DNA from: Chitinophagaceae bacterium | Lineage (GTDB): Bacteria > Bacteroidota > Bacteroidia > Chitinophagales > Chitinophagaceae | Direction of reading: 5' to 3' | Assembly (NCBI GenBank): GCA_017998385.1 | Contig: JAGODE010000019.1 | Span: 1 to 34,074, forward strand | DNA length: 34,074 bases | In this document: piece by piece, positions 1 to 34,074 of the stretch | Layout: every line of letters starts with the position of its first letter | How positions within the stretch are numbered: position 1 is the stretch's first letter | The notes under the pieces: model-generated | The model's database searches: none | Seen by the model: the letters and a program-made list of their open reading frames with translations, nothing else | Told to the model about the DNA's origin: nothing | Made by a program: the position numbers and the translations under genes

Positions 1-625
1 GTTTTACACAGGCCATGATGGTGTTGTTGCGCGAAAGATCAGTACCCTGATAACCACGTACCATGGCTTTAGCAATTTCTGAACCGAGGTAAGCATCTTC
101 ACCATTTCCTTCCGAAATACGGCCCCAACGGGGATCGCGCGAAATATCTACCATAGGCGAAAAAGTCCAGTTGATACCATCTGCACTGGCCTCTATAGCG
201 GCAATACGGGCACTGCGCTCTACGGCTGCCATATCCCAGTTGCAGCTAAGACCGAGCGGAATGGGAAATACAGTCTCGTAGCCATGTATCACATCCATAC
301 CAAATAATAATGGGATTTTGAGCCGGCTTTTCTCAACAGCCAGTCTTTGTACTTCCTTTATCTTGGCTACTGATTTTATATTGAACAATCCACCTACCTG
401 GCCCTGCTCGATTTTTTTGGCGATATCTGAATTGGAAGCCTGTCCTGTCACAATATCTCCCGCACCGGGCAGGTTGAGCTGGCCAATTTTTTCCTGCAAT
501 GTCATCTTCGTCATCAGTGCATCAATAAACGCTTTCATCTTCGCGTCATTTGCACTCTGCCCCATAGCCATCGTGCCTGCAAGCAGGGCCAGGGTCAGCA
601 TTCCAAATCTGTGTAACCTTGTCAT
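1..625 (-). CDS. GH3 beta-glucosidase, BglX-like (N-terminal part, cut by window edge)
   Basis: The reading frame starts at the ATG at 623-625 and runs off the left edge, so about 208 N-terminal residues are visible. A signal peptide (MTRLHRFGMLTLALLAGTMA, then MGQ) is followed by the start of a GH3 catalytic barrel: MTLQEKIGQLN, then PLLFGMDVIHGYETVFPIPL, then FSPMVDISRDPRWGRISEG and GEDAYLGSEIAKAMVRGYQG. These are diagnostic of periplasmic BglX-type exo-acting beta-glucosidases. The nucleophile Asp lies in the missing part. The gene starts 14 bp after the SGNH hydrolase stop and is the last visible member of the locus. In Bacteroidota, GH3 enzymes paired with GH144 are known to cleave sophoro-oligosaccharides. 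That substrate is inferred here from context only. Confidence 0.93.
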   Translation of the reverse strand, partial: MTRLHRFGMLTLALLAGTMAMGQSANDAKMKAFIDALMTKMTLQEKIGQLNLPGAGDIVTGQASNSDIAKKIEQGQVGGLFNIKSVAKIKEVQRLAVEKSRLKIPLLFGMDVIHGYETVFPIPLGLSCNWDMAAVERSARIAAIEASADGINWTFSPMVDISRDPRWGRISEGNGEDAYLGSEIAKAMVRGYQGTDLSRNNTIMACVK

Positions 626-639
626 TGTTGATTGTTTTA

Positions 640-1314
640 TTATTTCAATAAATGAGGTTCGATGAGTTTTTGCCAGATGGCATATCCCTGTGCATTCATA
701 TGCAGTTTATCGCCAAGGAAAATATCGGGGCGGGGCTGGCCATTGTCTGTCAGCATGGGGTGATATACGTCTATAAAGGTTGTTTTCTTTTTCTTCTTTA
801 AGAACTGGCGGATAGCTATGTTGGCCTCAAGCATTTTGGGCATGAGGTGCTGCCGGCTGGGGCTTGGCTTCAACGATACAAATACAATGGGTACGCGCGG
901 AAGCCGGTTGCGGATCATGGAAAAAAGTGTTTTAAACCGCTCTGTTACGGTAGCTGCTGATACAGTATCCGAAGCCCCCAGGTCATTTTCTCCGCAATAA
1001 ATCACGATCTGCCGGGGGTTATACTTAAATATTACATCTTCGGCATAACGGATTACATCGGGCAATGAAGATCCGCCAAATCCGCGGTTGATAATGGGGT
1101 GCGAGGGAAAATAGGATTGTACATCTTTCCACATGGTAAAAGAAGAGCTGCCTACGAAAAGTATTTGCCGGGCAGCAGGTGCATGCAGACTATCTGCTTT
1201 TCGAAAAGCAACTATATCGTTCCAGAAAGCTGTGCCCGGCTGTGCTTGTACCTGTGTAAATACAGCTACAAAAAACATCCATAGTATCAGCCGGTGGTTT
1301 TTACTGCTCATCAT
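640..1314 (-). CDS. SGNH/GDSL-family hydrolase (secreted esterase-like)
   Basis: This 224-residue protein has an N-terminal signal peptide (hydrophobic segment ending VFTQVQAQ) and the SGNH blocks in order. Block I is FVGSSSFTMW, a GSS variant of GDS with the nucleophile Ser. Block II Gly is in RGFGGSSLPDV. Block III is YCGENDLGAS with the oxyanion Asn. Block V is DKLHMNAQGY with the catalytic Asp and His. The family removes acetyl or other acyl groups from carbohydrates, or acts as lipases. In a sugar-utilization locus a periplasmic sugar deacylase is the likely role, but the substrate is unknown. Two adjacent ATGs (1314 and 1311) could start it. It sits 17 bp after the GH43 stop and 14 bp before the GH3 start, so the three are probably co-transcribed. 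Confidence 0.85.
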   Translation of the reverse strand: MMSSKNHRLILWMFFVAVFTQVQAQPGTAFWNDIVAFRKADSLHAPAARQILFVGSSSFTMWKDVQSYFPSHPIINRGFGGSSLPDVIRYAEDVIFKYNPRQIVIYCGENDLGASDTVSAATVTERFKTLFSMIRNRLPRVPIVFVSLKPSPSRQHLMPKMLEANIAIRQFLKKKKKTTFIDVYHPMLTDNGQPRPDIFLGDKLHMNAQGYAIWQKLIEPHLLK

Positions 1315-1331
1315 ACCCGTTCTTTTATTTA

Positions 1332-3101
1332 TTAATGTACTTCAAGCGTTTTGTAACGGGCCGATACCCCATTTTCATTAATCGCTTCTATCGTAAAATA
1401 ATAGGTTTTTTCACGGTCCATCGCCTTAAACCAGTATTCGTTGAGATCATGTACCATCACGCAGTTGTACAGGCGGTCGGGTGAAGTGCCATAGTAAATA
1501 TTGTAAGCATAGGCATTATCTGCAGGGCTCCATTTGATATAGGCGCTACGCTTATCTTTTTCGGTTCGCAATACCATAAACTGTTTTACAGCTGCCGGTT
1601 TTTCTCCATTACCATTTCCAAATACACGCAGGCCACTGATGGCAAATTTGCCTGTAGGCATATGAATGTTTTCGAGTTTGATATAACGGGCCTGTATGGG
1701 CTGTGACAGTTCTACGTAATCGTGTGGCACATCCGTTTTATTGGCACTCTTATCGGCTATCACAGTCCATTTACGTCCATCAACAGAGGCCAGCAGGCGA
1801 TATTGATGATACTGATCGAGTCGTTTACCCAACCGGTCATCTGCCACATCCTGATCGGCATAATTGATCTGCACGGCATTAACTGCAGACAGTTGTCCCA
1901 GGTCTGTCTGTATCCATTCTCCCTTATTGGCCGAAGCTGCGCTCCAGTAGGTTTTAATATTTTCATCTACTGCATTGTTGGCAAAGTAACTGCCAAGAGT
2001 AGACGATACGGTCACCGGTTTTTTATAGTTAAGCAGCATCCAGCCGGTAAAGGCCTGTGTGCCGTAAGGTGCAGCAGGCAGATCTTTTACTACATGGGGC
2101 AGGTAATGCGGATAGTCGCCGAAAGAAGTATTGCAATACATCACATCGTTGGCATCGAAGCCGGTAGGCCAGATACCCAGTCTTCTTTCGAAATTGTTTT
2201 TTACAGACAGTACGATTGTGGAGACATGCCAGTAGTTGTTGAACTTATCCTGGAATGTGGCACCGTGGCCTGCGCCACGGGCAAAACCGCCGGGTTTGAA
2301 GCTAAGGGGATCTGATTGCGGCGTAAAAGGCCCCAGCGGTCCATCACCTACCAGCAAACCATCGGCATAGCCGCTGAATTCGGTACCCGGAGCACCATAT
2401 TGCAGGTAATATTTGTTTTTGTATTTCGTCATGTGCGATCCTTCGATAAAAGGATCGAGAAAAGTATTGTCCATATACTCACCAAAGCGCTGCCATCCAT
2501 ACCGCCAGTCTTCGAGAAAATACATTTCTTTACGGGCACCCAGTGGCTGCATTGTGTTGCGGTTAAGCTCCACGCCGTACATGGGGTAGCGATTGCTGCT
2601 GCCATTGTACATATACAGCCGGCCATCATCATCTGTAAAGAATGAGGGATCCCAGCCTCCAATGGCAAATGAATCAACGAGCGGCTTCCAGTCATCTGCT
2701 TTGGGATTCGTGCTCATCCAGATGGTAAAATTGGATGAATAGGTAGAACCAAATACCAGCATGGTATCGCCGATAATGCCTACAGCTGGTGCACAAAGCT
2801 CATCATACACTTTATTCCAGGGACGCAGAAAACGGCGCGATACGAAGTTCCAGTTGAGCATGTCTTCGCTCCACCAGTACCCCCATTGATTGGTGCTAAA
2901 CAGAAAATAAGTACCCTTATACGTTACAATTACCGGGTCGGCTGTGGCACGATGGCGCCCCCATTCGCTGAAATTGGGAATGGGTGTATATCCGTAATCA
3001 ATATTGATCGGGTTACAGTAGGTACGTTGTTGCGCATGGCTATCAACAGCCAAAAAAATGAGTCCCAACAATACCACAGCTGATACAATAGTCCTTTTCA
3101 T
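1332..3101 (-). CDS. GH43 family glycoside hydrolase with discoidin (F5/8C) and Fn3-like domains
   Basis: I place the start at the ATG at 3099-3101, which gives a clean signal peptide (MKRTIVSAVVLLGLIFLAVD, then SHAQ) and begins 7 bp after the DoxX stop. An upstream in-frame start would overlap DoxX by about 130 bp. The 589-residue product has an N-terminal five-bladed GH43 propeller with candidate catalytic residues: Asp in ATADPVIVTYKG, Asp in GGWDPSFFTDD and Glu in PFIEGSHMTK. A discoidin/CBM32-like domain follows (around residues 370-500, containing WSAASANKGEWIQTDLG and ARYIKLENI), then a C-terminal Fn3-like domain (SAYIKWSPADNAYAYNIYYG). GH43 enzymes usually act on arabinose, xylose or galactose linkages. 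I cannot assign a subfamily or substrate. Next to GH144 glucanases this activity is unexpected. Confidence 0.85.
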   Translation of the reverse strand: MKRTIVSAVVLLGLIFLAVDSHAQQRTYCNPINIDYGYTPIPNFSEWGRHRATADPVIVTYKGTYFLFSTNQWGYWWSEDMLNWNFVSRRFLRPWNKVYDELCAPAVGIIGDTMLVFGSTYSSNFTIWMSTNPKADDWKPLVDSFAIGGWDPSFFTDDDGRLYMYNGSSNRYPMYGVELNRNTMQPLGARKEMYFLEDWRYGWQRFGEYMDNTFLDPFIEGSHMTKYKNKYYLQYGAPGTEFSGYADGLLVGDGPLGPFTPQSDPLSFKPGGFARGAGHGATFQDKFNNYWHVSTIVLSVKNNFERRLGIWPTGFDANDVMYCNTSFGDYPHYLPHVVKDLPAAPYGTQAFTGWMLLNYKKPVTVSSTLGSYFANNAVDENIKTYWSAASANKGEWIQTDLGQLSAVNAVQINYADQDVADDRLGKRLDQYHQYRLLASVDGRKWTVIADKSANKTDVPHDYVELSQPIQARYIKLENIHMPTGKFAISGLRVFGNGNGEKPAAVKQFMVLRTEKDKRSAYIKWSPADNAYAYNIYYGTSPDRLYNCVMVHDLNEYWFKAMDREKTYYFTIEAINENGVSARYKTLEVH

Positions 3102-3108
3102 GCTTTCC

Positions 3109-3534
3109 TCAGTTCCGGGATTTTGTTTTTGAAAATAAAAGGGCATCCAGACTAAGCGCTCCTGGTCCGCAGCAAAAAAACAGTATAGCCAGTAATACAA
3201 ACAGGAAAGGATGCTGATCGGAGTACCACACCTGCCCATGACCTATAAAAAAAGTGATATAACCCATAGTGATCACTATGCCGAGAGCAGCTATACGGGT
3301 AAGCAGCCCCAGCATAAGCAGTACGCCCATTACCAGTTCCATCGCCTTACCTGCGTATACCATGGTAGCAGGTGAAGAAAAGCCTTTGAAGGCCTCCCAG
3401 TCAAAATATCCTTTCATGGTAGCTGCATCAAATAGTTCTCCGCCATGATAAGCCAGAAAACCTCCTGTCAGTATCCGGACGAACGCCAGGCCTGCAGATG
3501 GCCAAATGGGTTTTGAGGAGAAAAATGTGTGCAT
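3109..3534 (-). CDS. DoxX family integral membrane protein
   Basis: A four-helix membrane protein of about 141 residues. Typical DoxX features are LAFVRILTGGFLAYHGGELF at the N-terminus, then AMELVMGVLLMLGLLTRIAA, a GIVITMGYITFFIGHG segment and a C-terminal hydrophobic helix (PFLFVLLAILFFCCGPGALS, then LDALL). I chose the ATG at 3532-3534. The only longer in-frame start is a TTG at 3573 that overlaps the predicted promoter. DoxX proteins sit in the inner membrane and have been linked to redox or thiol stress and quinone-linked oxidation, but their biochemistry is poorly defined. Its place inside a polysaccharide locus, 7 bp upstream of GH43 and with its own promoter, suggests it begins a separate sub-operon (doxX, GH43, SGNH, GH3). 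Confidence 0.8.
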   Translation of the reverse strand: MHTFFSSKPIWPSAGLAFVRILTGGFLAYHGGELFDAATMKGYFDWEAFKGFSSPATMVYAGKAMELVMGVLLMLGLLTRIAALGIVITMGYITFFIGHGQVWYSDQHPFLFVLLAILFFCCGPGALSLDALLFSKTKSRN

Positions 3535-3570
3535 AGTACAATCATTAGGAGAAGGAGAATGTGCTGCAGA

Positions 3571-3578
3571 CAAATTTA
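3571..3578 (-). promoter_or_regulatory. Bacteroidota -7 element upstream of doxX
   Basis: Read on the minus strand the bases are TAAATTTG, an exact match to the TAnnTTTG element recognised by the Bacteroidota primary sigma factor. It lies 37 bp upstream of the chosen doxX ATG, giving a predicted 5' UTR of about 30 nt. No convincing TTG at -33 is present, so this is a half-supported promoter. Confidence 0.45.
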
Positions 3579-3598
3579 CGGTTCTTACTGCTAAAGTA

Positions 3599-3682
3599 TA
3601 AAGAGTTTAAAGGGTAGAAAGGTTTAAAGAGTTAAATCAACCCTTTAAACGTTTTAAACTCTTTAACCCTTTTAAACTTTAT
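3599..3682. repeat. A/T-rich low-complexity inverted array (period about 8-9)
   Basis: The gap between the oxidoreductase stop and the doxX promoter holds variants of AAAGAGTTTAAAGGG on one side and AACCCTTTTAAACTCTTT-like units on the other, so the two halves are roughly reverse complementary. Transcribed, it would form a long A-U-rich hairpin and could end transcription in either direction. It belongs to the same class of short-unit arrays found near 21100, 23370, 25010, 28850 and 33830. Confidence 0.7.
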
Positions 3683-3731
3683 TTTACCCACGGACTTTGA
3701 AAGCCCCGTTTTTCACCCTTGCTTTTTGCAT

Positions 3732-4895
3732 TTATATAACAGGCCATTTGAAAACAGACTCCAGGTTAATCCGTTTGCCGCTACGCCCTGATTCTCTTGC
3801 CGCTTCTATTACTTCCAGTACATGCAATGCATGTTCAGCATTGATCAGCGGTTCTTCGCCCGTCACCAATGCTTTTGATATCACGGAAGCGCCTTCCTGC
3901 CATACATAACTGCCCGGATCGGCAATAAACCGTTCTGTTTTTTCATGATCATGTGTAGCCATATCCACACCATGTGGCGCCCAGTCATAACCGGCCATTG
4001 CCATATTTCCATGCGAACCCCATATCTGGATAGTAGGCCGCTCCTGCCCTTTTCCCTCATGTCCATACGGATCAAAATAATTAAAGCCACATTGTACATG
4101 TGATAATACGCCATTGCCGTGATCCATTATCAACATGGCATTATCTTCAGCTTCTACTTTGATTTTCCCTTTATTATCCACAGTACGCTCTGGTGTTACT
4201 ATACTCGTCATTGCTACAACGGAAGCAGCGGGTCCCAGCAGCCCGGTGAGTGTAGCGATATTATACACACCCAGATCTGGCAAACTGCCACCTCCTTTTT
4301 CATAAAAGAATGCCGACCAGCCGGGTCCTGTATGTCCGTAATGTGCGTGAGCGCAGGCTACACGGCCCAGCTTTCCTTCCTGCAAGGCCTTTGACATAAA
4401 AGCAAACTGCGGACTGTTTACCACTGCCGGTGCTCCCCAAATGCGCAGGTTTTTGCTTTTGGCAAAATCGAGAAGGGCTTTTCCTTCTTTATATGTATTC
4501 GCCATTGGCTTTTCACTCCACACATGTTTGCCGGCGGTAAGGGCCATTTTATTAAGCCGGCCATGCTCCTGCATATCAGTAAGATTAACGAGCAGATCAA
4601 ACGGAGCGCCGGCTAATTGCTGATCGATATGCGGATAATGATTCGGAATTTTAAACTCAGCTGCCCTGCTTTTGGCTCTTTCATATACGATATCGCAGGC
4701 GCTCACAAGCTCTACGTAAGGCGATTTGGATAGATGCGGGAGGTATACCCCCGATACGCTTCCGCATCCAATAACAGCCAGCCGGATTTTTTTCTCACTT
4801 TTTTGCTGAGCAAATCCTTCGAGCGAAGAAAGCAATAAGGCTGCACCGGCCATTGCCGTGCGTTGCAAAAAATCCTGACGGGAGATAGTATCCAT
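3732..4895 (-). CDS. Gfo/Idh/MocA family oxidoreductase, exported
   Basis: A 387-residue NAD(P)-dependent oxidoreductase. The N-terminus (ISRQDFLQRTAMAGAALLLS, ending FAQ) resembles a Tat signal with a weak twin-arginine motif (SRQDFL). The Rossmann fold follows with AVIGCGSVSGVYLPHLSKSP as the dinucleotide-binding loop. The conserved EKP motif is seen in HVWSEKPMANTYKEGKALLD. The C-terminal alpha/beta domain carries GGGSLPDLGVYNIATLTGLL. Exported Gfo/Idh proteins are common in Bacteroidota sugar loci and can oxidise sugars or act as NAD-dependent glycosidases. The specific reaction cannot be read from sequence. It lies 121 bp downstream of the GH144 gene and is followed by the A/T-rich inverted array, so it probably ends the upstream transcription unit. 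Confidence 0.87.
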   Translation of the reverse strand: MDTISRQDFLQRTAMAGAALLLSSLEGFAQQKSEKKIRLAVIGCGSVSGVYLPHLSKSPYVELVSACDIVYERAKSRAAEFKIPNHYPHIDQQLAGAPFDLLVNLTDMQEHGRLNKMALTAGKHVWSEKPMANTYKEGKALLDFAKSKNLRIWGAPAVVNSPQFAFMSKALQEGKLGRVACAHAHYGHTGPGWSAFFYEKGGGSLPDLGVYNIATLTGLLGPAASVVAMTSIVTPERTVDNKGKIKVEAEDNAMLIMDHGNGVLSHVQCGFNYFDPYGHEGKGQERPTIQIWGSHGNMAMAGYDWAPHGVDMATHDHEKTERFIADPGSYVWQEGASVISKALVTGEEPLINAEHALHVLEVIEAARESGRSGKRINLESVFKWPVI

Positions 4896-5016
4896 AGCAA
4901 TAGTTTTTTATTAATGATAAATGGAAGCCGTTTTTTTATCCTGTCTTTATCTGGTTCCGTAATACAGCAGGAAACTCTGTAAGAGTGGCTGTTATATTCT
5001 CCAGTTGAAGGAGAGC

Positions 5017-6387
5017 CTATTTAACGGTTTGCCCTGCTGCAAGCCAGGGGCTTTCAAAACCCAGACGACGCAGGCCGGTTTTTATTTCGGGACAGCTCAT
5101 AAACAGTTTCCACAACAAGCCACTGCGATAATTTTCGATCATTACAATAATGGGCCCCTGATCAATAGCCAGATGACTTTTTGCATACCACTCTTTTGTT
5201 TCATTAAATGCATCGGTAAAGCCATACTCACTCCAGATGCGATCGCCTTTTTTTTCATAGAAATAACGCAGTGCCTTCATCGACTCTGCGGGTGTATAGG
5301 GAAATGCACTCAATGCTGCCGTAGGCGTAATGGTACCCAGGTCTTCTGTGGGCGAATGAGCAGCATAACCGTTATAGGTATCGCTGGCAGTGAGTCCCCA
5401 GCAGGAATCTCCATACCCTTTATACTTTAGCGGATTGTCGATGCAATATGCCCTATTGATCAGCGTATGATGGGTATTTTGTTCCCAATAGTCGGCATAT
5501 CGGTCTTTTAAACCCCGTGGATCAAGCCCCAGAAAAGAATATTGTGAGAAGAAGAGTGGTCCTCCGTAATCAAATCCAAGAGGTAGTTTGTATCCATAGA
5601 ACTCTTTACCATTTTTGAAGAAATTGCTTTCTGCCCATCCGCGGTGGTATACGGCCGGTGACACGGGATATTGGGTGCCGGATGCTGCCAGCACGTAGGT
5701 GATCAGGCATTCATTAAATCCCCGCAGCGGAAAATTCATGCTCCAGCCATTATTGGGACTCCAGTGCCAGTACAATACTTCCTGACCATCGCGAGTAAAC
5801 CAGTTCCATTCAACATCATTCCAGAGCCAGCCAATACGATTGCGCAGTTCCCTTTCGGTGTCGTCGGCGCCATTGAAATACTGACGGGCACACAAAAGAC
5901 CCTGAAACAGGTATGCCGATTCTACCAGATCGGCCCCATCATCTTTTCGGCTAAAAGGAATGGTCTTGCCGGTAGACCCATTGAGCCAGTGCGCAAATAC
6001 ACCATGATAGGCATCTGCCTTATGCAGAAACTTTACCATTTTCAGCAAAAAACGGGCGGCAGTATCTCTTGCGATCCATTTACGTTCGGTAGCTACAATG
6101 ACGGCCATAATGCCAAAGCCACTGCCACCTGTAGTTACCACTTCATTACCGTAACCAAAAGACTCATTGCTTCGCTCCCGGGCCAGGCCCGATACGGGAT
6201 GTGCAAAATCCCAGAAGTAACGAAAGGTCTGACGCTGTACGAGGTCAAGCAGGGCAGAGTCGCTCAATGCCGCGGGACGGGCTTTGGGATCAAAGGCGAT
6301 CGGTATTGTTTTCTTCTTTTGCGCATCCGCACAGCATACACTCAGTATAAAAATAACGGAAAGAGATATAGATCGTAACGTTGTCAT
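5017..6387 (-). CDS. GH144-type endo-beta-1,2-glucanase-like protein (soluble paralogue)
   Basis: A 456-residue protein with a signal peptide (MTTLRSISLSVIFILSVCC, then ADAQ) followed directly by an (alpha/alpha)6-barrel 'glucoamylase-like' (PF10091) sequence. Characteristic segments are QTFRYFWDFAHPVSGLARER, GGSGFGIMAVIVATER, the acidic stretch KDDGADLVESAYLFQGLLCA, NFPLRGFNECLITYVLAASG and AIDQGPIIVMIENYRSGLLW. This architecture matches GH144, founded on a Chitinophaga endo-beta-1,2-glucanase. It is closely similar along its length to the next gene upstream, from which it is separated by 9 bp, so the pair looks like a tandem duplication. It lacks that gene's N-terminal Ig-like domain and clear lipobox, so I infer a periplasmic location. 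The two adjacent Cys residues near the cleavage site leave a lipoprotein possible. Confidence 0.85.
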   Translation of the reverse strand: MTTLRSISLSVIFILSVCCADAQKKKTIPIAFDPKARPAALSDSALLDLVQRQTFRYFWDFAHPVSGLARERSNESFGYGNEVVTTGGSGFGIMAVIVATERKWIARDTAARFLLKMVKFLHKADAYHGVFAHWLNGSTGKTIPFSRKDDGADLVESAYLFQGLLCARQYFNGADDTERELRNRIGWLWNDVEWNWFTRDGQEVLYWHWSPNNGWSMNFPLRGFNECLITYVLAASGTQYPVSPAVYHRGWAESNFFKNGKEFYGYKLPLGFDYGGPLFFSQYSFLGLDPRGLKDRYADYWEQNTHHTLINRAYCIDNPLKYKGYGDSCWGLTASDTYNGYAAHSPTEDLGTITPTAALSAFPYTPAESMKALRYFYEKKGDRIWSEYGFTDAFNETKEWYAKSHLAIDQGPIIVMIENYRSGLLWKLFMSCPEIKTGLRRLGFESPWLAAGQTVK

Positions 6388-6396
6388 GTTGTAAAC

Positions 6397-8103
6397 TTAT
6401 AAGTAAGGAGCGGTGAATCCCAGCGTTTGCATGCCTGCTTTTACTTCAGGGCAGCTGGTAAATAAATTCCATAGTAATCCGGAGCGGTAGTTTTCGATCA
6501 TCACAATAATCGGCCCCTGATCAATTGCCAGGAAAGATCCGGCAAACCACGCATCTTTGAGTGAAAAGGCATCAATGAAGCCATATTCTTTCCATAATTT
6601 ATCGCCCAGCACATAATAAAAGAATTTCAAGGCAGCCATTGACTCTGCAGGTGTGTAGGGAAATGAAGACAATGCGGCTGTGGGAGCAATCACTCCCAGA
6701 TCATTGGTGGGCGAGCTGGCCGAATATCCATTTGGAATGTCGCTGGCAGTAAGCCCCCACACAGAATCGCTGTAGCCTAACTGGCCGCCGGGATTGGCTT
6801 TGCAATAACTATAATTGATGAGTGTATGATTGCGGGTTTGCTCTTCATAGTTGGCATAGGTGTCTGAAAGACCATTGGGGTTTATACCGAGGAATGAATA
6901 GTGAGAAAAGAAAAGAGGATGCCCCATGCTTCCGAGTGGTAAGCGATAGCCATAGTAAATGGTACCGTTTGTAAACGGACTGCTGCCATTGTTGGCCCAG
7001 CCGTTGGTATATACGATTTTGGGAATACTATGAGTGGGTGAAGAGGCCGCCAGCACATAGGTGATCAGGCATTCATTCCATCCGCGGATGGGCAGGTTCA
7101 TATCCCATTCATAATTGTTGCTGTAATGCCAGTAAAGTACATTTTGTCCGCCGCGTCTGAACCAATCCCATTCCACCCGCTGCCAGATAGTATTGATATC
7201 ATCGCGCAGGGTTGCTTCTGCCGGAGCAGCCTGATTAAAATACTGGCGCGCGCAAAGCAGGCCCTGTATCAGGTAGGAGGTCTCTACCAGGTCTGCACCG
7301 TTGTCTTTGGTGCTGAAGGGTACAATCTGTCCGGTACCACCATCGAGCCAGTGAGCGTATGCCCCTTTTACTGTTTGTGCTGTATTTTTTAAAAATGCAG
7401 TAATGGTTTGTAAACGAGCCAGGCCCTCTGTACGGGTAATGAATCCACGCTCAATACCCACCAGTATCGCCATGATACCAAAACCTGACCCACCGGATGT
7501 AACGACATTATCATTGCCATTGCTGCGCTCACGAGCCAGGCCGCTGGCAGGATGACCATAGTCCCAGAAATATTTGAATGTTTGCTGTTGCACTTTGTCA
7601 AGCAGTGCAGCATCGGATATAGCGGGAAACTTGCGGGAAGAATCGATCCCTGTCATCAACGTTATCTCTTTGGGGTTGGTAAGTGCTCCTCCTGCTTTGG
7701 AACGGAGCGAACCGGCAACTGCTACTTTATACCTGCTGAGAGCTGTAAGTGGTGCTGAGGAACTGAGTACGACGAGGCTGTCACCTTTTTCATAAGAAAA
7801 AGCGGTACTTACCTGCGTACCCGATGCCTGGCGCAGGGTAATATTTGCGGCCGTGCTGGCACGGTCAATGGCATTGTTGAACTGAAGCCTTAGTTGAAAA
7901 TTAAGACCCGTGCCTATATATTCTGTTTTAGAAAGCACTCCGTTAACCGACCAGGATACCAGGCTGTAGTTATCGGGTGGAGCCGGCGTTTCTTTGCCGC
8001 CGCCCTTTGAACATGATATGCCAAGCACAGCAACAGACAGGCCGGCCACCGCCAATGTGGCTTTAGCCGGATAAAAAAAAGATCGAAGATTCATACGTTT
8101 CAT
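6397..8103 (-). CDS. GH144-type endo-beta-1,2-glucanase-like lipoprotein with N-terminal Ig-like domain
   Basis: A 568-residue protein. The N-terminus has a lipoprotein signal (lipobox LGISC, Cys about residue 31) and a Gly/Pro-rich linker. A bacterial Ig-like domain of the SbsA/Big_5 type covers roughly residues 48-150 (LQFNNAIDRASTAANITL, LTALSRYKVAVAGSLRS). The GH144-type barrel follows: QQTFKYFWDYGHPASGLARE, GGSGFGIMAILVGIERGF, KDNGADLVETSYLIQGLLCA, NLPIRGWNECLITYVLAASS and IDQGPIIVMIENYRSGLLW. The lipid anchor and Ig spacer suggest it is the outer-surface endo-acting enzyme that produces oligosaccharides for SusCD import. It starts 85 bp downstream of the FG-GAP gene, after a hairpin. 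A second ATG at 8094 is also possible. Confidence 0.87.
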   Translation of the reverse strand: MKRMNLRSFFYPAKATLAVAGLSVAVLGISCSKGGGKETPAPPDNYSLVSWSVNGVLSKTEYIGTGLNFQLRLQFNNAIDRASTAANITLRQASGTQVSTAFSYEKGDSLVVLSSSAPLTALSRYKVAVAGSLRSKAGGALTNPKEITLMTGIDSSRKFPAISDAALLDKVQQQTFKYFWDYGHPASGLARERSNGNDNVVTSGGSGFGIMAILVGIERGFITRTEGLARLQTITAFLKNTAQTVKGAYAHWLDGGTGQIVPFSTKDNGADLVETSYLIQGLLCARQYFNQAAPAEATLRDDINTIWQRVEWDWFRRGGQNVLYWHYSNNYEWDMNLPIRGWNECLITYVLAASSPTHSIPKIVYTNGWANNGSSPFTNGTIYYGYRLPLGSMGHPLFFSHYSFLGINPNGLSDTYANYEEQTRNHTLINYSYCKANPGGQLGYSDSVWGLTASDIPNGYSASSPTNDLGVIAPTAALSSFPYTPAESMAALKFFYYVLGDKLWKEYGFIDAFSLKDAWFAGSFLAIDQGPIIVMIENYRSGLLWNLFTSCPEVKAGMQTLGFTAPYL

Positions 8104-8142
8104 GTCTTGCTTTCATGGGAGGCGCATCCTGATTTATAAATA

Positions 8143-8185
8143 AACTGCTGCTGCCTTTTATGCGCCTTAACAGGTAGCAGCAGTT
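8143..8185 (-). terminator. Candidate terminator after the FG-GAP gene
   Basis: On the minus strand a 14-bp stem (one G-T mismatch) built from AACTGCTGCT repeats encloses a 15-nt loop and is followed by TTTATTTATAAA. It begins 4 bp after the FG-GAP stop codon and ends 40 bp before the GH144 lipoprotein start. It could terminate or attenuate read-through into the glucanase genes. Confidence 0.5.
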
Positions 8186-8188
8186 GAA

Positions 8189-11100
8189 TTATCTGGTACT
8201 GGTGGCCGTTGCAGGATTTGCTTTATAAAAAAGCATCCGGTCATCATTGCGGGTAACGGCCATTACCGGCGAGCCGGCAATTGTTAACCATTTAATATCC
8301 CTGATCTCTCCTGCCGGCATAGGTATAAATGCGGTGTTTTGAATATGCCCGTTTTGCTTATTATAGGAAAAAACGGTGGGCAACTGTGCATCATACCGGC
8401 CTTCGTAAGGAATGACCCCGTAAAAATTACCTCCTGCAAGATAAGAGCCATAAGATGGCAAAGCTGCAAAAGAAAACAAAGGAGCCAATTGCAGTTCGTC
8501 GGGCAATACCTGTGCGGTGAAGCCTCCCTTGCCATCGTTGATAAAACAGGTTGAGCCGAGCGTTTCTGCTTTCAGCTCTTTATATCCTTCAAACAGATTA
8601 TATAAAATATAATCAACTGTCTTACCGGCTATGTCCTTATAGTAGAGATACGATTTTTTAAGAACCGGTAACGGACGCTCCAGTTCATCTTTCGCCAGGA
8701 AAGGATATTCTTTTCCTTTAATGGTATAGGCCATGATCTGCTCTACGGAACCATTGCCGTCAAAATCCTTTACATATAGTTTCAGAGGGCCGTCTTTTCC
8801 TGCATACAGCTTACTGTTCAATCCCCAGTTGCCGGCCAGGATATCAGGCTTGCCATCATTGTTTATATCTGCTATTTGTACCGATTGCCAGAGTCCGGTT
8901 GATGCAGGCAGGTCTGTGGCAGTAAACCGCCCCTGTTTATTCATAAATATTTTTACGGGCATCCATTCGCCGGTGACCACCAGGTCCTGCCAGCCATCCT
9001 GGTCGAGATCAACAAAGGAGGCTGCAGTAACCATGCCAACAGAATCGAGTGCAATGGCAGCAGCAGGCGCTGGTTTGAAGCTCGCTGCGCCATCGTTGAG
9101 CAACAGATAAGAAGACTGTGCAATACCATACTGCCGGGCATCGGCCAGGCCGCCTACAAACAGATCGATGTCTCCGTCTTTATCAATGTCGGCTGCGGCA
9201 ACACATGATTTATTGCGCAGTAATGAGGGAATGGATGCCGGAGAAGCCGTGAAATGTCCCTTACCATCGTTCAGGTAGAAATGATCGGCCAGTACGGGGT
9301 TATTATTGTCATACTGATTACCGCCCGATACCACATACAGGTCGGGATAGCCATCGTTGTTGGCATCAAAGAAAACAGCATCTACATCTTCGCTTGCTGC
9401 GGCCCGGTTAAACAGGGCTGTATCTGCGCTTATAAACCTGCCTCCTGCTATTTGTATCATGAGCTGTCCGGGTTGGCCAGCTGCACCGCATACAAAGAAG
9501 TCATCGCGGCCATCTTTGTTTACATCGGCTACGGCCATTTTTGGACCGCGGGTAGACAGCTGATGTGGTATCAGGTATTGTTTATTATAATCAAAAAAGT
9601 CGTTTTCCCTATGTGACCAGTTTACGGATACCTGGGCGCTAATGTCTTTAAACAATGGTGCAGGTGCCGGAAAAAATTTCTGATAATCAAATACGCCTCC
9701 TGCCTGGGCATGCACGGCCTGAATATTTTCAACTGCAGGAACGTTTTTCATCCACTGATATTTCTGATCGGGCCATACAACCAGTATGCTGTCTATATTT
9801 CGAATGCTGTCTGTTCCAAAGTGCAGTTTAGGCTCTACCGATGACTGAAAGCCCCTGGTTAGTGACAGTTGCTGGTATTGAATTTTGCCTTTTGCAAATA
9901 ACCATACTTTGGCGCCTATGCCAAAGCGGTTCATGCTATCGCCTTTAAAAGTGATATTCATCATCATCTTTAAAGGTGTTTTGTTCTTCAGAATTACTGC
10001 AGGCTCATCAATACAGTTTATAATTACATCCAGATTGCCGTCATTATCGAGATCGGCATAGGATGCTCCTGTATAATATCCTTTCATTTTTTCTGTGCCC
10101 CACTCTGCGCTTACGTCTTTAAACCTGAGACTGCCATCGCCTTTGTAGAAAAAAGGATGTGAGCTTCCATCGGGCATACTCTTGATTGCTTCATCGTCAT
10201 ATGCATCGGTTTGCTGCCTTCCCTTTTTCATATCCAGATCAGATACAAAGCGTATATAGTCCATGTCTACCGGGCGTTTTACAATGCCGCTGGTAATAAA
10301 CAGGTCCTTGTTTCCGTCATTATCAAAGTCGGCGAACAGTGGTGCCCAGCTCCAATCGGTAGCCGAAATGCCGGCAATCAGTGCCACATCGCTAAAGCTG
10401 CTCCCGCTGCCGTTATTGCGTTGCAGGCTGTTTCTTGAATATTGCTTCTGATAGCCATGCATATCCAGTTTCATTTTATAAATGTCCGGATTCTCATCGC
10501 TGCCATAGGTTTTCAATACGGCTTCGTCGTAAGGAAGCATGTCTACTGTTACCACATCTGGCTGGCCATCATTATTATAATCGGCTACATCATTGCCCAT
10601 ACTAAAGCGGCTGTAATGCCGGAAGTGGGCGGCGCCGCTTTCGGTAAATGTGCCATTGCCGTTGTTGATGTAGTAGTAGTCGTTTTCGTGAAAATCGTTG
10701 CCGATGTAAATATCATCCCATCCGTCGTTATTCATATCTGCGATGGCAATGCCCAGCCCGTAGCCCAGATTACTTTGGTAAATGCCGGCCTGCGCCGACA
10801 CATCGGTAAACTTTCCGCTTGTTGCTATATCATTGCGGAATAGCCGGTCGCCCGATGCCGGGTCAAAACGCCGGCGATTGGCCGTGTCTATAATATTGGC
10901 ATGCGGGTGGTGAGATTGATTGAGGATATAAACATCAAGGTCTCCATCATGGTCGTAATCAAAAAAAGCAGATTGCGTGGAAAGTCCTGAAAAGTCAAGA
11001 CCATATTTTGCGGCACTCTCTGTAAAAGTACCATTACCATTATTTATAAAAAGCTCATTGCGGCCTGTAAGTCCATACTTGCCGCTTACTGCCGAAGTAT

Positions 11101-11515
11101 AAATGTCTAAAAGGCCATCGCCATTGATATCTGTCATGGTTACCCCTGTACACCAATCGGCCGTTCCGGCCACTCCGGCTTTTGCCGTAATATCTTCAAA
11201 CTGAAAATTGCCTTTATTGAGGTAGAGTTTATTGCCGCTTTTATGGTTGGCGGTGAAATAAATATCCGTCAGTCCGTCATTATTGACATCGCCGGTAGCT
11301 ACACCTGCACCGTTGTAATAATACAGGTAGTAAAGGATATTCAGCAGGGGCTTCTTTGTGAGTGTATTGGTGAAACTGATATTGGTCTGCGAGGCTGGCA
11401 GGCTTTCGAAGAGGCTGTCTTTGTCCTCTTTTTTGCTTTCGCAGGAGCTTAATACTAATGCCGTACCCGCCGAAACGATAACAGATAAAAAAAGCGATTG
11501 CTTTTTTACAAACAT
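8189..11515 (-). CDS. FG-GAP/VCBS repeat lipoprotein with ASPIC/UnbV domain
   Basis: An 1108-residue protein with a lipoprotein signal (VLSSC, Cys 25, followed by the acidic, charged ESKKEDKDSLFE typical of surface export). It carries about 13 calcium-binding FG-GAP/VCBS motifs of the DxNxDGxxD type, for example DVNNDGLTDIYF, DINGDGLLDIYT, DYDHDGDLDVYI, DMNNDGWDDIYI, DFDNDGNKDLFI, DVNKDGRDDFFV, DIDKDGDIDLFV and DINNDGKPDILA. They predict two beta-propellers split by an ASPIC/UnbV segment around residues 515-590 (GIGAKVWLFAKGKIQYQQLS, LHFGTDSIRNIDSILVVWPD). The family often sits beside SusCD in Chitinophagaceae and related groups. Its function is unproven, with surface glycan or protein binding most likely. 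A hairpin separates it from the LamG gene. Confidence 0.87.
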   Translation of the reverse strand: MFVKKQSLFLSVIVSAGTALVLSSCESKKEDKDSLFESLPASQTNISFTNTLTKKPLLNILYYLYYYNGAGVATGDVNNDGLTDIYFTANHKSGNKLYLNKGNFQFEDITAKAGVAGTADWCTGVTMTDINGDGLLDIYTSAVSGKYGLTGRNELFINNGNGTFTESAAKYGLDFSGLSTQSAFFDYDHDGDLDVYILNQSHHPHANIIDTANRRRFDPASGDRLFRNDIATSGKFTDVSAQAGIYQSNLGYGLGIAIADMNNDGWDDIYIGNDFHENDYYYINNGNGTFTESGAAHFRHYSRFSMGNDVADYNNDGQPDVVTVDMLPYDEAVLKTYGSDENPDIYKMKLDMHGYQKQYSRNSLQRNNGSGSSFSDVALIAGISATDWSWAPLFADFDNDGNKDLFITSGIVKRPVDMDYIRFVSDLDMKKGRQQTDAYDDEAIKSMPDGSSHPFFYKGDGSLRFKDVSAEWGTEKMKGYYTGASYADLDNDGNLDVIINCIDEPAVILKNKTPLKMMMNITFKGDSMNRFGIGAKVWLFAKGKIQYQQLSLTRGFQSSVEPKLHFGTDSIRNIDSILVVWPDQKYQWMKNVPAVENIQAVHAQAGGVFDYQKFFPAPAPLFKDISAQVSVNWSHRENDFFDYNKQYLIPHQLSTRGPKMAVADVNKDGRDDFFVCGAAGQPGQLMIQIAGGRFISADTALFNRAAASEDVDAVFFDANNDGYPDLYVVSGGNQYDNNNPVLADHFYLNDGKGHFTASPASIPSLLRNKSCVAAADIDKDGDIDLFVGGLADARQYGIAQSSYLLLNDGAASFKPAPAAAIALDSVGMVTAASFVDLDQDGWQDLVVTGEWMPVKIFMNKQGRFTATDLPASTGLWQSVQIADINNDGKPDILAGNWGLNSKLYAGKDGPLKLYVKDFDGNGSVEQIMAYTIKGKEYPFLAKDELERPLPVLKKSYLYYKDIAGKTVDYILYNLFEGYKELKAETLGSTCFINDGKGGFTAQVLPDELQLAPLFSFAALPSYGSYLAGGNFYGVIPYEGRYDAQLPTVFSYNKQNGHIQNTAFIPMPAGEIRDIKWLTIAGSPVMAVTRNDDRMLFYKANPATATSTR

Positions 11516-11544
11516 AACAGAAGGTTAGAAAGATTTATAGATTT

Positions 11545-11579
11545 AAAAGGGCTGAAACAATTAAATGTTCAGCCCTTTT
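11545..11579. terminator. Perfect 12-bp hairpin between LamG and FG-GAP genes
   Basis: AAAAGGGCTGAA at 11545-11556 pairs perfectly with TTCAGCCCTTTT at 11568-11579 across an 11-nt loop. The A/T ends of the stem give a T-run in either direction. It lies 32 bp after the LamG gene stop and is well placed to end the susC-susD-LamG transcript. Confidence 0.7.
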
Positions 11580-11611
11580 ACTTGCTTATATCCGCTATTT
11601 AATATAAACGT

Positions 11612-12499
11612 TTACTGCTTGGCATTATACAGGGCCTGAATTTCTGTGGCAGATAATGCTACGCCGTATAATCTGAACTGGTCGATATCGCCTTTCATAG
11701 AAGCTGCCAGCCAGTCATCAGAAGCATAGTTGGTAGAAGGACCTGCTCCAACCCGATACTCTTCGATAAATGTGGTAGATAAGCGTAAAGCTCCATGACC
11801 CGTCCAGGTTTTTACGTTGGGGTTTTGTATGCCATCTATATACAGTTTCGCCGTGCTGTTTGTTTCGTCATACACGAGGGCCATATGGTGCCATTGATTG
11901 TTGCAAAGGCCGGCGATGGATTCACCACCTTCCCAGGTAAACCAGGAGTCAGCCGGAGCACTGTTCGGATCAGATGCATTGGAAGGGCTTACGAACATGC
12001 TTTTTACAGCACAGGCCGTATTGTTTCCCTCCAGGAATAAGAATCCTACGGCATTGCTCCAGTGGTAATCTGAATTATCAGATTTCTTCTTGGCTTTCAG
12101 CGAGAAAATGTATTCAGGTCCGTTAGTTCCATTATTATTCTTTGTCTGTCCGTCTTTTTTAAACCATACGGAGATGGTTACACTGCTACTACCAGCCCAG
12201 GTATTAAAAGATGGATACTTAATAAAGGTTTTGTTTACCCCTGACAAAGCCTTACCGTTTATACCATCTGTAGTGGTAAAAGGGTTGTCGTTGGGAAACA
12301 GGGCTCTGATGCTGTCTACTGCATTCATCAGCGGATTTGTGGTGGTACCATCAAATGCAGCATAGAATTTCAATGGACCGTCAGGAGGGTTGCTGTCAAC
12401 CGGATAGTCGCCCAGTTTGGGTTCTTTCATTTTCTGGCAGCTTGTCATGGCGATTACCATCAGGGAAGCCGACAGGAAGATTTTAGCTATATGTTTCAT
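11612..12499 (-). CDS. LamG/concanavalin A-like lipoprotein (SusE/F position)
   Basis: A protein of about 295 residues with a lipoprotein signal (VIAMTSC, Cys 21 counting from the ATG at 12499; an alternative ATG two codons upstream is at 12505). The mature part starts with acidic and charged residues and contains a LamG/laminin-G_3 jelly roll. The markers are SSVTISVWFKKDGQ, NNQWHHMALVYDETNSTAKL, YIDGIQNP and a closing DIDQFRLYGVALSATEIQAL. It follows susD by about 30 bp, the position where SusE/SusF-type surface glycan-binding lipoproteins usually lie. No catalytic motif is evident, so I read it as a substrate-binding surface protein. Confidence 0.82.
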   Translation of the reverse strand: MKHIAKIFLSASLMVIAMTSCQKMKEPKLGDYPVDSNPPDGPLKFYAAFDGTTTNPLMNAVDSIRALFPNDNPFTTTDGINGKALSGVNKTFIKYPSFNTWAGSSSVTISVWFKKDGQTKNNNGTNGPEYIFSLKAKKKSDNSDYHWSNAVGFLFLEGNNTACAVKSMFVSPSNASDPNSAPADSWFTWEGGESIAGLCNNQWHHMALVYDETNSTAKLYIDGIQNPNVKTWTGHGALRLSTTFIEEYRVGAGPSTNYASDDWLAASMKGDIDQFRLYGVALSATEIQALYNAKQ

Positions 12500-12528
12500 A
12501 GTCATTTTTTTTAACTATTGATTATATG

Positions 12529-14061
12529 TTATGGCCATTCGGGGTTTTGAACAAGGTTAGGGTTAGAATTCAGTGCTGAATTCGGAATGGGATAATACCT
12601 GTGTTTGTTCTGATAACCATTACCGGCAAGTACTGTTACGGCATCGCCCCATCTTACCAGATCAAAGAAGCGTTCAAACTCCATGGCAAACTCAGCTCTT
12701 CTCTCTCTTTTGATTAACGTACGCATTTGTGCCTGGCTTACAAAGGAAATGCCACCAAGACCTGCTCTCGTACGTACCATATTTACCCAGGTAACAGCAT
12801 CGGTCTGATTTTGTGCGCCACCTACTTCATTGGCGGCTTCAGCAGCCATCAGGTATACATCGGCCATGCGGAAAACACGTTGGTTAACCCAGGTGTTTTG
12901 TGCTTCGTTGTTGGGTGTGCCGAGACCTGCTGCCTGGTAGTCGGAATATTTGTTATACACTTTTTTATTCCAGTACAGGGCATTGCTGAGGTTGGGAACA
13001 GTTTCTCCGTAACCGCCGGTATTAGAACCGCCGTCTGACTGACCGGAGTACAGAATAGTTGCGGCTTTTCTTTCGTCACCCACCTCATAAGAACCTTCCA
13101 GTGCTGCAGTGGGTGTATTCCAGCCCCAGCCCAGATCCCATGTGCCGGAACCACGTACGCCCTGGCACTGACCGAGACGGCTCCAGTAGGTATCGCCATC
13201 TCCAGCTTTCTTATATGCCTGGATCTCGAAAATAGATTCTTCAGAAAGCTCGCCTTCTGTTTTGAAGATTCGCCAGTAAGGAGCATACAATGGCGCATCA
13301 GCACCACCAGCCCTTGTAGCCATTACTTCTTTACACAAAGTGAGGGCTTCTCCCCATTTCTGCTGATAAAGTTTCACTTTAGCCAGGAAAGTGCGGGCAG
13401 CAGATTTTGTCAGCCTTCCGGGATAATCCAACCATGCCACGGGCAGGTTTTGCTCGGCGTCTGTCGGATCATCTTCAATAAGCTGGTATATCTCTGCTAC
13501 TGTTGATTTTGCTTTATAACCATCAGAAGGAGTATTGATTTTGAAATCAATCTTCGGTACTTCTCCAAACGTTCTTACCAGATCAAAGTAAGAGTAGGCC
13601 CGGAAAAATTTGGCTTCTGCAATGTTTATGATTGATGCAGGATCGGTGTAATTGTTCTGCTCTGCATCATCCAGTACATTATTACAAAGACCGATAAAAA
13701 CATAGTGTTTATCCCAGTAAAGACCGGCCCCCCAATCATCTTTGGTATACTGGAAGTTGTCGTAAGTCTGGTGCCAGGCTGTTGCACCGGGATCGGATAC
13801 GATTTCCGCATCATCGGAGCGGAAACCATTCATGGCTACCCAGGCAATATTCTGAAACCCATCCCCGCAATAGGGCTCTGCTTTTGAGTTGCGGATAGCG
13901 CCGTAAAGACCCAGCGTTTTTCCCTCGAGGGCGCCCACATTCAGGTCATCCTGTGTGGCCTGCAAAGGCTCCCTGTCGAGGAACTTTTTACACCCTGATA
14001 GTGAAGTAATCGCCGGCAAAGCGATCAAAGCACCTGCGATCAGTTTTATTATAGTTTTCAT
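12529..14061 (-). CDS. SusD/RagB family nutrient-uptake outer membrane lipoprotein
   Basis: A 510-residue protein with a lipobox LSGC (Cys 24) followed by KKFLDREP, the usual SusD mature N-terminus. It has the TPR-like helical SusD fold signatures: EAKFFRAYSYFDLVRTFGEV, AARTFLAKVKLYQQKWGEAL, then RVFRMADVYLMAAEAANEVG and ERRAEFAMEFERFFDLVRWG near the C-terminus. It ends in the common NPNLVQNPEWP-type tail. SusD forms the lid of the SusCD complex and binds oligosaccharides at the cell surface. It starts 28 bp after the susC stop. Confidence 0.95.
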   Translation of the reverse strand: MKTIIKLIAGALIALPAITSLSGCKKFLDREPLQATQDDLNVGALEGKTLGLYGAIRNSKAEPYCGDGFQNIAWVAMNGFRSDDAEIVSDPGATAWHQTYDNFQYTKDDWGAGLYWDKHYVFIGLCNNVLDDAEQNNYTDPASIINIAEAKFFRAYSYFDLVRTFGEVPKIDFKINTPSDGYKAKSTVAEIYQLIEDDPTDAEQNLPVAWLDYPGRLTKSAARTFLAKVKLYQQKWGEALTLCKEVMATRAGGADAPLYAPYWRIFKTEGELSEESIFEIQAYKKAGDGDTYWSRLGQCQGVRGSGTWDLGWGWNTPTAALEGSYEVGDERKAATILYSGQSDGGSNTGGYGETVPNLSNALYWNKKVYNKYSDYQAAGLGTPNNEAQNTWVNQRVFRMADVYLMAAEAANEVGGAQNQTDAVTWVNMVRTRAGLGGISFVSQAQMRTLIKRERRAEFAMEFERFFDLVRWGDAVTVLAGNGYQNKHRYYPIPNSALNSNPNLVQNPEWP

Positions 14062-14089
14062 TGCTTTTATTTTAACTAGTTACCGGTTA

Positions 14090-17000
14090 TTAGAAATTAG
14101 CATTCAGACCAAAAGTGATAATACGGGGTAATGCACTTCCGGCATTGCCGTAGTCAATTCCAAAGCTCAGCGCGTCGCCAGCAAACTCAGGAGAGTAACC
14201 CATGTTTTTCTTCCAGGTTTTCAGGTTTTGTACATTGAATGAAAGACGCAGATTCTTGATACCCGTACTTCTTGGCAGTTTGGCAAATGTGTAACCCAGG
14301 TTCAGGTTTCTTATACGGAAGTAGCTACCGTCTTCAATACCGTATGTAGAAGGAGCCCGGTTAATCAGGTGCAACTGGTTTACGATAGGCACTGTGTTGG
14401 AAGTACCTGCAGCAGTCCAGGCCTCTGTGTAATACTTAGGATAGTTATACAGAGAGTTTTTCTGCTCAGAAGTACCCCATACACGGTAAATCTCACCGCC
14501 ATAGCTTCCACCGAAATCAATACCCAGGTCAAAGGATTTATATTTCAGTTGTGTTGTGAAGCCATAGGTAAAATCAGGCGTGGGGTTACCGATCATCTGA
14601 CGGTCATTGTCATTGACGATACCATCGCCATTCAGATCTTTATATTTCAGATCACCGGGTTTGGCACCACCGCCATTGATAGTACTAACCGGCGAACCAA
14701 GAATATCTCTGTAAGACTGATAGATGCCTTCAACTACTAAACCGTAGAAGTAACCGATCGGATATCCGGTTTGTGCCTGGTTAGGAGTTTGCTCGCTCGA
14801 TGAAATGTTGGGTCTGCTGGGATACTCCAGGTGCAGTACCTTATTCTCATACGTGGTCAGGTTACCTGATACATTCAGCGTGAGGTCTTTGCTGAAGTTG
14901 TGTGTATAGGCAGCGCTGAATTCAAAACCGTTGTTGCGGATAGAACCGTTGTTGGTGAGCGTGCGCAATACGCCGGAAGGCTCAAGCAATACGATCAGGT
15001 TCTCAGTTTTCTTATAATAATAGTCTGCCTCGAAGTGCAGTTTTCCTTTCATGAACTCTGCTTCTACACCAATCTCGGTTGATTTAACTGTTTCCCAGCG
15101 CAGGTTGGGGTCATACAGATAATCGGGCTCATATACCGGTACGAGGTTTTCACCAAATACGGCAGATGAGCTGGCAGAGATAGTGGGATAGGCAGGATAG
15201 TTTTTACCCTGAGCGGTAAAGTTACCCAGCACACCGGTAGAGGCTTTCAGTTTCAGGAAGTTGACAACATCCTGGTTAGCCATGAAATCTTCCTTGGTAA
15301 GTTCCCATGCAGCACCCACAGCCCAGAAGTTCTGGAATTTGTTCTTATAGTCGCGGCTGATCTGGCTTGAACCATCGCGGCGGAAACTTGCATTCACATA
15401 GTATTTACCCTGATAGTTGTACAGCAAACGGGCCAGGCCTGATACTGTAGCATATTCCGACTGGTCGGAAGGGATTACGCTTTTCACATCGCCGAATCCT
15501 GTATTGATATACCAGAATCTTTTGTTGTTGGGTATAATGCTTCTGCCTTCTCTTGACTGAGATACAGTAGCCGAACCCTGCTCATACTTATAATAATAAG
15601 TAGTGAAACCACCGGTCAGTGTCAGGTTATGATCGCCGAATTTCTTTTTATAAGTAGCGATATAGTCCTGCTGAAACGCCTTGGTGTTGATGAGATCCTG
15701 TCTTACGGCAGTCAGTGTGTTTTTGCCGATTACCTGATCGCCGGTAAAGGTGGGATCATACAGGTCATACAGCGGAGTGTATTCGCGGTTATTTCTCCAG
15801 CTCATATCTGCGTACCAGGTGCTGCGGAAGTTCAGGTCTTTTGTAATGTTGATATCAACATACATATTACCTACCATCCGGTATTTGTCATCAATCTTCT
15901 TGTCGCCATTATACATCAGGTTGGCCAGCGGATTGGTTTCAGAGTTCTGAATGATAGGAACTGTAGAGTAGAGATCAAAATTGGCTGAATCTATACCATA
16001 AGGATTTTTGGTATAGTACTTAGTGGTACCGTCTGATACGATGGGTACGATACGGCGGGCCTGCTCGAGTGCACCACTGTTATAGGGCAGCCTTTCTTTT
16101 GAACCGATTATATTAAACCCAAGTTTCCAGGTCTTATTTATTTTAAACTCATCGGCCAGGTTGATGGTGAGACGATCATAACGCACTTTTTTTACCAACC
16201 CTTCATCGTAGTTATAACCCAGGCCCATGTGGAACCTGTTTTTTTCTGTGCTTGCATCAACACTAAGATTGGTTGTGCTGAATTTTGCCGTACGTGTTAC
16301 TGCATCGATCCAGTCTGTATTACCTGTAAATGCTCCCATACCCGGACCGCCTACGTTATTCACGAAGCTGAGAAGCGAAAGTGCACTGGGATCATCAAAT
16401 ACACGGTTATTGGCTTCAAAGGTTGCAAGAGCTCTGAACTCATCAGCATTGGCCAGTTGAATCTTATCAACCAGATTTTTTACACCATAAGAAGTGTTGA
16501 AGTTGATATTGGTCTGGCCGGCTTTTGCCTTTTTGGTCGTAACCAGGATAGCACCTGCCGCCCCTTTGATACCGAATACCGCCAGTGAAGAGGGATCTTT
16601 CAGGATCTCCATACTCTCAATTTCACTGGGGTTTACAAAATCCATGTTGTCGCTGAAGATACCATCAATGATATACACGGGGCGGATAGAGCCCACACTG
16701 ATAGTACCCCTGATTCTTACATCGGGAGCGGAACCGGGGATCGCTGTATTGATGATATTCAGACCCGCTACTTTTGACTGAAGTGAAGACAGCGGGTTTG
16801 AGTTGGGTTGAGAGGCGATTTCATCGCCTTTAATTTTCACGATAGAACCGGTCAGATCGCGCTTTGAAGCGGTACCATAACCAATCACCACTACCTGATC
16901 CATTACTTTGGTAGAGGTAACAAGCGCCACATTCACATCTGTGCGACCACCCAGTGCTACTTCCTGCTCATCGTATCCGATAGATGAGATGACAAGCGTA

Positions 17001-17518
17001 ACATTGGCATTGGGAACACTGAAGGAGAAGGTACCATCCGAGTTGGTAGTCGTACCTATGGCAGTACCTTTTACCACGATAGAAGCGCCTGCTACAGGAG
17101 CGCCACCTTCGCCGGTCACTTTACCACGCACCACCACATCAACACGGGGGGCATCTGTACCGTTACCTTCCTTTATCACGATCAGGTTGTTGCCCATGAG
17201 CTGATACAGGAGGCGGGTCTTGTTAAGCATGAGGTCAAGTACTTCCTTGAGCTCGGCATCTTTTACATCGATGGAAATTTTTTCCCGGATGTCCTGGAGG
17301 TTGTTGTTATAGAGAAAACGGTACTGGGTCTGCTTTTCAATAGAACGAAGCAGGCCACCAATCTCTGTCTTTTTTGCACGCAGGCTTATCTTCTCCTGAC
17401 CAAAGCCATGAGCCGATGCATTCAGTGTGAAAAAAAGCGTCAATAAAGCGGTTAGCCTCATAAGTAGCAGCGCTTTTGATTGCAACGGTTTTTTACCAAC
17501 CGTTTTAGAACATTTCAT
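14090..17518 (-). CDS. SusC/RagA TonB-linked outer membrane transporter with STN signalling domain
   Basis: A 1142-residue TonB-dependent transporter. After the signal peptide it has an STN domain around residues 43-110 (SLRAKKTEIGGLLRSIEKQT, KDAELKEVLDLMLNKT), which in this class contacts a FecR anti-sigma factor. A carboxypeptidase-D regulatory-like domain follows (VRGKVTGEGGAPVAGASIVV), then the plug (VIGYGTASKRDLTGSI, VYIIDGIFSDNMDFVNPSEI, ESMEILKDPSSLAVFGIKGA) and a long beta-barrel ending in a terminal Phe. With SusD it imports oligosaccharides across the outer membrane. The STN domain together with the adjacent FecI/FecR pair indicates trans-envelope induction: substrate at SusC, FecR, sigma factor. 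It lies 140 bp downstream of fecR, with a hairpin in the gap. Confidence 0.96.
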   Translation of the reverse strand: MKCSKTVGKKPLQSKALLLMRLTALLTLFFTLNASAHGFGQEKISLRAKKTEIGGLLRSIEKQTQYRFLYNNNLQDIREKISIDVKDAELKEVLDLMLNKTRLLYQLMGNNLIVIKEGNGTDAPRVDVVVRGKVTGEGGAPVAGASIVVKGTAIGTTTNSDGTFSFSVPNANVTLVISSIGYDEQEVALGGRTDVNVALVTSTKVMDQVVVIGYGTASKRDLTGSIVKIKGDEIASQPNSNPLSSLQSKVAGLNIINTAIPGSAPDVRIRGTISVGSIRPVYIIDGIFSDNMDFVNPSEIESMEILKDPSSLAVFGIKGAAGAILVTTKKAKAGQTNINFNTSYGVKNLVDKIQLANADEFRALATFEANNRVFDDPSALSLLSFVNNVGGPGMGAFTGNTDWIDAVTRTAKFSTTNLSVDASTEKNRFHMGLGYNYDEGLVKKVRYDRLTINLADEFKINKTWKLGFNIIGSKERLPYNSGALEQARRIVPIVSDGTTKYYTKNPYGIDSANFDLYSTVPIIQNSETNPLANLMYNGDKKIDDKYRMVGNMYVDINITKDLNFRSTWYADMSWRNNREYTPLYDLYDPTFTGDQVIGKNTLTAVRQDLINTKAFQQDYIATYKKKFGDHNLTLTGGFTTYYYKYEQGSATVSQSREGRSIIPNNKRFWYINTGFGDVKSVIPSDQSEYATVSGLARLLYNYQGKYYVNASFRRDGSSQISRDYKNKFQNFWAVGAAWELTKEDFMANQDVVNFLKLKASTGVLGNFTAQGKNYPAYPTISASSSAVFGENLVPVYEPDYLYDPNLRWETVKSTEIGVEAEFMKGKLHFEADYYYKKTENLIVLLEPSGVLRTLTNNGSIRNNGFEFSAAYTHNFSKDLTLNVSGNLTTYENKVLHLEYPSRPNISSSEQTPNQAQTGYPIGYFYGLVVEGIYQSYRDILGSPVSTINGGGAKPGDLKYKDLNGDGIVNDNDRQMIGNPTPDFTYGFTTQLKYKSFDLGIDFGGSYGGEIYRVWGTSEQKNSLYNYPKYYTEAWTAAGTSNTVPIVNQLHLINRAPSTYGIEDGSYFRIRNLNLGYTFAKLPRSTGIKNLRLSFNVQNLKTWKKNMGYSPEFAGDALSFGIDYGNAGSALPRIITFGLNANF

Positions 17519-17601
17519 ACTTTTAGCATATTAGGGGTTAAACAATCCGACTTTTCCTGAATAGTTGGTTCATTCCAATTTTTCTGCGTTTGGCCTTCTA
17601 T

Positions 17602-17627
17602 ACGGAGAATGCTGCAACATTCTCCGT
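17602..17627. terminator. Perfect 10-bp hairpin between fecR and susC
   Basis: ACGGAGAATG pairs perfectly with CATTCTCCGT around a 6-nt loop. On the plus strand it is followed by TTTTT. On the minus strand, the direction of the flanking genes, the T-run is missing. It could be a fecIR terminator of non-classical form, an attenuator or a protein-binding palindrome. The position between regulator genes and transporter is suggestive, but the function is open. Confidence 0.5.
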
Positions 17628-17658
17628 TTTTGCCTTATATAATCACTTGGGATGCAGT

Positions 17659-18759
17659 CTATTTAGATGACCCAACAGATATAACATGGTTATTTATTTT
17701 ATAATCAAATAAGGGCACAGCTACCCGAAGCGCCGCAAATGCGTCTTCGATAGACTCCCTTTCAAAAGAACCGTTGAAAGTCAGATTTTTGACTTTCTCA
17801 TCTGTAAAATCGATCCGAACATTGTACCAGCGCTCCAGTTTGTAGGCCAGTTCTTCAAAATTATCTCCACGAAACTCAAGCCGGCTGTATAACCAGGCTG
17901 TTTCAAATCGTTCTTTTTCCTCCTTGGTGCTGTCGATGACTGTTAAGAGATAGTTGGCAGCAGATAAATCTCTGGCTGGCTTCAAATCATCAGACAATTT
18001 TTTAGCCAGCGGGGCTGCTTCTTTTGGAAGAATCAGCTTCTGGTTGGGCCGCATGCTAATGGCCTCATTCTCTGTTTCTGCCTGTCTGAATACTTTCACG
18101 ACACCCCGGTAAAGCGTGGTTTCCACGTTTTTATCTTCAGGATAAGCCTTTACATTGAATGCCGTACCCAGTACTTTAATATCAATACCGCTGGTATGCA
18201 CAATAAACGGCTGATTCGGCTTTTTTACGACGTCAAAAAAGGCTTCGCCATCCAGCCGTACCTCGCGGGTATTGCCGCTGAAATCACTTTCAAAATAAAG
18301 TTTGGAGCCGGCATTAAGCCATACGGTGGTACCATCGGGCAACAATGAGCGGGTTCGGCTCCCCTTGGCTGTTACCAGCGATTCTGGTTTTACGGAATCG
18401 TTTTCGGAACTGCGGAAAGAAAAATGATAGGTAAGCCAGCCGCCAAGACCCAGTAAAACAACCACAGAAGCGGCTACCAGCCAGTTGCGACGACGAATGC
18501 GGTGACGATTGCTATCAATAGTCGCAAATACTTCTTCTGTTTCGGCCTTGTTGATAATGCGGAGAATGGTCTGACGGGCATTTTCTTCATCTTCCTCGGT
18601 GCTGTCTTTTTCGTTCCAGACACGGGTGAGAAGCTCAAATTGCTGCAGGAGTGACGGGTCTTCGCTTAAAGCAGCTGACAGCTCTTCGAGCTCCCGGGGA
18701 GAGGCTTCATGATGAAGAGCCCTTGCTATAAGGTGCCAGATGCGGTCGGTTGTGGTCAT
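17659..18759 (-). CDS. FecR-family anti-sigma factor
   Basis: I prefer the ATG at 18757-18759 (366 residues) over a TTG 12 codons upstream. The cytoplasmic N-terminal part is acidic. A single transmembrane helix (WLVAASVVVLLGLGGWLTYH, about residues 92-111) follows the arginine-rich stop RHRIRRRN. The periplasmic FecR domain contains LVTAKGSRTRSLLPDGTTVW, LNAGSKLYFESDF, VRLDGEAFFDVVKKPNQPFI and IKVLGTAFNVKAY. The C-terminal DUF4974 domain (STN-like) contains FEELAYKLERWYNVRIDFTD. It should hold the neighbouring ECF sigma factor inactive until signalled by the STN domain of SusC. It starts 60 bp after the sigma-factor stop. Confidence 0.93.
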   Translation of the reverse strand: MTTTDRIWHLIARALHHEASPRELEELSAALSEDPSLLQQFELLTRVWNEKDSTEEDEENARQTILRIINKAETEEVFATIDSNRHRIRRRNWLVAASVVVLLGLGGWLTYHFSFRSSENDSVKPESLVTAKGSRTRSLLPDGTTVWLNAGSKLYFESDFSGNTREVRLDGEAFFDVVKKPNQPFIVHTSGIDIKVLGTAFNVKAYPEDKNVETTLYRGVVKVFRQAETENEAISMRPNQKLILPKEAAPLAKKLSDDLKPARDLSAANYLLTVIDSTKEEKERFETAWLYSRLEFRGDNFEELAYKLERWYNVRIDFTDEKVKNLTFNGSFERESIEDAFAALRVAVPLFDYKINNHVISVGSSK

Positions 18760-18819
18760 GCAGCAATCGTCGTTGTCCTTATAAGGACAGGACAATCAGA
18801 ATGATCTACTAAAAAGTAG

Positions 18820-19476
18820 TTAATTTTTTTTCAGATTTTTTTGCGGGGGAGTACCAACCTGCTGACCGAAGGATTTTTCGGGCTTGTCGATATGCAATAC
18901 GGTGCAAATCTTGCGGACGGCAATTGCCATCTGGGCATCAATGGTGTTAACAGAAATATTCAGGATCTCAGCCACCTCCTTATACCGCAGACCATCCTCA
19001 CGTATTAGTTTGAAAATCATCTTACAACGTGGAGGAAGGGCATCTACTGCCTGGTGCATCCGCTGCATCATTTCCGCGGTAATCATGAGCTCGTAGGGGT
19101 CAGCGGCAAACTCGTGTACGGCAGTATCCAGAAAATCGAAAGGAGCCGAAATGAGCTCATGGGCTTTCTGAGATAATGCATTGAGAGAGCGGTTTTTAAC
19201 AGCTACATATAAATAAACCCGGATATTTTCGATGGAGGCAGCCTGGTGGCGGTTGGACCAGAGTTTAACAAACACGTCTTCCACTAGTTCTTCAGCTACT
19301 TCTTTTGAGCGAACCAGCGATAGAGCGAACTGCGTCAGTTTTTTACCGAAGTGGAGATAAAGCTGCGTAAAGGCAGTTTCATCGTCATTGGCAATCCTTA
19401 TTTGCAGTTCCCTTAACTGAATAGTATGAGGGTCATTTGCAGGCAATCGGCAATCAACAATTAAGCATTCAAGCAA
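18820..19476 (-). CDS. ECF RNA polymerase sigma factor (FecI-like)
   Basis: Region 2 is visible as DDETAFTQLYLHFGKKLTQF and KEVAEELVEDVFVKLWSNRH. Region 4 is visible as ALPPRCKMIFKLIREDGLRY, KEVAEILNISVNTIDAQMAI and AVRKIC. It pairs with the FecR gene downstream and should direct transcription of the susC operon. No ATG occurs in frame before region 2. An in-frame TGA lies at 19480-19482, so a TTG at 19474-19476 is the longest possible start (218 residues) and another TTG lies ten codons later. The start is therefore non-ATG and uncertain by about ten residues. It is divergent from the paa cluster, about 200 bp away. Confidence 0.9.
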   Translation of the reverse strand: MLECLIVDCRLPANDPHTIQLRELQIRIANDDETAFTQLYLHFGKKLTQFALSLVRSKEVAEELVEDVFVKLWSNRHQAASIENIRVYLYVAVKNRSLNALSQKAHELISAPFDFLDTAVHEFAADPYELMITAEMMQRMHQAVDALPPRCKMIFKLIREDGLRYKEVAEILNISVNTIDAQMAIAVRKICTVLHIDKPEKSFGQQVGTPPQKNLKKN

Positions 19477-19637
19477 GTTTCAGCAATACTAAATTAGAGA
19501 AACTCTTATAAATCAGCCAAGTTTTATTTCGCAAGAACAGTTTTAGACTGCTAAAAACTACAATTATGCTATTAAAAAGGGGCTGACCAGCGAGGCCATT
19601 TTGATCAGAATCTTACACTTACAGTCGTTAGGATACT

Positions 19638-19645
19638 TACATTTG
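19638..19645 (+). promoter_or_regulatory. Bacteroidota -7 element upstream of paaA
   Basis: TACATTTG is an exact TAnnTTTG match 33 bp upstream of the chosen paaA ATG, giving a 5' UTR of about 25-30 nt. No good TTG at -33 was found. It supports the ATG at 19679 over the in-frame TTG at 19601, which lies upstream of this element. Confidence 0.5.
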
Positions 19646-19678
19646 CAAAGGGCTCTGCCCCTTAAAAACTGTTTGCCC

Positions 19679-20623
19679 ATGCCAGCAACCGATCAGGAAT
19701 TACACTTTCAGGCACAAATAGACGCTGAAATCAAAATTGAACCACGCGACTGGATGCCGGATGCCTACCGCAAAACGCTGATCCGCCAGATCAGTCAGCA
19801 TGCGCATAGCGAAATTGTGGGTATGTTGCCGGAGGGCAACTGGATAACCCGCGCTCCCAGTCTTAAGCGTAAGGCTATTTTGCTGGCTAAGGTGCAGGAT
19901 GAGGCAGGACATGGCCTTTATCTTTATTCTGCGGCCGAAACACTGGGCTCCTCCCGCGAGGAAATGATCAATGATCTGCATAGCGGTAAGGCGAAATATT
20001 CCAGCATTTTCAACTATCCTACCATTACCTGGGCCGATATTGGCGCCATCGGATGGCTGGTCGATGGCGCTGCCATCCTTAACCAGGTCATGCTTTGCCG
20101 TACCTCTTATGGACCCTACGCACGGGCTATGGTCCGCATATGTAAAGAAGAAAGTTTTCACCAGCGCCAGGGTTTTGATATCCTGCTCACACTTTCAAAA
20201 GGGTCTCCTGAACAGAAAGCTATGTGCCAGGATGCAATAAACCGCTGGTGGTGGCCCAGCCTCATGATGTTTGGCCCGCGCGACTCCGAAAGCACCAATA
20301 GTGATCAGAGTACCAAATGGAAAATCAAACGCAAAAGCAATGATGAACTGCGGCAGGAGTTTGTGGATATGTGTGTACAACAGGTAAAAGTACTGGGCAT
20401 GCAACTGCCCGATCCCGAACTACGCTGGAACGAAGACCGTGGCCATTATGATTTTGGTGAAATAAACTGGACCGAATTCTGGAATGTCGTAAAAGGCAAC
20501 GGCCCCTGCAATAAGGAACGCCTCGATGCACGCCGCAACGCATGGGACGAAGGCAAATGGGTACGCGATGCGGCCCAGGCTCATGCCGCCAAACGGCAAA
20601 ACCGTCAGGCCAAAGCAGCCTGA
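19679..20623 (+). CDS. paaA: Phenylacetyl-CoA 1,2-epoxidase catalytic subunit PaaA
   Basis: From the ATG at 19679 the product is 314 residues, the normal PaaA length. PaaA is the di-iron monooxygenase subunit that converts phenylacetyl-CoA to the ring 1,2-epoxide. The ferritin-like iron ligands are visible: Glu 45 in [12 protein letters not shown], Glu 75 and His 78 in [12 protein letters not shown], and Glu 158 and His 161 in [13 protein letters not shown]. Other PaaA landmarks are [18 protein letters not shown] and [18 protein letters not shown]. The basic C-terminus ([12 protein letters not shown]) is lineage-variable. The gene opens the paaABCD run and is followed 27 bp later by paaB. An upstream TTG in the same frame is rejected because it precedes the promoter and adds no conserved sequence. 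Confidence 0.97.
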
Positions 20624-20650
20624 CCTCTTTCTAACCTGCAAACATTACAT

Positions 20651-21013
20651 ATGAATTTCATTCGTAAATATTATTATGGCGATATCCCTGAGGATAAATC
20701 AGGCGCAGCCATATCAAATACAGCCATACCCCGCAGCGACTGGCCTCTTTGGGAGGTTTTTATCCGCAGCAAACAGGGACTCGATCATAAGCATGTTGGC
20801 AGCCTCCATGCCGCCGATGCACAAATGGCCATTGAAAATGCCCGCGATGTCTATACACGCCGTATGGAAGGTGTAAGTATCTGGGTGGTAGAGTCACGTT
20901 ATATTCATGCAAGTCAGCCGGGCGAGGCAGAAAGCCTGTATGAACCTGCTTTTGATAAGATTTACAGACATCCTACATTCTATGAATTACCTGATGAGGT
21001 AGGGCATATGTAA
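20651..21013 (+). CDS. paaB: Phenylacetyl-CoA 1,2-epoxidase subunit PaaB
   Basis: A 120-residue small subunit with no metal site. The family core is clear: DWPLWEVFIRSKQGLDHKHV, then GSLHAADAQMAIENARDVYT and RRMEGVSIWVVESRYIHASQ. PaaB bridges the PaaA-PaaC heterodimers in the epoxidase complex. It is usually about 95 residues in Proteobacteria. Here, as in other Bacteroidota as far as I recall, the N-terminus is extended by roughly 30 residues (MNFIRKYYYGDIPEDKSG). It is followed by a 244-bp low-complexity array that separates it from paaC, unusual for genes encoding one complex. Confidence 0.94.
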   Translation: MNFIRKYYYGDIPEDKSGAAISNTAIPRSDWPLWEVFIRSKQGLDHKHVGSLHAADAQMAIENARDVYTRRMEGVSIWVVESRYIHASQPGEAESLYEPAFDKIYRHPTFYELPDEVGHM

Positions 21014-21257
21014 AGAATGTGCTAATGGGTTAATGTGCTGATGTGCTAATGAATTTGAAGATGGGTGAGGAAATGTGCTAATGGGTTAATGTGCTGATGT
21101 GCTAATGAATTTGAGGATTTGATGATTTGAAAATTTGAAGATGGAGAGAGGAAATGTGCTAATGGATTAATATGCTGATGTGCTAATGAACCCTTTTCCT
21201 TTCACCTTACTCCCTCTACCCTACTTAATACTTAAAACTTAATACTTATAACTTTTT
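21014..21257. repeat. Composite short-unit repeat array between paaB and paaC
   Basis: The whole gap is low-complexity. It opens with ATGTGCTAATGGGTTAATG-type octamers (copies starting at 21017 and 21073, 56 bp or seven octamers apart; a third variant at 21154). A GATTTGA-type run lies between the second and third copies, then pyrimidine heptamers (CCCTTTT, CCTTTCA, CCTTACT, CCCTCTA, CCCTACT) follow. It ends with TAATACT/TAAAACT heptamers running up to the paaC ATG. There are no unique spacers, so it is not CRISPR. The same modules in the same order recur in inverted orientation at 23297-23448. Confidence 0.88.
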
Positions 21258-21995
21258 ATGGCAAGCCTTCCCTATCTGTTACACCTGGCCGACAATGCCC
21301 TCATATTGGGGCATCGCAATAGCGAATGGTGTGGTCATGGTCCGGTGCTGGAACAGGATATTGCTATCACCAATATTTCACTTGACCTGATTGGCCAGGC
21401 ACGCAATCTGTACCAGCTGGCAGCCCCCCTGGCGGGACCGGAAGCTACGGAAGACAGCCTCGCTTTTTTGCGTGATGGTCGTGAGTTTCGTAACTGCCTG
21501 CTCGTAGAATTGCCAAAAGGCAACTGGGCGGTAACGGTATTGCGCCAGTTCTTTTTCAGCAATTATCAATCCTTGCTTTACAAGCAGCTGCAGCAATCTT
21601 CTTCCGCAGCGCTTGCAGCGGTTGCCGAAAAAGCAGCGAAGGAAGTCGCCTACCACCTGCGCTGGAGCAGCGAATGGGTAATACGCCTGGGCGATGGCAC
21701 CGAAGAAAGTCATGAAAAGATCAGCGAAGCACTTACCGAACTCTGGCCTTATACCGGCGAGTTATTTACTCCTGCCGCTTATGAAGACCGGGAAAACATA
21801 GGTTTTGTACTGGAAGAATTACGCGCAGCCTGGCTGCAAGCTACAGCAGAAGTATTGCAGGAAGCAACTCTCGGGATGCCGCCCACGGGCTGGAGCCAGC
21901 AGGGAGGAAAAGAAGGTATACACACAGAACATTTAGGATTTTTGCTGGCAGAAATGCAGTTTCTGCAGCGTGCTTATCCGCAAGCACAATGGTAA
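21258..21995 (+). CDS. paaC: Phenylacetyl-CoA 1,2-epoxidase structural subunit PaaC
   Basis: A 245-residue ferritin-like protein, PaaA's non-catalytic partner. Typical PaaC segments are LADNALILGHRNSEWCGHGP, LEQDIAITNISLDLIGQARN, LVELPKGNWAVTVLRQFFFS and EVAYHLRWSSEWVIRLGDGT. PaaC binds PaaA to form the (PaaAC)2 core and lacks a working di-iron centre. It starts directly after the heptamer repeat array, whose final T-rich unit abuts the ATG. Its stop overlaps the paaD start in ATGGTAA, implying translational coupling. Confidence 0.95.
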   Translation: MASLPYLLHLADNALILGHRNSEWCGHGPVLEQDIAITNISLDLIGQARNLYQLAAPLAGPEATEDSLAFLRDGREFRNCLLVELPKGNWAVTVLRQFFFSNYQSLLYKQLQQSSSAALAAVAEKAAKEVAYHLRWSSEWVIRLGDGTEESHEKISEALTELWPYTGELFTPAAYEDRENIGFVLEELRAAWLQATAEVLQEATLGMPPTGWSQQGGKEGIHTEHLGFLLAEMQFLQRAYPQAQW

Positions 21996-22492
21996 CCGAC
22001 ACTACCATAGAAACCCAAAAGGCATGGAAAGTGCTGGACGAAGTCATGGACCCCGAAGTACCGGTTGTATCTGTGACAGACCTGGGTATTGTACGCCAGG
22101 TTCGCGTTGAAAACGATACGGTTTTTGTAACGGTAACACCTACCTATACAGGATGCCCGGCCACTGAAGTGATCAACATGCTGATACGTGCTGCATTACT
22201 GGAAGCTGGTTTTGCCCATGTACATATAGAACAGGTGCTTTCTCCGGCATGGACCACCGACTGGATGAGTGAACGGGGCAAACAGCGACTGGAAGCGTAT
22301 GGCATAGCCGCTCCACTGCCCCGGCAGAATGTGTGTCATCCGCAGCGGTTTGCGCTGGAAGAAGCGATACGTTGCCCGCATTGCCATTCCTACCACACCC
22401 GTCGCGTCAGCGAATTTGGTTCCACTGCCTGCAAGGCTCTTTATCAATGCCTGGATTGCCAGGAGCCTTTTGATTACTTTAAATGTCATTGA
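21989..22492 (+). CDS. paaD: PaaD, MIP18-family protein for epoxidase iron maturation
   Basis: A 167-residue protein starting inside the paaC stop (7-bp overlap). The N-terminal DUF59/MIP18 domain shows VLDEVMDPEVPVVSVTDLGI and VTPTYTGCPATEVINMLI with the conserved Cys. The C-terminal zinc ribbon has two CxxC pairs (CPHCHSYHTRR and CLDCQEPFDYFKCH). PaaD is needed for epoxidase activity and is thought to help assemble Fe or Fe-S centres. The Fe-S reductase PaaE, which normally follows it, is not present here; paaG comes next after 27 bp. Confidence 0.94.
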   Translation: MVTDTTIETQKAWKVLDEVMDPEVPVVSVTDLGIVRQVRVENDTVFVTVTPTYTGCPATEVINMLIRAALLEAGFAHVHIEQVLSPAWTTDWMSERGKQRLEAYGIAAPLPRQNVCHPQRFALEEAIRCPHCHSYHTRRVSEFGSTACKALYQCLDCQEPFDYFKCH

Positions 22493-22519
22493 CACTAATC
22501 CTCCATTCAATATTTACTT

Positions 22520-23293
22520 ATGTCATCTATACTGTTTGAGGTAAAAGACGGAATTGCTCTTATCACACTCAACCGGCCCGATAAGCTGAACTCTTTTAAC
22601 CGTGAAATGGCCTTGCTTCTTCAGGAAAAACTCGATGCCTGTAAAGACGATGCCATCCGTTGTGTATATATTACCGGGGCCGGTAAGGCGTTTTCTGCGG
22701 GTCAGGATCTGGCAGAAGTAGTGGATCCAAACGGACCGGGTATGCAGCGGATACTGGCGGAGCATTATAATCCGGTTATTATTCGCATCAGGGAATTGGA
22801 AAAGCCGGTTGTAGCTGCTGTTAACGGAGTAGCAGCCGGTGCCGGCGCCAACATCGCTCTCTGTTGCGACATTGTACTGGCCACCCAATCGGCTTCATTT
22901 ATACAGGCATTTTCCAAAATCGGCCTCATACCCGACAGTGGCGGCACCTTTTTTCTTCCCAAACTCATTGGATGGCAACGCGCCTCGGCTATCATGATGC
23001 TGGGCGACAAAGTAACCGCTCAGAAGGCAGAACAATGGGGTATGATCTACCGGTCTATTCCCGACGAACAATACCTGACAGAAGCCTGGCAGATTGCACA
23101 AACACTTGCCGGCATGCCCACCATGGGACTGGCTTTTACCAAAAGAGCGCTGCAATGGGCCTTTACTCATACCATGTACGAACAATTACAAAACGAGGAT
23201 AAGCTGCAGCAACGCGCCGCCCAAACAGACGATTTTAAAGAAGGCGTGGCCGCTTTCCTCGAAAAAAGAAAACCGGTTTTTGGCGGCAAGTGA
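22520..23293 (+). CDS. paaG: 1,2-epoxyphenylacetyl-CoA isomerase PaaG
   Basis: A 257-residue crotonase-superfamily protein. The CoA-binding and oxyanion segments are GAGKAFSAGQDLAEVVDPNG and VAAVNGVAAGAGANIALCCD. The catalytic Asp 139 lies in SKIGLIPDSGGTFFLPKLIG, the form typical of PaaG; hydratases of the PaaF type carry Glu there. The C-terminus (DDFKEGVAAFLEKRKPVFGG) also matches PaaG. It isomerises the epoxide to the oxepin-CoA, and can also shift double bonds in later steps. It is probably in the same transcript as paaCD. It is followed by an inverted copy of the repeat array. Confidence 0.93.
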   Translation: MSSILFEVKDGIALITLNRPDKLNSFNREMALLLQEKLDACKDDAIRCVYITGAGKAFSAGQDLAEVVDPNGPGMQRILAEHYNPVIIRIRELEKPVVAAVNGVAAGAGANIALCCDIVLATQSASFIQAFSKIGLIPDSGGTFFLPKLIGWQRASAIMMLGDKVTAQKAEQWGMIYRSIPDEQYLTEAWQIAQTLAGMPTMGLAFTKRALQWAFTHTMYEQLQNEDKLQQRAAQTDDFKEGVAAFLEKRKPVFGGK

Positions 23294-23296
23294 TAC

Positions 23297-23448
23297 GTTG
23301 TGGGTATTAAGTTCTAAGTTTTAAGTATTAAGTAAGGGAGACGGTGTAAGGCGAAAGGTAAAGGATATATTAGCACACTGGCAAATTAGCACATCAGCAC
23401 ATTAACCCATTAGCACATTTCCTCTCTCATCTTCAAATCTTCAAATCT
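23297..23448. repeat. Composite short-unit repeat array between paaG and paaI (inverted copy)
   Basis: Read on the minus strand, it has the same modules in the same order as the paaB-paaC array: GATTTGAAGATTTGAAGAT, GAGAGAGGAAATGTGCTAAT, GGGTTAATGTGCTGATG, pyrimidine-rich units, then TACTTAATACTTAAAACTTA. The array fills the intergenic gap and abuts the paaI ATG. With the array at 21014-21257 it forms a long imperfect inverted pair around paaC, paaD and paaG. Confidence 0.87.
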
Positions 23449-23877
23449 ATGTTTACTCCTGCCCAGGTAGTCGATCACATGATGCAGCACGATCTTTTCA
23501 GTCAGTGGCTGGGTATTCGTGTGCTGGAAGTAAAAGAGGGCTACAGCCGTATCGAAATGGATGTGCGGCCGGAAATGATTAATGGTTTTGGTATTGTACA
23601 CGGCGGTATCGCCTTTTCGCTGGCAGACAGTGCGTTTGCCTTTGCCTGCAACAACAGGAATGTATTATCGGTAGCGCTGGATACGTCTATCAATTTTACC
23701 AAACCAGTGCATGTAGGTGACCGCCTTACCGCCGAGGCCAGCGAACTGCACAATGGCCGCTCCACAGGACTTTATCATATTACCATCCGCAATCAAAACG
23801 ACCATACGGTAGCTCTTTTCAAAGGCACCTGCTTCAGAACCAATAAAGCGCTTATGGGGAAAACCGAATCAAAGTAG
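23449..23877 (+). CDS. paaI: Hotdog-fold acyl-CoA thioesterase PaaI
   Basis: A 142-residue protein with the PaaI active-site segment NGFGIVHGGIAFSLADSAFA, including His 51-Gly-Gly and Asp 60, and the downstream hotdog strand VALDTSINFTKPVHVGDRL. PaaI hydrolyses hydroxylated or dead-end phenylacetyl-CoA derivatives and so frees CoA if the pathway stalls. The ATG at 23449 follows the repeat array directly. Its 3' end overlaps the glycerate kinase 3' end on the other strand by 9 bp. Confidence 0.92.
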   Translation: MFTPAQVVDHMMQHDLFSQWLGIRVLEVKEGYSRIEMDVRPEMINGFGIVHGGIAFSLADSAFAFACNNRNVLSVALDTSINFTKPVHVGDRLTAEASELHNGRSTGLYHITIRNQNDHTVALFKGTCFRTNKALMGKTESK

Positions 23878-24972
23878 CTGGCTGGCTTTCGACTTTATCA
23901 ACGCAGCCGCCTGCTCCATAGCCTGACGGCTATTAATGTCGCCGCCAACAAGTGATACGGTTTTCTGTACTCCCATGGCTGCAAGACTGGCCTCATCCAG
24001 TTCCGTCTGGCCGCATAGAGCATGACAGGCAATGCCCCGATCCTTTGCCAGCCGGGCAATATAGCCAACTACCTTGCCCGAAGCCGTCTGATTATCGAGT
24101 TTACCTTCTCCCGTAATTAGCAAATCTGCCCCTGTTATCACCTCTTGCAGACCACTTGCTTTTACCACCATTTCTATACCCGGGAGAATTGTCACCGGGA
24201 AAAAAGCCTTTAAACCTGCCGCTATACCCCCCGCTGCACCGAGCGAGGGTTGGCCTTCTAAGTCTATGCCGGTTTGTTGCTTCAGCACCGCCGCCCAGTT
24301 TTTAAGGCCCGCATCCAGTTGTATGACCTGCTCATTTGTAGCACCTTTTTGCGGAGCATATATAACCGCCGCTCCATCCGGGCCTGTGAGCGGGTTGTCT
24401 ACATCGCAGGCCAGTACCCAACTTACTGCAGGCAGCTTTTCCGGAGGCACTATCTTTCTTACACACAGCAAGGACTGCCCGGTGGGCGGCAGCAATTGCC
24501 CCGCTGCATCCTGCAATTGAAAGCCCAGCGCCGACAGTATGCCTGCGCCGCCATCGTTGGTAGCACTACCTCCCAGTCCCAGTATGATGGTCCGTGCGCC
24601 TGTTTCCAGTGCTGTTTTTGCCTGCAGACCGGTTCCATAAGTAGATGTATGTAATGGATTACGCAATGTTTCCGGCAACAATACCAGTCCGCTGGCAGCT
24701 GCCACTTCAATAATAGCAGTAGCTGTATCAGGTTGCCACTGCCAGGCGGCTTCAATCGGTTTACCTAAAGCGTCTGTTGCATTTGAATGGCGAAGCTGGG
24801 CACCTGTATAATAGCTCATTACTGCGGCAAAGCCATCACCACCATCAGCCATGGGAAAACTATGTACATCCAAATGGCCATTTACAGCCAGCAGACCATC
24901 TGTCACCGCCTTTGCCACCTCAAAACTTGTCAGGCTGCCTTTAAATTTATCCGGAGCAATGATGATTTTCAT
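23869..24972 (-). CDS. Glycerate kinase (GarK/GlxK family)
   Basis: From the ATG at 24970-24972 the product is 367 residues, the usual length. Signatures are MKIIIAPDKFKGSLTSFEVA at the N-terminus, ILGLGGSATNDGGAGILSAL in the middle, PSLGAAGGIAAGLKAFFP, and ITGEGKLDNQTASGKVVGYI near the C-terminus. It phosphorylates D-glycerate using ATP, linking glycerate from glyoxylate or sugar-acid metabolism to glycolysis. It is not a phenylacetate enzyme, yet it lies between paaI and paaY on the opposite strand. Whether 2- or 3-phosphoglycerate is made cannot be read here. A longer in-frame start at 25110 is rejected because the added sequence is unlike the family and covers a promoter-like element. Confidence 0.92.
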   Translation of the reverse strand: MKIIIAPDKFKGSLTSFEVAKAVTDGLLAVNGHLDVHSFPMADGGDGFAAVMSYYTGAQLRHSNATDALGKPIEAAWQWQPDTATAIIEVAAASGLVLLPETLRNPLHTSTYGTGLQAKTALETGARTIILGLGGSATNDGGAGILSALGFQLQDAAGQLLPPTGQSLLCVRKIVPPEKLPAVSWVLACDVDNPLTGPDGAAVIYAPQKGATNEQVIQLDAGLKNWAAVLKQQTGIDLEGQPSLGAAGGIAAGLKAFFPVTILPGIEMVVKASGLQEVITGADLLITGEGKLDNQTASGKVVGYIARLAKDRGIACHALCGQTELDEASLAAMGVQKTVSLVGGDINSRQAMEQAAALIKSKASQLL

Positions 24973-24994
24973 AATGATTGAAATGTCTTCTGGT

Positions 24995-25159
24995 AGTAGT
25001 GGACGGTGGTCGGTGGTCAGATTCAAAAGTACATGACACAAAGAGGTTTCATTTTCCAGATATTTAATCGCGCAACAAACAGGATTAATATTTATCCTTT
25101 CACGAACCACTTATTACTGACCACCGGCCACTATCCTTACAACTTACTACTTTTACTAC
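24995..25159. repeat. Heptamer repeats as an inverted pair in the glycerate kinase-paaY gap
   Basis: GGACGGTGGTCGGTGGTCAG at 25001-25020 is matched in inverted orientation by CTGACCACCGGCCACTATCC at 25118-25137 (about 17 of 20 positions). Both are built from GGTGGTC-like heptamers. ACTTACTACTTTTACTAC-type units then run up to the paaY ATG. The pair could form a cruciform or hairpin enclosing about 97 bp that holds the predicted glycerate kinase promoter. Confidence 0.65.
25024..25031 (-). promoter_or_regulatory. Bacteroidota -7 element upstream of glycerate kinase
   Basis: On the minus strand this reads TACTTTTG, an exact TAnnTTTG match about 52 bp upstream of the chosen ATG, so the 5' UTR would be about 45 nt. 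There is no clear -33 element. Confidence 0.4.
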
Positions 25160-25747
25160 ATGTTTTACGAATTCAATGGTTTTCGTCCGGTAGTACATGC
25201 CAGTTCATTTGTACACCCGCAGGCTGCTGTTACAGGCCAGGTTATTATTGGCAAAGACTGTTATATCGGTCCTAGCGCCGCCCTGCGGGGCGACTGGGGA
25301 CAGATTATACTCGAAGACGGCTGCAATGTGCAGGAAAACTGTACCATACATATGTTTCCGGGCGTAACTGTACGACTCAAAAAAGGTGCCCATATTGGTC
25401 ATGGAGCAATCATACATGGCGCTACTATTGGCCGCAATTGCCTGATTGGAATGAATGCCGTAATTATGGATAATGTGATACTGGGCGACGAGTGTATTGT
25501 AGGCGCATTAAGTTTCGTGAAAGAAGGGGAGAAATATGCCAAACGCAGTCTTATTGTAGGCAGTCCGGCGCGTCTGATCCGAAAAGTCAGCGATGAAATG
25601 ATGTCGTGGAAAACACAGGGCACCCGCCTCTACCAGGCCCTTCCCCTGGAATGCATTAACACCCTAAAATCTTGTGAACCAATTCAAAAGGCGCTATCCC
25701 GTAAAAACACGAAGCCGGCTTCGTACAAACCTTGGAAGCAGAAATAA
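25160..25747 (+). CDS. paaY: PaaY-like hexapeptide-repeat (gamma-carbonic anhydrase fold) protein
   Basis: A 195-residue left-handed beta-helix protein with hexapeptide repeats: SFVHPQAAVTGQVIIGKDCY, IGPSAALRGDWGQIILEDGC, AHIGHGAIIHGATIGRNCLI and MNAVIMDNVILGDECIVGAL. The three metal-binding His are seen in CTIHMFPG, HIGHG and IIHGA. The C-terminal helix (EMMSWKTQGTRLYQALPLEC) matches PaaY rather than generic gamma-carbonic anhydrases. PaaY is reported to be a thioesterase that relieves stalled phenylacetate intermediates, alongside PaaI. It is divergent from the glycerate kinase gene and last in the paa region. Confidence 0.88.
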   Translation: MFYEFNGFRPVVHASSFVHPQAAVTGQVIIGKDCYIGPSAALRGDWGQIILEDGCNVQENCTIHMFPGVTVRLKKGAHIGHGAIIHGATIGRNCLIGMNAVIMDNVILGDECIVGALSFVKEGEKYAKRSLIVGSPARLIRKVSDEMMSWKTQGTRLYQALPLECINTLKSCEPIQKALSRKNTKPASYKPWKQK

Positions 25748-25779
25748 GGTCTTTTACGATAATTTTTTTGTGAAATTAC

Positions 25780-25810
25780 TTGCATATTCCCGCAAGCCAT
25801 AGTACGTTTG
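25780..25810 (+). promoter_or_regulatory. Full Bacteroidota promoter upstream of first T9SS cargo gene
   Basis: TTG at 25780-25782 and TACGTTTG at 25803-25810 are separated by 20 bp, matching the TTG/TAnnTTTG primary promoter of Bacteroidota. Transcription would start near 25817, leaving a leader of about 169 nt before the ATG at 25986. An inverted CTTGC/GCAAG pair (25779-25795) overlaps the -33 region and could be an operator. The leader has no recognisable riboswitch. Confidence 0.65.
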
Positions 25811-25985
25811 TGCTGATCTGTTGATCGTCCTATCTCAATACCCTCTCAGAAGAACTCCAATACTATCCGTTTTATTATCCCGCGCAAAACCTTGATCTCA
25901 AATCCTGTCAATGCCGTAGAAATCCCGTGCCGGAAACCCCCCGTGTCCGAACACTTTTGAATTATCATATCTAAACCCTACGAGC

Positions 25986-27446
25986 ATGAACAAGTTCTAC
26001 ACTTTGCTGATCGCCTGTGCATCAGCTTCTCTGCCAGCAATGGCCCAAATCCCTCAGGCGCCTTCGCCTGTATCCTGCAACGCCAACAGTTGCTTTACCA
26101 ATGCGAATATTGACGTATGCCCTCCAGGCAGTAATACGGTAGTGACAGATCACCGCAATGGCGTATACAATCGTGGCAATGGTGGTAATAACCTGGGAGC
26201 AAATGCCGTTTGGCGCTTCCGCAACATTGCCACTGTAGGTGGTGTAACCATCAATGGTGAAATCAAGATCGATCAGCTTTATCAGGCTGAGTTGGTGACA
26301 TTGGATGATGACGGCGCCGTAGATCAGGCCAACGTCTCTATTGCCAGCTTCTTTGCCCCCCGTATCCGTCCCGACCAGAACCTGAATGGTACCGATCGTC
26401 AGGGTTATGTGCAGTTTACCATGACATTTTTCAGAAACCCTAATGGTGTAAACAACAATAGCAACGCAGACTTCAACCAGGCTGTCAGCCTCAGCAATAT
26501 CAATTACGTGCACTACGACATTGACGGCAATGATGCCGGAAACGTAACGCGTGGTTCCGCAGGCAGCTGGTTCCGTGAAACCGGTGTAGCTCAAAAAGTA
26601 GCTGCCAACAACCCCATCGTTCTTGCCAATGGAGTTACAGACCTGAGCGCTTATACTTACAACCAGGGTGGTTCAGACTGGACTGGCTTTGCCGGTACCA
26701 CCTGCGAGCGCGATGGTGTATCTCGCTGTGCCCAGGTAGCCTCTTCTTTTTCTTATAATGGTGCTTTCAACAGCATTACTATCCGCATGGGTTACGATTA
26801 TAATGCCGGCAACAACCAGGGTCGCCCTACACGCCAGTATGGTTCACGCCTGGGATGTTTCAACTTCCCCTCTCAAAGTACGCTGCCTGTACGCCTGCTT
26901 GATTTCCACGCCAGCTACCGCAACCAAAGCACTACACTGGCCTGGACTGCTGAAGGCGAGTCTAACTTTGAGAAATTTATCGTGGAAAGAAGCACAGGCA
27001 ACAACGTTTATGAGGCAGTTGGCGAGCGTGCAGGCGCAGGTAGTGTGACACGCACCAGCTACAGCTTTGTAGATGACCTGAGCGCACAAAACGGCACCAC
27101 TTATTACTACCGCCTTAAAATGCTTGATAAAGACGGCACTTTTAAATACAGCTCTGTGCTACTCGTTAAAAAAGAGTCTAAACAGGTAACAGCATTGATG
27201 ATCAGCCCCAATCCGGTACACGGCGGCAACAACACCGTTCGCTTCAGTGCCAATTCGGCCAGTACCGCAGACGTACGGGTGGTTGACATCTCCGGTAAAG
27301 TAGTAGCGCAACAACAAAATAAGGTGTACCCTGGAAACAACAGTATCACTATTAACAATTTAGAGCGACTGCAACCTGGAACTTATGTCTTACAGGTAAT
27401 CAACGAAGGTGAACTGTCTGTAGTTAAATTCTCTGTGGTTAAATAA
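25986..27446 (+). CDS. Secreted T9SS type A sorting-domain protein, unknown function
   Basis: A 486-residue protein with a signal peptide (MNKFYTLLIACASASLPAMA, then Q). Residues about 25-290 are an unrecognised Asn/Asp/Gly-rich extracellular domain with several Cys (SCNANSCFTNANIDVCPPGS) and VHYDIDGNDAGN. An Fn3-like linker domain follows around residues 298-385 (STLPVRLLDFHASYRNQSTT, TYYYRLKMLDKDGTFKYSS), a common prelude to T9SS tails. The C-terminal sorting domain starts near residue 406 (MISPNPVHGGNNTVRFS, VVDISGKVVAQQQ, LQPGTYVLQVINEG). It should be exported by T9SS and either anchored or released at the surface. The N-terminal domain resembles adhesin or calcium-binding surface proteins only in composition. 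Confidence 0.85.
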   Translation: MNKFYTLLIACASASLPAMAQIPQAPSPVSCNANSCFTNANIDVCPPGSNTVVTDHRNGVYNRGNGGNNLGANAVWRFRNIATVGGVTINGEIKIDQLYQAELVTLDDDGAVDQANVSIASFFAPRIRPDQNLNGTDRQGYVQFTMTFFRNPNGVNNNSNADFNQAVSLSNINYVHYDIDGNDAGNVTRGSAGSWFRETGVAQKVAANNPIVLANGVTDLSAYTYNQGGSDWTGFAGTTCERDGVSRCAQVASSFSYNGAFNSITIRMGYDYNAGNNQGRPTRQYGSRLGCFNFPSQSTLPVRLLDFHASYRNQSTTLAWTAEGESNFEKFIVERSTGNNVYEAVGERAGAGSVTRTSYSFVDDLSAQNGTTYYYRLKMLDKDGTFKYSSVLLVKKESKQVTALMISPNPVHGGNNTVRFSANSASTADVRVVDISGKVVAQQQNKVYPGNNSITINNLERLQPGTYVLQVINEGELSVVKFSVVK

Positions 27447-27481
27447 GCCACATCACTTTCATGCTCAGGGTTTATACCTTG

Positions 27482-27514
27482 ACCCCTTGTGCCTTTTGGC
27501 CGAGGGGTTTTTTA
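27482..27514 (+). terminator. Rho-independent terminator after the first T9SS cargo gene
   Basis: ACCCCT at 27482-27487 pairs with AGGGGT at 27503-27508, with an inner GCC/GGC pairing, and is followed by TTTTTTATTTT. It lies 36 bp after the stop codon, so the next gene probably has its own promoter. Confidence 0.8.
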
Positions 27515-27593
27515 TTTTGTTGGCAATTTGCCTCTCCGCCTGAAATCAGATTAATTGTACCTTAACAGGACCAATTCACCCTAAAACTGCGTC

Positions 27594-28814
27594 ATGAAAA
27601 AACATCTACTTATCCTTTCTCTTTTACTCCCCCTTTTCAGCGCTGCACAGAATGACCGTTTTGCCTATGCCATTACCGACCTTACCAGGGATGGAATAAG
27701 CTGGAGCTGCCTGCGCAGAATCGATTTGCAAACGGGTACATACAGCGATGTATTGCTTCAGGGTAACAATATGGAAACCCCGGCTTTTGATGCAGCCACA
27801 CGGAAGCAACTTACTGAGCAGCCAACAGATGCCCGGTATGGACGCATTGCCCAGGCTCCCTTTGCTACGGGTGTAGCCGCCATTGCATACGATAAAAAAC
27901 ATCAGCGGTTATTCTATACACCCATGTTCATTGATCAGCTACGCTATGTAGATCTGAAAACCAATAAGGTTTACTTCGTCAATAATCAGGAGCTGACCGG
28001 CCCGGTGCAGAAAGCCTCTGACCAAAGCAATATCATCACCCGTATGACCATTGCCGCAGACGGGTATGGCTATGCCCTTACCAACGATGGCAACCGCCTG
28101 CTTCGGTTCAGCACAGGTAAAAACATTAGCATCACTGACCTGGGAGCGCTGGCAGATGACCCGGCTAATAAAGACGTTTCGATTCATAACTCCTGCACCA
28201 GCTTTGGCGGAGATATGATTGCCGGCGACGATGGCCAGCTTTATATTTTCACGGCCCGCAATCATGTATTCAAAGCTGACCCCGGTACCAAACTGGCAAC
28301 TCACCTGGGTGTTATTAACGGCTTACCTGCCAACTTCTCTATTAACGGCGCGGCTGTAACGGGAACAAAAGAGATACTGGTGAGCAGCGCCGTAGATAAT
28401 TCTAATCTGTATGTGGTAAACAGTGACGGATGGGTTGCCAAAGCGGTCCAGGCTGGTCCCTGGCGTACATCGGATCTTGGCAACAGCAATCTGCTTGCCG
28501 TAAAACCAACAGCCAATCCCGCACCGCTGAGTTTCCTGAAAGAAGACGCTCCCGATAGCCGCATCCAGATTTATCCCAATCCGGTCACCCAAAAAAGTCT
28601 TACTACAAGACTCTATCTCGACCAGGGTCGCTATACGTTGCAGATACTCGATATTGCAGGCAAACAATGTGTACAGTCAGTCATTCAGCTCGACCATGCC
28701 GGCCAAGCCAGCACCGTTCAGCTGCCTGCCCAAACAAAACCGGGAGTATACCTTGTTAAAGTGCTGAACGCAACGGGGAAAAATGTAATTAGTCAAAAGC
28801 TGGTGGTAGAATGA
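27594..28814 (+). CDS. Secreted T9SS type A sorting-domain protein with propeller-like body
   Basis: A 406-residue protein with a signal peptide (MKKHLLILSLLLPLFSAAQ). Residues about 20-320 have propeller-like repeats (FAYAITDLTRDGISWSCLRR, AAIAYDKKHQRLFYTPMFID, TIAADGYGYALTNDGNRLLR, AGDDGQLYIFTARNHVFKAD) resembling WD40/NHL-type or PQQ-like folds without catalytic motifs. The T9SS sorting domain starts near residue 322 (IQIYPNPVTQKSLTTRLYLD, YTLQILDIAGKQC, KPGVYLVKVLNATGKN). The function is unknown; it is probably a surface or secreted protein. It shares only the sorting tail with the gene before it. No clear promoter was seen in the 79 bp after the terminator. Confidence 0.85.
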   Translation: MKKHLLILSLLLPLFSAAQNDRFAYAITDLTRDGISWSCLRRIDLQTGTYSDVLLQGNNMETPAFDAATRKQLTEQPTDARYGRIAQAPFATGVAAIAYDKKHQRLFYTPMFIDQLRYVDLKTNKVYFVNNQELTGPVQKASDQSNIITRMTIAADGYGYALTNDGNRLLRFSTGKNISITDLGALADDPANKDVSIHNSCTSFGGDMIAGDDGQLYIFTARNHVFKADPGTKLATHLGVINGLPANFSINGAAVTGTKEILVSSAVDNSNLYVVNSDGWVAKAVQAGPWRTSDLGNSNLLAVKPTANPAPLSFLKEDAPDSRIQIYPNPVTQKSLTTRLYLDQGRYTLQILDIAGKQCVQSVIQLDHAGQASTVQLPAQTKPGVYLVKVLNATGKNVISQKLVVE

Positions 28815-28929
28815 GGAGTAATTTGCTAATGTGCTGGTGTGCTAATGAAAAGCAGGATATCCAACACTTAAAACTTATAACTTAACACTTACAACTCAAC
28901 CCTTCACCTTTTAGCTTCTGCCTTTTGCC
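28815..28929. repeat. Short-unit repeat array between T9SS gene and sigma-54 regulator
   Basis: Octamers GTGCTAAT, GTGCTGGT and GTGCTAAT are followed by heptamers (ACTTAAA, ACTTATA, ACTTAAC, ACTTACA) and a pyrimidine-rich run. This is the same family as at 21014-21257, with the last two modules in swapped order. It fills the space between convergent gene ends. Confidence 0.8.
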
Positions 28930-30336
28930 CTACTTCGCTTGCTCCTGAAATGTTTTGATTTTATTATACAGCGTTTTGCGGTCGATGTTGAGCAACTCGG
29001 CCGCTTTTTTCTTATTAAAATTAACCTGCTGCAATACAGACATGATTGTTTCATATTCTGCACGGATAGCAGCATCCTTCAAATCGAGCTCTTTACGCGG
29101 AGCCGCCTGCGAAGGTTGTTGTACAGATACGGCAAGATCTGCAGGCGCCAGTGATTGATTCATTTCCCAGGGCAAAGAACTGGCCTTGATCTTTTCGCCG
29201 GCAGGTGTCAGCAATACAGCACGGCGAACAACATTCCGGAATTCGCGGAGATTGCCCGGCCAGCTATAGTGATGGAAAGTATGCAGCACGTCGTCATCAA
29301 AACCAATTACATTTTTTCCCAGCTCCTGATTTGTTTTATCAAGGAAAAACTCCGCAAAGGGGCGGATATCCTCTTTTCGTTGTCGTAATGGAGGGAGATT
29401 GACAGAAAACTCATTGAAGCGGTGATACAGATCTTCGCGGAAACGACCTTTTCGATAGGCATCCTGCAGGTTTTCATTAGAGGCCACAATGATGCGTACA
29501 TCCACATTCATCTCTTTATTTCCGCCCACCCGTTTGAACTTACGCTCCTGGATGACACGCAATAAGGTGGCCTGCACATCAAGCGACAGGTTTGCCACTT
29601 CGTCCAGAAACAACGTACCACCATCTGCCAGTTCAAAATGACCTTCCTTATCCTGCAGTGCGCCTGTAAATGCACCTTTTACATGACCAAACAATTCGCT
29701 CCCCGCCAGTTCTTTCGAAAGTGTGCCACAGTCCATCGCCACAAAGGGTTTATCCTTGCGCATGCTCATATTATGAATCGTACTAGCTATCACTTCCTTA
29801 CCGGTGCCACTTTCTCCATACAGAATGATGCTGTAATTGGTGGCCGCCACTACATTAATCTGGTCGTACAATGCTTTGGTTGAGCTGGATTTGCCAACCA
29901 TATATTCGTTGCTCACCGTAGAGGCGACTGTACGGCGGCCGGAGTTTTCGACAGGCCGCGGGCTGGCCGCAGGCGGCTCCATAAGGGCTTTGTTCAACAC
30001 ACTCAATACCTCATCGGGGATGAGGGGCTTAACGATATAATCGAAAGCGCCCATTTTAATCACTTCCACTGCCGTTTTAATATCCGAATACCCCGTAATC
30101 ATGAGCACACGCACCAGGGGATCCTGCTTGCGCAGGGCTGTCAGTACATCCATGCCCTCCATATCTCCCAGACGATAATCGCAGATCACAAGATCATACC
30201 GGCCTTCATTGAATCTGGCAATACCTTTATTACCCGTGTAGGCTGCATCCACTTCATAATCGTTACGCGACAAAAACCTACTGAGTAGTGCACATAAATC
30301 CATGTCATCGTCAATAATGAGGATTTTTTTACTCAT
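28930..30336 (-). CDS. NtrC-family sigma-54-dependent response regulator
   Basis: A 468-residue three-domain regulator. The receiver domain covers residues 1-120, with the acidic pair at IIDDDMD, phospho-acceptor Asp 53 in LVICDYRLGDMEGMDVL and Lys 103 in IVKPL. The AAA+ sigma-54 activation domain has Walker A GESGTGKE (174-181), the sigma-54 contact loop GAFTGA (221-226), Walker B-like GGTLFLDEVANL, and EDLYHRFNEFSVNLPPLRQR. A Fis-type helix-turn-helix closes the protein (NFNKKKAAELLNIDRKTLYN). It should be phosphorylated by a partner kinase and then activate RNA polymerase with sigma-54. The CHASE3 kinase 600 bp away is the natural candidate. It is transcribed away from the single-domain regulator. 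Confidence 0.95.
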   Translation of the reverse strand: MSKKILIIDDDMDLCALLSRFLSRNDYEVDAAYTGNKGIARFNEGRYDLVICDYRLGDMEGMDVLTALRKQDPLVRVLMITGYSDIKTAVEVIKMGAFDYIVKPLIPDEVLSVLNKALMEPPAASPRPVENSGRRTVASTVSNEYMVGKSSSTKALYDQINVVAATNYSIILYGESGTGKEVIASTIHNMSMRKDKPFVAMDCGTLSKELAGSELFGHVKGAFTGALQDKEGHFELADGGTLFLDEVANLSLDVQATLLRVIQERKFKRVGGNKEMNVDVRIIVASNENLQDAYRKGRFREDLYHRFNEFSVNLPPLRQRKEDIRPFAEFFLDKTNQELGKNVIGFDDDVLHTFHHYSWPGNLREFRNVVRRAVLLTPAGEKIKASSLPWEMNQSLAPADLAVSVQQPSQAAPRKELDLKDAAIRAEYETIMSVLQQVNFNKKKAAELLNIDRKTLYNKIKTFQEQAK

Positions 30337-30454
30337 AAAGCCGCTTTGAAATCTTGATTAAAATTAAATCTTTTAACAGGAACATTTCTCTATACGCTCA
30401 AATCATGCCGAAATCGTCAAATTCCAACGGTAAGTAAGGGAAAACATTAGTTTT

Positions 30455-30470
30455 TGGCAATAAAATTGTT
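30455..30470 (+). promoter_or_regulatory. Sigma-54-like promoter upstream of the single-domain response regulator
   Basis: TGGCAATAAAATTGTT aligns with the consensus TGGCACRNNNNTTGCW with exact -24/-12 spacing. GG and the -12 TTG are present, but the final C is T. The predicted transcript starts near 30481, which favours translation from the ATG at 30524. Confidence 0.5.
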
Positions 30471-30523
30471 TTCAAAGGAGTGTGAACAGTTACCGTGAGA
30501 CATACAACTACCCTTCTCTGGAA

Positions 30524-30901
30524 ATGGCGAAAGACACCGATCTTGGCCCACAAGCGCTCATCATTGATGATGAAGTAGATATTTGTTATCTGCTAAAGGG
30601 GATTCTTCGTCAACGCAATATCCAGGCAGATCATGTAACGAGTTTGGCAGCTGCAGATACTTTTTTAAAGGAAACTGATCCTCCTGTTATCTTTCTCGAC
30701 AATCACCTTTCAGATGGTCTCGGCATTGATTATGTACGCCGCCTTAAAGAAAATCATCCGCTTACCAAGGTCATCATGATTACCGCACATGATACCGCAT
30801 ACGACCGCGAAAGAGCCTTTAGTGAAGGCGTTGATTTCTTTATCGGCAAGCCATTCAGTCGCGAAATGATACTTCGCACGATCGACAAGATCTCTATGTA
30901 G
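30524..30901 (+). CDS. Single-domain response regulator (receiver only)
   Basis: A receiver domain with no output domain, 125 residues from the ATG at 30524. The family signature residues are all present: the acidic pair in ALIIDDEVDICYLL, phospho-acceptor Asp 59 in VIFLDNHLSDGLGIDYV, Thr in VIMITAHD and Lys in FFIGKPFS. An in-frame GTG at 30482 would add 14 residues, but it begins one base after the predicted sigma-54 start site, so I prefer the ATG. Such proteins act as phosphate relays, sinks or protein-binding switches. It is convergent with the histidine kinase gene (20 bp between stops) and divergent from the NtrC-type gene, which suggests a shared phosphorelay. Confidence 0.9.
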   Translation: MAKDTDLGPQALIIDDEVDICYLLKGILRQRNIQADHVTSLAAADTFLKETDPPVIFLDNHLSDGLGIDYVRRLKENHPLTKVIMITAHDTAYDRERAFSEGVDFFIGKPFSREMILRTIDKISM

Positions 30902-30921
30902 AAACTTGTGTGGAAAAAAGT

Positions 30922-32343
30922 CTACAATTCCCGGCGAGAAGGTGTTTCATCATGCAAAGCCAGTGTAACAATAAATACTGAGCCCTGCCCTACCTTGCTT
31001 TTTACCTGAATATTGCCTTTGTGGTTGAGGATAATGTTTTGAGTATTGGTAAGTCCCAGCCCGTTACCACTAAGCTTACCGGTGAAATAAGGTTCAAAAA
31101 GACGCTGAATGGTCTCTTCGTCCATGCCTATACCATTGTCATGTATCTCCACCTGGCACTTGGGGCCCACTTTACGCGTACGTATTTCCAGCTGACCGGA
31201 AGTACGCTCCATGGCCTCAATGGCATTTACAATAATATTAAGAAAAGCCAGTTTGATTTTTTCCTTATCTACATATACCGTACAAAGATCCTGTGCGTAA
31301 GACTTGGATACCTGGATATGATTAAGGTCTATCCGGTCTTTTGCCAGCTCAAGCGTTTCATCCAGCAGGTCGTTGATACTTTCATGCGTATACTCCAGTT
31401 GGGCAAAGCGCGTGGAATTGAGCAGGTCAGACACCAGCTGATTGATCCGGTTTACGTTTCTTCCTATCATATCCAGCAGCATATCTGCTTCTTCCTGCTG
31501 GCCGGTAATTTCTTTGAGCTGTTCCGAGGCCAGTGAAATATTGGTAAGCGGGTTACGCACCTCATGTGCCATTGTACGGGCAATACGCCCGGTAGCGGCA
31601 AACTTCTCAATACTTTTCAGCTCCTGCAGCTCATTGTTGACCCTGTCGAGCTCCACCACCCGCTCTTCCAGTTGCAAACTGTAATTGCGTGCATTTGAAA
31701 TGGCTTTTTCCTTGGCTTTATTCTCCCTGTTATAGATAATTACGGAGTAGGAAATTGTGATGAGTGCAATAAACAGCGATACAATTGTACTGTTTGCCGT
31801 ATTTCGGAAAATGCCGGAAAGATTCTTGTCGCGATGCATCACCAGGGTACTTTCCTCATCCTGCAACTGGGTGATCAGCAGACGCACACTGTCCATAATC
31901 AGCCTGTTCTCGTCTCTATTAGCCAGTATCTCTGCATTTAGCTTAAATCCCTGCTGCTGGTATTGCCGTACTATGGAGGAAAGCGAAGCCAGTCTGCGTT
32001 TGATCAGTATACCCAGTGTATCGAGCCTGCTTTTATAGCGTGGATTATCTTTTGAAAGTGACAGCAGCTGTTCATACAAGGGCAGTGTATTGCGGATACC
32101 GCTATTGTATGGCTTCAGAAAAACATAATCGTTGGTAATTATATATCCCCGCACTCCTGTTTCAGCATCAGTTATTTCGGACTTAAGCGATTCCAGTTTA
32201 TTAATGATCATATAGGAATGAGTGACCCAGCCGGTTTCTCTTACAAGCCGGCGAATGATCATAAAGATCATGATATAAGATACCAGCATCAGTATTAAAG
32301 CAATAAGATAACCCCAGCGGATTTTGACTCTTGATAACGGCAT
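30922..32343 (-). CDS. CHASE3-domain sensor histidine kinase
   Basis: A 473-residue membrane kinase. TM1 covers about residues 11-31 (YLIALILMLVSYIMIFMIIR) and TM2 about 185-204. Between them is a CHASE3 sensory domain (SLKSEITDAETGVRGYIITN). After a coiled-coil stretch (LQLEERVVELDRVNNELQEL) comes HisKA with the phospho-acceptor His 260 in MAHEVRNPLTNISLASEQL, the NtrB-like 'HEVRNPL' form. HATPase_c follows with the N box (LAFLNIIVNAIEAMERT), G1 (EIHDNGIGMDEE) and G2 (LSGNGLGLTNTQNI). It probably phosphorylates the NtrC-type regulator and/or the single-domain regulator. The ligand of its periplasmic sensor is unknown. Confidence 0.94.
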   Translation of the reverse strand: MPLSRVKIRWGYLIALILMLVSYIMIFMIIRRLVRETGWVTHSYMIINKLESLKSEITDAETGVRGYIITNDYVFLKPYNSGIRNTLPLYEQLLSLSKDNPRYKSRLDTLGILIKRRLASLSSIVRQYQQQGFKLNAEILANRDENRLIMDSVRLLITQLQDEESTLVMHRDKNLSGIFRNTANSTIVSLFIALITISYSVIIYNRENKAKEKAISNARNYSLQLEERVVELDRVNNELQELKSIEKFAATGRIARTMAHEVRNPLTNISLASEQLKEITGQQEEADMLLDMIGRNVNRINQLVSDLLNSTRFAQLEYTHESINDLLDETLELAKDRIDLNHIQVSKSYAQDLCTVYVDKEKIKLAFLNIIVNAIEAMERTSGQLEIRTRKVGPKCQVEIHDNGIGMDEETIQRLFEPYFTGKLSGNGLGLTNTQNIILNHKGNIQVKSKVGQGSVFIVTLALHDETPSRREL

Positions 32344-32448
32344 CAGGAAGTAGTTGATAGAAAATTACAAAATGATCGTCTTATCCTGCAGCACAGGTCT
32401 ATTAAATCTGCGACAGCAACAACGCAGCACTAATTGAAAAAAGATGAA

Positions 32449-32628
32449 TCAGGAACCCGTCTGCCGTCCGGCAATAGCAGACCTGGGGCAAATCATAAAT
32501 CCCTGCATGCCAGCCACAGCAGCCAGCATCAGCAACAAATGCCTGGGTGCTCCCCAGGAATAATAAAAAGTACCGAATGCCCATGCTATTAACAGTAGTA
32601 TTGCCAGAATAAACAGAAAGAGCCTCAT
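32449..32628 (-). CDS. Small lmo0937/DUF5670-like membrane protein
   Basis: From the ATG at 32626-32628 the product is 59 residues. The first helix (RLFLFILAILLLIAWAFGTF) and the short second hydrophobic stretch (HLLLMLAAVAGMQGFMI) match the pattern of lmo0937-type two-helix mini-proteins, which are common in Bacteroidota and often tied to stress responses. The tail after ICPRS is hydrophilic and longer than usual. A 23-residue in-frame extension upstream is not hydrophobic and is rejected. A sigma-54-like element lies about 83 bp upstream of the ATG. Confidence 0.65.
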   Translation of the reverse strand: MRLFLFILAILLLIAWAFGTFYYSWGAPRHLLLMLAAVAGMQGFMICPRSAIAGRQTGS

Positions 32629-32710
32629 GCAGTATTTTTTTTGATATGATGAAAAAATAATGCCAGCCATCGGATTTCTTTCCTGATACGACTTCAATTA
32701 CCAACAAATG

Positions 32711-32726
32711 AGCAACAAATTCCCCA
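32711..32726 (-). promoter_or_regulatory. Sigma-54-like promoter upstream of the lmo0937-like gene
   Basis: On the minus strand the bases read TGGGGAATTTGTTGCT, with GG and TTGCT spaced exactly as in the sigma-54 -24/-12 consensus. Positions 4-6 deviate. Predicted start near 32700, giving a leader of about 72 nt. Confidence 0.5.
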
Positions 32727-33093
32727 GTTTGAATAAAACAAAGCCGCTTTTGACCGATACCTTTCAAAAAAAGGGACAGACAGCATACATCCCCGCATCC
32801 GGCGTCTGAAAAATCTTCCGTAAACACTTATTTTTTACCCATAAATCCACTTTTGGATTCATGCTTTTTGAAGGGGGCTGCAAATCAGCCCATATTGCTT
32901 ACCTTTTTCCTCTGATAAAAATATCCTCCTGCAACTGGGAGTTATCGCGTTTTTAATACCTTACCTGTAACCTTGTTTTTTTAGTAAACAAAGTGAAAAA
33001 TAACTGTTTACAGCCTAATGACACCGCTATTTAAATAACGCGCTATAACTATGCGATTACCTGTTGATATTTATTCGTCTGTGTGAGTAATTC

Positions 33094-33109
33094 TGGCAAG
33101 CGCTTTGCC
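33094..33109 (+). promoter_or_regulatory. Sigma-54-like promoter upstream of the small-protein operon
   Basis: TGGCAAGCGCTTTGCC fits TGGCACRNNNNTTGCW with exact spacing: TGGCA, then TTGC. The predicted start near 33120 is only about 7 nt before the ATG at 33127 (or 16 nt before the ATG at 33136). The core is also nearly palindromic (GGCAA/TTGCC), so a protein-binding palindrome is an alternative reading. Confidence 0.55.
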
Positions 33110-33126
33110 CAAAAGAATCAGGAAAA

Positions 33127-33489
33127 ATGAAGATTATGATAAAGAGTGCAACTACAGAAGATATGCGAACACTGGCATCCTGTTTAAATAAACTTGTCAG
33201 GGATGGCTATACAGAAGACTTCAAAGTATCTGAAATGGGTCTGCTGTCGCAACAGCAGGAAAAGATTTATCAGCCTTCAGAAGTCAATATTGTAAATTTT
33301 TACCGCTTTGAAGGCGCCAGTGACCCGGCAGACAATTCCATTATATATGTTATTGAAACTGCCGACAACATAAAAGGTACGTTGATTGACGCCTATGGCC
33401 CTTATGCCGATCCCGTTGTGAACCGGTTTGTTGAAGAAGTAGCATCTATTAACAAAAAAGCCGTACACAGTGATTCAACAAAGAACTGA
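33127..33489 (+). CDS. Conserved small Bacteroidota protein of unknown function
   Basis: A 120-residue soluble protein. It resembles a family of about 100-residue Bacteroidota proteins that databases often label 'phosphoribosylpyrophosphate synthetase'. Shared features are an N-terminal helix with LNKLVRDGYTEDFKV, a central VNIVNFYRFEGASDPADNSI and IIYVIETADNIKGTLIDAYG. None of the real PRPP synthetase motifs (PRPP loop, flexible loop) are present and the protein is far too short, so that label should not be trusted. A second ATG three codons in (33136) fits the predicted sigma-54 transcript better. It is followed after 19 bp by the cysteine-rich gene, probably as an operon. Confidence 0.75.
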   Translation: MKIMIKSATTEDMRTLASCLNKLVRDGYTEDFKVSEMGLLSQQQEKIYQPSEVNIVNFYRFEGASDPADNSIIYVIETADNIKGTLIDAYGPYADPVVNRFVEEVASINKKAVHSDSTKN

Positions 33490-33508
33490 ACCTTACATCC
33501 GCGTATGT

Positions 33509-33817
33509 ATGAAAACCTGGCTTCTCTGCGAGTCAGCTATTCACAATGAAATGAAACGCAGACGTCCCCGCCAGGGTCTTGTAGAAGCCTGTACCGAATG
33601 TGCCCGTGTATGTTTTTCACTGGTATCACAACTGGTGAGTGAGCAGGCGGCCGATGACAATACCGGCCCCATGGCATTCGATTGCTGGCTTAGCTGCCGC
33701 CAATGCGCAGAAGCCTGTTTCCCTTACTTAAGAGAAGAAGATTTTCAACTCTGTGCAGAAGCCTGTGTTGACTGCAGCGAAGAACTGAAAGATATTTTCC
33801 GTTTCAACCTCAATTGA
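33509..33817 (+). CDS. Cysteine-rich four-helix-bundle copper-binding-like protein
   Basis: From the ATG at 33509 the product is 102 residues. Ten cysteines sit mostly in paired helix-facing patterns: ACTECARVCFSLVSQLVS, CWLSCRQCAEACFPYLR and CAEACVDCSEELKDIF. This resembles the DUF326/Csp-type four-helix-bundle proteins that store copper in a Cys-lined core, although the protein is slightly short and lacks an export signal, so it should be cytosolic. Alternatives are zinc or other soft-metal binding. An in-frame GTG at 33470 would overlap the previous gene and adds nothing conserved. Its last 12 codons (from 33782) are repeated exactly, or with one change, in the tandem array downstream. Confidence 0.72.
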   Translation: MKTWLLCESAIHNEMKRRRPRQGLVEACTECARVCFSLVSQLVSEQAADDNTGPMAFDCWLSCRQCAEACFPYLREEDFQLCAEACVDCSEELKDIFRFNLN

Positions 33818-34074
33818 GATGGTAAAAGGTAAAGGGTAGAAGGTGGAGGGCATTATATCTTACAGGAATCTTCGCTGGATTGTACTAAAGAACTGAAAGA
33901 TATTTTCCGTTTCAACCTCAATTGAGATGGTAAAAGGTAAAGGGTAGAAGGTTGAGGGCATTATATCTTACAGGAATCTTCGCTGGATTGTACTAAAGAG
34001 CTGAAAGATATTTTCCGTTTCAACCTCAATTGAGATGGTAAAAGGTAAAGGGTAGAAGGTGGAGGGCATTATAT
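33782..34074 (+). repeat. 108-bp tandem repeat overlapping the end of the copper-protein gene
   Basis: Units begin at 33782, 33890 and 33998 (the last is cut by the window edge), exactly 108 bp apart. Each holds GAACTGAAAGATATTTTCCG and the rest of the gene's final 12 codons with stop, then GGTAAAA/GGTAAAG/GGTAGAA/GGTGGAG heptamers. A 40-bp segment follows that reads in frame as QESSLDCTKEL, leading into the next copy. Copies differ by only one or two bases (33953 T for G; 34000 G for A). Because 108 is a multiple of three, all tails share one reading frame. Confidence 0.92.

Follow-up and report, generated by a model that had tools for sequence, protein, structure and literature searches.

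Introduction

SusCD systems are main nutrient importers of Bacteroidota, and SusE/SusF-type proteins are surface glycan-binding lipoproteins. BtuG, a propeller protein, is the lid of BtuB. Excerpts of a report on the F. johnsoniae SusCDE complex mention no propeller protein (PMC12611786). Propellers with calcium-type blades and a seven-bladed fold, including PVL lectin, integrin alpha and aldos-2-ulose dehydratase, are grouped in excerpts of another study as a VCBS supercluster (PMC8023676). A first-pass annotation of the DNA analyzed here had stated that FG-GAP/UnbV proteins recur next to SusCD and have no established role, and in CC-licensed PMC papers we likewise found no role in print for such a protein beside SusCD. 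Here, we describe one member, encoded in a 34,074-nucleotide stretch of DNA from a Chitinophagaceae bacterium (GenBank assembly GCA_017998385.1, contig JAGODE010000019.1), which we call the window.

Domain organization of the FG-GAP/UnbV protein

The gene and its encoded parts are as follows.

8189..11515, minus strand: FG-GAP/UnbV double-propeller lipoprotein, B form, 1108 aa
11441..11515, minus strand: predicted lipoprotein signal peptide, residues 1-25, lipobox LSSC, Cys25
9986..11338, minus strand: first beta-propeller, residues ~60-510, 7 Dx[DN]xDG motifs
9734..9922, minus strand: UnbV/ASPIC domain, residues 532-594 (Pfam)
8216..9661, minus strand: second seven-bladed propeller, residues ~619-1100, 5 strict calcium-type motifs and 1 relaxed

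The open reading frame for the 1108-residue protein is present as first annotated and lies on the minus strand, which the annotation had not given. A Pfam scan scored UnbV_ASPIC at 65.8 bits against a curated cut-off of 23.4 and matched FG-GAP_3 in 10 stretches of the protein. We counted 12 strict Dx[DN]xDG motifs, seven before the UnbV domain and five after it, and the relaxed DFDGNG at residue 917 brings the number to 13; shuffling the protein 500 times gave a mean of 0.14 motifs and a maximum of 2. These counts agree with the roughly 13 calcium motifs proposed earlier, and the proposed pair of propeller blocks around UnbV is supported. The domain order is lipobox, seven-bladed propeller, UnbV/ASPIC and a second seven-bladed propeller at the chain end. 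Outside the calcium loops, the family alignment has near-invariant residues (E277, D279, D387, D419, H635 and E637) and conserved stretches of aromatic and polar residues (NDFHExDY, TDWSW, NGIxxRPxDLDY and HxEN).

By its lipobox, the window protein is a predicted lipoprotein, as had been proposed. At the lipobox column, 115 of the 119 rows in the alignment have Cys; of the other four, three have a nearby Cys and one is truncated by a contig end. Searching by sequence pattern recovered a strict lipobox in 88 of 143 rows and a looser one in 117 of 143; conservation at the alignment column is the more reliable guide. Published surface export signals, as given in excerpts of one study, are acidic residues after the Cys (PMC5080379). 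The mean number of acidic minus basic residues after the Cys is -0.28 for the FG-GAP family (117 rows) and +1.04 for SusD (53 rows). The window SusD also lacks export-signal-like acidity there and reads CKKFLD.

Genomic context

The protein is encoded among the following genes.

18820..19476, minus strand: ECF-type sigma factor
17659..18795, minus strand: FecR-type anti-sigma factor
14090..17518, minus strand: SusC TonB-linked transporter
12529..14061, minus strand: SusD
11612..12505, minus strand: LamG-domain lipoprotein, in the slot of the A-form FG-GAP protein of other cassettes
6397..8103, minus strand: PF10091 (GH144-type) protein with lipobox and Big_5 domain
5017..6387, minus strand: PF10091 (GH144-type) endo-beta-1,2-glucanase homologue
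3732..4895, minus strand: GFO/IDH/MocA oxidoreductase
1332..3239, minus strand: GH43 with F5/8 type C domain
640..1314, minus strand: GDSL esterase/lipase
2..625, minus strand: GH3-type protein piece of 208 aa, cut by the contig end, clustering with the Pfam-named GH3 of locus L011

The gene at 5017..6387 matches 4gl3, named a putative glucoamylase (E 2e-188), and the endo-beta-1,2-glucanase 5gzh (E 1e-160). With GH144 homologues beside SusC and SusD, the locus is, by gene content, a predicted GH144 beta-1,2-glucan polysaccharide utilization locus (PUL) with glucan as its putative substrate; the two PF10091 genes uphold the earlier view of a glucan locus. It shares the GH144 homologue, SusCD and the ECF sigma/FecR genes with GH144 beta-1,2-glucan loci, but differs from them by including a B-form FG-GAP protein. 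Loci related to that of the window add GH30, and some also carry a multihaem cytochrome or a haloperoxidase homologue.

The claim that such proteins recur beside SusCD stood up in a co-occurrence survey. SusC and/or SusD were found in 68 of 80 related loci and SusD in 62, as labeled by profiles built here, of which 'SusC' may take in other TonB-linked receptors. Nine of the 12 loci with neither gene are cut by a contig end. The 80 were the top-ranked of 581 confirmed loci, so the sample favors B forms. We also examined 20 further loci, hand-picked, one per genome and mostly not the top match: SusC/SusD lay upstream on the same strand in 13 of them, and four (L114, L118, L120 and L124) had no Sus gene in view. 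In the bacterium's own genome, the copies in the window and on C391, C438 and C300 all follow SusCD. The UnbV domain was found in 53 of 118 genomes from the same phylum as the window, counting the bacterium's own, and in none of 14 well-known control genomes, of which the one Bacteroides has SusD.

Trees of 143 rows, from which FG-GAP pieces shorter than 850 or longer than 1300 aa were left out, separate two forms of the protein, A and B, each on one side of a branch with SH-aLRT values of 99 and 100 (IQ-TREE). A frequent unit among the best 80 of 581 loci is SusC-SusD-A-B, and among 44 tandem FG-GAP neighbors 27 read A then B and one B then A. Fourteen positions tell A from B, 13 of them in the first propeller. 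The window protein falls in the B clade (56 rows), and the window SusD groups apart from the SusD proteins of the general cassettes, in another clade. Because its SusD is of another lineage and a LamG lipoprotein stands in the place of A, the B form was probably recruited into the GH144 locus.

A homologue of vanadium haloperoxidase 4cit occurs in 30 of the best 80 of 581 loci and directly follows B in 22 of 56 B rows; the other 50 loci, and the window itself, have none. In the second sample it was found in 9 of 20 loci, two of them without SusCD. Among 19 glucan-clade loci, four have the homologue in view, each time directly after B, and these four group with the homologues of L025 and L028, whose B forms are close outgroups. 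L024 and L026, outgroups of B that are no more distant, show none. The haloperoxidase neighbors of relatives go beyond the first-pass annotation, as do the A/B pairing and the window's combination of a B form with a SusD from a different lineage.

Hairpins around the FG-GAP gene

Two candidate hairpins flank the gene.

11545..11579, minus strand: hairpin between the LamG and FG-GAP genes, 12-pair stem, conserved and covarying
8143..8186, minus strand: weak hairpin after the FG-GAP gene, no better than shuffles

The upstream hairpin has a z of -5.98, and none of 200 shuffles was as good. The downstream hairpin has a z of -1.35 with 18 of 200 shuffles as good, and we found no steady counterpart in relatives. 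The downstream element being weak, the description of the gene as hairpin-bounded was half right. In the best 80 of 581 loci, short loci L001-L008 excluded, hairpins occupy 34 of 39 SusD-FG-GAP gaps and 8 of 9 LamG-FG-GAP gaps, compared with 2 of 59 SusC-SusD gaps, 5 of 56 FG-GAP-FG-GAP gaps and 38 of 101 gaps between unlabeled same-strand neighbors. The ninth LamG-FG-GAP gap, in L022, also holds a hairpin, and its gene start was called too early. The contrast was repeated in the 20-locus sample (10 of 11 versus 0 of 11). These results indicate that the upstream hairpin ends a SusC-SusD-LamG segment and that a second segment starts with the FG-GAP gene and continues into the enzymes. The separate tuning of expression suggested earlier survives in part: one conserved hairpin divides the two segments and may affect their expression, but the gene is no hairpin-flanked island.

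We rejected the hairpin as a genome-wide repeat, the exact motif occurring at one place in the genome, and as a known RNA, the window giving no Rfam match. It is only partly special to FG-GAP genes. In the bacterium's own genome, a hairpin follows SusD at once in 2 of 2 cases before FG-GAP and in 3 of 19 before another same-strand gene, and for several SusD genes a hairpin lies further along, beyond one or more intervening genes. Because hairpins also end other SusD-led segments, the element appears to be an operon divider of wider use and is no proof of a special role.

Structure model and fold comparisons

The AlphaFold model of the protein, built from an alignment of 118 rows plus the window protein (20 of 138 candidate rows left out), has a pLDDT of 93.5 and a pTM of 0.93. 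The C-half alignment covered 83 of 119 rows. Residues 33-614 superpose on mouse CRTAC1 (cartilage acidic protein 1; PDB 9etn) with a Z of 39.6 over 464 residues at 2.5 A and 24% identity. By domain score and fold, the window protein is a member of the UnbV/ASPIC (CRTAC1) family. Both proteins have a propeller followed by UnbV/ASPIC, but the CRTAC1 structure has one propeller, whereas the window protein adds a whole second one, and the bacterial lipobox and SusCD neighborhood are features of the window protein. The second propeller therefore marks a variant architecture, and we do not class the protein as a CRTAC1 orthologue. The VCBS-supercluster propellers share calcium-type blades and the seven-bladed fold, but their identity to the window protein is low and integrin profile matches are confined to the calcium blades; among those compared, we saw none with the lipobox-propeller-UnbV-propeller layout.

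The second propeller (about residues 618-1108) matches aldos-2-ulose dehydratase with a Z of 29.3 over 350-354 residues. It also matches many unrelated seven-bladed propellers at Z 26-31, and the non-enzymes LGI1 and CRTAC1 reach values near 30, so the fold does not discriminate enzyme from non-enzyme. At E 0.01, no dehydratase was among the PDB sequences matched by profile, and the absence of other propeller enzymes from the match lists is evidence neither way. Aldos-2-ulose dehydratase carries cupin domains after its propeller; the Pfam scan found no cupin family in the window protein, and the chain ends with the propeller. We rejected fold likeness as an argument for an enzyme role.

Discussion

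The protein is most likely a ligand-binding lipoprotein that serves SusCD uptake at lower abundance and is stiffened by calcium; its surface exposure, its substrate and the binding itself are inferred. Calcium would be bound by the Dx[DN]xDG loops, stiffening the blades, and the conserved aromatic and polar stretches may form one or two saccharide-binding pockets. Anchored in the outer membrane, the protein would capture a fragment of glucan or present it to the GH144 enzymes and SusCD, with a copy number that the hairpin would keep below that of SusCD. We hold the chances to be about even that it is a B-form member of a CRTAC1-like family of two-propeller lipoproteins that are accessories of SusCD uptake. 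Like SusE/SusF-type proteins, it is a predicted lipoprotein encoded with SusCD in a PUL, but its glycan binding is putative and it differs in its propeller fold and in the hairpin between itself and SusD, and the gene contiguous with SusD in the window is LamG rather than FG-GAP. Against the accessory role stand the residues after the Cys, which are not acidic in the family, and the four of 20 sampled loci without a Sus gene in view. The change of SusD lineage speaks against a dedicated SusCD partner. The location of the gene among enzymes, past the hairpin, would also fit an enzyme.

It is unlikely that the protein is an enzyme whose propeller pockets catalyze a lyase, dehydratase or isomerase reaction on a sugar, as in some other VCBS-type propellers. 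Behind the hairpin, the gene does travel with enzymes and not with SusCD, and the near-invariant acidic and histidine residues outside the calcium loops and the resemblance to aldos-2-ulose dehydratase fit a catalytic role. However, the non-enzymes score as well, the profile matches held no dehydratase and, in our judgement, an obvious catalytic set is neither gained nor lost at the 14 positions separating A from B. That the protein is built into the SusCD complex as a stoichiometric structural subunit or a lid, comparable to BtuG on BtuB, is more doubtful still. Its recurrent place beside SusCD, the A/B pair and the predicted single rigid structure are consistent with such a subunit, but with a hairpin between SusD and FG-GAP the two would be expected in unequal amounts, some FG-GAP genes have no SusCD in view, and the window B form sits with another SusD lineage.

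We give a similarly small chance to a joint reading, in which A and B would be unlike subunits of a novel type of SusCD accessory: paired CRTAC1-like proteins, with pockets for different ligands, that cooperate with a vanadium haloperoxidase anchored in the membrane. In this reading, a beta-glucan locus would have taken over B in the lineage of the window, and a LamG lipoprotein would have replaced A. It is improbable that the protein is chiefly the partner of an oxidative, haloperoxidase-like module with the glucan locus as a secondary home. The homologues that follow B in relatives, the two loci that have one without SusCD and the four homologues grouping with those of L025 and L028 speak for it, but no such gene is present in the window, in view in most glucan-clade loci, or found in 50 of 80 loci or in L024 and L026.

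Returning to the accessory role, relatives lie behind nutrient-uptake genes in many bacteria, often as a matched pair, and the protein is therefore probably a widespread accessory of sugar uptake that has drawn little study. Should a pair of giant propeller lipoproteins, A and B, work with a clade of SusD proteins, many SusCD systems outside the gut would contain core parts on which there is hardly any work, and the bacterial relatives of CRTAC1 would gain a testable setting.

The FG-GAP/UnbV gene lies in a predicted beta-1,2-glucan locus

The open reading frame claimed by the first-pass annotation at 8189-11515 is present on the minus strand. Its 1108-residue product carries ten FG-GAP_3 stretches and one UnbV_ASPIC domain (Pfam), and the lipobox LSSC agrees with the proposed lipoprotein signal. 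About 13 calcium motifs had been reported; we counted 12 strict Dx[DN]xDG motifs, and a thirteenth on allowing one relaxed match, compared to a mean of 0.14 in the shuffled protein. The gene is part of a minus-strand run, in this order:

minus, ECF sigma factor
minus, FecR
minus, SusC
minus, SusD
minus, LamG lipoprotein
8189-11515, minus, FG-GAP/UnbV lipoprotein
minus, two PF10091 (GH144-type) genes
minus, GFO/IDH/MocA oxidoreductase
minus, GH43 with F5/8C
minus, GDSL esterase
minus, GH3-type piece truncated by the contig end

The description of a glucan locus is fair, because the gene at 5017-6387 matches endo-beta-1,2-glucanase 5gzh (E 1e-160), and beta-1,2-glucan is the likeliest predicted substrate. 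Elsewhere in the window, phenylacetate-degradation-type genes (19601-23293, plus strand; two PaaA_PaaC proteins and an enoyl-CoA hydratase) begin beside the ECF sigma gene. Two adjacent proteins at 25986-28814 each have a C-terminal Por secretion (type IX) sorting domain, and a sigma-54 activator response regulator (28930-30336) sits beside a CHASE3 histidine kinase (30922-32343).

Two propellers surround the UnbV domain

An AlphaFold model built from a 119-row alignment (mean pLDDT 93.5, pTM 0.93) places two propellers around UnbV, as had been proposed. Structurally, residues 33-614 align with mouse CRTAC1 (464 residues at 2.5 Å, 24% identity, Z 39.6), and a sequence profile search retrieves the same chain (E 1.7e-26). 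Unlike the CRTAC1 structure, the window protein has a second seven-bladed propeller at residues 618-1108, which models confidently alone (pLDDT 94.7). As modelled, this fold is uninformative on function, because LGI1 (Z 31.4), CRTAC1 (Z 30.1) and aldos-2-ulose dehydratase (Z 29.3) match it about equally. Across the 119 rows, many aromatic and polar residues outside the calcium loops are near-invariant, including W121, E277, D279, T386-D387-W388-S389-W390, D419, H635, E637, W851 and W876. This conservation suggests putative ligand pockets; a less likely rival reading, with which all of these results are compatible, is that the protein is an enzyme.

FG-GAP/UnbV genes recur beside SusCD

The claim that such proteins recur next to SusCD held in two samples. 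Among related loci (the best 80 of 581), SusC and/or SusD occurred in 68: both in 57 and one in 11, with SusD in 62 and SusC in 63. Gene maps showed that in 9 of the 12 loci with neither, the contig ends no more than 2 kb before the FG-GAP block, the exceptions being L029, L078 and L080. In a second sample of 20 loci, each from a different genome of the window's own family, 13 had same-strand SusC or SusD upstream, three had Sus genes close by but arranged differently (L116, L117, L129) and four had no Sus gene in view (L114, L118, L120, L124). Within the window's own genome, FG-GAP copies on contigs C391, C438 and C300 likewise follow SusC-SusD, and another piece on C98 is truncated by a contig end. 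The leading FG-GAP gene behind SusD on C438 (locus L154, 3282-6631) lies in two frames of 559 and 549 residues, reflecting either gene disruption or misassembly.

Family matches were found in 53 of 60 same-family genomes (own included; taken as Chitinophagaceae from named relatives), 33 of them at a reported E of 0 and 20 with weaker matches; seven had none. For UnbV alone, the phylum gave 53 positive genomes of 118 (own included) and the 14 control genomes gave none, although the Bacteroides control has SusD.

A hairpin divides the locus

The gene had been described as hairpin-bounded, which proved correct upstream only. The downstream hairpin is unremarkable (z -1.35), with no steady counterpart in relatives. 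The upstream hairpin (11545-11579) scored z -5.98 against shuffles. Its stem is 93.6% paired across 12 sequences, window included, a value that leans upward because rows were chosen by best hairpin. Two-sided changes occur in 6 of 12 stem pairs, as many being found in 0 of 500 shuffles; the pair-type count was equalled in 34 of 500. The lowest-energy 45-mer after LamG or SusD was a hairpin in all 15 glucan-clade sequences (raw energies without shuffles, -13.9 to -24.9 kcal/mol).

We then scored gaps in the 80 loci and the window for local hairpins of at most -12 kcal/mol. Hairpins were present in 34/39 SusD to FG-GAP and 8/9 LamG to FG-GAP gaps, and scarce between SusC and SusD (2/59), SusD and LamG (1/12), FG-GAP genes (5/56), and FG-GAP and haloperoxidase genes (1/25). 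The 20-locus set repeated this pattern (10/11, compared to SusC to SusD 0/11, FG-GAP to FG-GAP 0/6 and FG-GAP to haloperoxidase 0/5). Gap length partly makes the pattern, because gaps under 30 bases were counted as hairpin-less. Other SusD-led segments in the own genome also end in hairpins. From this and the gap pattern, the upstream hairpin is an operon divider that groups LamG with SusCD and the FG-GAP gene with the enzymes, and we infer lower expression of the second segment.

The family comprises A and B forms

A FastTree phylogeny of 143 members contained two large clades, A and B, with 31 rows outside both. In IQ-TREE, using 56 rows selected by hand, a single branch set each of them off from the rest (SH-aLRT 99 and 100). 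SusD lay directly upstream in 33/56 A rows, with unbroken SusC-SusD-A-FG-GAP order in 22/56; B rows had an FG-GAP gene upstream in 29/56 and were followed immediately by a haloperoxidase homologue in 22/56. Among 44 tandem neighbours, 27 were A then B, nine A then another form, five another form then A, and one each B-A, A-A and neither. Given the clade split and this order, most of the tandem genes did not arise through recent duplication. The forms differ at 14 positions, judged over 44 A and 55 B rows with a threshold of at least 75% in each form. The first propeller contains 13 of these positions, 10 of them at 61-65, 252, 281, 331 and 414-420, a pattern that could be expected if the forms bind different ligands.

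Two further protein families accompany these cassettes. One (c2, about 200 residues, 13 loci including L044, L048, L056, L057, L058, L069, L076 and L082) has a lipobox in 11/13, no Pfam match, and sits between or before FG-GAP genes. The other (c1, about 300 residues, 16 loci including L041, L042 and L045) follows the haloperoxidase homologue and has no Pfam or PDB match.

Haloperoxidase homologues adjoin B forms

Haloperoxidase homologues occurred in 30 of the best 80 of 581 loci. They match 4cit, the vanadium-dependent haloperoxidase from Zobellia, at E 5e-113 and 3e-188. In the 30 rows spanning the region, the K-x6-RP, [SC]GH and R-YGGIH motifs are conserved; the glucan group, L025 and L028 have C in place of S, and L028 also reads GGLH instead of GGIH. 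In L120 and L124, a homologue lies beside a B-form gene with no SusCD in view.

The window protein belongs to the B form, within a 19-row "glucan clade" that has GH144-type genes in 17 of its loci. In four glucan-clade loci (L010, L013, L016, L053) a homologue directly follows B; the four form one clade (support 97), neighboured by L025, L028, L116 and an own-genome copy (C352, 7743-9047). The L025 and L028 B forms are also close outgroups of glucan-clade B forms (FastTree). Joint transfer of B and the haloperoxidase gene, later lost from the window, is plausible on these trees; the counter-evidence is that L024 and L026, whose B forms are no more distant from glucan-clade B, show no haloperoxidase gene. 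Another rival reading makes the FG-GAP protein a partner of haloperoxidase chemistry.

Glucan-clade B forms probably changed SusCD partner

No A gene was in view in the 19 glucan-clade rows. Directly upstream of B lay LamG (nine), a cytochrome-like gene, c17 (four, itself after LamG), SusD (two), another gene (one) or a contig end (three). In L015, L017, L018 and L031, a multihaem cytochrome c-type protein (Pfam, L018 copy) stands between LamG and FG-GAP; electron transfer is unexpected in a glucan locus.

In a FastTree SusD phylogeny with some long branches, one clade united 44/47 SusD from the general cassettes with 2/3 of those encoded at FG-GAP loci of the own genome (support 81, rising to 92 when one more own SusD is counted in). 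The 13 glucan-clade SusD form a separate clade (support 100), which joins the SusD of L019, L070 and L085 and an ordinary one from the own genome (support 96); the C300 SusD falls outside both. On this separation, B probably switched SusCD partner. The changed lineage and the hairpin both argue against the FG-GAP protein being a fixed SusCD lid. Some general-cassette genes match GH65, trehalase, sugar kinases and MFS transporters, so these cassettes may serve small glucosides. The FG-GAP and SusD genes of L026 (Sphingobacteriales bacterium 46-32) are near-identical to those on C391, which places the window's genome close to that organism.

The component domains are already known. Among CC-licensed papers, we found no CRTAC1 with a second propeller on a lipid anchor, no A/B cassette and no haloperoxidase neighbourhood of FG-GAP genes. 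The best-supported role is that of a calcium-stiffened, lipid-anchored saccharide-binding protein, which would hold saccharide for SusCD or the enzymes and would be present in fewer copies than SusCD.

Follow-up and report, generated by a model that had tools for sequence, protein, structure and literature searches.

A 108-bp tandem array at the 3' end of a predicted copper-storage gene, bounded by a predicted hairpin terminator, in a Chitinophagaceae bacterium

The 3' end of a predicted Csp3-like copper-storage gene (csp) is repeated in a 108-bp tandem array, one end of which lies in a strong hairpin. This hairpin is predicted to be the terminator common to csp and a convergent DUF1328-like gene. 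The repeat is probably a VNTR-type (minisatellite) array that arose by tandem duplication of the csp 3' end together with one hairpin arm and the edge of the loop. The window analysed here is the whole stretch of 34,074 nucleotides, which corresponds to an entire contig (C73) of an assembly of 439 contigs and 4.8 Mb that is 91.6% complete.

Results

The csp gene and the anatomy of the array

The features of the locus are as follows:

33127..33489, + strand: open reading frame of 120 aa, directly 5' of csp and overlapping the csp start
33470..33817, + strand: csp, a predicted Csp3-like (DUF326) cytosolic copper-storage gene, with a GTG start at 33470 or a later ATG at 33509
33780..34074, + strand: tandem array of 108-bp units; the window holds 2.7 copies before the contig breaks off, and the array resumes at bases 1-117 of contig C431
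33780..33817, + strand: repeated csp tail (last ~12 codons plus TGA), found again at 33888-33925 and 33996-34033
33818..33851, + strand: hairpin left arm, GATGGTAAAAGGTAAAGGGTAGAAGGTGGAGGGC, present in each unit; the right arm is single, at approximately 126-150 of C431
33852..33887, + strand: 36-nt filler, ATTATATCTTACAGGAATCTTCGCTGGATTGTACTA, between the left arm and the next tail; also at 33960-33995 and on C431

The product of the host gene is, by prediction, a Csp3-like copper-storage protein. Pfam DUF326 matches positions 33506-33814 with an E-value of 6.7e-5, the csp profile matches solved Csp3 structures (5arm and 6ei0 among them) at E-values of about 2e-4 to 5e-4, and the cysteine columns are invariant across relatives. 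In the protein beginning with MIQQ, no signal peptide was seen on inspection by eye. The 120-aa open reading frame gave no family match above the cut-off. It is also located 5' of csp in the sister species, Sphingobacteriales bacterium 46-32 (MKTY01000020), whose Csp protein is 97% identical; the other csp-bearing relatives are Chitinophagaceae.

As the original prediction had proposed, the end of the window is a 108-bp tandem array. TRF assigned positions 33780-34074 a period of 108 bp, 2.7 copies, 98% matches and a score of 576. The units start (AAAGATATTTTCC) at 33788, 33896 and 34004 and, in register, read AAAGATATTTTCCGTTTCAACCTCAATTGA (csp tail and stop), followed by the purine-rich arm, the 36-nt filler and AAGARCTG. 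The final 38 bases of the csp gene make up copy 1 of the repeated tail, and the window holds two more copies. More specifically, the gene ends from 33780 as AAGAACTG...AATTGA, and the repeated tail differs from it solely by GAA/GAG, which bears out the proposal that about 12 codons recur nearly unchanged. The segment ahead of the repeated tail reads QESSLDCTK, and csp itself reads AEACVDCSE; the peptide-level resemblance initially pointed out between QESSLDCTKEL and AEACVDCSEEL is present as described.

Direct reading of the units revealed that each contains the TGA stop (33815-33817 in the first unit, repeated in the later ones), then an in-frame TAA four codons on, and that no ATG, GTG or TTG start lies ahead of the repeated tail. 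Translation of the repeats is ruled out by these in-frame stops and the absent start, and the frame-keeping length of 108 bp, to which significance had been given, is without coding meaning. The Csp protein itself would be unaltered by the array.

A second class of simple words was observed elsewhere in the window, where the short 8-bp periodic words AATGTGCT / ATTAGCAC occupy positions 21016-21107 and 23369-23419. At other loci (L142, L162), the same class was encountered in intergenic arrays of larger size.

Continuation of the array on a second contig

The window ends at a contig end located inside the array, and the expectation that the array extends further was borne out by C431, a contig of the same assembly that starts within it. 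The first 117 bases of C431 contain one filler and one tail. The contig then exits the array after GGAGGGC into TTTGTTCCTTACACCTTCTACCCTTTACCCTTCTCC, the hairpin right arm, beyond which lie a convergent gene, which we take to be DUF1328-like on the basis of 51 residues of its protein, and a gene presumed, likewise from sequence, to be obgE. The arms occur as the variants GGTGGAGGG, GGTTGAGGG, again GGTGGAGGG at the end of C73, and GCGGAGGG at the start of C431. Because these variants differ, the extended sequence must contain three fillers at the least, and probably four. That C73 and C431 are adjacent is shown by the sister species, where csp, hairpin, DUF1328-like gene and obgE follow one another in this order on one 1.8-Mb contig.

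The breaks of both contigs within the array and the fragmentation of the assembly into 439 contigs are what an assembly artefact could produce, but distinct variants are present among the units (the three arm variants as well as GAA/GAG), the filler occurs on C73 as well as on C431, and arrays of the same style lie inside the 1.8-Mb contig of the near-complete sister assembly. With synteny joining the two contig ends, we regard an artefact as highly improbable. An Rfam search of the locus returned no match.

A mirror-image array at the same hairpin in a sister species

For the exit hairpin, the folding energy is -40.9 kcal/mol (z -5.7) for the + strand and -42.7 kcal/mol (z -8.0) for the - strand; for the hairpin of the sister species, it is -49.3 kcal/mol (z -8.4). 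An interior unit has no structure beyond that of shuffles (z 0.15).

The sister species has a single csp tail, and the 108-bp csp-tail array is absent. Its own array comprises 3.9 copies of a 100-bp unit made up of the loop, the right arm and the tail of the DUF1328-like gene (contig C20, 686755-687144; locus L012, 1845-2234). This array is the mirror image of the csp array around the same hairpin and has one end in the same loop. In the third genome of the genus, which lacks both the purine-rich hairpin and the array, csp lies directly 5' of obgE.

A purine-rich word shared with arrays elsewhere in the genome

The full 108-bp unit was not found at other loci; elsewhere, the purine-rich word alone recurs. 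Allowing at most one mismatch, the word GGTAAAGGGTAGAAGG occurs 62 times in the own genome, 46 times in the sister species and not at all in the third genome, and its reversed control 2, 0 and 3 times, respectively. Copies are often spaced 83-125 bp apart, in arrays. By hand count, at least 29 of the 62 own-genome copies are located in the outermost 500 bases of a contig; from 439 contigs and 4.8 Mb, about 9% would be expected there. Due to this excess at contig ends, the purine-rich arrays would appear to help break the assembly. For the own genome, counts were obtained by searching for patterns and from a sample of 400 kb. Purine-rich arrays with a spacing of about 85-125 bp were seen on contigs C3, C77, C90, C139, C181, C185, C193, C195, C253, C258, C260, C343, C374, C391 and C431.

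A second case of a repeated gene tail is located on C181, where a 107-bp unit present four times carries a 39-nt gene tail per unit (locus L035, 1434-1857). These unit tails differ in bases from their own gene and partly agree with the gene of the sister species. At the orthologous site on C20 of the sister species, the array is built from another unit, 101 bp in length (locus L181, 2092-2483). Two further arrays were noted: C185 begins with 8.7 copies of a 97-bp unit composed of whole hairpins (locus L040, 5-828), and C343 has 4.7 units of 136 bp with the palindromes TAGCCCCGCGATGCTTCGCGGGGC (locus L042, 361-999).

To put these cases in proportion, unselected sequence contained four arrays with a period of at least 50 in each genome (800 kb of the sister species, 398 kb of the third genome and 400 kb of the own genome). 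Repetition of a gene tail 3' of its gene is rare: among 1249 genes in unselected sequence there were 3 cases, two of them low-complexity. Hairpins alone would therefore seldom cause tail copying.

Origin of the 36-nt filler

According to the original prediction, the unit goes back to a second, diverged csp gene, whose tail and that of the intact gene would have recombined ahead of the expansion; such a gene would since have been lost or be missing from the assembly. Searches for a paralogue of this kind found a single csp match in the own genome, whose completeness of 91.6% leaves room for a missed copy, one in the near-complete sister genome, and one in each csp-bearing genome of the relatives and of the family sample (296 genomes). 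A search for the DUF326 family in three genomes and a search of plasmids yielded no second copy. Matches to the filler DNA in the own genome and 40 relatives were confined to the array and the tail, and the exact filler was not found in viral contigs.

The peptide likeness of the filler to csp nonetheless exceeds chance in register (p ~2e-4 when anchored; 0.15 in a free search), and it is this likeness that speaks for a paralogue. With frame and register anchored, none of 20000 shuffles matched the score of QESSLDCTK against AEACVDCSE, the probability against real genome 36-mers is 1.8e-4, and over 178144 genome 27-mers the in-register value is 4.5e-5. Furthermore, a score of this size arises in 0.2-0.8% of cases when the sequence decays neutrally to equal DNA identity. 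Against this stand the single csp match in every genome sampled, the weak likeness in DNA (16/36, p 0.01), and the finding that 15% of random 36-mers reach the score once six frames and the whole protein are left free. Taken together, we consider a paralogous source decidedly unlikely. An exchange of C-termini from silent cassettes is ruled out, as the known fillers are all alike, and a source in the convergent gene was rejected because the alignment is at chance level (0.34).

Two further origins draw the filler from csp itself. It could be an inverted (snap-back) copy of the csp tail that arose when the template was switched at the hairpin and that was altered later. In the reverse complement of the filler, CAGCGAAGATTCCTGTAAGATAT aligns to the gene as CAGCGAAGA--ACTGAAAGATAT, with 19 of 21 aligned bases identical and a single gap of 2 nt. 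Among genome 36-mers, 0.2-0.4% score as well, and such an event would agree with a described quasipalindrome mechanism (PMC7202029). About 10 nt of the filler are left over, however, a p of ~0.003 is weak given 36 nt and several hypotheses tried, and the known filler copies are identical, with intermediates not seen; we hold this origin to be rather unlikely. The filler could also be an old direct copy of csp codons that decayed in the array, with the tail kept homogenised with the gene. In favour of this, GAT and GAG of the csp units match the gene of the sister species, and the tail copies on C181 likewise differ from their own gene and share states with that of the sister species. Decay alone would hardly change 14 of 27 bases beside about 70 unchanged ones, and the retained peptide likeness is improbable under neutral decay by the 0.2-0.8% given above, which leaves this origin unlikely. 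The filler is best described as a junction segment, and none of the three origins weighed is established, because it comprises 36 nt only and several hypotheses were tried after the sequence had been seen.

The same GAT and GAG states bear on the age of the array, which had been proposed to be a recent expansion. The copies are alike, as that proposal holds, but the own gene has GAC and GAA, and since the units match the gene of the sister species, the unit may predate some of the changes in csp.

Discussion

A VNTR-type array formed by tandem duplication, the explanation we favour, is consistent with the units, their flanks, the hairpin, the synteny and the mirror-image array of the sister species. 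Stalled replication or a template switch at the hairpin may have given rise to the first duplication, a step proposed by analogy with template switching at quasipalindromes (PMC7202029). The array would subsequently have been expanded and homogenised by unequal recombination or slippage. With each unit, the 3' untranslated part of the csp mRNA would grow by 108 nt, and as the right arm exists once, the terminator would form at the last unit alone. Three observations count against this explanation: plain duplication of contiguous sequence does not account for the 36-nt filler, the in-register peptide likeness of the filler is not predicted by a simple junction, and repeated gene tails are as rare as given above.

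A broader reading is that the strong convergent-gene hairpin terminators of the genus are hotspots, at which one half, consisting of the tail and one arm as far as the loop, becomes a tandem array time and again, left or right depending on the species and by independent births. We put this forward tentatively, as conceivable rather than probable. The outcome of the analysis is mainly a corrected annotation, namely a repeat array rather than the trace of a lost gene, along with one cause of broken contigs. The part most deserving of a further look is the pair of mirror-image arrays at one terminator; if the pattern is general, it would provide a simple natural system for terminator hairpins seeding tandem duplications in bacteria.

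The csp array belongs to a commonplace type of tandem repeat in bacteria. Known here from one assembly of the species, it has constant-length, near-identical head-to-tail units (108 bp, 98%), as VNTRs do, with the stop codon of the adjacent gene inside the unit. Among known systems, MIRUs (mycobacterial interspersed repetitive units) are tandem units of about 50-100 bp beside gene ends at several loci, and they form one dispersed sequence family. The arrays described here resemble them in the range of unit size, the tandem arrangement, the position at gene ends and the occurrence at several loci, but differ in that a short purine-rich word alone is shared and the remainder of each unit is local.

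Template switching at quasipalindromes, described in E. coli (PMC7202029), has in common with the proposed origin that hairpin-forming DNA is a mutation hotspot and the nascent strand serves as template, whereas it perfects imperfect inverted repeats and makes no long tandem arrays. In Yersinia pestis, 10 of 88 VNTR loci overlap stop codons (PMC3689786). Like the csp array, these stop-codon VNTRs are tandem arrays at gene 3' ends with the stop in the unit and little effect on the protein. Their units are 1-60 bp long, in contrast to 108 bp here, and the csp array further differs from them in that it ends on one side inside a terminator hairpin and has a mirror-image counterpart in a sister species.
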